Shown piece after piece: positions 1 through 64,000 of a DNA stretch of 64,000 bases. Positions within the stretch are counted from its first letter, which is position 1. Every line of letters begins with the position of its first letter. Source of the DNA: Methylocystis sp. IM3 (GTDB lineage Bacteria; Pseudomonadota; Alphaproteobacteria; Rhizobiales; Beijerinckiaceae); the NCBI RefSeq assembly GCF_038070105.1, contig NZ_JBBPBZ010000002.1:1170501-1234500 (forward strand), in the 5' to 3' direction. The translations under genes and the position numbers were made by a program. The notes under the pieces are model-generated. The model saw nothing but the letters and a program-made list of their open reading frames with translations, was not told the DNA's origin and made no database searches.

Positions 1-669
1 GCGCGCTCCTCCTTCGAGGGCGGCCAGCGCTCGATTCAGATGCAGTCGTTTCCATTCCGCATGACAGCGGACAATTTGGCCAAGCACCGGCTCGACCCCA
101 ACATCGGTTTCTGGAAGAACCTCAAGGAAGGCAGCGACCACTTCGAGGTGACGAAGGAGGAGCCGCAGGTCGCCTTCTGTGGCCGTCGCTATGTCTTCAA
201 CGCCGAATCGGACGGGCATCTGGATCCGCTTTCCGCCTGTCCGCCGCTCAGGCAGGACCCCGAGATCGTCGCCAGCGTCTCCGCCAAGGCCGCGAAGGAC
301 GAGGCGAAAATTGCCGAGCTTTCGCAGGAGGTGAAGCCGGTGCGCGTCGTGTATCAGGACGGCGGCATGCATCCGAGCTTCCTTTCCAAGGTCGCCGAGA
401 CGAGCCGGCCCGAGGCGGTCGCGCCGCCGGAGGAGATCGCGCTCGAGGACAAGGCGGCGCGCGGCGGCAAGCCTGCGCCGCTCGCCGCGAAATCGCCGGT
501 CGTGACCATGGCCGCCGCCAAGGCGGCGACGCCGGCCCGCCCGGCGGAAACGACGAGCGTCGCGCGGGCGCTGTCGACGGATACGCGCCGGGACATGTCG
601 GCGCTCGCCGCCACCGCCGACGATGGTCCGACGTCTTCGATCAAGCGGGCGCTGAAGCTGAAGAAATAG
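1..669 (+). CDS. L,D-transpeptidase (YafK-like), C-terminal part, truncated by window edge
   Basis: The reading frame is open from the first base to a TAG at 667-669, so the gene begins before the window; an ATG at 40 lies inside the conserved region and is not the start. Residues near the left edge carry PFRMT followed by a FWK-LKEG-DHFE block. This matches the end of the E. coli YafK catalytic region (PFRMT, FWEQLKPGYDYFE, GRYV). The family is a periplasmic YkuD-fold murein L,D-transpeptidase that rearranges peptidoglycan or protein cross-links. The catalytic Cys and His would lie upstream of the window and cannot be checked. After about residue 75 the protein becomes an Ala/Pro/Lys-rich tail of about 145 residues not present in YafK, probably disordered. 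The family call is good; the exact substrate is unknown. Confidence 0.72.
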   Translation, partial: ARSSFEGGQRSIQMQSFPFRMTADNLAKHRLDPNIGFWKNLKEGSDHFEVTKEEPQVAFCGRRYVFNAESDGHLDPLSACPPLRQDPEIVASVSAKAAKDEAKIAELSQEVKPVRVVYQDGGMHPSFLSKVAETSRPEAVAPPEEIALEDKAARGGKPAPLAAKSPVVTMAAAKAATPARPAETTSVARALSTDTRRDMSALAATADDGPTSSIKRALKLKK

Positions 670-740
670 CGGGCGGGCGTCGCTTCGCCGGCGCGCGCGA
701 GGCTTTTCCTGGCGACCGCCCTGCCGCATTTGCCCTTGCG

Positions 741-755
741 GAACGCAAAGGGAAC
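741..755 (+). promoter_or_regulatory. LexA operator (SOS box) of lexA
   Basis: GAAC-N7-GAAC (gaac gcaaagg gaac) lies 78 bp before the lexA start. GTTC-N7-GTTC, its reverse complement, is the known LexA operator of alphaproteobacteria, so lexA is probably autorepressed. A weaker copy on the other strand sense, GTTC-N7-GTTT at 767-781, follows 11 bp later and could be a second half-strength site. Confidence 0.85.
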
Positions 756-833
756 GTCTAAGAATCGTTCATGATTTGTTTGTAACGCGCGACTGCTCTC
801 AAGGGGCTGTCACCGTGGCGACAGGGGCGTTCC

Positions 834-1544
834 ATGCTGACGAAAAAGCAGAGCGATCTGCTGCGTTTCATTCATGAGCGGCTAAAGGAATCGGGCGTTC
901 CGCCCTCTTTCGACGAGATGAAGGACGCGCTCGATCTGCGATCCAAATCCGGCATCCATCGGCTCATTCTCGCCCTCGAGGAGCGGGGCTTCATCCGCCG
1001 TCTGCCCAATCGCGCCCGTGCGCTCGAAGTGCTGCGTCTGCCCGAGTCCGCGACGCCCAGGGGCGGCGCCGGCTCCCGTGGGGGCAAATTTGCGCCAGCG
1101 GTGATTCAGGGCAATCTCGGTCGCGTCCGCCCACTGAGCGAACGCGAGGAGTCGGGCAATCAACCGGTGGCGATCCCCGTCATGGGGCGCATCGCGGCGG
1201 GCACGCCGATCTCGGCTATTCAGAGCCGCAGCCATACGATCAGCATGCCGCCCGACATGCTCTCGAATGGGGAGCATTTCGCGCTCGAGGTGCGCGGCGA
1301 TTCGATGATCGAGGCCGGCATTCTCGATGGCGACACGGTCGTCATCAAGAAGCAGGATCACGCGGACTCGGGCGACATCGTCGTGGCGCTGATCGAGGAC
1401 GAGGAGGCGACGCTGAAGCGGCTGCGCAAGCGCGGCGCCTCCATCGCGCTGGAAGCGGCCAATCCCGCCTATGAGACCCGGATTTTTGGCCCCGACAAGG
1501 TGCGAATCCAGGGCAAGCTCGTCAGCCTGTTGCGGAAATATTGA
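834..1544 (+). CDS. lexA: SOS response repressor LexA
   Basis: This is the transcriptional repressor of the DNA-damage regulon, inactivated by RecA-stimulated self-cleavage. The 236-residue length and layout are typical for alphaproteobacteria. An N-terminal winged helix-turn-helix occupies residues 1-65 ([10 protein letters not shown], then SKSGIHRLI). A linker follows, then a peptidase S24 domain from about residue 110. The Ala122-Gly123 cleavage bond is in GRIAAGTP. The catalytic serine is Ser157 in [10 protein letters not shown] and the catalytic lysine is Lys195 in EATLKR. All key residues are present. The start is fixed by the MLTKKQ beginning shared by the family. A LexA-type box at 741-755 supports autoregulation. 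It is transcribed toward the convergent comEC gene. Confidence 0.97.
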
Positions 1545-1703
1545 ACCTTTCCCTCTGATTTACAGGGATAGTCATATCGGCTCTGAAGGGGTTCGCCCAT
1601 CCCGCTTCTCGCGGGCGGACGACGTGAGGCGGGCGGGGCGGCTCCGCTCCCTCGCAAACCCCGTCGTTTTGACTGGGACGCGACGCTTTCGCGCCGCTGT
1701 GGT

Positions 1704-3953
1704 TCATTCCATCGGTTCCGAGAGTTCCGCTTCCTCGCTCTCCTCATCCTCGGGCGCCGCGGCGCGCCCGGTCGCGGGCGGCGGGCGGGGAGACCAGGGC
1801 CGGTCCTCGTCGACCCCGCGCGCGGTCGTCCACAGGACGCCGCCTTCCTTGGCGAACTGCAAGGACACGGCCCCCGTTTCCGCGAGCCTGATACGGTCGA
1901 TGACGAGCGGCGCGCCGCAGCCTTCGGGCGCGCGCAGCGGCGTGACGACGATCGCCGCCCGCGCGCAATCTTCGAGAAAAGCGCCGCGCGCGGTGACGAG
2001 CGCCACAAAACGCCCGTCCGCCAGACGGGCTACGCATCCGTAATCGTCGCAAGCGGTCCCGTCTTTCGCTTCGACGACGCTTCGGCCGTCGGCGTCGGCG
2101 CGCAGCCATTGTTCCGCCGCGAAGGCGCCGGGCCTCCTGGCGAGCAAAGCGAGTTCTCCCGAGGCGAGACGGATCGCCGCTGCGTCTCCCGACGCGGGGA
2201 TGGCGAGATCGAATCCGGCGCCGCTCCTGGCGCCGAGGAGCCCGATCAGCGCCAGCGGAATGGCCGTGGCGCGCAGCGCGCTGGTCCGCCAGAGCACCGC
2301 GGAGAGCACGGCGAGGGCAAGAAAGACGATCGCCCAGGGCGCGAAAGCCTTCACCTGAAGGCTGGCGCCGGGCGCGCTGGCGATGAGGCCGGCAAGCCAT
2401 GTGACGAGATGGATGCCCATCTCCAGCCAGCGCCAGATGAAGCCGTCGAGCCCGAAGGGGTAGAGCGCGGCGCCGAGAAGCGCGCAAGGCACGGCGAAAA
2501 ACTCGATGACGGCGAGCGTCAGAGGATTGCCGATCAGCACATAGGGGCTGATCTCGTGGAAGTCATAGGCCATGAAGGAGGCGGTCGCGGAAGTGGCGCA
2601 GAGCGTCGCGACCACGAGCGCGCCAGGGCCATGCAAAAGACGCTCGGCCAGAATTTCGCGCCACTCCACAAAACGTCCGGGCGGGGAAGGCGCCGTCCCC
2701 GAGCGGCTGTGGGCGAGACGCTGGCCCCGCCATTCATAGACGGCGATGAGCGCCGCGACAGCCGCGAAGGAGAGCTGGAAGCTTGCGCCCAATATCGCCT
2801 CCGGTTCGAAGGCGACGACGAAGAAGGCCGCGAGCGCGAGATTGCGCATGGAGAGCGACGGCCGATCGAACAGCACGGCGGCGAGCATGATCAGCGTCAT
2901 GATCAGCGCGCGCTCCGTCCCGACGCGCGAGCCGGTGGCGATGTCGTACAGAATTGCGCCGACGATGGCGAGCGCCGCCGCCCATTTCTTGATGGGATAG
3001 TTGAGGGCGAGCGTCTGCGACGTCGCGAGCAGACGGCGCAGGCCGACGAAGAAAATGCCGGCGACGAGCGTCATCTGGATGCCGGAGATCGTGACGATGT
3101 GAAAAATGCCGGCGCGCCGGATGAGATCTTTGGCATTCTCGGACAGAAAGTCGCGCTTGCCCGTGACCATGGCCGCGGCAATCGCGCCGGCGTCGCCGCC
3201 GATCGTCCTGTCGACGCGCAGCGCGAGCGCATTTCGCACGCGGTCGACCCCGGCGAAAAAACGTAGCGACACCGGCGCCGGATCGGGGGGCGGCATGGTC
3301 TCGATGCGGCCGAGCGCGCTGCCGACGCCGCCGATCCGCGCGAAATAGGCGTCCCGCGCAAAATCATAGCCGCCCGGCAGCGCCGCCCGCGCGGGCGGCA
3401 GAAGCCGCGCCTTCAGGGCGATAAAGTCGCCCGCGGCGAAATGCGGCTCGCCGCGCATTGTGAGGCGCACGCGCGCGGGCGCAACATCATTCAAAAAACC
3501 CTCCGCACTCGCGACGCGCAGGATGAAGCGCGCGCCGCTGGCGCGCAGGTCGATCTCTTCGACGAATCCCGTCAATTCGCCGACGCCCGTCCTTGCGACG
3601 ACCGGCGCCGCGACCCGCGCCGTGCGCCAGGCTCCCGCGGCAAAGCCGGCCGCCACGAAGGCGAGGGCGAGAAAAAGTCCATGGGCGCGCGCGTGGCGGC
3701 GGGTGAGAAAGGCGATCAGGACGACACTGGCGAGCGCCCCGAAGCAAAGGGTGAGCGAAGGCTCGCGGTTGGCGCTGAAATAGAGGACCACGCCGCCAAT
3801 GGCGCCGACTGCGCGCCACAGAAAGGGCCGCCTGAGTTCGACTTCCTCGGCGTAGGCGCGCCGTAGCGCCTCCGGCGGCCAGTAGAGGCGCGGCGCGATC
3901 GAAACAACGCCGCCGCCAAGCTCCCGATGTTCAGCCGCCCGTGCGTCGCTCAT
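1704..3953 (-). CDS. comEC: ComEC/Rec2-family DNA uptake membrane protein
   Basis: This is a polytopic inner-membrane channel protein for uptake of single-stranded DNA in natural transformation. Of its 749 residues, the N-terminal part carries two or three membrane helices (about 50-110) and an OB-like soluble domain (about 115-225). The Competence domain follows, with the family motif FHIVTISGIQM near residues 287-297 and about eight further helices to residue 570. The C-terminal 180 residues are soluble and resemble the position of the metallo-hydrolase domain. No HxHxDH motif is present, so no nuclease activity should be assumed. It is convergent with lexA. Whether the organism is transformable cannot be told from this gene alone, since ComEC is common in non-competent alphaproteobacteria. 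Confidence 0.9.
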   Translation of the reverse strand: MSDARAAEHRELGGGVVSIAPRLYWPPEALRRAYAEEVELRRPFLWRAVGAIGGVVLYFSANREPSLTLCFGALASVVLIAFLTRRHARAHGLFLALAFVAAGFAAGAWRTARVAAPVVARTGVGELTGFVEEIDLRASGARFILRVASAEGFLNDVAPARVRLTMRGEPHFAAGDFIALKARLLPPARAALPGGYDFARDAYFARIGGVGSALGRIETMPPPDPAPVSLRFFAGVDRVRNALALRVDRTIGGDAGAIAAAMVTGKRDFLSENAKDLIRRAGIFHIVTISGIQMTLVAGIFFVGLRRLLATSQTLALNYPIKKWAAALAIVGAILYDIATGSRVGTERALIMTLIMLAAVLFDRPSLSMRNLALAAFFVVAFEPEAILGASFQLSFAAVAALIAVYEWRGQRLAHSRSGTAPSPPGRFVEWREILAERLLHGPGALVVATLCATSATASFMAYDFHEISPYVLIGNPLTLAVIEFFAVPCALLGAALYPFGLDGFIWRWLEMGIHLVTWLAGLIASAPGASLQVKAFAPWAIVFLALAVLSAVLWRTSALRATAIPLALIGLLGARSGAGFDLAIPASGDAAAIRLASGELALLARRPGAFAAEQWLRADADGRSVVEAKDGTACDDYGCVARLADGRFVALVTARGAFLEDCARAAIVVTPLRAPEGCGAPLVIDRIRLAETGAVSLQFAKEGGVLWTTARGVDEDRPWSPRPPPATGRAAAPEDEESEEAELSEPME

Positions 3954-4019
3954 CCCGACCCCCGCGACGAGACCTTAATGCGAGTCGTCGGCCGGCGCCA
4001 TGGCCAAGATCACGCTCCC

Positions 4020-4217
4020 TCAGCCCCTGGCGCGGCTCTTGCGCTTCTTGCCGCCCTGCGGCCCCCGGCCCGGCGTGTGCGTCTCGAGGGCGGGCGTCTC
4101 GTCCATGCGCAGGTAGCGCACGCCGAGGAAGAACAATATTTGAGCGTCGCCGGTGCGCGGCTCGCTCACACGGCGCGGGATGTTCCCACGCAATCCGAAG
4201 GCGATGACCTCCCCCAT
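4020..4217 (-). CDS. small conserved hypothetical protein (65 aa)
   Basis: I do not recognise a named family. The protein begins MGEVIAFGLRG, continues with NIPRRVSEPRTGDAQILFFLG, and ends in a basic tail rich in Gly, Lys and Arg. The ATG at 4217 is chosen because a GAAGAGG ribosome-binding sequence precedes it by a normal distance; a TTG at 4247 is a poorer alternative. It lies upstream of comEC on the same strand with about 65 bp between them. Non-random composition in this frame compared with the overlapping arginine-rich frames argues that it is real. The function is unknown. Confidence 0.6.
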   Translation of the reverse strand: MGEVIAFGLRGNIPRRVSEPRTGDAQILFFLGVRYLRMDETPALETHTPGRGPQGGKKRKSRARG

Positions 4218-4345
4218 GTCGACCTCTTCGTGGCGGCTTTGGTCCAAAATGAATCAACTCTGAACGGAATTAGGGGGCGGCGAGGGTTAATGTTCCGCTA
4301 ACGACCCGGGGCTAGTCTCTCTCCTCCAGTTGCGTAAGCGTTCGA

Positions 4346-5416
4346 GTGAGTAGCCGATCCATGCATCGAGATATGTCAGGGCGACGGATCGACCATGCCG
4401 CGCTTCTTGGCGCCATCGTCGACCAGTTTGTCGCGCGGCAGATACATCCGATTGGCGACATCAAGCAATTCGAACAACTTGCGCTTGGCCTCATCGATAT
4501 CGTCGACGCCAACGCCGCGGCGCGCATCGCCCGTCCCTTATGCATGCATCCCGAGACGCCGGCGTCGGTCTTTCCGTGTCTTCTCGCCAAGGGCGGGCCT
4601 TGCGCCGAGCTTGCCCTGCAATTTGCTCCCGCCCTCCCGCGCGCCGATCTGCTGGCCGCCGCGCAGGGCGGCGCGCCTCTTGCCTGCGCGGTCGCCCGAC
4701 GCGCCGAGCTCGATCGAGATGTCGTCGACGCGCTCATTCAGCGTGGCGAAGCCGAAACCTTTCGCGCCCTCGCCGCCAACTGGAGCCTCCGGCTCGACGC
4801 GGGCGCGCGGCGCGCGCTCGCCCTGGCGGCGCGCGACGATCTGAGCCTGGGGCGCATCCTGCTCGACCGCGACGATTTCAGCGGCGAGGCCGAGGGCCTC
4901 TTTCTCGCCGCGACGCGCCACGAGCGTACGGACATCATCCTGAACGCATGCCGGCGGGCGCTGGCCACAGGGAAGGCGGATCGCCGCCCCGCCGATCCGG
5001 CGCTTGCCGTGCGGCTCGAGGCCGCCGCCCTGGAAAGCGACCGCGCGGGCATGGTGGCGATCCTCGCCGAAGCCCTCGACTGTCGCCGGGAGCGCGCCGC
5101 GGCGATCCTATCCGACGCGCAGGGCGAACCGCTGGCGCTGGCGCTGGCGGCGCTCGGCGTCGATCCCGATGCGGCCTCCCGCATCTTCCTGGCTCAGGAG
5201 GCGAACCGGGCGCCCACGCTCTCTGCGCTCGTGCGCGCCATTCCGCAGCGCGCCGCAACGCAGATCATTGCCGCGACTGTCGGCGGGCTGAAAGGCGAGC
5301 GCGAGGCCGCACGGCGCGTGAGCGGACGCGACGATCTCGCGGCGGCGCCCGGCTGGCGGCGTCCGGCGCAGGTTCTCGGCCCCGCGCCGCTGCGCAAGGC
5401 CGATCGGTCCGCGTGA
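4346..5416 (+). CDS. DUF2336-like alpha-helical repeat protein
   Basis: This protein of about 350 residues is almost entirely Ala/Leu/Arg-rich amphipathic helices (for example AALLGAIVDQF and RRALALAARDD). No signal peptide, membrane segment or catalytic motif is seen. The layout and composition resemble the DUF2336 proteins of alphaproteobacteria, which look like HEAT/ARM-type repeats of unknown role. The listed GTG start is one of three candidates; ATG codons at 4361 and 4373 are equally possible and would shorten the protein by 5 or 9 residues. It stands alone, convergent with a DUF1491 gene 5 bp away. A long arginine-rich frame overlapping it on the same strand is a codon-usage shadow. 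Confidence 0.7.
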   Translation: MSSRSMHRDMSGRRIDHAALLGAIVDQFVARQIHPIGDIKQFEQLALGLIDIVDANAAARIARPLCMHPETPASVFPCLLAKGGPCAELALQFAPALPRADLLAAAQGGAPLACAVARRAELDRDVVDALIQRGEAETFRALAANWSLRLDAGARRALALAARDDLSLGRILLDRDDFSGEAEGLFLAATRHERTDIILNACRRALATGKADRRPADPALAVRLEAAALESDRAGMVAILAEALDCRRERAAAILSDAQGEPLALALAALGVDPDAASRIFLAQEANRAPTLSALVRAIPQRAATQIIAATVGGLKGEREAARRVSGRDDLAAAPGWRRPAQVLGPAPLRKADRSA

Positions 5417-5421
5417 GAGGC

Positions 5422-5763
5422 TCAGGCGGCGAGATCGACGAAGACGCGCCCGTCGCGGTCTTCGATCTCGATGATCCAGAGGTCGGGGTCGAACATGATC
5501 TCACGCTTGAGGCGCGCCTCCGCCTCGGCGGAATCGACCCAATCGCCCGCATGGACCTTGGAAAAAAGACGATCCACGCCCTCCGGCAGCGCCTCGCTTT
5601 GCGGGGCGGGACCATAGACGGCCGCGCGGCCGTCGAGCCGATCGAGCTTGATGAAAAGGGCGCCGGCCTCGGCCGAGCCGCGCCGGCGCAGCATGGCGAC
5701 GGCGCCTTGCGCTTCGGCCCGGCGGATGAGGGCGGCGGCAAAAATGTCGGATCGTAGACGCAT
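5422..5763 (-). CDS. DUF1491 family protein
   Basis: This is a small soluble protein of 113 residues. The start MRLRSDIFAAALIRRAE and the block GALFIKLDRLDG...YGPAPQS are the hallmarks of DUF1491, a family found mainly in alphaproteobacteria. The end carries WIIEIEDRDGR. No biochemical function is established for the family. It converges with the DUF2336-like gene, with only 5 bp between the stop codons. The length is normal for the family. Confidence 0.88.
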   Translation of the reverse strand: MRLRSDIFAAALIRRAEAQGAVAMLRRRGSAEAGALFIKLDRLDGRAAVYGPAPQSEALPEGVDRLFSKVHAGDWVDSAEAEARLKREIMFDPDLWIIEIEDRDGRVFVDLAA

Positions 5764-5804
5764 CAGCCCAACTTAGTGCGCGACGCGCCTCTGGTCCAAG
5801 CCCG

Positions 5805-6587
5805 TCACTGAGGGCGCCCCGCCCCCGCCCCCGCCTTCGCGGCGATGGCCTTCACGACCTTTGGCGTGAGTTCGCCCGTGGCGGAGAGGCCGTTGTCCTG
5901 CTCGAACTTCGCGATGGTCTTGCGTAGGCCAGGGCTCATGATCCCGTCCGGCTTCACCACATAGCCGAGCCGTTGCAGGGCGCGCTGCGCGGAGAGCACA
6001 TTGCGGTCGGGCCCCGCCGCCGGCGTTTCGGCCGGGGCGGCGGGGGACTTTTTGGCGTCGCTTCCGAGCAGCGAGCCGATCTGGTCCCGGCTCGCGGCAG
6101 GCTGCTTCTTTTCCGGCTTGGCAGCGGGGGCGGGGTCGGTTTTCAGGAGCGCCGCGAGCGGATCGACCTTCGCGGGCTCCGGCTTTGCTGCGGCCTTCGG
6201 GCCGATCCGGGGCGCCGCCTCGGTCTTGACGGCCTCGGCCTCGCGCGCGGCGGCTTCGATTTTCGCCGGGCGGGCCGGCGGCGTCGGCGTTTCCGCGACG
6301 GGGCTCTTCTCGGGCGTGACCACATGCGCCGAGAAGAGGGGTGCGGGATGGCGGCCGTCCTGGAAGAACAGCGCGTTCATCGGCACGCCGACGAGGGCGA
6401 GGCCGCCGATGCCGACGAGCGTCAGGACGCCGAGGCGGCGCTTCTCGAACATGCCGCCGCGCGCGGGCTTTTTCTTGGGCGCCCGCGCGGGGGAGGGGGC
6501 GGCGCCCGCCCCGCGGCGCTTGGGCGACGCGGCGCGTTCCTCGGGGAAGTCGTCGAACCTCTGGTCGCTGAGAGAAACGTCACGCAA
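5805..6587 (-). CDS. membrane-anchored peptidoglycan-binding domain protein
   Basis: This 260-residue protein has a basic cytoplasmic N-terminus (1-50) and one membrane helix at about 51-72 (RRLGVLTLVGIGGLALVGVPM). A long Ala/Pro/Lys/Glu-rich periplasmic linker reaches to about residue 195. A C-terminal PG_binding_1 domain carries NVLSAQRALQRLGY, DGIMSPGLRKTI and FEQDNGL. It probably binds peptidoglycan; no enzymatic domain is present. Its ATG overlaps the last 8 bases of the upstream histidine kinase gene, so the two are very likely cotranslated. The pairing suggests a role in cell-envelope sensing or anchoring, which is inference. Confidence 0.85.
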   Translation of the reverse strand: MRDVSLSDQRFDDFPEERAASPKRRGAGAAPSPARAPKKKPARGGMFEKRRLGVLTLVGIGGLALVGVPMNALFFQDGRHPAPLFSAHVVTPEKSPVAETPTPPARPAKIEAAAREAEAVKTEAAPRIGPKAAAKPEPAKVDPLAALLKTDPAPAAKPEKKQPAASRDQIGSLLGSDAKKSPAAPAETPAAGPDRNVLSAQRALQRLGYVVKPDGIMSPGLRKTIAKFEQDNGLSATGELTPKVVKAIAAKAGAGAGRPQ

Positions 6588-8445
6588 TTTTCTTCACCGT
6601 CTCTTCGTCGTGGCGAATGACCGCGCCAAAAGCGGCGCCATGGCGCGGAATGGTTTCGATCCTGGCGGCGGCCCCGGAGGCAGAGCCAGGGGCAGACGCG
6701 AGCGCGCGGCAGTCGAGCGGCAGACGCACCGTCACGGCCGCGCCCTTCTTCGGCGCACTTTCGATGACGATGGCGCCGCCGTGCAGCCCGACGAGACCGC
6801 GCACGACGGAAAGGCCGAGCCCGGTGCCTTCATAGGCGCGGCCGTGCGTGGCGCTCGCCTGAAAGAAGGGGTCGCCGAGACGCGGGAGATCGGTCGGCGC
6901 AATGCCGATGCCGGTGTCGGCCACCGTCAGGGACAGGAGGTTGCCCTCGGGCGCGACGCGCACGCTCACACGACCGCCGGCCGGCGTGAATTTCACCGCA
7001 TTCGACAGAAGATTGAGCGTGATCTGCTTGCAGGCGCGCTTGTCGGCGACGAGCTGCGCCGAGTCGCGGCCGTAGTCGCGCAGGAGCCGCACGCCGCCTT
7101 CGTCGGCCTTGAGCTGCATCATGTCGCAGCACTGGTCGAGAAGCTCGGGGAGCGAGAAGGGCTCAGGGTTGAGCTGCATCGCGCCCGCCTCGATCTTGGA
7201 CATGTCGAGGATCGTGTTGACGATCTGAAGCAGGTGATTGCCCGAATCCGCGACGATGCGCGCATATTCGCGCTGCTTGACCGGATCCGCGGGCGAGAGC
7301 GCCGGATTGGCGAGCATCTCCGAAAAGCCGATGATCGCGTTGAGCGGCGTACGCAATTCATGGCTGACATTGGCGAGGAAGCGCTCCTTCATCGCGGCGG
7401 CGCGCGCGCTCTCCGCCCGCGCCGCCGCGATGGCCTCTTCCGCGCGCGTCTGCGCCGTCACGTCACGCAGAAGGCAGACGACGGGAGCCGTCGATCCGTC
7501 CGTCTCCCCGGCCGTTGCATCCGCGCGGCGCATGCGCGCCTCGAAATTGTTGAACACCGGCTCGGCGTAGTCGCCCGAAGCCGAAGGCGCGAGCCCGACC
7601 TGGACGCGCAGAACGGCGGCGCAGGGCGCGCCTTGCGCGGCGGCGTCCGAGACGAGCTTGAGAAAAGCCGGACGGTCGCCGATGTGAACCCTCTGAAAGA
7701 AGCCGCGCCCGACGAGGTCGCCGCGCTCCAGCCCATAGGACTTGTGCGCGTCGCCGATGGGCGCGACGACGGCGCCGCTGCGGTCGAGATGCAGGACGAT
7801 GTCGCCGAGCGCGCCGGTGAGCAGGCGCAGATCCCGCGCGCTCGCCGCTTCGGCCGGGTTTTTCTCGCCGCTCTCGGCGCGCACGGCGCAGCGCGCGAGA
7901 AAGGCGGCGTAGAGGATGAGCGGCGCGGCGAAGATCGGGAAAGCTGCGGAAAGGTCGAGGCCGCCGAAGTCTTTCACAGCGAGACCCGCCGTGATCGCGG
8001 CGATGGCCGCCGCCTCGGCGAGGACGATCGGCGCGACGCCCGGGGCCGCCAGCGCGGCTTCCACGAGCGCGATGGTCAGTGAGGCCACGGCGGGGCCTGT
8101 TGCGCCCGCGCCCGCATAGAGCGCCGAGGACAAGGCGAGCCAGCCGAAAATGGAGATGCTCTGCGCAAGGACGAGCCGACCCGTGCGCGCGAACGCGGCG
8201 ACGGCGACGAGCGGCGTCTGCGCAAGAAGGAAGATCAAGGCCTCGTGAGGCGTCGGCGGCCCGTAGACGAAGAGCCACATTGGCGCGCTGGCGAGCGCGC
8301 AGCCGGCAAAAAGGAGGCGCGGCAGCATGAAGAAGCGATGGCGCGCGCGTTCGAGCGGGTTTCCGCCCGCGCTTTCGTGGATGAGATGGTCGAGAAAACG
8401 CAACGGACCTTCCGGGGACATCGATTGGGTAACCAAAATACGCAA
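6580..8445 (-). CDS. sensor histidine kinase with N-terminal membrane region and PAS domain
   Basis: This 621-residue transmitter protein has about five hydrophobic helices between residues 40 and 190. A PAS-like domain follows at about 205-330 (LGDIVLHLDRSGAVVAPIG, then VCLLRDVTAQ). The HisKA domain has the phospho-acceptor motif NVSHELRTPLNAI near residue 360. An HATPase domain carries N box NLLSNAVKF, G1 DTGIGIA and G2 GTGLGLSVV. All catalytic motifs look intact. No receiver domain or partner response regulator is adjacent. Its stop codon overlaps the start of the peptidoglycan-binding gene by 8 bp. The architecture resembles the PleC/DivJ type of alphaproteobacterial cell-cycle kinases, but that assignment is not secure. 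Confidence 0.92.
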   Translation of the reverse strand: MRILVTQSMSPEGPLRFLDHLIHESAGGNPLERARHRFFMLPRLLFAGCALASAPMWLFVYGPPTPHEALIFLLAQTPLVAVAAFARTGRLVLAQSISIFGWLALSSALYAGAGATGPAVASLTIALVEAALAAPGVAPIVLAEAAAIAAITAGLAVKDFGGLDLSAAFPIFAAPLILYAAFLARCAVRAESGEKNPAEAASARDLRLLTGALGDIVLHLDRSGAVVAPIGDAHKSYGLERGDLVGRGFFQRVHIGDRPAFLKLVSDAAAQGAPCAAVLRVQVGLAPSASGDYAEPVFNNFEARMRRADATAGETDGSTAPVVCLLRDVTAQTRAEEAIAAARAESARAAAMKERFLANVSHELRTPLNAIIGFSEMLANPALSPADPVKQREYARIVADSGNHLLQIVNTILDMSKIEAGAMQLNPEPFSLPELLDQCCDMMQLKADEGGVRLLRDYGRDSAQLVADKRACKQITLNLLSNAVKFTPAGGRVSVRVAPEGNLLSLTVADTGIGIAPTDLPRLGDPFFQASATHGRAYEGTGLGLSVVRGLVGLHGGAIVIESAPKKGAAVTVRLPLDCRALASAPGSASGAAARIETIPRHGAAFGAVIRHDEETVKKIA

Positions 8446-8674
8446 CGGCGCGCTCCTGCTCGACAGGAAGGTGGCTGAGCAGTCTTAATGAGTGCTGAGC
8501 GGTTCTGCGCGAGGACGGCCCTCTGGCGTCGGCGCAAGAGCAAAGGTTTTATTTTGGTTGTCTCCCTGCCATTTTGCGAGGCGGGGGCGCGTTTACTTCT
8601 GCTCAATCCCCGAGCGCGACAAAGGTTACGGACGGCGTGTTCTCTCAGGCGCCCGATCCGGCGGAGATCAGCCC

Positions 8675-8950
8675 TTGTTTTTTCTCCTCAAATGCGTCGC
8701 TTGCATCGCGCTCGTACTGTTCGCGCTCGGCTGGCGCGGGGCCGAGGGCCCGTCAGATTCAACGCAGTCGCGGGCGAGTTCAGCGGCAGCCAAATCCCAG
8801 CGGCGGGCGCCGGTCGAACTGGGCGCGCGGGAGCTGGCTCAGGCGGGGGCGGACGCCCTCGTCGCCGCCGCACGCGACAAATGCCTCGCCGCGCCCCGTG
8901 AGTGCGCCGCCCTGCTGCAACATTATCAAGGCGCGGCGCGGGCGCGTTAA
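8675..8950 (+). CDS. small membrane-anchored protein, DUF5330-like
   Basis: The proposed TTG start at 8675 is preceded by a GGAGAT ribosome-binding sequence, giving 91 residues. The protein begins MFFLLKCVACIALVLFALGW, a single N-terminal helix or signal anchor. It ends with a short helical region containing two cysteines (DKCLAAPRECAALLQH). This arrangement, with FFLL at the start and paired Cys in a Cys-x7-Cys-type segment, resembles the small DUF5330 proteins of Rhizobiales. The similarity is from memory of family layout only. An upstream in-frame ATG at 8492 exists, but the added segment looks non-coding. The function is unknown. Confidence 0.5.
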   Translation: MFFLLKCVACIALVLFALGWRGAEGPSDSTQSRASSAAAKSQRRAPVELGARELAQAGADALVAAARDKCLAAPRECAALLQHYQGAARAR

Positions 8951-9130
8951 CCTTTGGAGCGAGCCAAAACGACAGGCGCAAGCCTGAGCGTTCCGAAAAA
9001 AGACGATTTGGCCGTAATCAAAAAATTAACCATATTCCTTGATCTCGTTGACGAGCGTTTCTCGAAGCCGAACCGCTTCCCCGCCTTTCCGCCGCAACCC
9101 GCGTTGCGCAACCGCATCAAGGAGACGGAC

Positions 9131-9724
9131 ATGTCCGACGAATCACTTGCGCAACCTGAAGAGACAGTCACCCGCGCCGAGCTCGAGAGCCTTCGGGAGC
9201 AGCTGAAAGCGATCCGGGGCGATCGCGACCGCCAGAATTTCGAAAGAGCGGAGATTGTCGCCAAGGCCAACGTCTACGCCAAGGAGCGGGACGAACTGAA
9301 AGAGCAGCTTGCCGCGGCCGCCGCCGAGCGCGACCGGCTCGCCCAGGAGAAAGCCTCCGCTACGGCGCTGGTGCAGAATCTGACCCGCCTGGCCGACGAC
9401 GCCAATCGCCGCGCCGACGAGGCGGCCGAGGAGATCGCGCGCCTGCGCGCCGCGATCGAAAATACGCCTTCGGCCGACCCGGTCGCGCTGCTCACGGCGC
9501 TCGCCACCGAGAAGACCAAGGCCGCCGTCGCCTGGCTGCGCGCGAAGATCCCGGCGGACAGCCCCATGCTCCCCTGGTTCGACAAGACGGTCGAAACGGT
9601 GACGATGGTCGGCTGCATGGCGGTGAGGCTGACGAAGGAGTTCATCGCCTGGGCGACGCCGCGCGTCATTGCGCTCACCAAGCAGGGCGCGGCCAAGGTG
9701 GAAGAGCTTCTGGCCAAGAAATAA
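9131..9724 (+). CDS. coiled-coil protein of unknown function
   Basis: The ATG at 9131 follows AAGGAGACGGAC, a strong ribosome-binding site; an upstream in-frame start at 8954 would add an unlikely extension. Of the 197 residues, 15-120 form a long charged coiled coil (LESLREQLKAIRGDRDR, ERDELKEQLAAAAAERDRL). The C-terminal half is helical and more hydrophobic (VETVTMVGCMAVRLTKEFIAW, then AAKVEELLAKK). No signal peptide or catalytic motif is visible. It stands as a single-gene unit closed by the terminator at 9751-9785. I do not recognise a named family. Confidence 0.82.
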   Translation: MSDESLAQPEETVTRAELESLREQLKAIRGDRDRQNFERAEIVAKANVYAKERDELKEQLAAAAAERDRLAQEKASATALVQNLTRLADDANRRADEAAEEIARLRAAIENTPSADPVALLTALATEKTKAAVAWLRAKIPADSPMLPWFDKTVETVTMVGCMAVRLTKEFIAWATPRVIALTKQGAAKVEELLAKK

Positions 9725-9750
9725 GGCCGGGCTTTTTACTGTCGTTTCGA

Positions 9751-9785
9751 AGCGCGGATGGCTCGCCATCCGCGCTTTGTTTTTG
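9751..9785 (+). terminator. Rho-independent terminator of the coiled-coil gene
   Basis: An 11-bp perfect stem (AGCGCGGATGG with CCATCCGCGCT) has a 4-nt CTCG loop and is followed by TTGTTTTTG. It lies 26 bp after the stop codon at 9724. There is no A-tract on the left flank, so it probably does not serve the convergent hupE-like gene. Confidence 0.85.
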
Positions 9786-9791
9786 TTCCGG

Positions 9792-10901
9792 TCAGGCGCC
9801 GGGGATCACGCCGATGCGCTGCAGGAACCAGAAGGCGCCGAATAGGCCGATGAGCGCGGACAGCGCATAGACGAGCTTGTCGTGGCGTTTTCCGTCGGTG
9901 TGGCGGTCGATGTAGAGCAGCACCGGCAGCACGGCCATCACAATGGCGATCTGGCCCGCCTCGACGCCGATGTTGAAGGCGGCGAGCGCCGGCACGACGG
10001 CGCCCTGCGGCACGCCCATTTCGGTGAGGGCCGAGGCGAAGCCGAAGCCGTGGATGAAGCCGAAGAGGAAGGTGTTGCGCCACCTCTTGTCGACGTTCTT
10101 CGACCAGAAGTTCTCCGCCGCGACGTAAACGATCGACAGAGCGATCAGCGCCTCCGTCAGCGTCGAGGGCAGGGTGACGATGTTGAGCGCCGCGAGCGAC
10201 AGCGTGATCGAGTGGGAGATGGTGAAGGCCGTGACGATCTTCACCACCGGCCAGACGCGATGGGCCCAGAGGATCAGCGCGAAGAGGAAGCACAGATGGT
10301 CGTAGCCGGTGACGATATGTTCGACGCCGGCCTCGAAGAACTTCTTCATCAGCTGCGCCGTCGTCTCCATGGGCTGCGCGAGGTCGAGCGGCGGGTCCTG
10401 CGGATAGCGCATGGTCTCGCCGGCGTTTGGCGTCCCCGTCAGAGAGATGAGGTGCTTGCCTTTCGACCCCTGCGCCGCCAGCAGCTTGGTCGGGTCATAG
10501 AAGACCTTGCCGGTCGTTCCCGAGCAGTCGAAGCGCATGACGACGAGCGCGCTGTCCTGGTTGGTCGGGTCCTCGCCCGCCTTCTCGACCTTGGCCATGC
10601 AGGCGCGGCCCGTCTCGTCGCGCATGGCGACGCGCTTGCCGACGAATTTGCCGATCTCCTCCTCCAGCACGCCGGGCGGCGACAGATCGACGCTCGCGCG
10701 CTCGTCCATCGTCTCCTGGAACATGCGCTCGAGATCGGTGGCGAGGAAGCCAACGTCCACGACATAGACGCGCTCGCCGGCCGGGGCGATCTTGCCCGTC
10801 GATATATCGGGCGTATGCGCCAGAGCGGGCGCCGCCATTCCCACGACCGCGCCGACGCACAACAGCGCCGAGGCGGCCAGCCTCCTCCAGAACCCCGTCA
10901 T
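9792..10901 (-). CDS. hupE: HupE/UreJ-family nickel permease-like protein
   Basis: HupE/UreJ proteins are inner-membrane nickel (or cobalt) uptake permeases. This 369-residue version has a cleavable signal peptide ending PALAH (about residue 29). A soluble periplasmic domain follows to about 175, then six or seven membrane helices. The family motifs are present: GVEHIVTGYDHL at the start of the membrane part and FGFIHGFGFASAL in the middle. These His and Asp residues are the metal-pathway residues of the family. The ATG at 10901 is preferred; a TTG at 10907 is possible. It is divergent from nikR, with about 145 bp between, which strongly suggests NikR control and a nickel substrate. The large N-terminal periplasmic domain marks it as the HupE/UreJ_2 subgroup. 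Confidence 0.85.
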   Translation of the reverse strand: MTGFWRRLAASALLCVGAVVGMAAPALAHTPDISTGKIAPAGERVYVVDVGFLATDLERMFQETMDERASVDLSPPGVLEEEIGKFVGKRVAMRDETGRACMAKVEKAGEDPTNQDSALVVMRFDCSGTTGKVFYDPTKLLAAQGSKGKHLISLTGTPNAGETMRYPQDPPLDLAQPMETTAQLMKKFFEAGVEHIVTGYDHLCFLFALILWAHRVWPVVKIVTAFTISHSITLSLAALNIVTLPSTLTEALIALSIVYVAAENFWSKNVDKRWRNTFLFGFIHGFGFASALTEMGVPQGAVVPALAAFNIGVEAGQIAIVMAVLPVLLYIDRHTDGKRHDKLVYALSALIGLFGAFWFLQRIGVIPGA

Positions 10902-11047
10902 CTTCAACGTTTCCTTTTGTTTTGGTTGGCGCGCACCATGCCAAAGGCGCAGGGCCCGGACAAGACCGTGTAAACAAAGCTTCGTTGCGGGCGACGGCGC
11001 TGGCCGGTAGAAAGCGTAAGAGGCGACGGGCCGGAGCAGGGGCGGCG

Positions 11048-11509
11048 ATGCAGCGCGTGACGGTGACGATAGACGACGAGCTGATGAGCGCGCTCGATCG
11101 CTACATGGAGGCGGGCGGGCATCAGAACCGTTCCGAGGCGGTGCGCGATCTCGTGCGCGCCGGCCTGCTCAAAGAGCCCAGGGCCGACGACCATGCGCGG
11201 CCCTGCATCGCAGCGCTGGTCTATGTCTATGACCACGAGACGCGCCAGCTCTCCAGGAAGCTCGTCCACGACCACCACACCCACGCCGACATGTCCATTG
11301 CGACGCTGCATGTGCATCTCGACGCCTCGAGCTGCCTGGAGGTCTCGCTGCTCAAGGGCCAGAAATCCGAGGTCGAACACTTCGCCAGCCATCTGATCGG
11401 CGAGCGCGGCGTGCGCTACGGCCAGCTTGTCGTTGTCCCGGCCGAGGCGGAAGACGGCGATCCGGCGGCCAGCCAGACCGCGCCGGACCACCCGCACGCT
11501 CATGATTAA
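11048..11509 (+). CDS. nikR: nickel-responsive regulator NikR
   Basis: This ribbon-helix-helix repressor binds DNA when loaded with nickel and tunes nickel uptake. Residues 1-45 form the RHH domain (MQRVTVTIDDELM, then NRSEAVRDLVR). Residues 52-135 form the ACT-like metal domain. The square-planar nickel ligands can be read as His77, His88, His90 and Cys96 in HHTHADMSIATLHVH...SSC, all conserved. The C-terminus adds a short His-rich tail (DHPHAHD) not present in E. coli NikR. The ATG at 11048 matches the family start; an upstream in-frame extension is rejected. It is divergent from the hupE-like gene and upstream of a TonB-dependent receptor, so both are probable targets. I could not identify its operator by eye. 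Confidence 0.95.
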   Translation: MQRVTVTIDDELMSALDRYMEAGGHQNRSEAVRDLVRAGLLKEPRADDHARPCIAALVYVYDHETRQLSRKLVHDHHTHADMSIATLHVHLDASSCLEVSLLKGQKSEVEHFASHLIGERGVRYGQLVVVPAEAEDGDPAASQTAPDHPHAHD

Positions 11510-11546
11510 TACCTCCTTAAGCTTCTGTTGCAAAAAAGTTACTCGC

Positions 11547-11563
11547 CCGCCAATTCTTGGCGG
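11547..11563 (+). other. perfect hairpin between nikR and the TonB-dependent receptor
   Basis: CCGCCAA-TTC-TTGGCGG forms a 7-bp perfect stem with a 3-nt loop, 37 bp after the nikR stop. No U-tract follows, so it is not a standard terminator. It could be an operator palindrome or an mRNA structure in the leader of the receptor gene. The rest of the 275-bp spacer (11510-11784) shows no gene. Confidence 0.4.
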
Positions 11564-11784
11564 CCCGATTGACAGTCGCGTCCCCCGTAAGACAAATTTT
11601 CGGAAAAATCACAACGACCGTCGGGAGCGACAATGAACCGCCCAAAGCAAAGTCCGAGGTCAGGTCCATGGCTCTCTGCGGAGAGAACGCCTCTTCGCCA
11701 ATAGAGGCGCAGGCGCGCACGACCGCTCAAATCAGCGTAAGGCAAAGAAAAAAATAGCTGCGCCAATTTGTGGAGACCGCCAGG

Positions 11785-14265
11785 ATGTTCGCCCGCCGCA
11801 CGCAAATCTCCCTCGCCGCGCTCCTGGCCGCCTGTTGCGCAGGCGAGGCTTTTGCGCAGGCAACCCTGCCGACGATCAACGTTGGCGGGCGTCAGCCGCG
11901 CCGGGTGGCGAGCAAGCCGGCGCCGCGAACTCAGGCTCCGGTGCGCGCGGTTCCCGCGGTGGTGGCCGCTCAACCGGCGCCGGGACCGGTGGAGCCCAGC
12001 ACGGAGCAGGACACCGCGCTCGGCCCGAAGATCGATTATCCGACCGGCCCGAAGCAGATGACCTCGTCGAGCGAGCGGTTCTTTACCGGCGGCCAGGTCA
12101 ACGCCATCCCCTTCTACCGGCCGGGCGAGGCGCTCGAAATCGTGCCGGGTCTCGCGGTCACCCAGCACAGCGGCGAGGGCAAGGCGAACCAATATTATCT
12201 GCGCGGCTTCGACCTCGATCACGGCACCGATCTTGCGCTCTATCTCGACGACATGCCGCTCAACATGCGCACGCATGGTCATGGCCAGGGCTATGCGGAC
12301 GCGAATTTTGTCATGCCCGAGCTGCTCGCCTCGGTCGATGCGCGCAAGGGCCCCTACAATGTCGAAGACGGCGATTTCTCGAACGCCGGCACCATCCGGA
12401 TGCAATATCTGAAGAGAGTGCCGCAGGGCGTCTTCACGTCGAGCGCCGGCGAATTCGGCTATGGCCGCCAGTTCGGCATGAAGTCCTGGAGCTTCATGGG
12501 CGGCGACATTCTGGGCGCGGCCGAGGCGACGATCTACAACGGCCCCTGGGTCGTGCCGAACAATGTCCGCAAGATCAACGCCGTGATGCGCTACTCGCGC
12601 GGCGACGAGGCCAATGGCTTCGGCGTGACCGGCATGGCCTACGCCAACCACTGGACCTCCACGGACCAGCTTCCGCTTCGGGCCGTCGATACGGGGCTCA
12701 TCTCGCGATGGGGCTCCCTCAGCCCGACGGACGGCGGCGACACCACGCGCTTCAGCCTGTCCGGCCACTGGAACCGGGAAGGCGAGAACAACTATTCCCG
12801 CGTCAACGCCTATGCGATCCATTCGACGCTGGAGCTCTACAACAACTTCACCTATTTCCTCACCAATCCGGTGTTGGGCGACCAGTTCCGTCAGTTCGAC
12901 CGCCGCACCATTCTGGGCTCGAACGGCATCCACGGCATCAGGTTCAATTTTCTCGACTTTCCGTCCGAGCTTCGCTTCGGCTATCAGACGCGCTGGGACG
13001 ACATTCGCGTCGGCCTGCAGGACACCTTCCGCCGCGCGGCCTACGACGCCATCCGCAACGACGCCGTGGCGGAAGGCAATATGAGCCTCCTGACGGACGT
13101 GAAGACCAAATGGGCGCCCTGGCTCACGACGATCGTCGGCGCGCGCTACGACTATTACTGGGCCAGCGTCAACGGCCTGCAATCGCCATACGCCGCTCCG
13201 ATCGTCGGCTATCTCAACGAAGACCCGGCGCAGCCGGTGAAGCTCTGGACCGCGCCGTACAACAGCGGCGCCAGCGCGGCGCAGCTCATCAGCCCGAAAG
13301 CCTCGGTCATCATCAATCCCTTCGACGACAAGACGGATTTCTACCTGAATTTCGGCCGCGGCTTCCACTCGACCGACGCGCGCGGCACGACGCAGAATTA
13401 TTCCACCAACGAAGCGACGGACGATCTCGGCTATCTGTGGGTCGCCAAGCGTCCGCTGCTGTCCCCCTCGACCGCGGCGGAAGTCGGCGTCAAGACCAAG
13501 GCGATCGACCGGCTCGAGTCGGCGCTGACGCTGTTCTGGATTCAGCTGAGATCGGAAAACGTCTTCGCCGGCGACTCGGGCAATACCGTCTTCGGACCGC
13601 CGAGCCGGCGCCTCGGCGTCGAGTTCACCAATCACTACCGGCCGCTGTCGTGGTTGAGCTTCGAGGGCGACGTCACCGCGACCTATTCGCGCTTCATCGG
13701 CTTCGACCAGGAACAGGCCGCCCTCTACCAGCAGCTGCTTCAGCCTGACAGCATCGCGTGGGGGACCTTCCTCGGCAATGCGCCGGGCAATTATCTGGTG
13801 AACGCGCCGCCGATCGTGGCGACGGCGGTGGTGGAGTTCGGCGAGTCGACGGGCTGGTTCAGCGCGTTCAAATATCGCTACATTTCGCAGCGCCCCCTGA
13901 CCGCCGACGGTTTCTTGCAAAGCCCCGCGATCGGCGTGGTCAACGCCCGCGCCGGCTACCGCTGGAAGGACGGCTGGAAGCTGCAGCTCGACGTCTTCAA
14001 CATGTTCAATTCCCGCTCGCAGGCGATCGCATACGGCTATGGGTCGCTCATTCCCACGGACCCGCTGTATCAAGCCTGCAACGGCCTGATCAACGTGCCG
14101 GCTTCAGCGGCCAATTGCGGGGTGGGCGTGATGGATGTGCATGGCCATCCCGTCGAGCCGCCGACCTGGCGGCTGACCTTCAGCGGACCGCTCAATTACG
14201 ATACGCTCATCAACAACACCCCCGACGTGACCGAACCGTTCAAGCTCGTCAAATTCTGGGAATGA
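11785..14265 (+). CDS. TonB-dependent outer-membrane receptor, probably for a nickel complex
   Basis: This 826-residue outer-membrane protein has a signal peptide ending GEAFAQA (about residue 26) and a Pro/Ala-rich spacer. The plug domain spans about residues 75-205 (GEALEIVPGLAVTQHSG, YLRGFDLDHGTDLAL). A 22-strand-type barrel ends in an aromatic terminus (KLVKFWE). The plug contains a histidine-rich stretch, MRTHGHGQGYAD. The ATG at 11785 is chosen because GGAG lies 10 bases upstream; a GTG at 11770 is the alternative. Its position directly after nikR and next to the hupE-like permease suggests that it imports nickel or a nickel chelate. TonB receptors co-located with NikR and HupE are known in proteobacteria, but the substrate here is inferred from neighbours only. 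Confidence 0.9.
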   Translation: MFARRTQISLAALLAACCAGEAFAQATLPTINVGGRQPRRVASKPAPRTQAPVRAVPAVVAAQPAPGPVEPSTEQDTALGPKIDYPTGPKQMTSSSERFFTGGQVNAIPFYRPGEALEIVPGLAVTQHSGEGKANQYYLRGFDLDHGTDLALYLDDMPLNMRTHGHGQGYADANFVMPELLASVDARKGPYNVEDGDFSNAGTIRMQYLKRVPQGVFTSSAGEFGYGRQFGMKSWSFMGGDILGAAEATIYNGPWVVPNNVRKINAVMRYSRGDEANGFGVTGMAYANHWTSTDQLPLRAVDTGLISRWGSLSPTDGGDTTRFSLSGHWNREGENNYSRVNAYAIHSTLELYNNFTYFLTNPVLGDQFRQFDRRTILGSNGIHGIRFNFLDFPSELRFGYQTRWDDIRVGLQDTFRRAAYDAIRNDAVAEGNMSLLTDVKTKWAPWLTTIVGARYDYYWASVNGLQSPYAAPIVGYLNEDPAQPVKLWTAPYNSGASAAQLISPKASVIINPFDDKTDFYLNFGRGFHSTDARGTTQNYSTNEATDDLGYLWVAKRPLLSPSTAAEVGVKTKAIDRLESALTLFWIQLRSENVFAGDSGNTVFGPPSRRLGVEFTNHYRPLSWLSFEGDVTATYSRFIGFDQEQAALYQQLLQPDSIAWGTFLGNAPGNYLVNAPPIVATAVVEFGESTGWFSAFKYRYISQRPLTADGFLQSPAIGVVNARAGYRWKDGWKLQLDVFNMFNSRSQAIAYGYGSLIPTDPLYQACNGLINVPASAANCGVGVMDVHGHPVEPPTWRLTFSGPLNYDTLINNTPDVTEPFKLVKFWE

Positions 14266-14374
14266 GACGGCCGCGCCCGATTGCGGCGCCGCCGTCTCGC
14301 GGTGGCCGGCCCCCGAGCCCCTCGCGCTCGGGCTCGCAGGATGATTCTCGGCGCTCCTGTGTTAAAAGCCGCCC

Positions 14375-16282
14375 ATGCGTTTCTCTCCCACCTTCCTCGA
14401 CGAAATCCGGGCGCGCGTTCCCGTGTCGGAGGTCGTGCGTCAGAAGGTGAAGCTCAAGAAGGAAGGGCGCGAGTGGCGCGGGCTGTCGCCCTTCAACGCC
14501 GAGAAGACGCCTTCCTTCTACGTGAACGACCAGAAGGGCTTCTTTCACGATTTCTCCTCGGGCAAGCATGGGGACGGCTTCGCCTTCCTGATGGAGACGG
14601 AGGGACTGACCTTCCCCGAGGCGGTGGAGCGGCTGGCGGCGCTGGCGGGCCTTCCCATGCCCGTCGAGACGCGGGAGGAGCGCGAGCAGGACGTGCGCCG
14701 CGCGAGCCTCGGCGAGGCGCTCGAATGGGCGGCCGAATTCTTCCAAAAGCAGCTCGCGAGCCCCGCCGGTCGAGAGGCGCGGACCTATCTCGACCGCCGG
14801 CAGGTCTCGGCCGTCTCCCGCGACAAATTCCGGCTCGGCTATGCGCCGCCCGACCGGCACGCGCTGCGCGACCATCTCGCCGGCAAGGGCGCGACGGCCG
14901 AGACGATGATCGAGGCCGGGCTGCTGATCCACGGCCCCGACATTGCGGTTCCCTACGACCGGTTCCGCAACCGCCTGATGTTCCCGATCTGCGACCGCGC
15001 CGGCAGGGTCATCGCCTTCGGCGGACGCGCATTGGAGGCCGACGCCCAGGCCAAATATCTGAACTCCCCCGAGACCCCGCTCTTCCACAAGGGCGCGACG
15101 CTCTACAATCTGCACAACGCCCGCAAGGCCGCGCATGACGCCGGCGCGGTGATCGCGGTCGAGGGCTATATGGACGTGATCGCCCTCACGGCGGCGGGCT
15201 TCCCCCATGCCGTCGCGCCGCTCGGGACGGCGCTGACGGCGGATCAGTGCCAACTGCTGTGGCGCATGGCGGAGGAGCCGATCCTCTGTTTCGACGGCGA
15301 CAAGGCAGGGCTCAAGGCCGCCTATCGCGCCGTGGACACGGCGCTGCCGCTCATTGGCCCCGGCCGGACGCTGCGCTTCGCGCTCCTTCCGGACGGACAG
15401 GACCCGGACGAGTTGTTGCGCGCCGGCGGCCCGGCGGCGGTGGCGCAGGCCCTCGACAAGCCGCTGCCGCTCGTCGATCTGCTCTGGGTGCGCGAAACGC
15501 AAGGCGCGCCGCTCGACACGCCCGAACGGCGCGCGGGGCTGGAGCGCCGCTTGCGGGAGGTCGCGGCCCAGATCGGCGACGAGACGCTGCGCCGCTACTA
15601 TGGCCAGGAATTGAGCGACCGGCTGGCGCGCCTTCTCGGCCCCGCGCCTGCGGCTCCGGGGCGGGGGCGCGACTTTTCGCCTCGTCGCCGCGCTTTCTCC
15701 CGCCGGGGCGAGTCGGAGGGCGGTCCGGTCCGAATCAGCGCGGCGCTCGCCAATTCGCCACTCTTTCGTGGCGTCAAGGCGCCGATTGCGCCGCGGGACG
15801 CGCTGATCCTGCTCATCTTGATGAACCACCCGGAGGTGCTCGCGGCGCAGCTCGAAGACGTGGCGGGCCTCGAATTCGCTTCGCCCGACGCCTCGGCTTT
15901 GCGCGACGCCCTGCTGCGCTTCGCCGAGGCGGGCGGCGGCGCGCGCGCCGATCTCTTGCGGGCGCTCGAGGAGGCGGGGCTCGCCGCCGTCGCCGGCCGC
16001 CTCTCCGGCATGGTCGCCCATGCAGCGCTCTGGAGCGTGCGCCCCGACGCGGCTCCGGCCGACGCGGCGGAAAGCCTGCGTCAGGCTTTGGTCTTGCATC
16101 GGCGTTTTTGGGCGCTAAATAAGGAGCTTCGCGCAGTTGAGGCCCGACTGGCCGAAAATTCCAGCGAGCATGATTTGGCGCGCCTGAAGGATATCCACAC
16201 GCAGCTCACCGCCCTAGATGGCGCTGAGGCGGCCCTCGAGGGTTTCGGCGCCTCTTCAGGACGGTCGACGCGCGCGCTTTGA
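14375..16282 (+). CDS. dnaG: DNA primase DnaG
   Basis: DnaG makes RNA primers for replication. The 635-residue protein has the N-terminal CHC2-fold region, but the zinc ligands are missing. The position normally occupied by the first Cys reads GLSPFNAEKTPSF, and the second pair reads HDFSSGKHGD. I recall similar substitutions in other Rhizobiales DnaG proteins, so this is probably a clade trait rather than decay. The TOPRIM core follows at about 255-345 (VEGYMDVIAL, CFDGDKAGLKAA). The helical DnaB-interaction domain occupies the end. It lies upstream of rpoD in the same direction, the usual macromolecular-synthesis order, with about 210 bp between. No clear ribosome-binding site precedes the ATG at 14375, but it matches the family start MRFSPTFLDEI. 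Confidence 0.96.
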   Translation: MRFSPTFLDEIRARVPVSEVVRQKVKLKKEGREWRGLSPFNAEKTPSFYVNDQKGFFHDFSSGKHGDGFAFLMETEGLTFPEAVERLAALAGLPMPVETREEREQDVRRASLGEALEWAAEFFQKQLASPAGREARTYLDRRQVSAVSRDKFRLGYAPPDRHALRDHLAGKGATAETMIEAGLLIHGPDIAVPYDRFRNRLMFPICDRAGRVIAFGGRALEADAQAKYLNSPETPLFHKGATLYNLHNARKAAHDAGAVIAVEGYMDVIALTAAGFPHAVAPLGTALTADQCQLLWRMAEEPILCFDGDKAGLKAAYRAVDTALPLIGPGRTLRFALLPDGQDPDELLRAGGPAAVAQALDKPLPLVDLLWVRETQGAPLDTPERRAGLERRLREVAAQIGDETLRRYYGQELSDRLARLLGPAPAAPGRGRDFSPRRRAFSRRGESEGGPVRISAALANSPLFRGVKAPIAPRDALILLILMNHPEVLAAQLEDVAGLEFASPDASALRDALLRFAEAGGGARADLLRALEEAGLAAVAGRLSGMVAHAALWSVRPDAAPADAAESLRQALVLHRRFWALNKELRAVEARLAENSSEHDLARLKDIHTQLTALDGAEAALEGFGASSGRSTRAL

Positions 16283-16491
16283 CTTCTGGGGCCACAGCGC
16301 AATTTGAATGTGGTTAGCGGGGCGTTAAGACCCCAAGAGCAATGTGAGGACTATCGGCGCGAGGCCGTCCGCCGCGGCGCCGAACGGGGGAGGGGCCGGA
16401 GCTGGCAGTCTCCGGAACATGTCGAAGAGGTTCGAGGTCCGCGCCGCACCCCCGTGAGGGAGGGCGGCGGGCGGACCATGTGGAGCTGTGA

Positions 16492-18504
<2,013 letters not shown>

Positions 18505-18717
18505 GGACGCGCCGTCTCGCAGCCTCTCGGTTCTCCGACAATGAACCGCATTTCCGGCGCACGGGAGCAATTTGTCACGGCGGCGCTTCAGCTTTGCTGA
18601 AACAGGCGAAGCCATTGCCGCCATCAGGACGAATGCGCCACGTCGCGCGCTCGACGCCCCGGCGCATCTTTATTGCGGGCCTATCTGCTCGCTTTGGCCG
18701 TCTTTCTTGCCGCAGTC

Positions 18718-20184
18718 TCAGGGAATTGCCAGGGGGAGGCGAACCATGAATTCACTCCCTCTTCCCAAACCCTCGCTTTTTGCTTCGATTGTTCCGTCAT
18801 GCAGTTCGATAAGTTTTCGTGCGAGCGCCAAGCCGATCCCGATCCCCTCATGAGTTCTGTCAGAACCGTTTTTCATTTGATTGAACAGTCCGAAGATCCA
18901 TTTGATCTGCTCGGGTCGAACGCCGACGCCGGTGTCGCGCACACTCACCAATGCCTCGTCGGCCTGGCGTGAAACGGTCAAATCGACCGTCCCGCCTGGA
19001 TCAGTATATTTGGCGGCGTTATCCAGGAGATTGCTGATTGCTTGGGTGCTAATCCGAACATCGTCGCAACTGATTGGCAACGCCTTGTCTGCGAGAATGA
19101 CGTTCAGCTTTATGCCTTTCTTTTCGAACTGGGCCTTGTGAGAGTCCTCGATGAGAGCCACCATCTCATTGAGATCGCGCTGTTCCTTCCTGAGATCGAT
19201 TTGCCCGCATGCCATGCGTGACACTTGGAAAATGTCTTCCACCACCCTGGTCAGATGCCGGACCTGTCTCTGCATCCTCGAAAACAATGTCTGGAATTTC
19301 TTGTTTATGGTCGAATCATTTCCCATTACATCCATTGCTAGTTGGATCGTCGCGAGCGGCGTTCGTAGTTCGTGCCCCAGCGTCGCCAAAAATTCATCTT
19401 TGCGCTGGTTGGCCTCATGCAGGGCTTGAATGGCGAATTCACGCTCGCTGATGTCGGTGTTCGCGCCGATCCATTCACGCACTTTGCCATCGGGGTATAG
19501 CAGTGGGACCCCTTTTGCGGCCATCCACCGATATTCGCCATCGCACCGACGCACCCGATAATCCACGACGTAGAGCGTCTTCGTTTCGACTGCGCGCCGC
19601 CAAACGGGTTCGACGCGCGCACGGTCGTCGGGATGGATCGCTTCGAGCCAGCCCCACCCGGCGGCTTGCGCGACTGTCTGACCGGTGAACTGGAGCCACG
19701 TAGGGTGCACTTTTTCCTTGGTAACCAGGCCATCCGGGCCGGTTGTCCAGAGCACCTGGGATGTGGCGAAGACAAGCGCCCGGAACCGCTCTTCGCTCTC
19801 CCGCAGGGCTTCGTGGGACAGCTTCTGTTTGGTGACGTCTTCCGAGGCGATGACAATGCCGCCGATTTCTCCGCTCGCATCGCGCCACGGCCGTAGCGAC
19901 CAACTGACATATTGAACCACGCCGTCTGCGCGATCAAACCGTTCGTCTGCCGCGCTGAAGCACTCTCCGGCTAACGCCCTTCTGTGAAGTTCTTTCCAGC
20001 GCTCCGGGATTTCGGGAAAAAGGTCGTAATGGCGCAGCCCTTTGATGGGCGTTGGCAGGCTATAATCGTCGATCCACCTGCCACTCGCGGCAAGGTAGCG
20101 CATCTCCCGATCGAACATCGCCACTGCTGTAGGCAGGTCGTCGATGAAAAAACGTAAAAAATCTGTTCTGCCGTGTCTTTCCAT
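18718..20184 (-). CDS. soluble PAS-PAS sensor histidine kinase
   Basis: This 488-residue transmitter kinase has no membrane segment. A first PAS domain (about 5-120; FFIDDLPTAVAMFDREMRYL) is followed by a PAS/PAC domain (about 130-250; TTGPDGLVTKEKVHPTW, IHPDDRARVEP). HisKA has the phospho-acceptor motif LGHELRTPLATI near residue 267. HATPase has N box NLLDNAAKY, G1 DTGVGVRP and G2 GIGIGLALARK. The motifs look intact. No response regulator is adjacent. Base composition looks more AT-rich than in dnaG or rpoD, and the gene is bordered by the 500-bp gap at 20185-20686, so later acquisition is possible. The signal is unknown; PAC-type PAS domains often bind small ligands or flavin. Confidence 0.9.
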   Translation of the reverse strand: MERHGRTDFLRFFIDDLPTAVAMFDREMRYLAASGRWIDDYSLPTPIKGLRHYDLFPEIPERWKELHRRALAGECFSAADERFDRADGVVQYVSWSLRPWRDASGEIGGIVIASEDVTKQKLSHEALRESEERFRALVFATSQVLWTTGPDGLVTKEKVHPTWLQFTGQTVAQAAGWGWLEAIHPDDRARVEPVWRRAVETKTLYVVDYRVRRCDGEYRWMAAKGVPLLYPDGKVREWIGANTDISEREFAIQALHEANQRKDEFLATLGHELRTPLATIQLAMDVMGNDSTINKKFQTLFSRMQRQVRHLTRVVEDIFQVSRMACGQIDLRKEQRDLNEMVALIEDSHKAQFEKKGIKLNVILADKALPISCDDVRISTQAISNLLDNAAKYTDPGGTVDLTVSRQADEALVSVRDTGVGVRPEQIKWIFGLFNQMKNGSDRTHEGIGIGLALARKLIELHDGTIEAKSEGLGRGSEFMVRLPLAIP

Positions 20185-20686
20185 GACCCTTGAACACGTT
20201 TCTGTTTCTGCTCCATGTCCATTTTGTCATGATATTCGAATAAAACATTCCAGCAAGCCTTTATGCGGTCGAATGGAAAGCTGATGGAGCGTCGACGCAG
20301 TCAAGATATTAAACTCCATGGCAATCTCGTGTTTTCATGCTTCATCTCTTCTTTGATGTTTGGTCCGGCGCGGTTTTCCCAAAGCGCCTCTCGGCAGCGC
20401 GGCGTCCGATAGGCATTGCGTTCGGATGACAAAGCCGTTCAGAGCCGTCGCCGCGGTCCCGTACCACCAGCGCGGCGCGAGAACTCCGAGTTCTCGACCA
20501 GGGCTGGCCCTCCGAAAAACCGATCATCCATGATCGCGCGAAATCGAGCGCGTTGAAGATTGGCATTTTACCTTTTAAGGTTGATTGGCGGTTGTTGATC
20601 AAAATGGCCACCCCGCGTCTTGCTTTACCGCAGGAAAGCGCCGACTTCTTTGAACTGTGTAAACATTGTATCAAGGGAGGAATGGA
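20185..20686. other. 502-bp intergenic region with a perfect palindrome and a possible transposase remnant
   Basis: No intact gene is visible between the divergent kinase and the SH3b gene. A 19-bp perfect inverted repeat, CGAGAACT-CCG-AGTTCTCG, lies at 20478-20496. On the minus strand around 20346-20520, one frame reads ALVENSEFS and another stretch reads YRTPRCREAL...AGPNI. These loosely recall the end of IS5-family transposases (ALV-DxGYD, REAL, NI), with a stop between them. This could be a decayed insertion sequence; the support is weak. Near 20673-20681 a strong AAGGGAGGA precedes the SH3b gene. Confidence 0.35.
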
Positions 20687-21172
20687 ATGAGAAAATCGAG
20701 CTTATGGGCGGCATGTGCAGCATTCGCCGTTGTCCTGTCCGGCTCCTCGGCGATCGCCGATACGCTTGCAAGCATTGCGACGATCCACAAGGGTCCGGGC
20801 AATTCCTACCCGGTTCTCGGGCGCATCCCTGTTGGCGGCGAGGTCGACGTCGTCAATTGTAATGCTGGCTGGAAAGCCAATTGGTGTCATGTGAAATATC
20901 AGGGCATCGACGGTTTTGTTAACGCGAACACGCTTGCCCCCTCAGGCAATGACGTGATTGTCGCCCCTATTGTCACGAACAACGCCGCCTATATGCGCAG
21001 CGGGCCGGGACAGAGCTACTCTGTGGTTGGCGTTCTGACGCCGAACAGCCAGGTTGATGTGAAGAAATGCACGACCACCTGGCTCCAGGGCTGGTGCAAG
21101 GTCGATTTCGACGGCCTTGAAGGCTGGGTGCATGGCTCGCTGCTGCAACGCCAGGGCGCTCTGATGAATTGA
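20687..21172 (+). CDS. secreted protein with two bacterial SH3 (SH3b) domains
   Basis: This 161-residue protein has a signal peptide ending SSAIAD (about residue 25). Two tandem SH3b repeats follow, each with a GPGxSYxVxG core (GPGNSYPVLGRIP; GPGQSYSVVGVLT) and a W-x-x-N/G-WC-x-V strand (WKANWCHVKY; WLQGWCKVDF). The repeats align along their length, so the protein is an internal duplication. SH3b domains usually bind peptidoglycan or periplasmic partners; no catalytic domain is attached. The ATG at 20687 sits 5 bases after AAGGGAGGA; another ATG at 20682 is out of frame. A strong terminator follows at 21203-21237, so it is probably a one-gene unit. Confidence 0.88.
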   Translation: MRKSSLWAACAAFAVVLSGSSAIADTLASIATIHKGPGNSYPVLGRIPVGGEVDVVNCNAGWKANWCHVKYQGIDGFVNANTLAPSGNDVIVAPIVTNNAAYMRSGPGQSYSVVGVLTPNSQVDVKKCTTTWLQGWCKVDFDGLEGWVHGSLLQRQGALMN

Positions 21173-21202
21173 TGAACGCCAGTTAATCGTTTGTGGTAGG
21201 TC

Positions 21203-21237
21203 GACCCGCGCCAAGCCTGGCGCGGGTCTGAATTTTT
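21203..21237 (+). terminator. Rho-independent terminator after the SH3b gene
   Basis: GACCCGCGCCA and TGGCGCGGGTC form an 11-bp perfect stem around the loop AGCC, followed by TGAATTTTTG. It lies 30 bp after the stop at 21172 and just past the 3' end of the convergent hypE. Confidence 0.87.
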
Positions 21238-21241
21238 GTGA

Positions 21242-22291
21242 TTAGCAAATCCGCGGCAATTGCTCACCCGCGAGCCAGTCCACGATGCGGGAGCCGCCGA
21301 AGGACGAGGTCATCTGGACGAAGCGCCGGTCATCCTCCACGGCGGCGCCGATGATGGCGGCGCTGCGGCCGAGCGGATGGGCGCGCATCGCCCCGAGCAG
21401 CGTCTCGGCGGCGTCGGCGGAGACGACCGCGACGAGCTTGCCTTCATTGGCGACATTGAGCGGATCGAGCCCGAGCAGGTGACAGGCGGCCGCGACCTCC
21501 GGCCGCACCGGAATGGCGGCTTCTTCGATGCGGAACCCGACGCCCGATTGCTGGGCGATTTCATTGAGGGTCGCAGCGAGACCCCCACGAGTCGGATCGC
21601 GCATGAGGCGAAGCGACGAACCCGCGGCGGCGACCATCGTCGCGACGAGGCCGTGCAATGCCGCGGAATCCGACAGGATATCGCAATCGAACTCGAGATT
21701 TTCGCGCTTCGACATGATGGCGACGCCGTGGTCGCCGATCGAGCCCGAGAGCAAAAGGACATCGCCCGGTCGCGCCTTGTCGCCGGAGAGTTCGAGCCCT
21801 TCCGGCACGAGCCCCACGGCGGCCGTGGTAATGAACACGCCGTCGGCCTTGCCGCGCTCCACGACCTTGGTGTCGCCTGTAATGACCGGCACGCCGGCGT
21901 CGCGCGAGGCGGCGCCCATGCTTTGCGCAATGCGCGCGAGATCGGCGAGCGCAAACCCCTCCTCGATGATAAAACTTGCGGAGAGATAGAGCGGCCGCGC
22001 GCCGCACATGGCGACATCGTTGATCGCGCCGTGAACGGCGAGCGAGCCAATGTCGCCGCCGGGGAAGAACAAGGGCGAGACCACAAAGGCGTCCGTCGTC
22101 ATCGCCATGCGGCCCCTGGGCGTCTCGAAGATGGATTGATCGTCGCCCTGCCTGAGCCAGTCGTTATCGAAAGCGGCATGGAATATTTCGGCGATCAGCT
22201 GGCCCATGGCCCGGCCGCCGGCACCATGCGAAAGATCGACGCGGCCGTTCCGCAGATCCAGTCTGCGGCGCCAGGCCTTCTCCCGCGTCAC
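21242..22291 (-). CDS. hypE: hydrogenase maturation protein HypE
   Basis: HypE accepts a carbamoyl group from HypF on its C-terminal cysteine and dehydrates it with ATP to a thiocyanate. The cyanide is passed to iron in the HypCD complex. The protein ends in PRIC, the invariant acceptor-cysteine tail. An AIR-synthase-type ATP-binding fold is evident (LSHGAGGRAMGQL, GDDQSIFETPRGRMAMTTD, SGDKARPGDVLLLSGSIGDHG, RDPTRGGLAATLNEI). The GTG at 22291 overlaps the hypD stop as GTGA, giving 349 residues; a longer in-frame extension into hypD is rejected. It is the last gene of the hypABFCDE operon. Confidence 0.96.
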   Translation of the reverse strand: MTREKAWRRRLDLRNGRVDLSHGAGGRAMGQLIAEIFHAAFDNDWLRQGDDQSIFETPRGRMAMTTDAFVVSPLFFPGGDIGSLAVHGAINDVAMCGARPLYLSASFIIEEGFALADLARIAQSMGAASRDAGVPVITGDTKVVERGKADGVFITTAAVGLVPEGLELSGDKARPGDVLLLSGSIGDHGVAIMSKRENLEFDCDILSDSAALHGLVATMVAAAGSSLRLMRDPTRGGLAATLNEIAQQSGVGFRIEEAAIPVRPEVAAACHLLGLDPLNVANEGKLVAVVSADAAETLLGAMRAHPLGRSAAIIGAAVEDDRRFVQMTSSFGGSRIVDWLAGEQLPRIC

Positions 22292-23433
22292 GAGGCCATC
22301 CTCTCGGCGGCCGTCGTCGTGGGCTGCTCCCGGAAGCGCCGATAGGTCCACTGCGCGGCGCAGGCGCCTTCAGAGGACACCATGCAGGAGCCGATCGGCG
22401 TCTCCGGCGTGCACACAGTGCCGAACAGCTTGCAATCCTGCGGACGTTTCGCGCCGCGCAGGATCGCCCCGCACGCGCAGGCGGGATTGTCGCGCGCGGT
22501 CGGCGTCCTTATTCCGAACCGGCGCTCGGCGTCATAAAAGGCGTAGGCGTCCCGCAGCCGCAGCGCGCTCGCTTCGACCATCCCGAGGCCCCGCCATTCG
22601 AAGCTCTCGCGCAATTCGAAAATATCGCGCATCTCGCCCTGAGCTTTCAGGTTTCCTTCGATGGAAACCGCGCGGCAGTACTGATTTTCGACCTCGCGGC
22701 GGCCGTCGTTGACTTGTTGCGTCAGCATGATGATGGCCTGCATGACGTCGAGCGGCTCGAACCCCGCGATGACGACGGGCTTGCCGAATTCCTCCGCGAC
22801 GAAGCCATAGGGCCTGACGCCGATAACGGCGGAGACGTGCGAGGGTCCCACGAATCCGTCGAGATCGGGTCCCGCGCCGCCGCTTTTCAGAATGGCCCGC
22901 ATGGCGGCGGGGGTCAGCACGTGATTGCAGAAGATGGAGAAGTTGCGAAGCTTCCTTCTCGCGGCGAGACGGATGGCGAGGGCGGTCGGCGGCGTCGTCG
23001 TCTCGAAACCGATGGCGAAGAACGCCACCTCCCGCCCTGGCTCCGTCTCGGCGATGCGTATGGCGTCGAGCGTGGAATAGACCATCCTGATGTCGGCGCC
23101 CGCCGCCTTGGCCTTCATGAGGCTGTCGCCTCCCGTCGCCGGCACGCGCATGAGGTCGGCGTAAGTGCACAGCGTCATCGCAGGATCACGGGCGAGAGCG
23201 ATCGCCGCATCGATGCGTCCAACGGGCAGAACGCAGACCGGACAACCGGGGCCATGAATCATGCGCACATTGGCGGGCAAGAGATCTTCGAGGCCGTAGC
23301 GGGAAATCGCATGCGTATGGCCGCCGCAGAACTCCATGAACCGATAGTCGCGATCCGGCCGGGCGATCTCCGCGAGGCGCCGCGCAAGGCCGCGCGCGAG
23401 CGCGCCGTCGCGAAATTCGTCCACATATTTCAT
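22288..23433 (-). CDS. hypD: hydrogenase maturation protein HypD
   Basis: HypD is an iron-sulfur protein. With HypC it forms the scaffold on which the Fe(CN)2CO group of [NiFe]-hydrogenase is assembled. The 381-residue protein shows the conserved cysteine motifs [13 protein letters not shown] (Cys36) and [10 protein letters not shown] (Cys64, Cys67). The C-terminal cysteine cluster for [4Fe-4S] binding is also present ([30 protein letters not shown]). The start [10 protein letters not shown] at 23433 overlaps the hypC stop as ATGA, which fixes it and implies translational coupling. It is followed by hypE with a GTGA overlap. Confidence 0.97.
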
Positions 23434-23654
23434 TGCGCCGATCCTGCGATTTCCCTGATCATGGCCAGGGTGCGCTCGGCTTCCGTCGCGTCCACTTTCG
23501 AGAGCGCAAAGCCAACGTGCAGGATCACATAGTCGCCGACGCTGAGACCATCGAGAAGCGCGACGGAGATGGTCTTGGAGACGCCGTCGAGCGACACCTT
23601 CGCCATATCGTCGGGAAGAAGCTCCGTGACGCGCACGGGGATCGCTAGACACAT
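23430..23654 (-). CDS. hypC: hydrogenase maturation chaperone HypC
   Basis: This 74-residue member of the HypC/HupF family carries the iron ligand group with HypD and then docks on the hydrogenase large-subunit precursor. The N-terminus MCLAIPVRV has the essential Cys2. The middle block [16 protein letters not shown] is the family signature. The ATG at 23654 lies inside the last 10 bases of hypF. The stop overlaps the hypD start as ATGA. Its length is typical. Only one HypC paralogue is visible here. Confidence 0.96.
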
Positions 23655-25936
23655 GCCGCGCTCTCTTTCTGTTTCATGCTCTGCAAGGCTGCCCGCGCGA
23701 TCGCCGCTTGCCCGAGCGACAGGCCGCCGTCGTTGCACGGCGCCTTGCGCGCAAGCATCGGCGAGAGCCCGCGCGCGCGCAGCGCGTCGCTCAGGCCTTC
23801 GGCCAGGATCAGATTCATCATGCAGCCTCCGCCGAGCGCCACCCGCGTCAGGCCGCGCGTCCGCGCCTGCGCCTCGATCCAGGCGGCGCAGCCATCTATG
23901 ACCGCGCCGTGAAAATATTCCGACGCTTCGCGCCGATCGAGCCCGCCTTGCGCGATTTCGGACAGGACGGGCGAGAAATCGAGAACGCCGTTTTCGAGCA
24001 AGAAGCCCCTTTCCGGCTTTCGGGGCGCGCGCGCCAGCGCCTCGAACGCCATGGCGGCCTGTCCTTCGTAGCCCTGTTCGAGGCAAATTCCGGCGAGCGC
24101 CGCGGCGGCGTCGAACAGCCGTCCCATGCTGGTCGTCGTCGGCGTCGCGCTGCGCCGCAGCCGATCCGCGAGCCTCGCGACGCGCGGCTCTCGCGGAAAA
24201 AGCTTGTCGGCAAGGTCAAGGCGCCCGATCGCCGCGAGCGCGGCGACGCCCATGCGCCAGGGTTCGCGCGCCGCGCGATCGCCGCCGGGCAGGGGAAGGG
24301 GCGCAAGATGGCCGAGGCGGGTCCAGCGCGCGCCCTCGAGCAACATGAGTTCGCCGCCCCAGGCGCCGCCGTCGTCGCCCATCCCATAGCCGTCGAGCGC
24401 GACGCCGAGAACGGGCGTCCCGATCCCGTGCTCCGCGGCGATGGCCCCGACATGGGCGGCGTGATGCTGCACGCGCAGCAAGGGCGGACCCATGTCCTCG
24501 GCCAGGCGGGTCGAGAAGAAGTCCGGATGGAGATCACAAGCGACGGACTCCGGCGCAACATCCAAAATCGAGACCAGATGGCGAAGGCATTCTTCGAAAA
24601 AGCGGGCGCTTTCGACGTCGTCCAGGTCGCCGATGTGCTGGGAGACGAAGGCTTCGCGTCCACGCGTGACAGTTATCGTCGTTTTGAGACCCCCGCCGAG
24701 CGCGACGACGCAGGGACCGTCCGTACCGAGATCGACCGGATCGGGAACGAAACCGCGCGCGCGGCGCAGAAAGGTCGGCGCGCCGTCGACCACGCGCATG
24801 ACGGAATCGTCCGCGCGCGCGACGATGGCGCGGTCGTGGCCGACGATGAGATCGGCGACGCCGGCAAGCCGACGCCGGGCGTCGTCGTCGTCCGTCACGA
24901 GCGGTTCGCCGCCGGGGTTTGCGCTCGTCGCCACCAGCGCGAATTCATGCGCCGCCGTGCGCCACTCCGTCGAGGACGGGGAGCCCGCGGCGGCGTGAAA
25001 GAGAAGATGGTGCAGCGGCGCATAGGGCAGCATGACGCCGATGCGCCGCAATCCGGGCGCCACTGAGGGGGCGAGCGCGCCTGGAGACTCGATCAGCACG
25101 ATCGGAGCGGCGGAATGCGCGAGCAGCGCGCGCTCCGCGGATGAGGGCGCGGCGAAAATCTCGACGGAGGCGAGATTGGCGGCCATGACGGCGAAGGGCT
25201 TGGCGTCGCGTTGCTTTCGCCGGCGCAGCGACGCGACGGCGTCCTCGTTGCGCGCGTCGCACATCAGATGATAGCCGCCGATCCCTTTCAGCGCCACAAT
25301 GGCCCCCTGCCGTAGGGCGGCGACGATCGTTTCGACATCGTGATCGAGCCGCGGGCCGCAGCGCGGACAGGCGATGGCCTCGGCATGGAAGCGGCGGCTG
25401 CCGGGGTCGCCATAATCCGCCTCGCAGGCGGGACACGGGGGAAAGGCGGCCATCGAGGTCCGCGTCCGATCATAGGGCAGGGCGGACGTGATCGTGAAGC
25501 GCGGCCCGCACTGGGTGCATGTCACGAAGGGATAGAGGTGGAACCTGCCCGAGGCGTCGAAGAGATCGTCGAGACAGGCGGGGCATGTCGCGGCGTCGGC
25601 GACCATGCGCGTCGTCGTCTTGCCGCCGACGCTCTCGACGATTTTGAAAGTCTCGGCGTCGCCGCGCGTCTCCAGTCGCTCCACCTGGATGGCGTCGATT
25701 GTCGCGAGGGGCGGCGCTTCATCGCGCAAGGCGGCGAGAAAGGCGTCGCAGCGCGCGCCTTCAATCTCCATGAGCACGCCGTCGGCGTCGTTTCGCACGA
25801 AGCCGGACAGTCCGTAGCGCATGGCGATCTGCCGAGCGAAAGGCCGAAAGCCCACGCCCTGCACGGCCCCGCGCACGCGCAGGCGCAGCCGATCCGAAGA
25901 GTCGCGCAACGCCTCCCGAGGCTCCACGCGCGCCAT
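23645..25936 (-). CDS. hypF: carbamoyltransferase HypF
   Basis: HypF makes carbamoyl-adenylate from carbamoyl phosphate and ATP and transfers the carbamoyl group to HypE. The 763-residue protein has all expected modules in order. An acylphosphatase domain spans 15-105 ([16 protein letters not shown]). A zinc-finger pair with [26 protein letters not shown] and CPRCGP spans about 118-200. A YrdC-like domain follows ([25 protein letters not shown]). The C-terminal Kae1/HypF domain carries [16 protein letters not shown] and GGCMMNLIL. It starts 3 bp after the hypB stop and overlaps hypC by 10 bp at its end. Nothing is truncated. Confidence 0.97.
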
Positions 25937-25939
25937 GCG

Positions 25940-26851
25940 TCAGCCCGCTCCGGCGGCCGCCCGCACGATGCGCGCCTCGATCCAGGCGTAAAGCGCAGCC
26001 AGGCCCTCGCCGGTCGTGGCCGAGACGACGAGCGTCTGTAGCCGTGGATTGACCCTCAGCGCATTGGCGAGGCACGCGCCGACATCGAAGGAGAGATGCG
26101 GCAGGAGGTCGGACTTGTTCAGCAGCATGAGATCGGCGGCGGCGAACATGTCGGGATATTTGAGCGGCTTTTCTTCCCCCTCCGTCACCGAAAGCACGAC
26201 GATCTTGTGCGCCTCGCCGAGGTCGAAGGCCGCGGGGCAGACGAGATTGCCGACGTTTTCGATGAACAAAACGCCATTCTCGGGCAGCGTGAGACGGTCC
26301 AGCGCGTGGCCGACCATATGGGCGTCGAGGTGGCAGCCCTTTCCCGTGTTGATCTGGATCGCCGGCGCGCCGGTCGCCCGGATGCGCTCGGCGTCGTTCG
26401 AGGTCTGCTGGTCGCCCTCGATGACCGCGACGGGATGCTTACGTTGCAAATCGCCAATCGCGCGCACGAGCAGGCTCGTCTTGCCCGAGCCGGGGCTCGA
26501 AACGAGATTGAGGGCGAGCACGCCCCTTGCGGCGAGACGGCTGCGGTTTTCACGCGCAAGCGCGTCGTTCTTGGACAGAATGTCGCGCTCGATGCGGATG
26601 ATGCGGTCCTGGCTCAATCCCGGCGCATGGACCCCGGCGATCCCCGCGCCGAAGTCAAGCAATTCGCCCTGCGCGTGGTCGTGCGCGAGGGCGCCATGCG
26701 CATGGTCGTGATGGTGGTCGTGACGATGGCTGTCGTCATGATGATGGCGAGGATGTGCGTCGCCGCGCCCCGCGAGCGCCGGCCCCTCTTTGTCAGCTTG
26801 TCCTTCCACCGCGTCGATCGAGGCCGTTCCGCAGCCGCACACAGCGCACAT
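25940..26851 (-). CDS. hypB: hydrogenase nickel-insertion GTPase HypB with His-rich nickel store
   Basis: HypB is the GTPase that, with HypA, delivers nickel to the hydrogenase large subunit. Residues 1-8, MCAVCGCG, are the high-affinity nickel-binding CxxCGC motif. Residues 33-59 form a His/Asp-rich tract with about 14 histidines, a metal-storage region seen in rhizobial HypB. The G domain shows the P-loop at 119-126 (SPGSGKTS), the dimer metal site at Cys173-His174 (GKGCHLDAH), Cys205 in NVGNLVCPA, and NKSD at 245-248. The ATG at 26851 shares a base with the hypA stop (TGATG). The length of 303 residues is normal for a His-rich type. Confidence 0.97.
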
Positions 26852-27192
26852 CAGTCGACCTCCAGCTCCTCGATGCGCAGCTCGTCGCCCGACGTCATCT
26901 GCACATGCCGCCCGCCGCAGCCCGGACAGGGTCCAAACCGTTCCGTCAGCGGGACGCTTTTCCCGCAATCGAGACACCAACCTTCGCCCGGCGCGCGGAT
27001 GATGTCCAGCTTCGCGCCTTCCGCAATCGAGCCGCGGGAGACGGCGTCGAAGCAAAAACTCAGCGCTTCCGGCTCCACATGGGCCAAGGCGCCGACCCTC
27101 AGTCTTACGACGCGAACCCGGCTGAAGCCCTGCTTGCGCGCCTCGTCTTCCAGGATGTCGACAATGTGTTCGGTCAGAGCCAATTCATGCAT
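26851..27192 (-). CDS. hypA: hydrogenase nickel metallochaperone HypA
   Basis: This 113-residue metallochaperone works with HypB to load nickel. The N-terminal [11 protein letters not shown] supplies the Met1-His2-Glu3 nickel site. Two Cys-x2-Cys pairs (CLDCG and CPGCGG) form the structural zinc site. The start at 27192 is fixed by the MHE motif, which must be N-terminal; the in-frame upstream extension is rejected. It is the first gene of the hypABFCDE operon. Its upstream neighbour on the same strand is an unrelated MFS gene 50 bp away, so the operon may share that transcript or have a promoter within a short space. Confidence 0.96.
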
Positions 27193-27241
27193 TGGCGCGC
27201 TCTTGAAAGTGGCGGTCGAGCCGCGGTTCCATCGCGGTTGT

Positions 27242-28513
27242 TCAGATACGCGGACTCTTCTTCGTCTCTGGCATCGTTGCGTAAACGACGAGCGACACGA
27301 AAATTGCAGCGCTCGCATACCAGTAGAACCAGCTTTCATGACCTCGCGATTTCAGCCAAAGCGCCACATATTCGGCCGAACCGCCGAAGAGCGAGACGGT
27401 CGCGGCATAGGGCAGGGCGACGCCCGTGACGCGGATGGCGGCGGGAAATAGTTCGGCTTTCACCACGGCGTTTATCGAAGTGTACAGCCCGACGATCAGC
27501 CAGGCCAGGCAAACGAGCGCGAAAGCCGTCCAGGCGTCGCGGGTCTTTTCGATCGCCATGAGCAGGGGCGTGGTGAAGAGCGTTCCCAACACGCCGAAGG
27601 CGACAAGCATGGGCCTGCGCCCGATGCGATCCGACAGCGCGCCATAAAGCGGTTGCAGAAGAAGCGCGAAGAGAAGCGAGCCCGCTGAAATCCAGGTCGT
27701 CTCGGCAGCGGAGAGGCCCGCCGAAAGCTTCAGGAATTTCTGCATGTAGGTCGTATAGACATAGAAGGCGACGGTGCCGCCGAGCGTCAGGCCGACGACC
27801 GTCGCGGTCTCGCGCTTGTGGGCCAGCAGCCCCTCGAGCGAACCCTTGCGGGATTTTTGATCCAGAGCCTCGTAGGCGGGCGTCTCGGCAAGGTCGCGGC
27901 GCATTCGCAGGATCACGACCGCGAGCAGAGCGCCTATGACGAAAGGAATGCGCCAGCCCCATTCGCGGAGCGCCTGCTCGTCGAGGAATATATTCTGGAT
28001 CAAAAGCAGCACGACGAGCGCGAGAAGCTGTCCCGCGATCATTGTCACATATTGAAAGCTCGAATAGAAACCGCGGTGAGAGCCCGGCGCGGTTTCGGCA
28101 AGATAAGCAGCGCTCGACCCATATTCTCCGCCGAGGCTGACGCCCTGAAGGAGTCTTGCGAAGAGGAGCAGCGCCGGCGCTCCGGCGCCGATGGCCGCGT
28201 ATGTCGGCGCTAGCGCAATGATGAGCGAGCCGGCGCACATCAGCAGCACGGAAAGCATCAGCGCCTGTCGCCGTCCGCGACCGTCGCCGATGCGGCCGAA
28301 GACAAGGGCGCCAATCGGGCGCATGAAAAATCCAAGGGCAAAAACCCCCGATGCCGAGAGCATCTGCGCCAGGGGATCGTCGCCGGGAAAGAAAGCATCG
28401 GCAAAATAGAGCGAAAAGGCCGAATAGACGTAAAAGTCGTACCATTCGACCAGATTGCCGGCGGAGCCGACGACAATCGCTTTCATCCTTTGGCTTTTTG
28501 CGGCTAACGCCAT
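27242..28513 (-). CDS. MFS transporter, metabolite:H+ symporter family (KgtP-like)
   Basis: This 423-residue permease has 12 predicted membrane helices. The start GNLVEWYDFYVYS in helix 1 and MRPIGALVFGRIGDGRGRR between helices 2 and 3 are signatures of the metabolite:H+ symporter (MHS) group. LLQGVSLGGEYG and the loop YGALSDRIGRRP are also present. Members transport alpha-ketoglutarate, citrate, proline/betaine or shikimate; the best family resemblance is to KgtP-type dicarboxylate permeases, which is tentative. The ATG at 28513 is chosen over a longer in-frame start at 28579 because homologues begin shortly before the first helix. It precedes the hyp operon on the same strand; a functional link is not evident. 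Confidence 0.88.
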   Translation of the reverse strand: MALAAKSQRMKAIVVGSAGNLVEWYDFYVYSAFSLYFADAFFPGDDPLAQMLSASGVFALGFFMRPIGALVFGRIGDGRGRRQALMLSVLLMCAGSLIIALAPTYAAIGAGAPALLLFARLLQGVSLGGEYGSSAAYLAETAPGSHRGFYSSFQYVTMIAGQLLALVVLLLIQNIFLDEQALREWGWRIPFVIGALLAVVILRMRRDLAETPAYEALDQKSRKGSLEGLLAHKRETATVVGLTLGGTVAFYVYTTYMQKFLKLSAGLSAAETTWISAGSLLFALLLQPLYGALSDRIGRRPMLVAFGVLGTLFTTPLLMAIEKTRDAWTAFALVCLAWLIVGLYTSINAVVKAELFPAAIRVTGVALPYAATVSLFGGSAEYVALWLKSRGHESWFYWYASAAIFVSLVVYATMPETKKSPRI

Positions 28514-28692
28514 GATGCGCCATCCAGATTCAGGCTTCCGCCAACGATGCGGCGCTCGATTGTTATAGTTGATCCACAAACTAGAGATGCCCGAGACGCC
28601 GCGACTATTTTGTCTATTTCGACGAATGACGCAAAATGCTAAGGTTAATATTGCCTCTCCCGGTAAAAACGACGCGAAGAGGATCTTCGTGA

Positions 28693-28881
28693 ATGATATT
28701 AAATATTTCGCTCCTGGTCTTCGCGGTGGTGGTGTCCTTGCTCTTGCTGCAGGCGGAACTTATGCGCCTGCGCCGCATGGGCAATATACGACAAGCGCTC
28801 GTTAATTTGAGCATCTCGACTCTTGCCTGTTTCCTGGGGTTCAGGGCTGTCTTGTCTATTCTCGATAGGCTTGCGCGTTAG
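28693..28881 (+). CDS. small hydrophobic protein (62 aa, two membrane helices)
   Basis: The protein has a first hydrophobic helix at residues 4-22 (ISLLVFAVVVSLLLLQAEL), a basic loop (RLRRMGN), and a second helix at about 36-56. GAAGAGG lies upstream at a long spacing. No family is recognised. The alternation of hydrophobic helix, positive loop and hydrophobic helix supports a real membrane protein, but with only 62 residues and no neighbours on its strand this remains a candidate. Confidence 0.5.
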   Translation: MILNISLLVFAVVVSLLLLQAELMRLRRMGNIRQALVNLSISTLACFLGFRAVLSILDRLAR

Positions 28882-28935
28882 GAACGGATTGCGGGGCAGG
28901 CGCGCGTTTCCTGAGACGCCGACTTGATCATCTGT

Positions 28936-29691
28936 TCAAACAAACTGGCTGGAGATGTTCACCATCAGCGCCAGTATGGTGGTATTGAAGAAGAACGACA
29001 CCACGCCATGCACCAGCGCGACGGCGCGCATAGTACGTGAACAGATCTCGACGTCGGCCGTCTGGCAGGCGACCCCGACCACGTAAGAGAAATAGAGGAA
29101 GTCAATGTATTGGGGCGTCTGCGTATTGGGAAAATGCAGACCGCCGCGCGCCGCCGCCGCCATATGCGGCGCAATCGCCTCCTCGCTGTAATATTCGTGC
29201 GCGTAATGGAAGGCGAAGATCAGATGCATGAAGGCCCATGAGCCGAAAACCGTCATGATCGCCAATGTGACATGCGCTCCCTTCTCATCGGAGAACAGGT
29301 TCTTCGATTGCCCGAGTTCGGCGATGATCGCGCCGATGGCCACGCAGGTCGCCGTGCCGGTGAGAAGGAGAACTGCGGTGCGCCCTTCATCCGACAGGAT
29401 CGCACGCCGGCGGATCGACTCGTGGGTCGAACGCATGATCATGCGCGCGGCTGCGAACAGATAGAAGAGGATCGCGGCGTCCCAGCCGATGAGTCCGCGG
29501 GTGACCGCGCTGAGCTCCATGGGCGCCCATTCGAGCGCCAGTGCGGACCGGTCGACCGTGGCGGGCAGCGCCCAGCCGATCGCGACGCCGGCGACGCCGC
29601 AGAGCGCCAGACGGTAATGGGCGCGGAGGATACGCCATGGCGCAAGGAGCGGGGACCGGCCTTTTGCGTCTTCGTCGGGCGCCCTCGACAT
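28936..29691 (-). CDS. DUF1345 integral membrane protein
   Basis: This 251-residue protein has six hydrophobic helices. The C-terminal half carries the DUF1345 signature: YIDFLYFSYVVGVACQTADV, then VALVHGVVSFFFNTTILAL. An acidic/aromatic segment, FHYAHEYYS, precedes it. The family is of unknown function. It is encoded 11 bp after the stop of ispA on the same strand and probably shares its transcript. No link to isoprenoid synthesis is known. Confidence 0.9.
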   Translation of the reverse strand: MSRAPDEDAKGRSPLLAPWRILRAHYRLALCGVAGVAIGWALPATVDRSALALEWAPMELSAVTRGLIGWDAAILFYLFAAARMIMRSTHESIRRRAILSDEGRTAVLLLTGTATCVAIGAIIAELGQSKNLFSDEKGAHVTLAIMTVFGSWAFMHLIFAFHYAHEYYSEEAIAPHMAAAARGGLHFPNTQTPQYIDFLYFSYVVGVACQTADVEICSRTMRAVALVHGVVSFFFNTTILALMVNISSQFV

Positions 29692-29702
29692 CGGCGGCCG
29701 CT

Positions 29703-30635
29703 TTAGCTGCGTCTGGCGGCGACGAACCGCGCCGCTTCCGCCAGAGTGTCTGTGCGGTCGCCGAGTCCCGTGGCGGCGAGGGCCGTAGTCGCTTCATCGA
29801 CGAGCGCGTCGCAGCGCGCCTTTGCGGCCTCGAGCCCGAGAAGCCCGACGAGGGTCGCCTTGCCGCGCTCTGCGTCCTTGCCGGCGCGTTTTCCGAGCGC
29901 CGCCGTGTCGCCCTCGGCGTCCAGAATGTCATCAGCGATCTGGAAGGCGGCGCCCAGCGCCTTGCCGTAGCGCCGCAACGCCTCGGCCTGCTCAGGCGTG
30001 GCGGCGCCGAGGATGGCGCCGGCGTCCACGGCGAACCGCAGGAGCGCGCCCGTCTTCATGGCCTGCATCTCGAGCGTCGCGGCCTGATCGAGCGGCGTCG
30101 CGGCGGTCTCCGCGGCAAGATCGAGCGCCTGGCCGCCAACCATGCCGCCGAGCCCCGCGGCCCGCGCCAGCGCCAGCACCAGCGCAGCGCGCAGACCGGC
30201 GTCGGCGTGAGTCGCCGGGTCGGCGACGACGTCGAAGGCGTAGGTGAGAAGCCCGTCCCCCGCGAGAATGGCCGTCGCCTCGTCGAAGGCCTTATGCGCC
30301 GTGGGGCGGCCCCGGCGCAGATCGTCGTCGTCCATCGCCGGGAGATCGTCGTGGACGAGCGAATAACAATGGATCATTTCCAGCGCGCAGGCCGTGCGCA
30401 GCGCGGCCGGGCCCTCGATCCCGAAGAGGCGCGCGCTTTCGATGACCAGAAAGGGGCGCAGCCGTTTTCCGCCGCCGAGCGTTGTGTAGCGCATGGCCTC
30501 GAGCAAGCGCGCCGGCCGCGTGATTTCGTCCGGCAGCGCGGTCGGCGAGAGAAGCGCGTCCAGCGTCGCTTCCGTCGCCACGGCGGCCGCGTCCAGACGG
30601 CGGCGAAATTCCTCGGCGCGAGTGGCGGCGTCCAT
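29703..30635 (-). CDS. ispA: (2E,6E)-farnesyl diphosphate synthase (polyprenyl synthetase)
   Basis: This enzyme condenses isopentenyl diphosphate with dimethylallyl and geranyl diphosphate to make farnesyl diphosphate, the precursor of undecaprenyl carrier lipid, quinones and hopanoids. The 310-residue protein shows the first Asp-rich motif DDLPAMDDDDLRRGRPT (from Asp96) and the second motif FQIADDILD near 229. LGGGKRLRP (around 54-62) binds isopentenyl diphosphate. Residues just before the first Asp motif, CYSLVHDD, are consistent with short-chain product length. It is followed at 11 bp by a DUF1345 gene. No xseB or dxs is next to it, unlike in many bacteria. Confidence 0.93.
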   Translation of the reverse strand: MDAATRAEEFRRRLDAAAVATEATLDALLSPTALPDEITRPARLLEAMRYTTLGGGKRLRPFLVIESARLFGIEGPAALRTACALEMIHCYSLVHDDLPAMDDDDLRRGRPTAHKAFDEATAILAGDGLLTYAFDVVADPATHADAGLRAALVLALARAAGLGGMVGGQALDLAAETAATPLDQAATLEMQAMKTGALLRFAVDAGAILGAATPEQAEALRRYGKALGAAFQIADDILDAEGDTAALGKRAGKDAERGKATLVGLLGLEAAKARCDALVDEATTALAATGLGDRTDTLAEAARFVAARRS

Positions 30636-30873
30636 TTCCTGTCCTTTGCTGAATGTCTCTAACGCCTGCTGCTAGCAAATTTGGCCTCAAAGCCCAAGGC
30701 CCGCAGCGGCTTCTCATCCTCGCCCAAACGGGGCGCGCCCGGGAAGGCGGGGATTCTCAGGCGTGTTGCATTTGGGCGACAGCGATCGCCGCGCCCCTTC
30801 TTTAACCTTCGGCCGCGCTTCGACAGGCGCAGGCAAACGCGCCTCGGGCGTCATCCTCCAACGGGAGACAGGC

Positions 30874-31161
30874 ATGAAGAAGGTTCTGCTGCTGACCGCG
30901 GCGGTCGCCATGACGGCGCCGCTGATGGGCTGCAATTCGCCGGGCGAGCGCGCCGCAGGCGGCGCCGTGATCGGCGGTCTGGGCGGCGCGGGCATCGGCG
31001 CGCTCGCCTCCGATGGCCGCGCGGGCGGCACCCTCGCGGGCGCCGCGATCGGCGCGGCGACGGGCGCGGTCGTGGGCGCCGCGACAGCTCCGCCCCAGCG
31101 CTGCGCGAAATGGGGCTGGGATTACGAGGGCCGCCGGGTCTGCGTGGCCTTTTACAATTAG
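30874..31161 (+). CDS. small lipoprotein with glycine-zipper domain
   Basis: This 95-residue protein has a lipoprotein signal with lipobox LMGC (Cys at about 19). A glycine-zipper membrane segment follows ([20 protein letters not shown], then GGTLAGAAIGAATGAVVG). A short C-terminal piece has two cysteines (RCAKWGWDYEGRRVC). Such proteins resemble the 17-kDa/YMGG surface antigens of alphaproteobacteria. The ATG at 30874 follows GGGAGA. It converges with the asparaginase gene; the 63-bp space holds a hairpin. Confidence 0.85.
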   Translation: MKKVLLLTAAVAMTAPLMGCNSPGERAAGGAVIGGLGGAGIGALASDGRAGGTLAGAAIGAATGAVVGAATAPPQRCAKWGWDYEGRRVCVAFYN

Positions 31162-31172
31162 CTGACTTGACG

Positions 31173-31209
31173 GGAGAAGCCGCGTGAAGCGTCTTCCCGC
31201 GGCTCCTCC
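31173..31209. terminator. hairpin between convergent genes, possible bidirectional terminator
   Basis: GGAGAAGCCGCG pairs with CGCGGCTCCTCC over 12 positions with one A-C mismatch and a 13-nt loop, between the stops at 31161 and 31225. No U-tract is present on either side, so termination is only suggested by position. Confidence 0.3.
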
Positions 31210-31224
31210 TGTGGCGCTCGACAG

Positions 31225-32139
31225 TCAAGCTGATGTCTGCGCCTCCATGCCAACCCGAACGATCCCGTTTTCCGCCTGCGCAATCAGCAGGCCGGGCGTC
31301 GAGCGGGCGGCGCCACACCTGCCGTCGCGATCCACGATGATGAGCCCGCCCGAGCCCCGCACCTTGCGCACGAGATAGGATATTGCCTCCTGCGCCGCCT
31401 GCGGGGCAGAAAGTCCATGTTTTTCAACAAGAAGCGCGGCGGTGCGGGCCAGCGACGTGCGCAGGAAATCCTCGCCTGCACCCGTGCAGGAAATCGCGCA
31501 GGAGGCGTTGTCGGCGTAAACTCCGGCCCCGATAACCGGCGAATCGCCGACGCGTCCGCTCATCTGATTGACAAGGCCGCCGGTCGAAGTCGCCGCGGCG
31601 AGATCGCCCGCGCTATCGCGCGCGACCGCGCCGACCGTTCCGAGCTTGCCGCTCAGGGGGTCGGCGTGATCGAGCGACATCTGACGCCGCGCCTTCGCGC
31701 GGGCGAGCTGCGCCCGCCTCTCCGGGGTGACGAAATAATCCTGCTCTTCGAAAGCGATTCCATGGGCGCGCCCGAAATTCTCGGCGCCGGGGCCGATCAG
31801 GAAAACATGCGGGGTCTTTTCCATTACAAGGCGAGCCAGCAGCACGGGGTTTCGCACCCCCTTGACCCCCGCGACGGCTCCAGCTGCGAGGTTGCGGCCA
31901 TCCATGATGGAGGCGTCGCAGCAGCTTTCCCCCGCCGCATTCAGCACCGCGCCGCGCCCGGCGTTGAATAGCGGATCATCCTCCAAAAGGGCGACGCAGC
32001 GGGTGACCGCGTCGAGGGCGCTCGCCCCTTTCTCGAGCAGCCCGGCGCCGGTCTCGACGATCCGGCGCAACGATGGCGCGTAGCGTTCCGGCGCGTCGAT
32101 TGCACCCGCGCCGCCGTGTATCATCAGTGAATAGGCCAT
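31225..32139 (-). CDS. isoaspartyl peptidase / plant-type L-asparaginase (Ntn hydrolase)
   Basis: This protein hydrolyses isoaspartyl dipeptides and asparagine after self-cleavage into two subunits. The 304-residue protein starts with SLMIHGGAGAI. It has GRGAVLN and ESCCDASIMDG in the N-terminal half. The auto-cleavage site is GKLGTVGAVA with catalytic Thr168. It continues with TSTGGLVNQMSGRVGDSP and the substrate loop GAGVYADN. All catalytic elements are present. The ATG at 32139 has GGAG 5 bases upstream; ATGs at 32148 and 32172 are alternatives. A cytoplasmic location is expected, as no signal peptide is seen. It stands alone on its strand. Confidence 0.92.
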   Translation of the reverse strand: MAYSLMIHGGAGAIDAPERYAPSLRRIVETGAGLLEKGASALDAVTRCVALLEDDPLFNAGRGAVLNAAGESCCDASIMDGRNLAAGAVAGVKGVRNPVLLARLVMEKTPHVFLIGPGAENFGRAHGIAFEEQDYFVTPERRAQLARAKARRQMSLDHADPLSGKLGTVGAVARDSAGDLAAATSTGGLVNQMSGRVGDSPVIGAGVYADNASCAISCTGAGEDFLRTSLARTAALLVEKHGLSAPQAAQEAISYLVRKVRGSGGLIIVDRDGRCGAARSTPGLLIAQAENGIVRVGMEAQTSA

Positions 32140-32231
32140 GGGCTCCATCTCAGGAAGAGCGATGGTCAACAACTAGCGCGTTTCGCGCGCATGGCGGAAA
32201 ACGCGCGGTAATTGGCCATGGACGCGCTGTC

Positions 32232-32314
32232 GTAACCAGAGCGATAGTGGGAAAAAGGATCAATAGGAACCTCCCTTCTTCCAACTCGCCCGGGCCCCGC
32301 CCGGGCGTTTTTTT
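32232..32314 (+). ncRNA. candidate small RNA, suhB/mmgR (alpha-r8)-like, ending in an intrinsic terminator
   Basis: A very strong terminator faces plus: CGCCCGGG at 32287-32294 pairs with CCCGGGCG at 32300-32307, followed by seven T at 32308-32314. No plus-strand gene lies upstream, since the asparaginase reads the other way. Before the stem the sequence has GGGAAAAAGGATC, then GGAACCTCCCTTCTTCC, a pyrimidine-rich anti-ribosome-binding-site segment. The combination of CCTCCC loop and CCCGGG terminator is, as I recall it, how the suhB/mmgR (alpha-r8) small RNAs of alphaproteobacteria look. The 5' end is a guess; TTGGCC at 32212-32217 could be a -35 element, but no good -10 is evident. Confidence 0.5.
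32287..32314 (+). terminator. strong intrinsic terminator with no upstream coding gene
   Basis: An 8-bp perfect all-GC stem with a 5-nt loop is followed by seven T residues. It ends the candidate small RNA and insulates the chemotaxis genes that start at 32487. Confidence 0.9.
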
Positions 32315-32486
32315 GCGTGCAGGCGCGAGAAGCGCGCAGGAGTTCGTCGCCCCAGCCCTTGCCTCTTTCCGGCGGGCTTCCAGCTGGCCGGCCGGCGCAA
32401 TCCCTGCGCAATCCACGTGGCGTTAAAGGAGCGAGGGCTTTGCGCCATCCATTGCAAAGCAAATGTTCTTGCCCGAGGAAAACGCC

Positions 32487-34034
32487 ATGACCGACCTGCC
32501 CGACGTGATCGACCGGATCGCCTTTATCGGTCTGGACGACGCCGCGCGACGGCATCTTATCGCGATAAGGCCGATATTGGAAAAAGAGCTCTCCTCGACC
32601 TTCGACGAATTTTATCGTCATGTGAGCACGCATCCAGGAACACGCGCTCTGTTCTCCGACATGAAGAGAGCCGAAGCCGCAAAGCAGAAGCAGATGCAGC
32701 ATTGGGCGGACATCGCCAGCGCTGATTTTGGCGTCAGATTCGCGGAAGCCGGCGCCGCAGTGGGGCGGGCTCATGCGCGGCTCGGCCTCGAGCCGCGCTG
32801 GTACATCGGCGGTTATGCCCTCATTCTCACGACGCTCATTGCAAAAGTCATCGAAGCGCGCTGGCCCAAAACCGTCTTCGCCGCCAGGGGAACCACCGCA
32901 CGGCAGATCGCCGGGGAAGTCGGCGCCCTGGCGAAGGCGACATTGCTCGATCTGGACGTAGGGATAGCGGTCTATCTCGAGGCCCTGGAGGAGCGCCGGC
33001 GTCAGGCCGACCGGGATCGCGCGGCGGTCGAAACCGAGCAGCGAGACGTGCTCTCCGATTTCGGCGACAGTCTCCGGCGGCTCGCGGCGGGCGATCTCAC
33101 CGCAAAGATCGAAAAAGAGTTCTCGGGCCATTACGAACAGCTGCGGCGTGATTTCAACAAGGCGCTCGACAGCCTCGATGAGGCGATGTCTTCAATCGCC
33201 GCGGCCGCCGACAGTTTCCATGACACGTCGCAGGAAATAGCGGCCGCATCTGACAATTTGTCCAGCCGGACCGAGCAGCAGGCCGCGAGCCTCGAGGAGA
33301 CTGCGGCGGCCCTCAACCAGATCACTGATGCGGTCAAGCAAAACGCGCTCGGCGCAAAAAAGGTCGCAGGGATTGTCGCCGGCGCGCGCGTGGACGCGTC
33401 CCGCTCTTCGGAAGTCATGCAGGACGCCAATGTCGCCATGGCGGAAATCAAGCAAAGCTTCGAGAAGATAAGCGGGACTCTGAGCATGATCGACGAGATC
33501 GCGTTTCAGACAAATCTTCTTGCCCTCAACGCCGGCGTCGAAGCGGCTCGCGCCGGCGAGGCCGGACGCGGCTTCGCGGTCGTCGCGCAGGAGGTGCGCG
33601 TCCTGGCGCAACGCTCGGCGGAAGCCGCGAAAGTCATCAAGAGCCTGCTGGCCAATTCCTCCAGCCATGTCGACCGCGGCGTGAAATCGGTCGCCGATAC
33701 CGGCGAGGCTCTTTCGGGCATCGTCGCCAGAGTAACGGAAGTCGATAAACTTGTCGGCGCAATCGCGACATCGTCTGAAGACCAGGCGTCGAGCCTCACA
33801 GAGATCAACCAGGCAGTCACGCAGATGGATCACGTTACTCAGCAGAACGCGGCAATGGTGGAGGAAGCGACAGCCGCAGCCGCCAATCTGAAGTCCGAGT
33901 CGAACCAGCTCGCCACCAGCGTTTCTCGCTTCCGATCCGGCCAGACCGCCGTACGTCCGGCGAAGAACGCCGTCGCGCAGTCGCAGGCGGCGATTGCCGA
34001 CGCGTTCGGCGCGCGCATGGAAAACGTCGGCTAG
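32487..34034 (+). CDS. globin-coupled methyl-accepting chemotaxis protein (HemAT-like)
   Basis: This soluble chemoreceptor has an N-terminal heme globin sensor, predicted to detect oxygen or another gas. In its 515 residues, the globin spans 1-170. His96 in [18 protein letters not shown] is the expected proximal heme ligand, matching the HemAT pattern. A HAMP-like segment lies at about 185-230 ([13 protein letters not shown]). The signalling domain carries the hairpin tip [20 protein letters not shown] near residue 335. No membrane helix and no C-terminal W-x-x-F tether are seen. The ATG at 32487 has GAGGAA upstream; an ATG at 32463 would add 8 residues. It is the first gene of the plus-strand chemotaxis region and may feed either signalling system. 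Confidence 0.93.
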
Positions 34035-34293
34035 TGCAGTAACAGACCAAAATAGATCAGGCGCGCCGAAATCTAAGCTTCGCTTAACCCCCGGCGGCTA
34101 TAAGGTGACGATGTCGGGATTGGCGCCTGAGAGGCGGCCAAAGGCATGAAGCCGCGACCGACATGCCGGTACGATCCGGAATTCCCCCTCGCATCAATGA
34201 GCGCCTCCTCGAGGCAGGTTTTTCAGACACGCCGGCAATTCTGCCGGCGTCGCATCGACCTGCATGGCTTCATCGGTTTCGTAAGAGGAAATA

Positions 34294-35757
34294 ATGCGGC
34301 TTTTGCTCAGACTGATCGCACCGGTAACAGGTCTCTCGATTACACCGTGGCTGCTGCTAGGAATGGGCTACTCCGCCACGGCGCTCCTCGCTCATCCATG
34401 GTTTGCAACGCTTGTCGTCGCGACAATGGCTCTTTCAATTTATGTCCTCGCCTCCGTCACGCGCGAGGAGCAAGCCCTGCTCGACGGCGCCCTCAGCGAA
34501 GCGCTCGCCGCCTGCGAGACCGAAGCATATTCCGCGCCTCTTTCCCTTGGAGCAGGCTTCGATTCCCCGGCCGTGGATGCGGTGGAAAACATGCGCAAGA
34601 CGCTCCGGGCGCGCGCAGACCAGGCGATCATGGATCTTGCAGCCATGAGAGAAGCCAGCGAGAAAAGCAAGTCCGAAGGGGAAGAGATGTCGCGGGGCTA
34701 TGCCGCAGCGCACGAATTCTTCATGAAGACTTTCTGCGACGCGCTCATACAGTTGTCCCACGGCAACCTCGGCGTTCGCCTGGAGACGCGATTTTCTCCA
34801 GATTACGAGAAGCTCCGCGAGTGCTACAATGAGAGCGTCGATCGGCTGAATAAAACGTTCAGCGCAACAACTGCGGGCATGCACAAGCTCGGTTCGTCGA
34901 CCGATCAGATTGCGTCCGCGTCCCGCACGCTTTCCGAGCGCACATCCCAGCAGGCGGCAAGCCTCGAGGAAACCACGGCCGCGCTGGGCCACATCACCAC
35001 CACCGTGAGCAAGATATCGGAAAACGCCCAGCAAGCGAGCGCACTGGTTTCGGACATTCGCAATAATGCCGAGGCGAGCAGCGACGTCGTCCGGCAGGCC
35101 ATTCGGGCGATGGAACGGATTGAGAAGTCGTCTGCCGAGATCGAGCAGATCATCGGCGTGATCGACGAGATCGCCTTCCAGACCAATCTCCTCGCCCTGA
35201 ACGCAGGTGTAGAAGCCGCGCGCGCAGGCGAGGCAGGGCGAGGCTTTGCCGTAGTCGCTTCCGAGGTGCGCGCGCTTGCTCAGCGATCCGCGGAGGCCGC
35301 GAAGGGAATCAAGAGCCTTATTGCAGGCTCGACGATTCAGGTGCGCGACGGTGTGCAGCTCGTCTCCCAGACAGGAGAAGTCCTCGCGCGGATCGTTACG
35401 CAGGTGACTGGCGCGAACGAGATCGCCGCGGACATCGCAGGCGGGGCAAAGGAGCAATCCGCCGCGTTACTGGAAGTCAACGGCGCGCTCGGCGAGATGG
35501 ATAAATTCACGCAAGAAAACGCCGCTATGGTCGAGGAGACGGCGGCTGCGACGCGGAGCCTGGAAGAGGAGATCGGAGACGTGATCAAGGCTGTCTCGAT
35601 TTTCACGATCGGCCGCTCGAACGGCGCCGCGCCCTTTTCGAAAAGCAGCCCCCAACGCATGAGCAAGATAAGCCGCATCGCGTCTCAGCCGCGAGGCGCG
35701 GCGACGGCGCGCAAACTGGAGCCTGCCGTCGATACCCGAAACTGGGAGGAATTCTGA
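34294..35757 (+). CDS. membrane methyl-accepting chemotaxis protein with NWEEF tether
   Basis: This 487-residue chemoreceptor has two hydrophobic helices close together at the N-terminus (about 5-30 and 35-53) and almost no periplasmic loop, so it probably senses at or inside the membrane. A cytoplasmic region with a HAMP-like segment follows (ALIQLSHGNLGVRL at about 150-163). The signalling hairpin has tip [20 protein letters not shown] near 290. The last residues, NWEEF, match the pentapeptide that recruits CheR and CheB. It lies 2 bp before cheW and so begins the operon for system 1. A 260-bp space separates it from the globin receptor. Confidence 0.94.
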   Translation: MRLLLRLIAPVTGLSITPWLLLGMGYSATALLAHPWFATLVVATMALSIYVLASVTREEQALLDGALSEALAACETEAYSAPLSLGAGFDSPAVDAVENMRKTLRARADQAIMDLAAMREASEKSKSEGEEMSRGYAAAHEFFMKTFCDALIQLSHGNLGVRLETRFSPDYEKLRECYNESVDRLNKTFSATTAGMHKLGSSTDQIASASRTLSERTSQQAASLEETTAALGHITTTVSKISENAQQASALVSDIRNNAEASSDVVRQAIRAMERIEKSSAEIEQIIGVIDEIAFQTNLLALNAGVEAARAGEAGRGFAVVASEVRALAQRSAEAAKGIKSLIAGSTIQVRDGVQLVSQTGEVLARIVTQVTGANEIAADIAGGAKEQSAALLEVNGALGEMDKFTQENAAMVEETAAATRSLEEEIGDVIKAVSIFTIGRSNGAAPFSKSSPQRMSKISRIASQPRGAATARKLEPAVDTRNWEEF

Positions 35758-35759
35758 AG

Positions 35760-36233
35760 ATGAGCGGCGCGACAATTCAGGCGGCGCAAGGCGTGGAACC
35801 ACAGGAGTTCATCGCCTTTCATGTCGGCGAACAGACTTACTGCATCGATATCATTGCGGTGCGGGAGATCAGAGGTTGGACTCCGGCGACGCCGCTCCCG
35901 CATGCGCCGTCCTTCGTGCGCGGCGTCATCAACCTTCGCGGCTCCGTGCTGCCCGTCGTCGACCTTGCCGCACGGCTCGGCCTTCCTGTGAAAGAGCCGA
36001 CGGCTCGCCACGCGGTGATTGTTGTTCACAGCAATGGACAGATAGTGGGTCTCCTCGTCGAGGCGGTCTCGAACATCATGACCATCAGTCCGGACGCGAT
36101 CCAGCCGACCCCCGAGGTAGCATCGGACTTATCCAGGTCGTTCATCAAGGGCATTGTCGCTGCCGATAAGGAGGTGATCAGTGTGTTGATTGTAAGAAAT
36201 CTACTGCCTGAATCCATGCCCTTCGCCGCTTGA
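35760..36233 (+). CDS. cheW: chemotaxis coupling protein CheW (system 1)
   Basis: This 157-residue adaptor links receptors to the CheA P5 domain. Typical CheW sequence is present: FIAFHVGEQTYCIDIIAVREIRG, FVRGVINLRGSVLPVVDLAARLG, and GLLVEAVSNIMTI. The RGVINLRG motif is intact. It starts 2 bp after the receptor gene, so it is in the same operon. Its end is next to the STAS gene cheS. It resembles the S. meliloti set except that cheW comes before rather than after cheA. Confidence 0.96.
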   Translation: MSGATIQAAQGVEPQEFIAFHVGEQTYCIDIIAVREIRGWTPATPLPHAPSFVRGVINLRGSVLPVVDLAARLGLPVKEPTARHAVIVVHSNGQIVGLLVEAVSNIMTISPDAIQPTPEVASDLSRSFIKGIVAADKEVISVLIVRNLLPESMPFAA

Positions 36234-36271
36234 GCGCAAGGAACGAAACCACGCAAACGACGGAGGAGGAG

Positions 36272-36577
36272 ATGGACGAAGAACAGCCGCAGACATCGCT
36301 CTATGAAGTGACGTTGCCCGAAGCCCTCGACCTGCGGGCGGCCGTGCCGCTCGTCAACTCCCTGCTATCCGCGAGAGGCGGAGGGATGAGGCTCGACGGC
36401 GCGAAGGTCAGAAATGTCGGAGCGCAGTGTTTGCAGGTCATACTGTCCGCGCGCCAAACCTGGGAGCGCGACGGCTTTCCGCTCACCATCATCAACCCCA
36501 CCGAGGAACTCCAGGCTGCATTTGCCGACGCGGGGTTGAATATCGAAGGACTCGTAGAAGGCGAACAAGGCAGATGA
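36272..36577 (+). CDS. cheS: STAS-domain chemotaxis protein, CheS-like
   Basis: This 101-residue single STAS domain has YEVTLPEALDLRAAVPLVNSLL, GMRLDGAKVRNVGAQCLQVILSA and FPLTIINPTEELQAAF. The usual phosphorylatable Ser of anti-sigma-factor antagonists is replaced within the KVRNVGAQ loop, so it probably works by binding. In Sinorhizobium meliloti the STAS protein CheS is encoded just before cheY1. It binds CheA and speeds CheY1 dephosphorylation; position, size and domain agree here. The ATG at 36272 follows GGAGGAGGAG; a TTG at 36230 overlapping the cheW stop is possible. The stop overlaps the cheY1 start as ATGA. Confidence 0.78.
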   Translation: MDEEQPQTSLYEVTLPEALDLRAAVPLVNSLLSARGGGMRLDGAKVRNVGAQCLQVILSARQTWERDGFPLTIINPTEELQAAFADAGLNIEGLVEGEQGR

Positions 36578-36939
36578 GCAAGAAAATTCTTACCGTCGAT
36601 GATTCCAAGACGATGCGCCAGATGCTCGAAGTAGCGCTTACCGCCGCAGGTTTTGAGGTTGTGCAGGCAGGTGACGGCGTCGAAGGTCTCGAAACGCTCG
36701 AGTTGACGACGCCCGATGTCATCGTGACCGATATCAACATGCCGCGTATGGATGGGTTCGGCTTCATCGAAGGTGTGCGCACGAGCGAGCGTCACCGAGC
36801 GATTCCAATTCTCGTCCTGACAACAGAAAGCGACGACGAGAAGAAGGAGCGCGCCCGCAGAGCCGGCGCCACAGGTTGGATCGTGAAGCCTTTCGATCCG
36901 GCCAAGCTGGTTAGCGCCATCAAGCGCGTGAGCGCCTAA
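36574..36939 (+). CDS. cheY1: single-domain response regulator CheY1 (system 1)
   Basis: This 121-residue receiver has the phospho-acceptor Asp53 in VTDINMP, the acidic pair Asp9-Asp10 in TVDDSKTMR, Thr83-Thr84 in VLTTES, and Lys105 in IVKPFDP. It overlaps cheS as ATGA and precedes cheA by 17 bp. In S. meliloti the CheY encoded at this place acts as a phosphate sink rather than the motor effector; that role is inferred here from position. Confidence 0.93.
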   Translation: MSKKILTVDDSKTMRQMLEVALTAAGFEVVQAGDGVEGLETLELTTPDVIVTDINMPRMDGFGFIEGVRTSERHRAIPILVLTTESDDEKKERARRAGATGWIVKPFDPAKLVSAIKRVSA

Positions 36940-36956
36940 GCCAGCGGGAGGCAGTT

Positions 36957-39119
36957 TTGGATCATTTGGAAGCAATCAAGCAGACTTTCTTCCAGGAGTG
37001 TGAGGAGCAGCTTGCCGAACTCGAGAGCGGCCTCATCGCCATCGAAGACGGCAACCATCATCCCGAGATCATCAATGCGGTCTTCAGAGCCGTTCATTCG
37101 ATCAAGGGTGGCGCAGCGGCGTTTGGATACGACGAACTCGTGGAGTTCGTGCATGTATTCGAAACAACTCTCGATCTCCTTCGATCCGAAGCTCTCACGC
37201 CGACCCCCGCTACAACCAAGGTCCTTCTGCATTCCTCGGATGTGTTGTCCGATCTGATTCGAGCGATTCGAAACGATACATCATGGGACGCGGATCAGGT
37301 CGCTTCCGCGAAGGCCAGCCTAGATGCGGTATGCGCCGAACCGAAGCAGGGTAAAGCTACTGCCGACGCCGCGTCCCAGAACGATGCAAGCCAAATCAAC
37401 TTCGAGCCCGTCGCCATATCGCTCGATGCCATATTCGGCGACGATGGAGACATTGCCGCGCCGAGGGCGAACCAGTTCTCGGTCTCATTTCGTCCGAAGC
37501 CGACCCTTTACGCCCGCGCAAATGAGGCGCTGAGAATATTACGGGAGATCAAGGCGCTCGGCGAAGCGAGCGTTTCGTGTGACTGCTCGGAGTTGCCACT
37601 CCTGACGGAGCTTGACGCCGAAGGGGCCTATTTCTCCTGGACGGTAAGCCTGGAAACAGAGGCGTCGGCCGCCGACATCGAACAAATATTCGATTTCGTG
37701 TCGGCTGATTGCGATTACTCGGTAAATCCCGGTCACCCGGTTGAGACGGAAAAGGGGCTTGTCGAAAAGACAATAGAGCAGGCGCCGCCCTCGCCCTCGC
37801 TCATTGAAGATCACACTGAGCAGCCAAAGCTCCCGGAGCCGAAGGTTACGACACCCGATCCGACTCCGCCCCAAGGTAAACAAGGGTTTGAACAAGCTCC
37901 GCCGCAACCCGTACAGGAGACGATACGCGTCGATCTCGACAAGATCGACCGCCTTGTCAATCTCGTTGGTGAACTTGTCATCAATCAGGCAGTGTTGTCG
38001 CAACGGGTTTCCGAGGCGGGTCTCCCCCGCGGCTCTTCTGTGATGATCGGGCTGGAGGAACTCGAGCAGCTCACCCGCGACATTCAAGACAGCGTGATGG
38101 CGATAAGGGCGCAGCCGGTGAAGCCCATCTTCCAGCGCATGTCGCGAATAGTGCGCGAAGTCGCCGCTATCACCAAAAAATCCGTGCGCCTTGTCGTCGA
38201 CGGCGAAGGAACGGAAGTAGACAAGACGGTCGTCGAAAGATTGACAGATCCGTTGACGCATATGGTCCGCAACGCTGTCGATCACGGGATCGAGGGGCCC
38301 GAGGAGCGCATCGCGGCTGGTAAGCCGGAGGAGGGGACATTGCGCCTCTCGGCCATGCACCGCTCCGGACGCATCATAATCGAGGTTACAGACGACGGCG
38401 CTGGCATCAATCGCATGCGCGTTCGTGAGATTGCTGTCAGGAAGGGGTTGATATCGGAAAACGCCGTGCTGTCCGACGAGGAGACGGACGCGCTGATTTT
38501 CCTTCCGGGGTTCTCGACGAACCAGACCGCGTCCAGCATTTCTAGCCGAGGGGTCGGCATGGATGTCGTTAAGCGCGCAATTCAGGCGCTGGGCGGGCGT
38601 ATCTCGATTTCATCGAGACAGGGAAACGGATCGACTTTCTCGATGAGCCTTCCGCTGACACTGGCGGTTCTCGACGGAATGGTGGTGAACGTTGCGGGTC
38701 AGATCCTCGTTTTGCCATTGACGGCCGTCATCGAAACGCTGCAGCCGAGGCCGCAGAATATCCACCTCCTGAGTTCCGGCGTCCGTGTCATTGGCAATCG
38801 CAGTAGCTTCATCCCGCTCATAGATGTGGGGATGATCCTCTCCTACAGATTTCAGGAGATCGATCCAACGACCCAGGTTGCGCTCCTCGTCGAGTCCGAG
38901 AGCGGTGAGAAATGCGCGCTTCTGGTCGACGCCATACAAGGGCAGCGGCAGGTCGTGATCAAAAGCCTGGAAGCCAATTATGGAAAAGTGCCGGGCATCG
39001 CGGCAGCGACGATACTTGGTGACGGGCGGGTTGCGCTGATCGTAGACGTCGACGCTGTGCTGAGCCTTTCCCGTGGGGATTACTGTCAGATAAGCGAAGC
39101 GACGATTGAGACAGTTTGA
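36957..39119 (+). CDS. cheA: chemotaxis histidine kinase CheA (system 1, full length)
   Basis: CheA is the kinase that phosphorylates CheY and CheB in response to receptors. The 720-residue protein has the complete domain set. P1 HPt has His47 in FRAVHSIKGGAAAFG. A P2-like domain spans about 180-260 and a Pro-rich linker 270-315. P3 dimerisation starts near 320 (DKIDRLVNLVGELVINQA). The P4 kinase has N box HMVRNAVDHG near 434, G1 DDGAGIN near 478, F box FLPGFSTNQ and G2 SRGVGMDVVK. The P5 CheW-like domain starts at about 572. The TTG at 36957 is preceded by GGGAGG. It is followed 3 bp later by cheR. This kinase should act on its own, unlike the two CheA proteins of system 2. Confidence 0.97.
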   Translation: MDHLEAIKQTFFQECEEQLAELESGLIAIEDGNHHPEIINAVFRAVHSIKGGAAAFGYDELVEFVHVFETTLDLLRSEALTPTPATTKVLLHSSDVLSDLIRAIRNDTSWDADQVASAKASLDAVCAEPKQGKATADAASQNDASQINFEPVAISLDAIFGDDGDIAAPRANQFSVSFRPKPTLYARANEALRILREIKALGEASVSCDCSELPLLTELDAEGAYFSWTVSLETEASAADIEQIFDFVSADCDYSVNPGHPVETEKGLVEKTIEQAPPSPSLIEDHTEQPKLPEPKVTTPDPTPPQGKQGFEQAPPQPVQETIRVDLDKIDRLVNLVGELVINQAVLSQRVSEAGLPRGSSVMIGLEELEQLTRDIQDSVMAIRAQPVKPIFQRMSRIVREVAAITKKSVRLVVDGEGTEVDKTVVERLTDPLTHMVRNAVDHGIEGPEERIAAGKPEEGTLRLSAMHRSGRIIIEVTDDGAGINRMRVREIAVRKGLISENAVLSDEETDALIFLPGFSTNQTASSISSRGVGMDVVKRAIQALGGRISISSRQGNGSTFSMSLPLTLAVLDGMVVNVAGQILVLPLTAVIETLQPRPQNIHLLSSGVRVIGNRSSFIPLIDVGMILSYRFQEIDPTTQVALLVESESGEKCALLVDAIQGQRQVVIKSLEANYGKVPGIAAATILGDGRVALIVDVDAVLSLSRGDYCQISEATIETV

Positions 39120-39122
39120 CAA

Positions 39123-40025
39123 GTGGATAAAGGCCTATTGGAGCGAGATCGGATGCAGACGGTGGCCAGGCCGAGTCAGGCCGACATCATGACGGTTTTC
39201 AAATACACGGACGGAGATTTCCGGCAAATTTCACGCATTTTAAACGCAGAGGCGGGCATTTATCTTTCTGAGGCGAAGGCGCCGTTTGTGTACTCGCGAC
39301 TGACAAAGCGCCTCCGCGCGCTCGGCATGGACAGCTTCGAGCAGTATTGTTCCCTGATCGCAAGCGCGTCAGGTGAGAGAGAACGCCATCAGATGATCGC
39401 CGCGCTGACGACGAATGTGACGCGCTTTTTTCGCGAGGAGCATCATTTCGCGGATTTGAAGAGGAACTTGATCGAACGGCTCGGCTCGCAGGCGCGCGCT
39501 GGACGCCGCGTAAGAATCTGGTCAGCTGCTTGCTCGAATGGCCAGGAAGCCTACTCGATCACGATGACAGTTTTTTCGGTCCTGCCAGATGCTGACGATT
39601 TCAATATTCGCGTGCTGGGAACCGATATCGACGACTATATGATTCAAGCTGCAGTGGACGGTGAATATGCAGAAGACGCTGTCGCCGCGGTTCCCGAAGA
39701 CCTGCGCCGGAAGTGGTTTTCCGCGACCGGAGAGGGCATGTGGAAGGTCGACCAGAGGCTTTCATCCCTCGTGGCGTTCCGAAAGCTCAATCTGATCGGT
39801 CCGTGGCCAATGAAAGGGAAATTTGACGCAATTTTTTGTCGGAACGTCGCGATCTATTTCGAGGAAAAGACCCAGCAGGAAATATGGCGTCGCTTCGTCC
39901 CAATGCTCAATCCCGGCGGCGTTCTCTATATCGGGCATTCTGAGCGTGTGACAGGGCCCGCCGCAAGCTTGCTGACCAATGATGGCGTGACAACCTATCG
40001 GCTCCCGGAAGGAGATGCCCGGTGA
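39123..40025 (+). CDS. cheR: chemotaxis methyltransferase CheR (system 1)
   Basis: CheR methylates receptor glutamates with S-adenosylmethionine during adaptation. The 300-residue protein has the helical N-terminal domain (about 25-95), [14 protein letters not shown], the SAM-binding [14 protein letters not shown] (the usual ACSTGEEPYS slightly altered), LGTDID, and [13 protein letters not shown]. The GTG at 39123 is listed; an ATG at 39153 (MQTVARP) would remove 10 residues and is equally plausible. The stop overlaps the cheB start as GTGA. The NWEEF receptor in this operon is its likely docking partner. Confidence 0.95.
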
Positions 40026-41062
40026 AGTCTTGCAATGTTCTCGTCGTGGACGACTCGCGCACAATGCGATCGTTGATCGCGTCGACGCTTTCCGCCGATC
40101 CGGACATAAGAGTTATCGGAGAGGCAGGGGATGCATTTGAGGCGCGTGACGCGATCAAGGAGCTCAGCCCGGATGTCGTGACGCTCGACATCGAGATGCC
40201 GCGGATGAACGGGCTCGACTTTCTCGAACGGATCATGCGTTTGCGGCCGACGCCTGTTATCGTGATTTCCAGTTTGACAGAGCGCGGAACCGACACGAGC
40301 ATCCGGGCGCTCGAGATCGGCGCAGTCGATTGCATTGCAAAGCCATCACCGAGAAACAAGGATTCGCTCGAAGATCTTGGCGCGCGGGTTAAGGCCGCCG
40401 CGGGAGCGCATCTGCGCCGGTTGCGGCCAGCCGCGGAGTCTATGGCCGCGCGTATTCTTCCAGGCAGCCAATATTTATCCGACGGGCGCGTCGCCGCCAT
40501 CGGGGCGTCTATGGGCGGAGTCGAGGCGCTGTGCACATTATTGTCGCGATTTCCCGCGAATTGCCCGCCAATCGTCGTAACGCAGCACATGCCTGCCGTC
40601 TTCACCAAAAGCTTCGCGGACAGGCTCGACCGGTTGTGCCCTGCAAAGGTGATGGAAGCGACAGACGGGGAAACCCTGGCTCCTGGTCATGTCTATATCG
40701 CGCCCGGCGGCGCCAGGCATTTGGTGATCCTCGGAGCGGACCGTCCGAGATGCCGCCTGCAGGAAGGAGATCTCGTGTCCGGCCATCGTCCATCGGTCGA
40801 TGCGCTGTTCCAGTCTGTCGCGCGCTCGCTCGGGCCGAAAGCGGTCGGCGTGATTTTGACCGGAATGGGGAAGGACGGCGCACAAGGATTGCTCAGCCTG
40901 CGACAAAGCGGCGCGGAAACGCTCGGGCAGGACGAGGCGACCTCGCTCGTCTACGGGATGCCGCGAGCAGCCTTTGAACTTGGTGGCGTGTGCCAGCAAC
41001 TTCCACTCGGCGCGATTGCGGATCGCATCCTGACAATGACGAACAAAACCAGGCTGAGGTAA
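40022..41062 (+). CDS. cheB: protein-glutamate methylesterase CheB (system 1)
   Basis: CheB removes methyl groups from receptors and is activated by phosphorylation from CheA. The 346-residue protein has a receiver domain with Asp56 in TLDIEMP. A linker and the methylesterase domain follow, with the catalytic triad Ser163 (GASMGGVEA), His189 (TQHMPAVFT) and Asp285 (GMGKDGAQG). The GTG at 40022 overlaps the cheR stop. It is followed 2 bp later by cheY2. All catalytic residues are intact. Confidence 0.96.
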
Positions 41063-41064
41063 AA

Positions 41065-41451
41065 ATGAGTATAGCAGATCAACTTCGGGTGCTGATCGTC
41101 GACGACACCAGCACGAGTCGCCTCTTGCTGCGTGATGCACTCGATCAAATAGGCGTGCATAAAGTCTTTTTCGCAACCGATGGCGAGAAGGCGCTGAAAT
41201 TCATGATGGACACGCCGGCCCATCTCGTCATTTCGGACGTCAACATGCCCGTTATGGATGGGATGGGACTGCTGAAGGCGATCAGAGGATACAAACCGAC
41301 GCAGCGTGTGCCATTCATCGTTCTTACCGGACAGGCGGACAAGGCGATCATCGAAACCGCGGCGAAACTTGGCGTGAACAATTACCTTGTCAAACCAATT
41401 ACGGCCTCGAAGCTCAAAACCGCGATCGAAGCTATTTTCGGGAAGCTTTGA
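41065..41451 (+). CDS. cheY2: single-domain response regulator CheY2 (system 1)
   Basis: This 128-residue receiver has Asp58 in ISDVNMP, the acidic pair in IVDDTSTSR, Thr in IVLTGQ, and Lys in LVKPITA. It sits between cheB and cheD, the place of the motor-binding CheY2 in S. meliloti. The ATG at 41065 follows TGAGGTAAAA 2 bp after the cheB stop. Its stop shares a base with the cheD start (TGATG). Confidence 0.93.
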
Positions 41452-41996
41452 TGGGGCAGCCTTCCAATCAGCCTCGGAAAATACATCTCATTCAGGGCGA
41501 ATATCAGGTCGTCTCTGAGCCCAATGTCGTTCTCTCGACGATTCTCGGATCTTGCGTCGCGGCCTGCCTGAGAGATCCGGCCGCGGGGGTGGGCGGGATG
41601 AATCACTTCCTCCTCCCTGGCGGCGATGCATCTCGCAGGCAGGAAGCGGACCGATACGGCGCTTACCTGATGGAGTTGCTCATCAACGGCCTTTTGAAAC
41701 GCGGCGCAAGGCGTGAACGCATCGAAGCGAAACTTTTCGGCGGCGCGCGCATGCTCGAGGGGCTGTCGGATATTGGAGCACAAAATTCCGCCTTTGCGAG
41801 AGAATTTCTCGCAAATGAGGGAATACGCGTCCTCGCTGAAAATCTCGGCGGTACGCACGGGCGCAGGCTGGAATTTTTCCCTGTCTCGGGGCGGGCGCGG
41901 CAGATCCTTTTGCCGCAAAGTTCGAACGTCATCGAGAAGTCTCTAGTGAAAGGGGACTCGAAGACCGAGAACTATGGCACGCTGGAGCTGTTTTAG
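41451..41996 (+). CDS. cheD: chemoreceptor glutamine deamidase CheD
   Basis: CheD deamidates receptor glutamines and can modulate adaptation. The 181-residue protein has the catalytic Cys35 in LGSCVAACL, His52 in GGMNHFLLP, and the conserved KLFGGARML block. The C-terminal half is normal. The ATG at 41451 shares a base with the cheY2 stop; a TTG immediately before it is less likely. Order and overlap put it in the same operon as system 1. Confidence 0.95.
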
Positions 41997-42044
41997 GTCG
42001 AGCGTAGGCGGGCCCGAGTTCTTGGTCCACCGCGGGAGAAAGAT

Positions 42045-42404
42045 ATGAGCGAAATACAAGCGAGGCCGTTGGGAGAGGTGCTTGTTCGTATCGGCGCGGA
42101 GCTCGAGGTTGCGGCCGGATCCGTCGAAGACCTTCATGCGCTCGTGGAAGCATCTGTCAAGAACGGAGCCACCACAGACATCTTCCTGCAACAGGCGCAA
42201 ACAATCGACATCTTACAGCAACACCTGTTCGCGCTAGCGGGTTTCGTAAATCAGGTGTCGGAGGCGATTCCACCGTCCTGGAGAATTGAGAGCGATGAGG
42301 CGATGAGGAATCTGAAGCTCTCCCGTCTTAGGGACCGTCTGGACCGGATGTGCAGCGGCGAATCGGCGGAGCAACAGATCTCGGGCGAGTTGCACATGTT
42401 TTGA
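42045..42404 (+). CDS. cheT: CheT-like putative CheY phosphatase
   Basis: This 119-residue all-helical protein is encoded directly after cheD. In the second helix, residues Asp55 and Gln59 in TIDILQQH form a D-x3-Q motif, the catalytic signature of CheZ-type CheY-phosphate phosphatases. S. meliloti has a protein of similar size, CheT, at the same operon position, described as CheZ-like with such a motif. The call rests on position, size and the motif; I cannot align it to CheT here. The ATG at 42045 follows GAGAAAG. It ends system 1; a 262-bp non-coding space follows. Confidence 0.6.
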   Translation: MSEIQARPLGEVLVRIGAELEVAAGSVEDLHALVEASVKNGATTDIFLQQAQTIDILQQHLFALAGFVNQVSEAIPPSWRIESDEAMRNLKLSRLRDRLDRMCSGESAEQQISGELHMF

Positions 42405-42666
42405 CTCGGCGCGACGTCTACTGTGTTTTTCTTGTGAAACATTCAGGGCCGCATAAGGTTTGTATGGTCCAATCTGAGTAGACAGCGACATGGCGAAAGA
42501 AACCGCAGGCATGAAGCCGGCGTGTCGCTTCGGTTGAAATCCGAAATCGAAAAATAAGCCGAAACGCGCCGACGTCGTCGTTGGGCGGCTTGCATGTGCG
42601 CACCTGTGCATCACGAGTTGAAAAATGGGGCATCAACCGGCGCCGCCATGATAAGGGAAGCAAACC

Positions 42667-43863
42667 GTGTCTTCAGCAAGAGAAGCTTCTGCGGCGACCA
42701 CAAGCCAATTGCGCGTGTCTGCGCAAAAAGTCAGTCGCCTCATGGACCTTGTGGGCGAACTCAGCCTGAGCGTCTCTGACACAATTCACAGTTCCGACCT
42801 ATCCGATCTCGATCTGACGAATTTCGAGAAATCAGCTCATCGCCTCAAGCTGGTCCTGCGCGAGGTACAGGAGGCGGCTGCCGAACTCCGCCTCGTGCCT
42901 ATTGGGGACGTTTTTCAGCGTATGGGTCGGTTGGTGCGCGAACTTGAGCGCCAAACCGGAAAGGAGGTCGATCTCGAGGTTCATGGCGAGGAGACTGAAA
43001 TAGACAAAATTGTTGTCGACCAGCTCTTCGAGCCGCTCGTTCATGTCGTACGTAACTGCGTGGATCATGGGCTAGAGCCCCCCGACGAACGCATTACCAA
43101 CGGAAAGCGTCGCCGAGGGAAGATCGCGCTTTCGGCGGCTCAGGTAGGCGGGGACATTCAAATAACGATCGCCGACGATGGGCGTGGTCTCAACAGGGCC
43201 AAGATACTGAAGCGCGGACGTGAAGGAGGATTGATCGGTTCGGACGAGGAACCGGACGATCGGGACCTCTGGCAAATCATATTCAAGCCTGGATTTTCAA
43301 CCGCCGAGGCTGTGACCAACCTGTCGGGACGTGGGGTTGGGATGGATGTGCTCGATAATACCATCAAGCGACTGCGGGGTCGTATCCTCGTCGATAGCGT
43401 CTGGGGCTCGGGAACAAGGGTTATCCTCTCCATTCCGCTCTCCCTGGCTTTCATTGATAGTCTTGTGATGCGGGTTGGCGAACGATTGTTCGCGACGCCT
43501 ATTACCGCTGTTGCAGAGATTTTCAGGCCTGTCGCCGAGCAATTGACTGTCATGACAGCTGATGGCGGGGGAGAGTTGGTGAAGGTCAGAGAGGCGCTCG
43601 TGCCGATTTGCCGTCTCGAGCGTTTCTACGGCGAGGCCCATGAATCGGACATGCTCGTCAACAAGATCATCCTGGTTTTCCAGACAAGCCAGGGAAAAAT
43701 CGGGGTGCCTGTCGACGAGCTCTTCGATCAGCAGCAGATCGTGATGAAACCTCTCCAGGGGCATCTGGAGAGAATAAGGGCAAGTTTCGGTTGTGCTCTA
43801 CTCGGCACTGGTGAAGTCGCCATGATGCTCGATAGTGAGAAGCTCACGGAAATCGTGCTGTGA
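42667..43863 (+). CDS. CheA kinase lacking HPt and P2 domains (CheA4-type, system 2)
   Basis: This 398-residue kinase begins directly with the P3 dimerisation domain (SAQKVSRLMDLVGELSLSV at 18-36). P4 is intact, with N box HVVRNCVDHGLE (Asn130), G1 ADDGRGLN (169-176), F box FKPGFST and G2 SGRGVGMDVLD (220-230). A P5 domain spans about 262-395. There is no phosphorylatable His domain, so it cannot autophosphorylate in the normal way and must phosphorylate another protein's HPt. Rhodobacter sphaeroides CheA4 has the same architecture and phosphorylates CheA3. The GTG at 42667 follows AAGGGAAG, and the upstream frame offers no HPt, so the short form is genuine. It overlaps cheR as GTGA. The likely partner is the 1012-residue protein at 49064. 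Confidence 0.93.
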   Translation: MSSAREASAATTSQLRVSAQKVSRLMDLVGELSLSVSDTIHSSDLSDLDLTNFEKSAHRLKLVLREVQEAAAELRLVPIGDVFQRMGRLVRELERQTGKEVDLEVHGEETEIDKIVVDQLFEPLVHVVRNCVDHGLEPPDERITNGKRRRGKIALSAAQVGGDIQITIADDGRGLNRAKILKRGREGGLIGSDEEPDDRDLWQIIFKPGFSTAEAVTNLSGRGVGMDVLDNTIKRLRGRILVDSVWGSGTRVILSIPLSLAFIDSLVMRVGERLFATPITAVAEIFRPVAEQLTVMTADGGGELVKVREALVPICRLERFYGEAHESDMLVNKIILVFQTSQGKIGVPVDELFDQQQIVMKPLQGHLERIRASFGCALLGTGEVAMMLDSEKLTEIVL

Positions 43864-44696
43864 CAGTAGACGCCTGCAAAGCGCTCGCCGTAGCGAATGA
43901 CGGTCTCGATGCAAATCGACGCCTTGAGGCATGGCTGCATGATCGTTGCGGTCTTCATTTCGGCGAGGCTGATCTTGGGCTCATGGGACAGCGGCTCGCC
44001 CGGGTCGTGGAACAGTTCGGTTTGCAAGGTCTCGGCGAACTAGCTCGGGAAATCGAACGCGACAAAAACCATGAACTGACAGCGGCTGTTGTGCATGCCG
44101 CATCGACGAACCACACGTATTTCTTTCGAGAGATGGATACGCTCGACTTCTATCGGCGCCATCTGTTCGACCTTGCGAAAAGCCAGGGAGAAATTCGAGT
44201 TTGGAGCGCCGCGACATCGACGGGAGACGAGGCCTATACATGCGCAATCATTGCTGTCGAGGCCCTCGGGCTGGAAGAGGCCCAGGAACGGGTGAAGATA
44301 CTTGGGACTGACATTAGCGCGCCCGTCATCGAGACGGCGGAGCTGGGGATCTATCGCAGACCGAACCTAGAATACACCCCCGATCATCTGAGGCCGCGAT
44401 TCTTCCGGCCACTGGCCGACGGGCGAGTGGCGGTGTCGGACGATATCAAGAGGATGTGCACGTTTCGACGCATGAATTTGAAGCATCGTCCCTATCCCTT
44501 CCAGAAGAAGTTCGACATCGTCTTGTGTCGCAACGTTCTCTACTATTTCCGGATACCGACCCAGAGGGAGGTCTTGCATTCGGTTCATGAAGTCGTTCAG
44601 CCAGGCGGCATCCTGCTGACAGATGTTAGTTTCACCCTGCGCGATCTTCGGGTTCCCTGGAACACGGTCCGTAGCGGGGCGCACAGGAAAATATGA
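43860..44696 (+). CDS. cheR: chemotaxis methyltransferase CheR (system 2)
   Basis: This 278-residue CheR has an N-terminal helical domain, then STNHTYFFREMDTLDF, the SAM-binding VWSAATSTGDEAYT, LGTDISAPVIE, and FDIVLCRNVLYYF. It diverges clearly from the system 1 CheR. The GTG at 43860 overlaps the cheA stop, and its own stop overlaps the cheB start as ATGA, so translation is coupled. The probable substrate is the soluble receptor encoded two genes downstream. Confidence 0.94.
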   Translation: MTVDACKALAVANDGLDANRRLEAWLHDRCGLHFGEADLGLMGQRLARVVEQFGLQGLGELAREIERDKNHELTAAVVHAASTNHTYFFREMDTLDFYRRHLFDLAKSQGEIRVWSAATSTGDEAYTCAIIAVEALGLEEAQERVKILGTDISAPVIETAELGIYRRPNLEYTPDHLRPRFFRPLADGRVAVSDDIKRMCTFRRMNLKHRPYPFQKKFDIVLCRNVLYYFRIPTQREVLHSVHEVVQPGGILLTDVSFTLRDLRVPWNTVRSGAHRKI

Positions 44697-45754
44697 TGAA
44701 CGCGCTTCCGAATCGACCCGTGAGGGTTCTGGTCATCGACGACTCGGCACTCGTGAGAAAAGTTCTCGCCGACGGCTTGTCGCGAGACCCCGAGATCGAG
44801 GTTGTCGGGCAGGCAAATGACCCCTATCGCGCGCGAGATTTGCTGGTGGACCTGAGGCCAGACGTTGTGACTCTCGATGTAGAGATGCCGCGCATGGATG
44901 GTGTGACATTTCTGAAGCAATATATGCGCGCCATTCCGACGCCGACAGTGATGATCAGCTCCTTTACTCAACAGGGAAAGGGCGTGACGCTCGAGGCGCT
45001 CGCCGCCGGCGCCGTTGATGCGATCGCAAAACCCAGCATCGGGTTGGTGGACCAGTTACCAAACATGTTGAGCGACATTTGTCGTCGGGTGAAGGACGCA
45101 GCGCGAGTGGACGTGTCGCGTTTTGGGCGCATCAGATTACGGCCGTTGGAAAAGGTCGCGCCGGTGGTCGAGGCGGCTTGCCCGAAACTAATTGCGATTG
45201 GCGCTTCGACAGGAGGCGTAGAGGCGCTCAGCCACATCATGCCAGCTTTTCCCGCGAATAGCTCGGGCATCGTTGTGGTTCAACATATGCCTGCCGGGGT
45301 CACGTCGAAATTCGCGGAGCGCCTCAATGGCATGTCCGCAATGCGCGTGAAGGAGGCGGAGGATGGCGAACGCGTATGTAAAGGGCTTGTCCTCGTCGCG
45401 CCCGGCGGGGCCAAGCACATGACGGTCGTTCGGTCGGGGTGTGATTATCGGATCGTTCTTGTCGATGGGCCCGAAGTGAATTTCTCGCGTCCGGCAGTTG
45501 ACGTGCTTTTCAATTCTGTCGCCCAGGCCGCAGGGCGTCATGCCGCTGCGGCGTTGTTGACAGGCATGGGTCGTGACGGGGCGGAGGGGTTACTTGCAAT
45601 CCGAAACGCGGGCGGGAGAACCTTCGTACAGGATGAGGAAACCTCGGTGGTCTATGGCATGCCCAAGGCGGCGAGCGACTTGGGGGCGGCCGAGGCGGTG
45701 GTTGCTTTGCAGAAAATTCCAGGTTTGCTCACAAGAGCGATCAAACGAGACTAA
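44693..45754 (+). CDS. cheB: protein-glutamate methylesterase CheB (system 2)
   Basis: This 353-residue protein has a receiver domain with Asp62 in TLDVEMP. The methylesterase domain has GASTGGVEALS (Ser), VVQHMPAGVTSKFAERL (His) and GMGRDGAEG (Asp). The triad is complete. The ATG at 44693 overlaps the cheR stop; a second ATG at 44696 is equally good. It ends 15 bp before cheW. Confidence 0.96.
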   Translation: MMNALPNRPVRVLVIDDSALVRKVLADGLSRDPEIEVVGQANDPYRARDLLVDLRPDVVTLDVEMPRMDGVTFLKQYMRAIPTPTVMISSFTQQGKGVTLEALAAGAVDAIAKPSIGLVDQLPNMLSDICRRVKDAARVDVSRFGRIRLRPLEKVAPVVEAACPKLIAIGASTGGVEALSHIMPAFPANSSGIVVVQHMPAGVTSKFAERLNGMSAMRVKEAEDGERVCKGLVLVAPGGAKHMTVVRSGCDYRIVLVDGPEVNFSRPAVDVLFNSVAQAAGRHAAAALLTGMGRDGAEGLLAIRNAGGRTFVQDEETSVVYGMPKAASDLGAAEAVVALQKIPGLLTRAIKRD

Positions 45755-45769
45755 AGATGGAGAATGTCG

Positions 45770-46327
45770 ATGGCTGAAGCTTCCACGGGAGATGCAACCG
45801 CAGGTAATTCGCCCGAGCGCGCAATGGAAAGCGACTCTGCGGAATTGATCTTCAACGACGAAAATAACATAGACGATATGTACCTCACTTTCGGCGTATC
45901 CGGCGAGGAATATGGTCTCGGGATCGCTTTTGTGACTGAGATCGTTGGCATGCAAAAAGTCATGCCGGTGCCGGATGTTCCCGCCTTCATCAAGGGTGTA
46001 ATCAATCTGCGCTGCAAGGTCATCCCTGTGATGGATGTTCGGCGGCGTTTTGATATGGACGAGAAGCCATATACGGAACGCACTGTCATTATCGTACTGG
46101 ACGTGAGCGCCGTTCCGATTGGCCTTGTCGTCGACAATGTCAGCGACGTGCTGGAAATCCCCCCCTCGCAAATCGACCCGGCGCCGAAGTTCGGATCAGG
46201 ACGTTCGCATGACAGTCTGATCAGGGGACTCGGTAAATCCGGCGACCGGGTTGCGGTGATCCTGGATATTCGACGGCTCGTCGGGGAAGGTCACGGGGAC
46301 GCCGGGGAGGGAGCGTCCCTGCAATGA
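45770..46327 (+). CDS. cheW: chemotaxis coupling protein CheW (system 2)
   Basis: This 185-residue CheW has an acidic N-terminal extension of about 40 residues. The domain itself shows [45 protein letters not shown], and [13 protein letters not shown]. The ATG at 45770 has GGAG at a good 7-base spacing; the ATG at 45764 is too close. The stop overlaps the receptor start as ATGA. It is expected to couple the soluble receptor to the P5 domains of both CheA proteins of system 2. Confidence 0.94.
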
Positions 46328-48552
46328 CGCCAGATGAAATCAGAGATTCGATCGACGATCAGAACCAGCCTTTTGAGCGGGCGGAGGAGGCCCCTCCGCC
46401 GGATGAACCCGCCGCTCCTGAGGGCGAAGGTGGTTGTGAGGCTCCCATAAGCGTTTCGGGCTCCGTGGCCCGATTTCAGTCAAGTGAAGAGAAGGAACTC
46501 ATCATGTCAAATGCAGACAACAATCAGGCTGTCAGGGAAATTCTGCGCGCGATTCGCGCGCTGAAGAACAGCGACTTCAGCGTTCGCGCCGATTCCTCGT
46601 CGGCGAGCGGCGAGTGGGCTGAGGTCATCGGAGAGCTGAACGCGGCCCTCGATACAGCAGGTCCCGATATTACGCAGACTCAGCGTATCCGTCAGGCGCT
46701 CGACAATGCGAGCGACTCGTTGATGATCGCGGACGCTGACTGCCGTATTTTTTACGCCAATCGATCGGTTCTCGACATGCTGGCGGCGGCCGAGGCGGAT
46801 GTCCGCAAGGACTTGCCCAACTTCAGCGCCAGCAAGATTTTGGGCTCCAATATCGACATCTTTCACAAGAACCCTGCGCATCAACGGCGGCTTCTCGATA
46901 ATCTGACGTCGATTTACAATACGCAAATCAGCGTCGGCGGCCGGAGTTTTGCGCTCAAGGCCTCTCCGATCTTCGACAAGAACGGCAAGAAGGTCGCGAT
47001 CTCCGTCGAATGGATCGACAAGACGAGCGAGAAACGTATCGAGAAGGAAATCGTCGTCGCCATCGACGCGGCGGGCCGTGGCGATTTTTCGCGGCGTGTG
47101 GATATGAGCGGCGCGGAAGGCGTCTTCAAGCTTCTCGGTGAGAGCATCAACCGGCTCATCGAACTCACAGGCAGTGCGCTTGTAATAATTGGGGGGGGCC
47201 TTAACCGGGTAGCGAAGGGAGATCTTACAAAGGGAGCAGAGACGGCGTTGGAGGGAGCGTTCGGTTCTCTTCAGAATGATGCCGAGCAGGTTCGCGTCAG
47301 TCTCATGTCCATGGTGGAGGACGTGAATAGGCTGGCGAGAGCGGGCGCCGAGGGTCGCCTTCAGGAGCGCGCCGACGCAAGGCGCCATCAGGGCGATTTC
47401 CAGAAAATCGTCGAGGGGATCAACGAGACGCTCGATGCGCTTGTCGATCCGATCAAGAATATCGCCAAGGCAGTCGAAGCTCTTGGGCGAAACGATGTCG
47501 GCGTTACGCTCGAAGGCGACTTCCGCGGGGATTTCCTGGCGGTCAAGAATGCTTTCGACGCGGCGATGGCCGGGATCAACAATACGCTCTACAGGATCGT
47601 TGACTCGGTGGAACAGGTCGGTATTTCGGCCGATCAGCTGAACTCCGCCTCTCAGAACATGGCTTCTGTATCTGAGGAGCAGGCCGCGGCGGTTCAGGAG
47701 GTGACGTCGAGTGTGACGGAGACCAATACGCAGGTTCAGGCGAACACCGAGAACGCGAATTCGGCGAACCAGCTCGTGATCAGCGCCTCCCAGGCCGCCA
47801 ATCAGGGGCAGGCGAAGATGGAGGACATGAACGAAGCGATGAACGCGATCAGCGCCTCGGCCCAGAGCATTGGCAAGATCATCAAGGTCATCGACGAGAT
47901 TGCTTTCCAGACGAATCTCCTTGCGCTCAACGCCGCTGTCGAGGCGGCGCGGGCAGGACAGCATGGGCGAGGGTTCGCCGTTGTCGCTCAGGAGGTGAGG
48001 AACCTCGCCGGGCGCAGCGCGAAGGCGGCGCGTGAAACGGCCGAGATGATCGAAGATTCGGTCAAGCGCGTGAACGAAGGCGTCGCCATCGCCAAGGAAA
48101 CCCGCGAAGCGCTGGATCAGATTGTCACCAATGTGGTGAGGGTCAAGGATCTGGTGGCTGAGATCGCGGTTGCGAGCGCCGAACAGTCGCGAGGCATATC
48201 GCAGATCAATGTTGCGATGAATCAGGTCAGCAAGGCTTCGCAGGAAGGCAGCCAGCAGGCGGAAGAGCTCGCCGCATCTTCCTCCGAATTGAGCAAGCTC
48301 GCCGAGTCGATGAGCGAAAGCGTGCGTCGCTTCAAGCTGCGTGAGCGGGCTTCGGCGGGTGCGCTGGGTCTACCGGGGCTCAACGGGATGACTGCTGAAA
48401 TGGTCGAGCAGCTGAAGGCTCTCCTGGGAAATCAACAGCGGGCCGATGTCGCCGCGCCGGCGAAGGTTGCGGCTGCGGGGGGAAGGCCGAGAAAGAATGC
48501 GAGCGCGATCATTCCGCTGGACCAGGATGAGCGGGGCTTCGGCGGGTTCTGA
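46324..48552 (+). CDS. soluble PAS-containing methyl-accepting chemotaxis protein (TlpT-like position)
   Basis: This 742-residue receptor has no membrane helix. The order is a disordered acidic, Pro-rich N-terminus (1-60), a PAS domain at about 120-235 ([20 protein letters not shown]), several HAMP-like helical segments to about 440, and a signalling domain. The tip is [20 protein letters not shown] near 520, with ENANSANQ and [11 protein letters not shown] methylation-type helices. The C-terminus ends in DERGFGGF and lacks the W-x-x-F tether. The first ATG overlaps cheW as ATGA; an ATG at 46504 after AGAAGGAACTC is a strong alternative and would remove the acidic leader. A run of eight G lies at 47191-47198 (residues about 290). 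It occupies the place of the cytoplasmic receptor TlpT in R. sphaeroides. Confidence 0.93.
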
Positions 48553-48611
48553 AGGCCATCAATACGCAGCCGGGCGGGGCGCCCGGCTCACTGCGAGAGC
48601 AGGAGAGATCG

Positions 48612-49013
48612 ATGCATAAGGTGATGGTTGTGGACGATTCCGCAATGATGCGGGTCGTGATCTCCAACTTCGTCTCGTCCCTTCCCGACTTCAAGGTTGT
48701 GACCTCGGCGGAGAATGGCAAGGCGGCGCTGGAACAGCTCGCGAAATTCCCGGATCTCAATCTGATCCTTCTCGATATCGAGATGCCAGGGATGAACGGG
48801 CTCGAGTTTTTGCGGCACGCCAAGATGAAGACGAGGGCGAAGGTGGTGATCCTGTCCTCCGTCGCGTCGGCAGGGTCGAAACAAGCATCGGAAGCGCGGT
48901 CGCTCGGGGCGGACGCGATCATCACGAAGCCGTCCGGCGCCGTTTCCATGGATCTGGCGGACAAACGCGGCGCGGAGCTTGCCCGCGTGATGTCGCTCGT
49001 GCTCGCCGCCTGA
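48612..49013 (+). CDS. cheY: single-domain response regulator (CheY6-like position, system 2)
   Basis: This 133-residue receiver has Asp55 in LLDIEMP, the acidic pair in VVDDSAMMR, Ser-Ser in ILSSVAS, and Lys in ITKPSGAVS. The KPSG ending and the IEMPGMNGLEFL segment are CheB-like, so it looks like a receiver domain derived from CheB, as in several alphaproteobacterial CheY6-type regulators. CAGGAGAG lies before the ATG at 48612. It lies between the soluble receptor and the HPt-bearing CheA, and is the likely phosphate acceptor of that protein. Confidence 0.92.
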   Translation: MHKVMVVDDSAMMRVVISNFVSSLPDFKVVTSAENGKAALEQLAKFPDLNLILLDIEMPGMNGLEFLRHAKMKTRAKVVILSSVASAGSKQASEARSLGADAIITKPSGAVSMDLADKRGAELARVMSLVLAA

Positions 49014-49063
49014 TCTGGCCGCAGGGGTTTTCCAGCATAATACAGTCGAGGGAGATAGCCGCT

Positions 49064-52000
49064 TTGTCCGAAGATATTGACGAAATCTGGGCGTTGTACG
49101 CCGACGATGGCGCCCAGTCGCTCGATACGGTCGAAGCGGCGCTCCTCAGATTGAGGGGCGACCACCGAGACGGCGAGGCGATTGCAGAGCTTTTCCGGGC
49201 GATGCACACGTTCAAGGGAAATTCCAGGTTAATCGGTCTCGTCAGGATCGAGACCTGCGCGCATCTTGCGGAGGACCTCATCGGTCTCGTCCGCGACGAA
49301 GGCGTGCAGATGGACGCAGAGCTGCTTGATCTCCTTCTGGAAGCAGGCGATCGTCTGCGGGAGATGATGGAAAGCGCAGTTGTGTCTCGCAGGGATCCGG
49401 AGGAGTCGGTCAGCGAGTCGATCTGCGCGCGAATGAAAAGCAAGTATTCCGCGCTACGTGGGGAAGGGGATGGGCGGGAGGCGGCTGAGGCGCCGGCTCT
49501 CGCACCAGCCGGGACGCCCGAGAACCAGGTCGAGAACGAGACGTTCGAGACGGCTGTACTCTTCGGACCTCCGCAAGACAATCTCGCAAAGGATCCGCTC
49601 TACCTGAAAATCTTTCTCGAAATGGCGCGCGACGCAATCACGAGGATCGCTCTCACGTTGCAATCGCGTGAGGAGGACGGAGAGGCGCGCGGGGAGTCGA
49701 TTCGCAACGCGGCCGGCCTTCTCAGCGAAGCGGCCGGTCGTATCGGCTTCGTAGAATGGCAGGAGCTCGCTGACGCCTTTTCGAGAGAGGCGGCGAATGA
49801 GAACCGCCTAGCGGCGCTTCTAGAGCAGGCGGAAGAGCTCTACCAACGTAGCGGAGGCGAGAGGGAGGCGCAGCAGGGATCGCCTGCGCCGGCGCCGGAC
49901 CAGCCCTATGACGCGGGGGCGTTTCTGAAGGAAATCGCGCCCCATCTCGACAGTCTCTGCAAGACGGTGACGGAGGGTGAAACACTCGAGAAATGCGACA
50001 TCGCCGATTTTTGCGATCCCATCAAAAGGGCTGCGTCGCGGCTTGGTTATATTCGCATCGTGGAGACCGTCGCCGCGCTGCCGTCTTCTCTGCGCGACGC
50101 CATACGGTTCGAAACGCTTCTGTTTCGCCTTTATGAAGATCTCTCGCTGATCCGGGAAGTCGAAATCGGCGGCGCCGACTCGGTGGCGATCGAACGGGCT
50201 TCGCGCCTTCTCGAGACTTGGTACTCCACCCATTTGCCGGCGGCGCTTTCGGACCTTGCCGAGGCTCTCCATGGGCAGGCGGATGAGATTGACTGGAACA
50301 GGGTCGTCGCCTGCCAGGAGCGCATTCATCGGGCCTGCCGCTGTCTGAAACTCGATACGCCGGGGCGGGTCGCGGTCGCCTTGCTCGACCTTGCCGCTCG
50401 CGTCGCTTCCGGCGAAATCCCGCCGGATCCGCTACTGCTGAGCACAATGAAGTCCTTCAACGAGGCCGCCAGATCGGCGGTGAACTCCGCGAGCGACGAG
50501 GCGATGAGGCGCCTGCTTGGCGAGACCGCGGAGGTGACGGAGGCCTTGAGCGGCGCGGCGCCGGTGCGTTCGATCGAGCATCTGCTTCATTTGCCGGCAA
50601 GTTTCCAGGGGGTCCTGTCGCCAGAAAGCGCGCGGTCGGCGGCGGAGCGGTTGGCCTCCGGCGACCGATTCTACATCATCCGCGCGGACATCGATCCGCA
50701 GCCCGAACTCGCGAACAAGTTCTTTGACTGGACGAATGCGAGCGGCAAGATCATCGGCTGCGTGACGGTCCCTGCGGATCGGCCCATTTTCGACTTTCTC
50801 ATCGCCGCACCGCTCGAGTCGGACGGCATTTCCACAGAGCTCCTGCAACTCGATCCTGACGGCGAGGCCCTTCGCGTCATAGACGAGATCAATCATGCGG
50901 CGGTAGGAATGGGGCCGCATGGCGAGGGAACCGGGGTCGAGAGATTCGACGCGGAAGCGGACAAGTCGTCCGCCTCTTCGACTGAAATGCTCGAAACGAT
51001 CGACGAAATCGTAACCGGGCACGGCGCGATGCGCGAGATCATCTCGAGCTTCGACAAGACGCGGGTGCTGGGAGTGTTCGACGCCGCGATGGCGGACGGC
51101 GGTTCGAATTGGACCAAGGCGCGCGAAACCGTTCATCGACAGTTGCAGGACTGGCAAGAGGACGTCGACCGGCTCCTGCAACTCGAGAAACAGCTGGAAA
51201 AGCGGCTGCGTCAGCTTCAGGAGGATACGGTCGGGGCCCGGATGCGGTCCGCTTCTCCGCTGCTGCAATATCTCGTCGATTACGCGGCTGCTGGAGCCCA
51301 GCGTCATGGGCGCGCGCTACGTTTCGCACCCTTCAATCAGAACGAACCCATCGACGCCGATCTCCTGGATCTGCTCTCGGACCCGATGCGGTCGCTGATC
51401 TCGATTTCGATCGCACATAGCATCGAGCCTCCGGCGGCGCGCGTCGGGAAGGGGAAGGCGGCCGAAGCCGAGATGCGGCTTGGCGTCATGCGTTTTCTGG
51501 ACCGGGTGGTGGCGACGGTCGAAGATGACGGCGCTGGCCTCGAGGCGCAGGGCGCCGGCACGGCCGTGGATGCGGTGCGCGCATCCATGCGCAGCCGAGG
51601 GGGCGACGTCGTGGTCGGCGCATCTCAGTCCGGTGGGTTGCGCGTCGATGTCATTCTGCCTTTGTCCATGTCCGTGCTGGCGGGCATGATCGTGCGCGCC
51701 GGCGCGGTCATGTATATCGTTCCACTCCACTCGATTCAGCGGATCGTGCACTCGGGAGGCAGAGACCTCGTCTATCTGTCGGCGGGCAGCCGCACGATCA
51801 ACCTCAAACTCGGTCCGGACAGGCTGGTTCCGATCCGTTTCCTCTCGGATAGTTCCGAGACCCGGGCGCATCTCCTGGCGCCGGGGGGCAGGACCGAGGA
51901 CGAGAGATATCTCTTTGTTATCGCGGAAGCGGAGTCCACCCATTTCGCATTGTCCATCGACGAGGTGGTCGGCGAGCAGCTGGTGATCGTGCGGCCGATG

Positions 52001-52102
52001 AAAGGCTATCTGTCCGCGATCCGAAACGTGATGGGCTGCGCTCTGCTCGCCAATGGCGAAATCGGGATGGTGCTCGATATGGCGTCCATCGGGGCGGACT
52101 GA
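49064..52102 (+). CDS. HPt-bearing, kinase-dead CheA with extra domains (CheA3-type, system 2)
   Basis: This 1012-residue protein has an HPt domain with His48 in LFRAMHTFKGNSRLIGL. A second HPt-like module at 176-245 (RNAAGLLSEAAGRIGF) has the His replaced, and a third at about 285-345 (DPIKRAASRLGY) is also without His. A helical region and a P2-like domain at 505-600 follow. A coiled coil with P3 remnant spans 685-745. A P4 remnant spans 750-868, with the N box read as MRSLISISIAHSIE, no F box, and the G2 loop replaced (AGTAVDAVRA). A normal P5 spans 868-1008. It therefore can be phosphorylated but cannot bind ATP normally. It should be the substrate of the 398-residue CheA, like R. sphaeroides CheA3, whose middle part is a CheY6 phosphatase. 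The TTG at 49064 has GGAGAT 8 bases upstream. Confidence 0.9.
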   Translation: MSEDIDEIWALYADDGAQSLDTVEAALLRLRGDHRDGEAIAELFRAMHTFKGNSRLIGLVRIETCAHLAEDLIGLVRDEGVQMDAELLDLLLEAGDRLREMMESAVVSRRDPEESVSESICARMKSKYSALRGEGDGREAAEAPALAPAGTPENQVENETFETAVLFGPPQDNLAKDPLYLKIFLEMARDAITRIALTLQSREEDGEARGESIRNAAGLLSEAAGRIGFVEWQELADAFSREAANENRLAALLEQAEELYQRSGGEREAQQGSPAPAPDQPYDAGAFLKEIAPHLDSLCKTVTEGETLEKCDIADFCDPIKRAASRLGYIRIVETVAALPSSLRDAIRFETLLFRLYEDLSLIREVEIGGADSVAIERASRLLETWYSTHLPAALSDLAEALHGQADEIDWNRVVACQERIHRACRCLKLDTPGRVAVALLDLAARVASGEIPPDPLLLSTMKSFNEAARSAVNSASDEAMRRLLGETAEVTEALSGAAPVRSIEHLLHLPASFQGVLSPESARSAAERLASGDRFYIIRADIDPQPELANKFFDWTNASGKIIGCVTVPADRPIFDFLIAAPLESDGISTELLQLDPDGEALRVIDEINHAAVGMGPHGEGTGVERFDAEADKSSASSTEMLETIDEIVTGHGAMREIISSFDKTRVLGVFDAAMADGGSNWTKARETVHRQLQDWQEDVDRLLQLEKQLEKRLRQLQEDTVGARMRSASPLLQYLVDYAAAGAQRHGRALRFAPFNQNEPIDADLLDLLSDPMRSLISISIAHSIEPPAARVGKGKAAEAEMRLGVMRFLDRVVATVEDDGAGLEAQGAGTAVDAVRASMRSRGGDVVVGASQSGGLRVDVILPLSMSVLAGMIVRAGAVMYIVPLHSIQRIVHSGGRDLVYLSAGSRTINLKLGPDRLVPIRFLSDSSETRAHLLAPGGRTEDERYLFVIAEAESTHFALSIDEVVGEQLVIVRPMKGYLSAIRNVMGCALLANGEIGMVLDMASIGAD

Positions 52103-52174
52103 GGCTCTCCGTCGGATGAGGCGCCGGGCGGGTTGCCGCGCGGCGCAGGCGGACGGCGGGAGCGCGACCTGCCG

Positions 52175-52705
52175 TCACTGCTGCAATAGCCTGTCTATCC
52201 TGTGTAGCTGCGAGTGGTGTAGCAGCAATACCCTGTTGGAGGCGGCCAGGCGCTCCGCCGCTCGCGTGTAGCCGTTCGTCGCCACGACCACCCCCCTCTG
52301 GGCGTCTTCATGCGCGATGGCGGCTACAATTTCCTGAACCGCCCGGTTGCCCACAGGCTTCCGATATTTCTTGCACTGGACGACAATGCGCGCCCCACGT
52401 TTCTCTGCGACAATATCGACGCCCTGATCTCCGCTTGCCCGCGTGACGCGTGCGGCCCATCGGCTCTCCCTGAGCAGGGCGGCGCAGTAGTGCTCATATT
52501 CCTGCGGGGTCATATTAGCGTCAAAGTGCGCCTGGGCGATTTGCTCATATACGAGGACCGCCAGGTGGAGGAGGCCGAACAGGGCGAGGGCCATGAAGGC
52601 CAGTCCCGGCGCATTGGGCCAGTAGGGGCCCGCAAGACAGGCGAACAGGGCGATCCAAACGATCCATTTCGTCGCTGCGCGGTTTTGTCCTTGGTGGCGC
52701 GACAT
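52175..52705 (-). CDS. membrane-anchored Mrr-like restriction endonuclease domain protein
   Basis: This 176-residue protein has two hydrophobic helices at about 13-32 and 33-55. A linker follows (NMTPQEYEHYCAALLRESRW), then a PD-(D/E)xK nuclease domain of the Mrr_cat type: GDQGVDIVAEKRGARIVVQCKKY, with Asp, Gln-Cys-Lys-Lys as the catalytic core. It ends with VVVATNGYTRAAERLAA and a short helix. Family members cleave modified DNA or act in DNA metabolism; the membrane anchor is found in a known subgroup of unknown role. No methyltransferase is adjacent. It converges on the end of the chemotaxis cluster. Confidence 0.85.
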   Translation of the reverse strand: MSRHQGQNRAATKWIVWIALFACLAGPYWPNAPGLAFMALALFGLLHLAVLVYEQIAQAHFDANMTPQEYEHYCAALLRESRWAARVTRASGDQGVDIVAEKRGARIVVQCKKYRKPVGNRAVQEIVAAIAHEDAQRGVVVATNGYTRAAERLAASNRVLLLHHSQLHRIDRLLQQ

Positions 52706-53076
52706 TCGCCGGTTGCAACCTTTCTTTGGAAACCAGACGCAGAAATTCTTGGCCAGAAAATCCTTGGCCAGAAAGTCCCTGGCTCAAAAATTTCTGGCGC
52801 GGTTCCTTGGCCGACGCCGCCCCGAGAAGGCGGATTGACGGTCGTTTGTTAACAAATTTATCGACGAAACAGAAGTTTGTAGAGGGGGACGATGCGCGCA
52901 TCCGGCTCGTTTCGCTTCCTCTAGTTGACATTTGAGAGCAGAAAACAATTTAAGGTTTCTATCGGCGATTGGAGTGGAGGCCTTTCCAAAAATAATGGCA
53001 AAAATAATGGAAAGTGTTATTTACAAACTTATAGATCGGGCCTATTAACACGTCGTCGGGACATTAAGAGGACAAG
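52706..53076. other. 371-bp AT-rich intergenic region with tandem repeats
   Basis: No gene is supported here. The region holds a 15-bp tandem repeat at 52746-52813. It also holds a perfect 12-bp tandem duplication (CAAAAATAATGG twice) at 52987-53010. It is notably AT-rich before the small HTH-like gene. Promoters for the divergent nuclease gene (52705) and the plus-strand gene (53077) must lie here. Confidence 0.6.
52746..52813. repeat. 15-bp tandem minisatellite, three clear units plus degenerate ones
   Basis: Units are TTCTTGGCCAGAAAA, TCCTTGGCCAGAAAG and TCCCTGGCTCAAAAA. A decayed fourth unit (TTTCTGGCGCGGTTC) and a partial TCCTTGGCCG follow. The array lies 41 bp upstream of the nuclease gene start. 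It is related to the pair at 53526-53555. Confidence 0.8.
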
Positions 53077-53334
53077 ATGCAATTAACTTCCGCCGAGGCC
53101 GCTCAGCTCAAAAAGATAATCGCGATCGCCGAAGCGCTTCTTGAAAAAGCTGGCGCCAAGCAGGAGAAAGGCGGTCGCTCCGAGGGCGGTAATGGAACCA
53201 GAATTCGCCGCTCAGGTAAGGATTTGGCGGCTTTTCGCAAAATGCTGAAAGCCGAACGCAAAGCCGGCGTTCCGGTCGCGAAATTGGCGAAGAAGCATGG
53301 GATCAGCCCTTCCTATATCTATCAGCTGGGTTGA
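53077..53334 (+). CDS. small HTH-like protein of unknown function (85 aa)
   Basis: The ATG follows AAGAGGACAAG, a good ribosome-binding site. The protein has an N-terminal helix (SAEAAQLKKIIAIAEALLEKA), a Gly-rich basic linker, and a C-terminal segment KAGVPVAKLAKKHGISPSYIYQLG. The last segment has the pattern of a helix-turn-helix, with V-x3-AKKHGIS as the turn and a recognition-like helix at the very end. DNA binding is thus plausible but unproven. No family name is recognised. It stands alone in an AT-rich area flanked by repeat loci. Confidence 0.7.
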   Translation: MQLTSAEAAQLKKIIAIAEALLEKAGAKQEKGGRSEGGNGTRIRRSGKDLAAFRKMLKAERKAGVPVAKLAKKHGISPSYIYQLG

Positions 53335-53698
53335 TATTAACACTTGCGCCGGATGGGTTGGCGCAGGGTCGCCGCCAATTTGCGCGTGAGCGCTTTCAAA
53401 AGCCTGAGAGACGGTCTGGTCGATCAGATCATGAGCGAGCGAAGGCGCGGCCGCTTGCCTGAAGGGGCCGCTTTTTGCACGTACGGGTGGAGGCGTAGCG
53501 ATCCGACGCCGCCCGGATTGGCGCGCTTGCCCGTCAACTCCTTGCCCATCAACTCATTATGATACTCGTTTTGAATTAAGACGACGCCGATTTCAGTTCG
53601 GGTGGGCCACCGCCGCGGCTGCATGAGCAGAACGCAGATTGGCGAGGGCGTGACATTGGCAATAACGAGACGCAGATCCTTTGTCAGGCCGCGCGGCA
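53335..53698. other. 364-bp region without a supported gene
   Basis: Open frames occur on both strands but show no family match, have no good ribosome-binding sites, and overlap the tandem repeat at 53526-53555. The region follows the small HTH-like gene and runs up to the 3' end of lipB. I see no terminator with a U-tract. Confidence 0.6.
53526..53555. repeat. two tandem copies of a 15-bp unit
   Basis: CTTGCCCGTCAACTC and CTTGCCCATCAACTC follow each other directly and differ at one base. They match 11 of 15 positions of CTTGGCCAGAAAGTC in the array at 52746-52813, with the same period. Confidence 0.75.
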
Positions 53699-54427
53699 TC
53701 ATGCCACGTCGCCAAAAATTGCGTCAAAATGCCGCAGAAGCGCGGCGTCTACATCCGTCATGCGCGCTGGATGGCCGATATCCGCGAGGCTGGTGACCCC
53801 CAGATGTCGCTCGCGCACGCCGCAGGGCGCGATGCCGGAGAAGTGAGAGAGGTCAGGCGCGACATTGAGCGCGACGCCATGAAAGCTTACCCACTGGCGT
53901 AAACGCACGCCGATCGCGGCGATCTTGTCTTCGGCGGGCTCGCCCGCGACGCCGGGTGGTTTGTCCGGTCGCGGAACCCAGACGCCGACACGCGCCTCGC
54001 GCCGCTCGCCCGCGACGCCGAAATCGGCAAGGGTGGCGATCAGCCAGGATTCGAGTCCGCAGACATAGGCGCGCGCGTCCCTGCGGCGGCGGGCGAGATC
54101 GAGCATGACATAGGCGATCCGCTGGCCGGGCCCATGATAGGTGAATTGACCTCCCCGCCCCGTGCGGTGAACGGGAAAGCGCCGGTCGAGCAGGTCGGCG
54201 TCTCTCGCGGAGGTTCCGGCGGTATAGATCGGCGGATGTTCGAGCAGCCAGACGCATTCAGGCGCCTCGCCCCGGGCGATGCGCGCCGCCCGCCTTTCCA
54301 TTTCAGCGACGGCTTCCTCATATTCGACGAGATCTGTGCTCGCCCGCCATTCCACGGGGGGCGCTCCAGGGGCGGGCCGCAGCGTCGCGCAGATCGATTC
54401 GCGGGGCAAAGGGCAGCCGGCGTTCAT
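53699..54427 (-). CDS. lipB: lipoyl(octanoyl) transferase LipB
   Basis: LipB moves octanoyl from acyl carrier protein to lipoyl domains of 2-oxoacid dehydrogenases and the glycine cleavage H protein. The 242-residue protein shows [56 protein letters not shown] (catalytic Lys), and GIAPCGV (nucleophilic Cys). All motifs are in the right order. The first 25 residues are variable. The ATG at 54427 is accepted for lack of a better internal start. Confidence 0.96.
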
Positions 54428-54717
54428 GTCTTGGCGTCTCCCATCACGCGATCAGGTAAAGGCCTCCGCTACGAGATGGCCCAGCATGGCGCTTATTCGG
54501 CATTTAGGAACGGAAGGCCGGCGCCGACAGGGCCGGGGCCTTTCATCCTGGGGAAAGAATGACAAGGCCGCTCCTGAAAAAAGGGTGGGGTCTTTTGCAA
54601 GCCGTGTTCCGCGCCGTCAGCGCGCCTCGCGAAACCATGCACACGCCCTTGTCATCGCCCTGCCGATTTGTTACAGGCTGCGCGCCGGCGCTTCGCAGCT
54701 TGCGATCAGCGCCCCGT

Positions 54718-54802
54718 GCGGCCGTGGCGGAATTGGTAGACGCGCTAGCTTGAGGTGCTAGTTGGGAAACCAGTGGAGGTTCGAGTCCTCTCGGCCGCAC
54801 CA
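54718..54802 (+). tRNA. tRNA-Leu (anticodon GAG)
   Basis: The 85-nt sequence starts GCGGCCG and ends CGGCCGC-A-CCA, so the 7-bp acceptor stem pairs perfectly and CCA is encoded. The anticodon stem CTAGC/GCTAG encloses the loop TTGAGGT, giving anticodon GAG. A long variable arm (about TTGGGAAACCAG) and a T arm with GGTTCGAGTCC confirm a class II leucine tRNA. Confidence 0.97.
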
Positions 54803-55257
54803 ATAAATCGCGCAGTCTCCGCTCCAACGCGGCGGAGGGGCTCGCTCTCTCGGCTCTCCCTTCAAACCTTCAGCGACGACGCAGATTTCTTCCCCGCACG
54901 CGTCGGATCGTCTGTTTTTGCTCCATCCGCAGCGACGGGCTCATTTGCCGGCCGCTCGCTTTGTGCTGGCCAGTCTGCGGAGCGCCGATGGGGCGCGGGG
55001 GCTTTTCGGGAGCCTCTTGCCGCATGATGGGCAGGCTGGCGTGCGGGAGCCTGGGCAAAGTACAGCCACATTTCCATACCCATGATGTGTATCAAACTGG
55101 CGCAAGGGAGGGCGAGAGACCCCCGGACGCCGGTGGCTGGGGGCAAATCATCCCGGGAGAGAAGTCCCGGTAGCTGGTCGGATCGAGACGCGGCGCCTGG
55201 GCGCTGCGCGACACGCGCAAAGGCGCGTTCCCGACCGAGGTGCCCGGAGTAAACAGT
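54803..55257. other. 455-bp region, no firm gene; weak minus-strand ORF
   Basis: A minus-strand frame from 55071 to 54862 would encode 69 residues (MWLYFAQAPARQP... ending GKKSASSLKV). Its composition is less arginine-heavy than the typical shadow frames here, but no ribosome-binding site or family supports it. The plus strand near 55240-55257 carries CGGAGTAAACAGT, the likely ribosome-binding site of the next gene. Confidence 0.4.
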
Positions 55258-56139
55258 ATGAGCGTATTTTATGAGAACAATGGCCGTAAGCACGGCTATG
55301 AGTCCGACGTCCCGCATTCCCGCTGGGCGCGCAGGGAGCGGGAAGACCTGCCGCTGTGGGGCTTTTCCTATAATCATGCCGAGGGCGTCGTTCATCTTCT
55401 GCTCGCCTTCAGCATCGTCGGCGGCGCCGCCGCGATCCTGAGTTCCGGAGTCTTCGCTCCGGACGCCGCGCAGGCTTCAAGAGTGGAGGCGCGGGCGGCG
55501 TCCGTTGAGCGCCTCCCGCAGCAGCGGAGCGAAACCCAGCCCGCAGCTCAGCCGAGGGCTGAGGCGGAGGCGGCGCCCCCGCCGCCGGCGAGGGCTCAAT
55601 CCGGGCAGGCCGACGCGCGGTCCGCGGCGCCGGCGGATCCAACTGAGAAACCGACGGCGTCTCTGATCGATTCGCGGCCGTTGGCCGAAATCGGCGCTAC
55701 GCCCGAAAAGGCGCCTGAGCCGCTTGCGCCGCCCGCGGCGACGCTGCGGGAAAAGCTCGAACCGGGCGAGGATGGGGCGCAAAAGGCCGCGGCCGCCGCC
55801 CCTCCGCCTGTCATCGAGGCCGCCCCTGCGCGAGCCGAGGAAGCGCCCGCGCCGGAGGCGGCGCCGGTCCCGCCCCGTGCGGAGGCGAAATCAGAGGACC
55901 GAGGGCGGATCGCGCATTGCTATCTGAAGCTTGCGGGGCGCGTGCAGTCGAGCGGCTCCTGCCGGGTCCGGCGCACCGAAGAGTCCGTGATCCTCGAACT
56001 GCCGGGCAAGCCGCTCGAAATCGCCCATGCCCATGGCCGGGTGTGGACGGCGGCGCTCGGCGGCCGCGCCCTGGGCAATGTCTATCGCAGCGGCTCCTGC
56101 TGGGGCGCGCGCGGTTTCTACGCCTGCGAGAAGGGCTGA
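55258..56139 (+). CDS. membrane-anchored Pro/Ala-rich protein with conserved C-terminal domain
   Basis: This 293-residue protein has a 45-residue cytoplasmic start (MSVFYENNGRKHGYESDVPHS), one membrane helix at about 46-65 (VVHLLLAFSIVGGAAAILSSG), and a long disordered Ala/Pro/Glu linker from 70 to 215. A compact C-terminal domain of about 75 residues has Cys-containing strands (IAHCYLKLAGRVQSSGSCRVRR, SGSCWGARGFYACEKG). The four cysteines suggest periplasmic disulfides. I do not recognise the family. The ATG at 55258 has GGAG 9 bases upstream. Confidence 0.75.
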   Translation: MSVFYENNGRKHGYESDVPHSRWARREREDLPLWGFSYNHAEGVVHLLLAFSIVGGAAAILSSGVFAPDAAQASRVEARAASVERLPQQRSETQPAAQPRAEAEAAPPPPARAQSGQADARSAAPADPTEKPTASLIDSRPLAEIGATPEKAPEPLAPPAATLREKLEPGEDGAQKAAAAAPPPVIEAAPARAEEAPAPEAAPVPPRAEAKSEDRGRIAHCYLKLAGRVQSSGSCRVRRTEESVILELPGKPLEIAHAHGRVWTAALGGRALGNVYRSGSCWGARGFYACEKG

Positions 56140-56163
56140 CGCCGCGGCCCCGTCTGCGGGCGA

Positions 56164-57048
56164 CTACTGCTCGCCCGCCGGATGCCGATGCCCGTCCGCC
56201 CCGGGGTCCGCTCCCTGGGGCGACTTGCTTTTGCCCGCGAGCGTCCTGGCGATGATCGGCTCGGTCGTCGAAGCCCATCCGGGCCCCGCCTCGACGACCG
56301 GCGTCTCTCCGGCGCCCGGCGCGATGTGCGCCAGCCGGTAGCCGCGCGCCTTGAGCGCCCGCAGAAAATCGGGAAGCATCTGCGCCGTTTGCGCCTTGGA
56401 ATCGTGGAAGAGCACGATTCCCTTGCCCGCCTTCTCCAGCCGCGACATCACGAGGTCGAGCTCGCCCTTCGGCGACATGGGCGACCAGTCGGAGGCCCAC
56501 AGATCCGAGCCGAAGATCGTGTAGCCCCTGTCTTCGAGATACCGCACGAGCGCGGGCGTGTCGGCGAAGCCGGGGAAGCGGAAGAAGGGCGCCGTCTCGC
56601 CGCCGAGCGCCCGCTCGACGGCCTTGATCCCTTTCTCGATGTCCGCCTTGGCGTCGGCGTCGTCGAGAAGCCGCAGCGTATTGGCGGGATGGCTGTAGGA
56701 GTGGTTGCCGATCGTATGGCCTTCGGCGGCGGCGCGCTTGACCATCGCCGGCGCCTCTTCCGCATTGCGGCCGATGACGAAGAAGGTCGCACGCGCGCAT
56801 TCCTTCGCCAGCGCGTCCAATATGCGCCCGGTTGGGGCCGCCGGCCCGTCGTCGAAGGTCAAAACGACCTCATGGTCTTCCAGATCGAGCGTGCGCGGAT
56901 AGCTCTGCAAGCCGAGCGTCGTTCCCTTTGGGCCGATGGAGATGGTGCGGGAAACGCCGAGCGCCTCCGGCCCGCACTCCCGGGCGGCGGCGGGCGCGGC
57001 GGCGATTGTCAGCAGGGTGAGGATGGCGGCGCGGGAAAAGTAGATCAT
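56164..57048 (-). CDS. secreted polysaccharide deacetylase (NodB family)
   Basis: This 294-residue protein has a signal peptide ending APAAARE (about residue 22). The NodB homology domain has the metal/catalytic motif TFDDGPAAP, the HSYSHP motif (His-x3-His), FFRFPGFADTP, and LFHDSKAQT near the end. These are the conserved motifs 1-5 of carbohydrate esterase family 4, which removes acetyl groups from peptidoglycan, chitin-like or capsular sugars. The tail is His/Gly-rich. The start at 57048 is chosen because the signal peptide begins there; longer in-frame extensions lie under mgtE. The substrate is not predictable. Confidence 0.92.
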   Translation of the reverse strand: MIYFSRAAILTLLTIAAAPAAARECGPEALGVSRTISIGPKGTTLGLQSYPRTLDLEDHEVVLTFDDGPAAPTGRILDALAKECARATFFVIGRNAEEAPAMVKRAAAEGHTIGNHSYSHPANTLRLLDDADAKADIEKGIKAVERALGGETAPFFRFPGFADTPALVRYLEDRGYTIFGSDLWASDWSPMSPKGELDLVMSRLEKAGKGIVLFHDSKAQTAQMLPDFLRALKARGYRLAHIAPGAGETPVVEAGPGWASTTEPIIARTLAGKSKSPQGADPGADGHRHPAGEQ

Positions 57049-57117
57049 ATCCGTTTTGCCGGTTTGCTTCCGCGCGCGCGCGGGGTAAGAGCCTTGAGCC
57101 TTGTAGCGGGAATCGGC

Positions 57118-58527
57118 ATGCCACTCGACCAGGAAGAAACGGCGGCGGGCGCCGAGGGTTTTCGCGAAGAGCGCGGCGGGCTGGACGCCGATTTCGTCTT
57201 CGAGGTGGAGGCCGCCATCGCCCTCGGAGACGCCGCCAGGGTCCATGAACTGGTCGGCGGGCTTCACGAGGCCGATGTCGGCGCGCTGCTGGAACTCCTG
57301 AGCCACGAGGCGCGCCCGCGACTCGTCGAGCTGATGGGCTCGGCATTCGACTTTACCGCGCTCATGGAGGTGGGGGAAGCCACCCGCGAGGATATTCTCG
57401 AGGAGCTGCCGGTCGAGACGCTCGTCGAGGGCGTGCGCGAACTGGAAAGCGACGACGCCGTCGCCATTCTCGAAACGCTCGAGCCTGCGGAGCAGGCGGA
57501 GGTGCTCGAGGCGCTGCCCGCGCAGGAACGCATCGTCCTGCGCCGCTCGCTCGATTATCCGGACGACTCGGCCGGCCGTCTGATGCAGACGACGCTCATC
57601 GCCGTGCCGCCCTTCTGGACGGCCGGGCGCGTGCTCGACTTCTTCCGCGAGACCGATGGCGACGCTTTGCCGGACAGTTTCTTCGAAGTCTTCGTCGTCG
57701 ATCCCGGCTACCACCTGCTCGGCACGGTCTTTCTCGATGCGCTGGTGCGGGCGAAGCCCGCCGCCCGGCTCGACGAGATCATGCAGGCCGACCGGCGGCG
57801 GGTGAAGGCGACCGAGGACGGCGCCGAAGCCGCGCGGCTGTTCGAGCGATATAATCTCGTCTCGGTTCCGGTCGTGGATGAATCCGAGCGGCTCGTGGGC
57901 GTGCTCACCATCGACGACATCGTCGACGTCATTCAGGAGCAGGCGTCCGAAGAGATCAAGGCGCTCGGCGGCGTCAATCCGGAAGAAGAGCTCACGGACG
58001 ATTTCTGGTGGATCGCGCGCAGCCGTTTCGCGTGGCTTTTCATCAATCTGCTGACGGCCTTCGTCACGTCGACGGTGTTGAAGACGTTCCAGTCGCAGCT
58101 CCAGCAGATGGTCGCGCTCGCGGTTCTTGGACCGATCATTGCGGGGCAAGGGGGCAATTCCGCAACCCAGACGATGACTGTCGCCGTGCGCGCCCTCGCA
58201 ACCCGCGAGCTCAACCGGGCGAATGCGGTGAAAATTATTTTCCGCGAGCTCGCCATCGGCGCCGTCAACGGCGCCGCCTTCGGGCTCGTGACGGGAATCG
58301 TCGCCGCAAACTGGTTTCAGAATGTCGGCCTGTTGCCCGTTATGGCTCTGGCGATGTTTACGAATCTCGTCGCCGGCGCCTTCGGCGGCATCATCGTGCC
58401 GCTCGTCTTCGACCGCTTCAAGTTCGACCCGGCCGTCTCCTCAGGGCCGTTCGTGACGACCATTACCGACGTCGTCGGATATGGCGCCTTCCTTACAATC
58501 GCCAGCATCTGGTTTCATCTCGATTGA
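57118..58527 (+). CDS. mgtE: magnesium transporter MgtE
   Basis: MgtE is a Mg2+-gated magnesium channel of the inner membrane. The 469-residue protein has an N-terminal superhelical domain (about 25-150), tandem CBS domains (about 155-275; VDESERLVGVLTIDDIVDVI), the plug helix, and a five-helix membrane domain. The latter has the selectivity segment GPIIAGQGGNSATQTMTV and FREL near 365, and a conserved Asp in FVTTITDVVGYG. Length is typical. The ATG at 57118 is chosen from the family start; a long upstream frame overlaps the deacetylase and is rejected. It is divergent from that gene, with 69 bp between. Confidence 0.95.
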   Translation: MPLDQEETAAGAEGFREERGGLDADFVFEVEAAIALGDAARVHELVGGLHEADVGALLELLSHEARPRLVELMGSAFDFTALMEVGEATREDILEELPVETLVEGVRELESDDAVAILETLEPAEQAEVLEALPAQERIVLRRSLDYPDDSAGRLMQTTLIAVPPFWTAGRVLDFFRETDGDALPDSFFEVFVVDPGYHLLGTVFLDALVRAKPAARLDEIMQADRRRVKATEDGAEAARLFERYNLVSVPVVDESERLVGVLTIDDIVDVIQEQASEEIKALGGVNPEEELTDDFWWIARSRFAWLFINLLTAFVTSTVLKTFQSQLQQMVALAVLGPIIAGQGGNSATQTMTVAVRALATRELNRANAVKIIFRELAIGAVNGAAFGLVTGIVAANWFQNVGLLPVMALAMFTNLVAGAFGGIIVPLVFDRFKFDPAVSSGPFVTTITDVVGYGAFLTIASIWFHLD

Positions 58528-58579
58528 TCGGATCGCGGGTTTTAACGCTTCGTTACGGGCTGAGGGGTAATTTGACGGA

Positions 58580-59611
58580 ATGGGCTCGTTGAATTCTTCA
58601 GTATTGCGTATCTCCGCGCTCGCTTGCGTTGCGGCCAGCGCGGCGACCCTCGTCGCTTGCGGGAGCGCCTATGACCCCGGCTACGCCCGGCATCCGCGCT
58701 TCGCCACCAGCGCCCCGCTCGTCAACGCCAAGAAGGACCCGAGCTTCCTCGCCTATGCGGTGCCGGAGTCCGATCTTCACCTGTTCCCTGCGACCCGCAG
58801 CGCCGAATTCGACGTCCATGGCGTCGACGTCTCGAAATATCAGGGCGATATCGATTGGGAGCAGGTGCGCAATTCAGGCGTCGCCTTCGCCTATATCAAG
58901 GCGACCGAGGGCGGCGACAAGACCGACTCCAAGTTTCAGTACAATTGGGCGGCCTCCAAGGCCGCCGGCGTGCCGCGCGGCGCCTATCACTTCGTTTATT
59001 GGTGTCGACCGCCGCACGAGGAAATCGCCAATTTCGCCTCTGTCGTGCCCAATGAGCCGGACGCCCTGCCGCCGGTGCTCGACGTGGAGCCGACGCCGGA
59101 ATCCAAGAGCTGCAAGCGCACGCTCTATCGGGAGGAGGCGATCCGCGACATGCGCCTGATGCTCGAGGCGATGGAGCGCCACTACGGCAAGAAGCCGGTC
59201 ATTTATTCCTCGGTCGACTTCTATCAGGCGATTCTCCAGCCCGACGCGCTGTCGGAATATCCGATCTGGGTGCGCTCGACGAAATATCATCCCAAAGTGC
59301 GCTACGGCGACCGGAAGTGGACCTTCTGGCAATATCGTTCGGACGGCCGCGTGCCGGGCATCGTGGGCGCCGTCGATCAGAACACCTTCAACGGCACGCA
59401 TGATCAATGGCGCAGCTGGCTCGCGGCCCAGACCGGCATGAGGGCCGCGCCCGTCGCGGCGGCGACCCGGCACGGCGACGAGCGCAGCGCCAACAAGCTC
59501 ATCGAGGACGATCCGGCGATGATCAAGGGCGCCGAAAAGGGCGCCTATGATAAGGACGGCGCCGCGCCGACGCCGCCGGCGGCGGTCGACGGCCCGCCGG
59601 ACAAGGGATAA
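58580..59611 (+). CDS. GH25 lysozyme-family lipoprotein
   Basis: This 343-residue protein has a lipoprotein signal with lipobox LVAC (Cys at about 27). It also has a glycoside hydrolase family 25 domain: HGVDVSKYQGDIDWEQV with the first catalytic Asp, AYIKATEGG, GAYHFVYWC, PPVLDVEPTPES with the Asp/Glu pair, and TFWQYRSDGRVPGI near the end. GH25 enzymes cut the N-acetylmuramyl bond of peptidoglycan. A charged C-terminal extension of about 60 residues follows. The lipid anchor implies action at the periplasmic face of a membrane. It starts 52 bp after mgtE; a shared role is not evident. Confidence 0.93.
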   Translation: MGSLNSSVLRISALACVAASAATLVACGSAYDPGYARHPRFATSAPLVNAKKDPSFLAYAVPESDLHLFPATRSAEFDVHGVDVSKYQGDIDWEQVRNSGVAFAYIKATEGGDKTDSKFQYNWAASKAAGVPRGAYHFVYWCRPPHEEIANFASVVPNEPDALPPVLDVEPTPESKSCKRTLYREEAIRDMRLMLEAMERHYGKKPVIYSSVDFYQAILQPDALSEYPIWVRSTKYHPKVRYGDRKWTFWQYRSDGRVPGIVGAVDQNTFNGTHDQWRSWLAAQTGMRAAPVAAATRHGDERSANKLIEDDPAMIKGAEKGAYDKDGAAPTPPAAVDGPPDKG

Positions 59612-59721
59612 TGCCTTCCAGCGGCTAGCCAAGCGCGTCGAATTCGCGTATAGGGCCGCATCAGTTTCCGCCGCGCTGGGGCGAACCCGCGCGGCCTTAG
59701 CCGTTCAGTAGAGAGAAGCAA

Positions 59722-59910
59722 ATGGCCGTTCCGAAGAGAAAAGTCTCCCCGATGAAGCGGGGCTTCCGTCGTTCCGCCGACGCCCTGAAGGCGCCGACCT
59801 ATGTCGAGGACAAGGATTCGGGCGAGCTGCGCCGTCCGCATCACATCGACCTGAAGACCGGCATGTATCGCGGCCGTCAGGTGCTGAAGGTCAAGGCGGC
59901 GGAGGAATAA
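59722..59910 (+). CDS. rpmF: 50S ribosomal protein L32
   Basis: The 62-residue protein [18 protein letters not shown]... is unmistakable L32. The alphaproteobacterial form lacks the zinc-binding cysteines. [15 protein letters not shown] is the conserved end. AGAGAGAAGC precedes the ATG. It is followed 18 bp later by a strong terminator, so it is likely a single-gene unit. Confidence 0.98.
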
Positions 59911-59928
59911 GAGGCGCCTGACGCCGAA

Positions 59929-59963
59929 CAAAAAAGCGGGCTCTGCGGGGCCCGCTTTTTTGT
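59929..59963. terminator. bidirectional intrinsic terminator between rpmF and the SDR gene
   Basis: AGCGGGC and GCCCGCT form a 7-bp stem around a GC-rich loop, with AAAAAA on the left and TTTTTTG on the right. It can serve rpmF on plus and the convergent SDR gene (stop at 59979) on minus. Confidence 0.9.
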
Positions 59964-59978
59964 TTTGAGGACGGCTGC

Positions 59979-60782
59979 TCAGCGCCGTTGCATCTGCGCG
60001 GCGCCGAGAATCGGCAGCAGCAGCGCGCGGGGCGACAGCCGTGCGCCCCAGACCATGAGTTTGTTGGCCATTCCCGGCACGACGACCCGCTTTCCGGCCA
60101 TCAGCCCTTCATAGCCCTGGCGGGCGACTTCCGAGGCGGGAATGAGCGCGGGCTTCACGGCGGCCATCATGCCGTCGAAGTTCATGCCGGCGCGGGCCTG
60201 AAAGCCGGTTTCGACCGGGCCGGGGCACAGGCAGGAAACGTTGACGCCGGCGGGCTTCAATTCATGCGACATCGCCTCGCTGAATGAACGCACGAAGGCC
60301 TTTGTCGCATAATAGACGGCGAATCCCGGCCCCGGCATGAAAGAGGCGACGGAGGCGACGTTCAGCACGCCCCCCTTCGTCGTGACGAGCGACGGCAGGA
60401 ATCGCAAGGTGAGCTCTGTCAGCGCGCGGATGTTGAGGTCGATCATGTCGAGCTGCTCGGCTCGGTCCAGCTCCGCCGCCGCGCCAATGAGCCCGAAACC
60501 CGCGTTGTTGACGAGATATTGCGCGCAGAGCCCGGCCTCGGCGAGGCGCTGTTCGAGCGCAGCCGAGGCTCCGTCCGACAGGAGGTCGAGTTCGATCACG
60601 GTGGGGCGGCTTCGCCCGCTGGCCGCGATCTCGTCGGCGAGGGCCTCGAGTCGGTCGCCGCGGCGTGCGACAATCGCCACCTCGTGGCCGTTTTCGGCGA
60701 AGACGCGGGCGAGAGCCGCGCCAATTCCCTCCGACGCGCCGGTGACGATGGCGGAGGGGCGGGCGTTTTGCAAATCGGTCAT
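59979..60782 (-). CDS. short-chain dehydrogenase/reductase
   Basis: This 267-residue NAD(P)-dependent oxidoreductase has the Rossmann motif TGASEGIG, YLVNNAGFG, the catalytic Ser in NVASVASFMPG, and YYATK (Tyr-x3-Lys). A basic ARRGDR after strand 2 favours NADPH. The start MTDLQNARPSAIV at 60782 is supported by the family; the longer in-frame extension lies under the TerB-like gene. The C-terminal 40 residues (VVPGMANKLMVWGARL) resemble SDRs of the DltE/YqjQ group. The substrate is unknown. It follows the TerB-like gene by 10 bp and is probably cotranscribed. Confidence 0.93.
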   Translation of the reverse strand: MTDLQNARPSAIVTGASEGIGAALARVFAENGHEVAIVARRGDRLEALADEIAASGRSRPTVIELDLLSDGASAALEQRLAEAGLCAQYLVNNAGFGLIGAAAELDRAEQLDMIDLNIRALTELTLRFLPSLVTTKGGVLNVASVASFMPGPGFAVYYATKAFVRSFSEAMSHELKPAGVNVSCLCPGPVETGFQARAGMNFDGMMAAVKPALIPASEVARQGYEGLMAGKRVVVPGMANKLMVWGARLSPRALLLPILGAAQMQRR

Positions 60783-60792
60783 GTTACGAAGA

Positions 60793-61287
60793 TCACTCCT
60801 TGGGGCGATACCAGGTCTCCTGCTGTGGCGCCTCGAGGTTTTCGCGCGCCTCACGGCGCAACTCGACGCGCTCGCGCGTGGAGACCCCGAGCAGTTCCGC
60901 GACGCGCCAGACGACATTTTCCTCGAATTCATGCACCGAGCCGTCGGCGTGGGCCATGTCCCACAACATGCCGATTACCTGCCGGCGGCCATCCTCGTCG
61001 AGACGGCGCTTTAGCACGCTGGTGAAACGATAGAGGTCAACAGCTTCTCTCTCGCTCTCGAAGGCGTTGGCGATGACTTTTCCCGCCTCTTCGGGGGAGA
61101 GGCCGAAGCGCGCCTCGACCAGCTCCTGAATGCGCGCCCGCTCGTCGGTGTCGAAATCGCCGTCGATCGAGGCGATGTGCACGAGAAGCGCGGCCGCCGC
61201 GAGCTGATAGTCGGCGGCCTCGAAGGGCTTGGGCCCTTCGGCCTCGCCCGTGAGCTCCGCGATGAAGGATTTGAGAAGATCGAGCAT
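60793..61287 (-). CDS. TerB-family (tellurite-resistance-like) protein
   Basis: This 164-residue helical protein has the TerB fold features: LAAAALLVHIASIDGDFDTDERARI, with the Asp-rich metal-binding turn DGDFDTDE, and a second related turn MAHADGSVHEFEENVVWRVAELLG. Members probably bind divalent cations; despite the name, most have no role in tellurite resistance. It lies 10 bp upstream of the SDR gene on the same strand. Confidence 0.9.
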   Translation of the reverse strand: MLDLLKSFIAELTGEAEGPKPFEAADYQLAAAALLVHIASIDGDFDTDERARIQELVEARFGLSPEEAGKVIANAFESEREAVDLYRFTSVLKRRLDEDGRRQVIGMLWDMAHADGSVHEFEENVVWRVAELLGVSTRERVELRREARENLEAPQQETWYRPKE

Positions 61288-61469
61288 GTGCGTTCCGGGC
61301 TGCCGGCCAGTGTGGCGTCCCGTTTGCTATAGAGCAGCGGAGAGCCAAAGGGTAGCCGAGCCGGATGCGCCAGCCAGCCGGGCGGCCCACGTCAGGGTCG
61401 CTCAAAATTTAGTCGGTTTGCTGCGGATTTAGGCGTCTCCCGAGCTTGGCGTAGGATTATGACAAGGGG

Positions 61470-63209
61470 ATGACAGTGACGGCCGAGATGAACGTCATCC
61501 GCGTCGCAGACTGCGACGCAAGCGCGCGGCGTCCCTGGAGGGATCATTCCAAGTCCATGACCAGTTACGCTTTCCAACGAGCGGAGCTTCCGCTGACGGG
61601 CCTCGCGGGCTTGAAGCAGAATTGGCGTCAGGACGCCGTGGCCGGCTTCCTCGTCTTCCTCATCGCGCTGCCGCTCTGCCTCGGCATCGCCATGGCCTCG
61701 GGCTTCCCCCCTCAGGCCGGCGTGATCACGGCCATTGTCGGCGGGCTTCTCGTCTCGCGCATCAACGGCTCTTTCGTCACGATCAATGGCCCGGCCGCGG
61801 GCCTCATCGTCGTGGTCCTCGCCTCCGTTCAGGACCTCGGCGCGGGCGACGCCATGGCGGGCTATCGCTACACGCTGGCCGCGATCGTCTGCGCCAGCGT
61901 GCTCCAGACGGCCATGGGTCTTTGCCGCGCGGGCAAGCTATCGGCGTTTTTCCCGTCCTCCGCCGTGCATGGCATGCTCGCCGCCATCGGCATCATCATC
62001 ATGTCGAAGCAGCTTCACGTCATGCTCGGCGTCAAGCCGGACGCCGACACGCTGTTCCAGACCATCGCCGCCATTCCGGCGAGCCTGCGGGACATGAACC
62101 CGGAGGTTGCGACGATCGGCGGCGTCGGCCTGCTGATCCTCATCGGCTGGACCCTCGTCACGAACCGCTATGTGAAGATGATCCCGGCGCCGCTCGTCGT
62201 CGTGATCGTCGGCATGGCGCTCGGCCAATATTTCGATCTCGACGACGAGCACATCTTCCTCTTCCTGCCGGACACGGCCTACCTGCCGCATCACGAATTC
62301 ACGATTGGCCCCAAGTTCCTTGTCGCGATTCCGAATAATTTCCTCGCGAGCTTCGCCTTTCCGGACTTTACGCCGATCTTCTCGCTCGTCTTCTGGCAGC
62401 AGGTCTTCGCCATCTGTCTCGTGGGCAGCCTCGAAACGCTGTTGAGCGCCGCGGCCGTCGACAAGCTCGATCCCTATAAGCGCACCTCGGACCTCAACCG
62501 CGATCTCGCGGCGGTCGGGCTCGGCAACATCGTCTGCGGGCTCATCGGCGGCCTGCCGATGATCGCGGAAATCGTCCGCAGTTCAGCCAATTGCACCAAT
62601 GGGGCGCGCACCGGCTGGGCGAATTTCTTCCACGGCGCCTTCCTGCTCCTCTTCGTGGCGCTCTTTCCCAAGCTCATCCACGAAATCCCGCTGGCCTCGC
62701 TCGCCGCGCTGCTGGTCTTCACCGGCTTTCGCCTCGCCTCGCCGAGCGTCTTCAAAAAAACGCTCGCCATCGGCTGGGACCAGCTCGGCGTCTTCTGCAT
62801 CACCATCGTCGGCGTGCTGGCGACGGACCTCATCATCGGCGTCGCCATCGGCGTCGTCGCGGAACTGGTCTTCCACCTCTATCGCAGCGTCAACTGGAGC
62901 GAGGTCCTGCGCCTGCGTCTCGAAATCGAGGAGAAGGAGCCGGAAGTCTTTCACGTGCGGCTCGGGGGCGCGGCCTTCTTCGCCAATGTTCTGGCGCTCA
63001 AGAAGGATCTGGCGCTGCTTCCGCGCGGCAAGACCGTGGTTTTCGACGTTTCCGAGACCTCGACGATCGACCATACGGTCATGGAGTTCCTCCACCACTA
63101 TTGCGAGGACTATGAGCGCGCCGGCGGCGCGGCCGAACTTTACGGCCTCGACAATCACGCCTCGAAATCCAGCCATCCGCTCGCGCCGAGGAAACGCACG
63201 GCGGCGTAA
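61470..63209 (+). CDS. SulP-family anion transporter with STAS domain
   Basis: This 579-residue permease has 10-14 membrane helices. The signature FLVFLIALPLCLGIAMASGFPPQAGVITAIVGG and INGPAAGLIVVVLASV is followed by GSLETLLSAAAVDKLDPYKRTSDLNRDL and GLIGGLPMIAEIVRSSAN. A C-terminal STAS domain spans about 490-565 (TVVFDVSETSTIDHTVMEFL). Sequence features are closest to the SulP bicarbonate/sulfate group; BicA-like bicarbonate transport is possible but not shown. The start is unsure: the ATG at 61470 has its AAGGGG directly adjacent, and ATGs at 61488 and 61557 are alternatives, the last beginning MTSYAFQRAELP. Confidence 0.92.
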   Translation: MTVTAEMNVIRVADCDASARRPWRDHSKSMTSYAFQRAELPLTGLAGLKQNWRQDAVAGFLVFLIALPLCLGIAMASGFPPQAGVITAIVGGLLVSRINGSFVTINGPAAGLIVVVLASVQDLGAGDAMAGYRYTLAAIVCASVLQTAMGLCRAGKLSAFFPSSAVHGMLAAIGIIIMSKQLHVMLGVKPDADTLFQTIAAIPASLRDMNPEVATIGGVGLLILIGWTLVTNRYVKMIPAPLVVVIVGMALGQYFDLDDEHIFLFLPDTAYLPHHEFTIGPKFLVAIPNNFLASFAFPDFTPIFSLVFWQQVFAICLVGSLETLLSAAAVDKLDPYKRTSDLNRDLAAVGLGNIVCGLIGGLPMIAEIVRSSANCTNGARTGWANFFHGAFLLLFVALFPKLIHEIPLASLAALLVFTGFRLASPSVFKKTLAIGWDQLGVFCITIVGVLATDLIIGVAIGVVAELVFHLYRSVNWSEVLRLRLEIEEKEPEVFHVRLGGAAFFANVLALKKDLALLPRGKTVVFDVSETSTIDHTVMEFLHHYCEDYERAGGAAELYGLDNHASKSSHPLAPRKRTAA

Positions 63210-63286
63210 GTCGCCGGCTTGCCGGGGGGGGGCGGGCGAGGCGCTCGCCCCGGCCTCGCTCGTTCATATTCTCCGTTCTTTGAGCC

Positions 63287-63312
63287 GCCCTGGCCTCGGC
63301 CAGGGCGTTCTT
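63287..63312 (+). terminator. GC-rich hairpin after the SulP gene
   Basis: GCCCTGGCC and GGCCAGGGC form a 9-bp perfect inverted repeat with a very short loop, followed by GTTCTTG. The U-tract is weak. It lies about 80 bp past the stop codon and before the ahcY promoter. Confidence 0.5.
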
Positions 63313-63337
63313 GCGCTCGCGGGGCGGCCGGTCGGAT

Positions 63338-63366
63338 TTGACATAAACAAATCTTTATATCTTTAT
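63338..63366 (+). promoter_or_regulatory. candidate ahcY promoter and SahR-type operator
   Basis: TTGACA at 63338-63343 is a full -35 element. CTTTAT at 63361-63366 is a weak -10 at a 17-bp spacing. The spacer holds ATAAACAAATCTTTAT (63343-63358), 14 of 16 identical to the palindrome ATAAAGATATCTTTAT that I recall for the S-adenosylhomocysteine-responsive repressor SahR. A second ATCTTTAT follows in direct repeat (63359-63366). The regulator itself is not in the window. Confidence 0.45.
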
Positions 63367-63439
63367 TGCCTTCTGTGGCCGCCGCTGTTATAGGCGCGGC
63401 TTGCGCCGGGACGCCGGCCTCCCCGAGCAGAGGACTCGC

Positions 63440-64000
63440 ATGACCGCCCATTTCAATGATTATGCCGTCACCGACATTTCCCTGGCCGACTGGGGCCGCA
63501 AGGAAATTGCGATCGCCGAAACCGAAATGCCGGGCCTGATGGCCACGCGCGCGGAATATGGCCCGTCGCAGCCGCTGAAGGGCGCCCGCATCGCCGGTTC
63601 GCTGCATATGACGATTCAGACGGCGGTGCTGATCGAGACGCTGAAGGCGCTCGGCGCCGATGTTCGCTGGGCCTCCTGCAACATCTATTCGACGCAGGAT
63701 CACGCCGCCGCCGCGATCGCGGCGGCCGGCACGCCGGTCTTCGCGCGCAAGGGCGAGAGCCTCGAGGATTACTGGGACTACACCCACAAGATCTTCGAGT
63801 GGAGCGACGGCGGCTGCCCGAACATGATCCTGGACGACGGCGGCGACGCCACGCTGCTTATCCATCTCGGCCTGCGCGCCGAGAACGGCGACACCGCCTT
63901 CCTCGACAAGGCGACCAATGAGGAAGAGGAAGTTCTCTTCGCGGCGATCAAGAAGCGCCTGAAGGCCAATCCGGGCTGGTACAAGCGCAACGCCGAAGCG
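63440..64000 (+). CDS. ahcY: adenosylhomocysteinase (S-adenosylhomocysteine hydrolase), N-terminal part
   Basis: AhcY hydrolyses S-adenosylhomocysteine to adenosine and homocysteine with bound NAD, keeping methylation reactions running. The first 187 residues are present. They include [64 protein letters not shown] (substrate-binding His and the catalytic Asp region) and [21 protein letters not shown] lies before the ATG. The gene runs off the right edge of the window. Confidence 0.97.

Follow-up and report, generated by a model that had tools for sequence, protein, structure and literature searches.

Operon layout and overall identity

The operon at 42667-52102 of the window (the whole 64,000-nucleotide stretch of Methylocystis sp. 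IM3 DNA that was analysed) very probably gives this Methylocystis-like methanotroph, judged from its sequence, a split chemotaxis kinase of the cheOp3 type, in which phosphate would pass from CheA4 to CheA3 to CheY6. Seven ORFs, all on the plus strand and open from start to stop, are arranged as cheA4-cheR-cheB-cheW-soluble mcp-cheY6-cheA3 (Table 1), and neighbours overlap or are separated by 9-59 bases. A sequence-only reading had claimed this seven-gene order with two CheA proteins, and an ORF check found all seven genes in place and intact. The synteny with cheOp3 that it also proposed was borne out in the 54 loci from a scan of genome contigs that hold cheA4, cheW, cheY6, and cheA3: the order of the window is exact in 23/54, and a ParA-like gene is added between cheW and mcp in 14/54. 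Neither CheA of the operon combines P1 with a working P4 in one chain, as an ordinary single-chain CheA does. The system is ordinary for its kind. Split kinases of the cheOp3 type are already known from R. sphaeroides, which PMC3591291 names as the biochemically characterised split kinase.

Table 1. Features of the split-kinase operon (positions in the window)
Feature	Position	Strand	Evidence
cheA4-like, CheA of P3-P4-P5 only, 398 aa, without HPt	42667..43863	+	Pfam; PDB CheA P3-P5 E 9e-76
CheA4 N box VVRNCVDHG, intact	43045..43071	+	N130, D133, H134, G135 in 55/55 rows
CheA4 G1 box IADDGRGLN, intact	43168..43194	+	D170, G174 55/55; D171, G172 54/55
CheA4 F box region IIFKPGFST, intact	43276..43302	+	F206, G209-T212 55/55
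CheA4 G2 box SGRGVGMDV, intact	43324..43350	+	invariant in 55/55 rows
cheR (cheR3-like)	43860..44696	+	Pfam CheR E 8.5e-44
cheB (cheB2-like)	44693..45754	+	Pfam
cheW (cheW4-like)	45764..46327	+	Pfam CheW E 2.8e-36
Soluble MCP in tlpT position: PAS, two HAMP_2 stretches, MCPsignal	46324..48552	+	Pfam and hydropathy
cheY6 orthologue, A11-M12 specificity pair	48612..49013	+	PDB 3kyj E 9e-48
cheA3 orthologue, 1012 aa, TTG start	49064..52102	+	Pfam, PDB match, homologue alignment
CheA3 P1 (HPt), His48 codon 49205-49207	49064..49453	+	Pfam; 3kyi match
CheA3 173-274: helical, HPt-like fold, probable dead HPt	49580..49885	+	
CheA3 280-367: further helical stretch, assignment unsure	49901..50164	+	AF2
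CheA3 374-496: P1 fold without conserved His (dead HPt)	50183..50551	+	
CheA3 533-610: alpha/beta domain, P2-like	50660..50893	+	
CheA3 626-726: P3-like long helices	50939..51241	+	AF2; Foldseek to 1b3q
CheA3 731-866: degenerate P4, N-box Asn and ATP lid/F box lost, G1 DDGAG kept	51254..51661	+	alignments
CheA3 P5 (CheW-like)	51662..52090	+	Pfam CheW E 3e-7

CheA4 and CheA3 have complementary losses

The short CheA contains H-kinase_dim (residues 13-71), HATPase_c (123-259; E 7e-15), and CheW (266-394) domains in Pfam. It had been said to have no His domain, and the profile search, named beforehand as the test that could refute this, listed no Hpt domain at E≤1. Likewise, the N, G1, F, and G2 boxes are kept as claimed, at 127-135, 168-176, 204-212, and 220-228. 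In an alignment of 55 CheA4 rows (the window and 54 of 74 relevant loci; rows >470 aa were left out, apart from a trimmed L020), N130, D133, H134, G135, D170, G174, F206, G209-T212, and SGRGVGMDV are invariant, and D171 and G172 each occur in 54/55 rows and P208 in 51/55.

The long CheA contains Hpt (7-102; E 8e-15) and CheW (874-1009; E 3e-7) domains, and its HATPase_c match reaches only E 0.08 (13.8 bits versus a cut-off of 26.4). Its TTG start lies at the column where MS starts most homologues. The phospho-acceptor His48, which the sequence-only reading had recognised, is present in all 186 ungapped rows of 189. P1 matches R. sphaeroides CheA3-P1 (3kyi) far beyond chance (E 6e-37); in the AF2 model, P1 gave TMt 0.94 against 3kyi, and the C-terminal part gave TMt 0.61 against CheA P3-P5 (1b3q). 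A profile alignment of CheA3 711-1011 with residues 60-395 of the short CheA (E 3.4e-42) places CheA4 N130 at Ile781 and D133 at Ala784, puts Ala834 at the third G2 glycine, and leaves the 42 residues 176-217 of CheA4, which include the F box, without a counterpart. Thus, of the losses from P4 claimed earlier, those of the N-box Asn and of the F box stood, the latter together with the ATP lid, and that of G2 proved only partial. The G1 motif DDGAG, whose survival at 821-825 had been missed, is not lost. In working kinases the N-box Asn binds Mg, and in working CheAs the first Asp of the G1 box contacts adenine. This Asn occurs in 0/189 CheA3 rows, and this Asp, whose position is among the two best conserved in P4, in 186/189. 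By its sequence, CheA3 holds the P1 His and P5 without a working P4. Its Hpt-like, P2-like, and P3-like domains had been missed in the first reading of the sequence. Degenerate P2, P3, and P4 domains and extra Hpt folds have been published for R. sphaeroides CheA3, which window CheA3 resembles in these features.

The losses are complementary, with no Hpt in the short CheA and a dead P4 in the long one, and we therefore favour a split kinase. If the pair were instead a decaying duplicate, the split would be erosion on the way to loss, and P4 does show the lowest mean top-residue fraction among CheA3 domains (0.41, compared to 0.46 for P3, 0.46 for the middle, 0.54 for P5, and 0.71 for P1; 82 non-redundant rows). 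However, all seven genes are open, P1 is strongly conserved (46/130 columns ≥90% conserved in the same rows), and the same split state is common to Methylocystis, gammaproteobacterial, and Rhodobacterales rows, which makes decay hardly credible.

CheY6, CheB, and the receptor

The receiver at 48612 matches R. sphaeroides CheY6 (3kyj) far beyond chance (E 9e-48). Because P1 and this receiver match the crystallised CheA3-P1/CheY6, we regard the window proteins as orthologues of the R. sphaeroides pair. PMC2817712 reports that CheY6 M13 sets CheA3-P1/CheY6 specificity in R. sphaeroides. The specificity Met is present in window CheY6 and in 73/73 CheY6 rows of other loci, and absent from the two CheYs and the CheB of the neighbouring chemotaxis cluster (cluster 1) and from the CheB of this operon, which reads DDSALVR where CheY6 reads DDSAMMR. 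R. sphaeroides CheB2, by contrast, has the Met, and the CheB branch may therefore differ between the two systems. AM stands at this place in 32/59 CheB rows of other loci.

Hydropathy revealed no membrane span in the operon MCP (highest 19-residue Kyte-Doolittle mean 1.29), which is thus a soluble receptor and matches that trait of the PpfA-positioned cytoplasmic chemoreceptor cluster. There is no ppfA (ParA-like) gene in the operon, where the end of cheW (46327) lies past the start of mcp (46324); by the Walker-A motif, 20/54 loci have a ParA-like gene and 34/54 do not. Since ppfA is missing from its sequence, we do not file the operon under this cluster. Overall, the window resembles R. (Cereibacter) sphaeroides cheOp3 in domain partition, gene order, orthology of P1 and CheY6, the specificity Met, and a soluble receptor, but differs in its lack of ppfA and in its PAS/poly-HAMP receptor. 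The missing ppfA and the missing CheB Met were counted against the split-kinase explanation.

Predicted phosphate route

According to PMC2817712 and PMC3591291, neither R. sphaeroides CheA3 nor CheA4 autophosphorylates, and CheA4 phosphorylates CheA3. From the orthology, we predict trans-phosphorylation of CheA3 by CheA4 in Methylocystis sp. IM3. Both proteins would be attached by P5, together with CheW, to an array formed by the soluble PAS/poly-HAMP receptor. CheA4 would use ATP to phosphorylate His48 of CheA3, and CheA3-P would hand its phosphate on to Asp55 of CheY6, encoded next to it; CheY6 would then act on the flagellar switch. Phosphate may be removed from CheY6-P by the middle part of CheA3, with its Hpt-like and P2-like domains. 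R. sphaeroides CheA3 is reportedly also a CheY6-P phosphatase, a role that the first reading had overlooked; no phosphatase site residues were assignable among the conserved columns of CheA3. The genome itself gives a weak fliM match (E 4e-7), and fliM was found in 28/28 CheA3-bearing entries searched, which represent 27 genomes (L014 and G212 are the same genome).

A second, ordinary CheA cluster, cluster 1, lies just upstream, with its CheA at 36957-39119. This CheA could be the main phosphate source of CheA3, with CheA4 serving as a P3-P4-P5 protein of structural or regulatory function. In favour are the adjacency of the two clusters, an HPt His motif and the full set of ATP boxes in the translated cluster-1 CheA, and a total of just three CheAs in the genome, whose 5 CheW-domain places all fall in the window. 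We nevertheless consider this arrangement very unlikely: a purely structural protein would not need the ATP boxes of CheA4, which are nearly invariant in 55 rows, and G238, a congener, has its split operon at another place, where the 57.5 kb read match the window region in nothing but the operon and one MCP signalling stretch.

Distribution and origin of the split pair

Orthologues occur in Methylocystis echinoides (G1123), G238, gammaproteobacterial methanotrophs, and mine-drainage type Proteobacteria, and, wherever the two genes were read, share the CheA4/CheA3 partition of the window. In some gammaproteobacterial CheA3s the first Hpt-like domain is repeated in tandem, with one or two additional copies. 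Misbinned contigs are an unlikely cause of the gammaproteobacterial rows for L002, L015, L046, L053, and L069, in which RplB groups with that of E. coli and GC is 38-42% at the che locus and 40-42% at the RplB locus. No RplB match was obtained in L030 and L062. In the GTDB family of L002, seven further genomes match, and the other seven matches are genomes of loci already found. L012, a 4 kb contig of a Chloroflexi MAG, may be contamination and was left out of the evidence for spread. We conclude that the CheA4/CheA3 pair occurs, patchily, in Methylocystis and gammaproteobacterial methanotrophs, for which we found no earlier report.

PMC10782961 reports the pair from R. sphaeroides and from twenty further genomes of the Rhodobacteraceae, and infers that the split arose early within this family. 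That statement looks too narrow, because the pair also occurs in Methylocystis and gammaproteobacterial methanotrophs; these members outside the family question the published dating, and this kind of split kinase is distributed beyond the family in which its origin had been placed. A single origin within Rhodobacteraceae followed by outward spread would fit those published genomes, the predominance of Rhodobacterales (by title) among the scanned loci, and the position of two Paracoccaceae rows (L042 and L051) outside both main groups in one CheA4 tree. We consider it unlikely, however, because the rows from methanotrophs and mine drainage are not nested within Rhodobacterales when CheA4 trees are rooted on an outgroup; a 46-row clade, Rhodobacterales by title or nesting, stands beside them. 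In the careful CheA4 tree, all 13 sampled Rhodobacterales fall on one side of a branch (81/95, not starred).

The P4 of CheA3 also argues against this origin. The N-box helix and lid are lost in 58/58 Rhodobacterales locus rows, whereas 12/12 non-Rhodobacterales rows, like window CheA3, keep the helix and 9 of these 12 keep the lid, so that the Rhodobacterales state looks derived. In these alignments, then, the dead P4 of CheA3 shows stages of loss, of which we found no earlier report.

Vertical inheritance from before alpha- and gammaproteobacteria parted, with numerous losses and no horizontal transfer, is compatible with an AU test in which a single clade of all alphaproteobacterial CheA4 is not rejected (p 0.2), and with the CheA3 P1 identities of the window, which show it no closer to gammaproteobacterial (50.0-53.1%) than to Rhodobacterales (51.5-56.9%) rows. 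It seems quite improbable in view of the patchy presence (4/39 genomes of the genus and 14/237 of the gammaproteobacterial family; the full protein in 3/397 of the order) and of the CheA4 comparison. Window CheA4 shares 60.5-62.9% identity with three gammaproteobacterial rows and 53.3-58.4% with 12 Rhodobacterales rows, the reverse of RplB, with 59.0-60.4% for 5 gammaproteobacterial and 66.7-71.3% for 7 Rhodobacterales rows. This reversal, for which no earlier report was found, is repeated weakly by CheY6 and not by CheA3 P1. The patchy presence and the CheA4 identities suggest horizontal transfer, which the tree alone does not demonstrate (p-AU 0.2).

Unsplit multi-Hpt CheAs

Unsplit multi-Hpt CheAs (L142-L145, L167, L168, and P0121-P0142) resemble CheA3 in having P1, Hpt-like, P2-like, P3, P4, and P5 domains in one chain, but, unlike CheA3, have the ATP boxes in the same protein. 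This family aligns along CheA3 1-1011 (E 2.7e-77), and no earlier report of it was found. A CheY lies just upstream in 5/6 loci read, and no CheA4 partner was present in the stretches read. P1 of the unsplit CheAs and CheA3 P1 form a group that leaves out 18 ordinary CheAs (100/97). Kinase-core trees place the unsplit CheAs apart from CheA4, and a grouping of both finds neither support nor rejection (p-AU 0.14 and 0.145); they are thus a candidate parent of the split pair, not a proven one.

CheA3 might also descend from such an unsplit multi-Hpt CheA as a nucleotide-reading pseudokinase whose dead P4 reads energy charge, a reading to which we give a slim chance. Such a P4 could hold ADP or ATP with no phosphate transfer and adjust the CheY6-P phosphatase; catalysis would have passed to CheA4, and the unsplit CheAs would be surviving members of the ancestral kind. 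If so, energy charge would be sensed directly by a cytoplasmic chemoreceptor cluster.

Split histidine kinases are predicted, in PMC3591291, to give switch-like, even bistable outputs. The Methylocystis and gammaproteobacterial members together with the unsplit relative would allow a comparative test of what splitting changes, and the same comparison could show in what order the kinase domain of CheA3 lost its parts and where in CheA3 the phosphatase lies. Weak class and phylum matches (G458, G544, G985, and G814), taken up as distant CheA3s, proved to be unsplit CheAs. Among four CheYs read beside unsplit CheAs, one (L143) has the CheY6 Met, and the others have FI, FV, and FI.

The split-kinase operon

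Seven open ORFs lie tightly packed on the + strand of the window from 42667 to 52102, in the operon order that had been claimed, and the reading of this operon as a cheOp3-type split kinase proved real and right. By Pfam they encode, in order, CheA (P3, P4, and P5), CheR, CheB, CheW, an MCP that has PAS plus two HAMP_2 stretches, a stand-alone receiver, and a protein of 1012 aa. The short CheA (CheA4) had been said to lack an Hpt domain, and profile search found none in it even at E 1. The long CheA (CheA3) carries Hpt at 7-102 and CheW at 874-1009, and its match to HATPase_c reached E 0.08 at best. Among solved structures, CheA3 residues 3-129 matched the R. sphaeroides CheA3 P1 domain (3kyi, E 6e-37) and the receiver matched R. 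sphaeroides CheY6 (3kyj, E 9e-48). The short CheA matched over P3-P5 structures that we take to be those of E. coli and Thermotoga CheA. Compared to R. sphaeroides cheOp3, the window operon lacks ppfA, its receptor has PAS and poly-HAMP, and its CheB lacks the specificity Met. Hydropathy gave no membrane span in this receptor.

Excerpts of the R. sphaeroides literature (PMC2817712, PMC2924250, PMC3591291) describe that neither CheA3 nor CheA4 autophosphorylates, that a mixture of the two labels CheA3, that CheA3-P serves CheY6 and CheB2, and that CheA3, when free, acts as the main phosphatase of CheY6-P; interactions of TlpT, a soluble receptor, with CheA4, CheA3, and PpfA are also described (PMC6829392, excerpts). 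By orthology, CheA4 and CheA3 of the window would together yield labelled CheA3, the phosphate of CheA3-P would pass to CheY6, and CheA3 may also act as a CheY6-P phosphatase.

Residues A12 and M13 of R. sphaeroides CheY6 set specificity for CheA3 (PMC2817712, excerpts), and their counterparts in the window CheY6 are A11 and M12. The Met is present in all 73 CheY6 rows of other loci (AM in 64, VM in 7, and MM in 2), and is absent from both CheYs and the CheB of the first che cluster and from CheB of the split-kinase operon. In other loci, 32 of 59 CheB rows have AM at this place.

Genomic neighbourhood

The first che cluster encodes, in order, a protoglobin-MCP (PF11563), a second MCP, CheW, a STAS_2 protein, CheY, CheA, CheR, CheB, CheY, and CheD, and its globin receptor suggests oxygen sensing. 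The 119-aa ORF that follows has no Pfam family above the cut-off; its position resembles that of cheT in rhizobial che operons. GC content is 56-64% in 2-kb bins covering the two che clusters (window 32000-54000) and 58-70% in those outside, with 13 of 21 at 64% or more. DNA of the Mrr-type endonuclease also matches a stretch beside cheA3 in a congener (G1123), where the operon lies in the same neighbourhood with both che clusters.

Features around the split-kinase operon and elsewhere in the genome
Feature	Position	Evidence
First che cluster	window 32463-41996	translations; Pfam for two MCPs, STAS, and CheD
119-aa ORF between cheD and cheA4	window 42045-42404	
Mrr-type restriction endonuclease, directly after cheA3	window 52175-52705 (-)	
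HAMP + MCPsignal protein	L112:5506-7332 (-), own genome C2 near 333.8 kb	

The HAMP and MCPsignal protein is the sole MCP signalling match of the genome beyond the window, and its MCPsignal domain lacks the hairpin tip (model 62-107). Excerpts of PMC6829392 describe the glycine turn of the tip as missing from R. sphaeroides TlpC.

Intact ATP boxes in CheA4 and decay of P4 in CheA3

Across 55 CheA4 rows (the window plus 54 loci), the N-box N, D, H, and G, the GFST of the F region, the SGRGVGMDV of G2, and D170 and G174 of G1 are invariant; D171 and G172 are each kept in 54 rows and P208 in 51. Profile alignment placed CheA3 711-1011 on CheA4 60-395 (E 3.4e-42); Ile781 stands at the place of the N-box Asn, and the ATP lid and F box fall in a gap of 42 residues. 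This bears out the Asn-box and F-box losses proposed in the sequence-only reading.

The CheA3 set comprised 189 rows (the window, 69 loci, and 119 mixed protein rows), with sequences below 780 aa dropped and near copies present. His48 is found in all 186 rows that are ungapped there. None of the 189 rows has Asn at the N-box place, the helix being gapped in 133 and another residue present in 56. Between G1 and the following GG, 37 rows have 40-69 residues and 152 have 10-29; the window CheA3 has 19. The first G1 Asp is retained in 186/189 rows (79/82 non-redundant rows), and a GxGxG-like string in two (P0025 and P0043). Among the 82 non-redundant rows, mean conservation is lowest in P4 of all CheA3 domains; 90% conservation is reached by 7/136 columns of P4 and 5/105 of P3.

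When CheA3 locus rows were sorted by locus title, the N-box helix and lid were both missing from all 58 Rhodobacterales rows, three of which are titled only Alphaproteobacteria and nest in Rhodobacterales in the tree. The helix is kept in all 12 other rows, window included, and the lid has at least 40 residues in 9; the remaining three, from the window, L014, and L012, have the helix without the lid. We infer that the Asn was lost first, the lid next and more than once, and the helix last. The L012 CheA3 also lacks the G1 Asp.

A Hyphomicrobiales bog MAG encodes a 792-aa CheA3 (L039:1691-4066) with a middle of 192 residues, whereas the middle measured 436-615 residues in 27 other loci; this natural deletion could help to locate the phosphatase. 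In some gammaproteobacterial CheA3s the first Hpt-like domain is repeated in tandem, with two additional copies in G418 and G404 and one in G414, G411, and G408. The CheA3 middle of G1185 (C76) is read in two ORFs (481 and 671 aa) that overlap, which may reflect a frameshift, an error, or a further split.

Distribution and descent of the pair

The interest of the window system lies in its relatives, which show a broader distribution, a P4 that died in steps, and an unsplit cousin. Our contig scan kept 80 of 87 relatives and misses divergent ones because it used two short peptide patterns. Six loci (L075-L080) proved to be ordinary CheAs and were rejected, leaving 74. These are mostly Rhodobacterales by title, and also include Hyphomicrobiales MAGs (L001, L014, and L039), Proteobacteria MAGs (L047 and L057), and a low-GC MAG group. 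We read L002, L015, L046, L053, and L069 as gammaproteobacterial because ribosomal protein L2 places their genomes with E. coli (100/98). GC content in these five is 38-42% at the che locus and 40-42% at the RplB locus, and 60-74% in the nine alphaproteobacterial loci listed alongside. L012, from a Chloroflexi MAG, has its CheA3/CheY6 pair on a contig of 4 kb, which may reflect contamination or transfer.

Full CheA3 occurs in 3/397 genomes of the order (G000, G238, and G212, the source of L014); 154 gave some match, those other than the three matching P3-P5 like ordinary CheAs. It occurs in 4/39 genomes of the genus, two being the same species, and in 14/237 of the GTDB family of L002, where the gene is divided over two ORFs in G1185 and fragmented in G417. 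Searches with the CheA3 middle, in draws spread over families that undersample Rhodobacteraceae, matched 3/385 genomes of the class and 4/398 of the phylum, all from the window's genus or unsplit CheAs. PF02461 (methane/ammonia monooxygenase A) was found in 9/18 CheA3 genomes searched, namely the window's genome and G238 (two copies each), that of L014, and 6/7 low-GC genomes. The two pmoA-type genes of the window's genome (C2 509411-510112 and 2065721-2066422) score equally.

The open-licence literature searched, available in part, yielded no report of the CheA3/CheA4 pair outside Rhodobacteraceae. Excerpts of Hamer et al. 2010 (PMC2829493) mention a P1-P5 protein in a few additional bacteria, its linker shorter except in Roseovarius, and a P3-P4-P5 CheA in four species.

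Horizontal transfer is likely, but not proven. Three gammaproteobacterial rows share 60.5-62.9% identity with window CheA4, compared to 53.3-58.4% for 12 Rhodobacterales rows and 63.6-64.6% for L047 and L057; RplB is 59.0-60.4% identical to five gammaproteobacterial rows and 66.7-71.3% to seven Rhodobacterales rows. The contrast seen for CheA4 is not found in CheA3 P1 (50.0-53.1% gammaproteobacterial, 51.5-56.9% Rhodobacterales) and is weak in CheY6 (63.2-65.4% and 60.2-63.6%, respectively). The G238 operon sits in a different genomic context from that of the window operon. The AU test did not reject vertical descent of alphaproteobacterial CheA4.

Unsplit CheAs and kinship of the CheA3 and CheA4 cores

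In a P3-P5 tree including 18 ordinary CheAs, in which five CheA3 rows filled less than half of the columns, CheA3 (100/100) and CheA4 (100/99) each formed one clade. Because the ordinary CheAs group apart (82/85), CheA3 and CheA4 are, with moderate support, mutual nearest kin among the rows used.

Four weak matches (G458, G544, G985, and G814) are single-chain CheAs, read as 900-1073 aa, that contain the middle, P3, P4, and P5; the G544 ORF as read begins within P1. A CheY lies upstream in three; the fourth has it downstream, on the opposite strand. The unsplit family (24 proteins, one marked partial) aligned along CheA3 1-1011 over 877 columns (E 2.7e-77), compared to 626 columns (E 7e-50) with ordinary CheAs. 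Of the 24 proteins, 23 show the N and G1 patterns, the exception being the fragment P0124, and 21 show the strict G2 pattern. The strict F pattern is found in only 5/24, and we therefore read most as having a putative variant F box.

P1 domains of CheA3 and the unsplit CheAs grouped against those of the 18 ordinary CheAs (100/97), and G1330 and G1339 each encode a CheA3 alongside an unsplit CheA that shows all four box patterns. A shared ancestor of the front two thirds of CheA3 and the unsplit CheAs is a fair reading. In kinase-core trees the unsplit cores stood apart from CheA4, and joint grouping with CheA4 was not rejected. CheA3 would have lost its own kinase once CheA4 had taken over. 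Unsplit CheA operons also encode a protein of three tandem CheW domains (L142:4550-5941, assigned by Pfam, with similar proteins in L143 and L144; three matches each).
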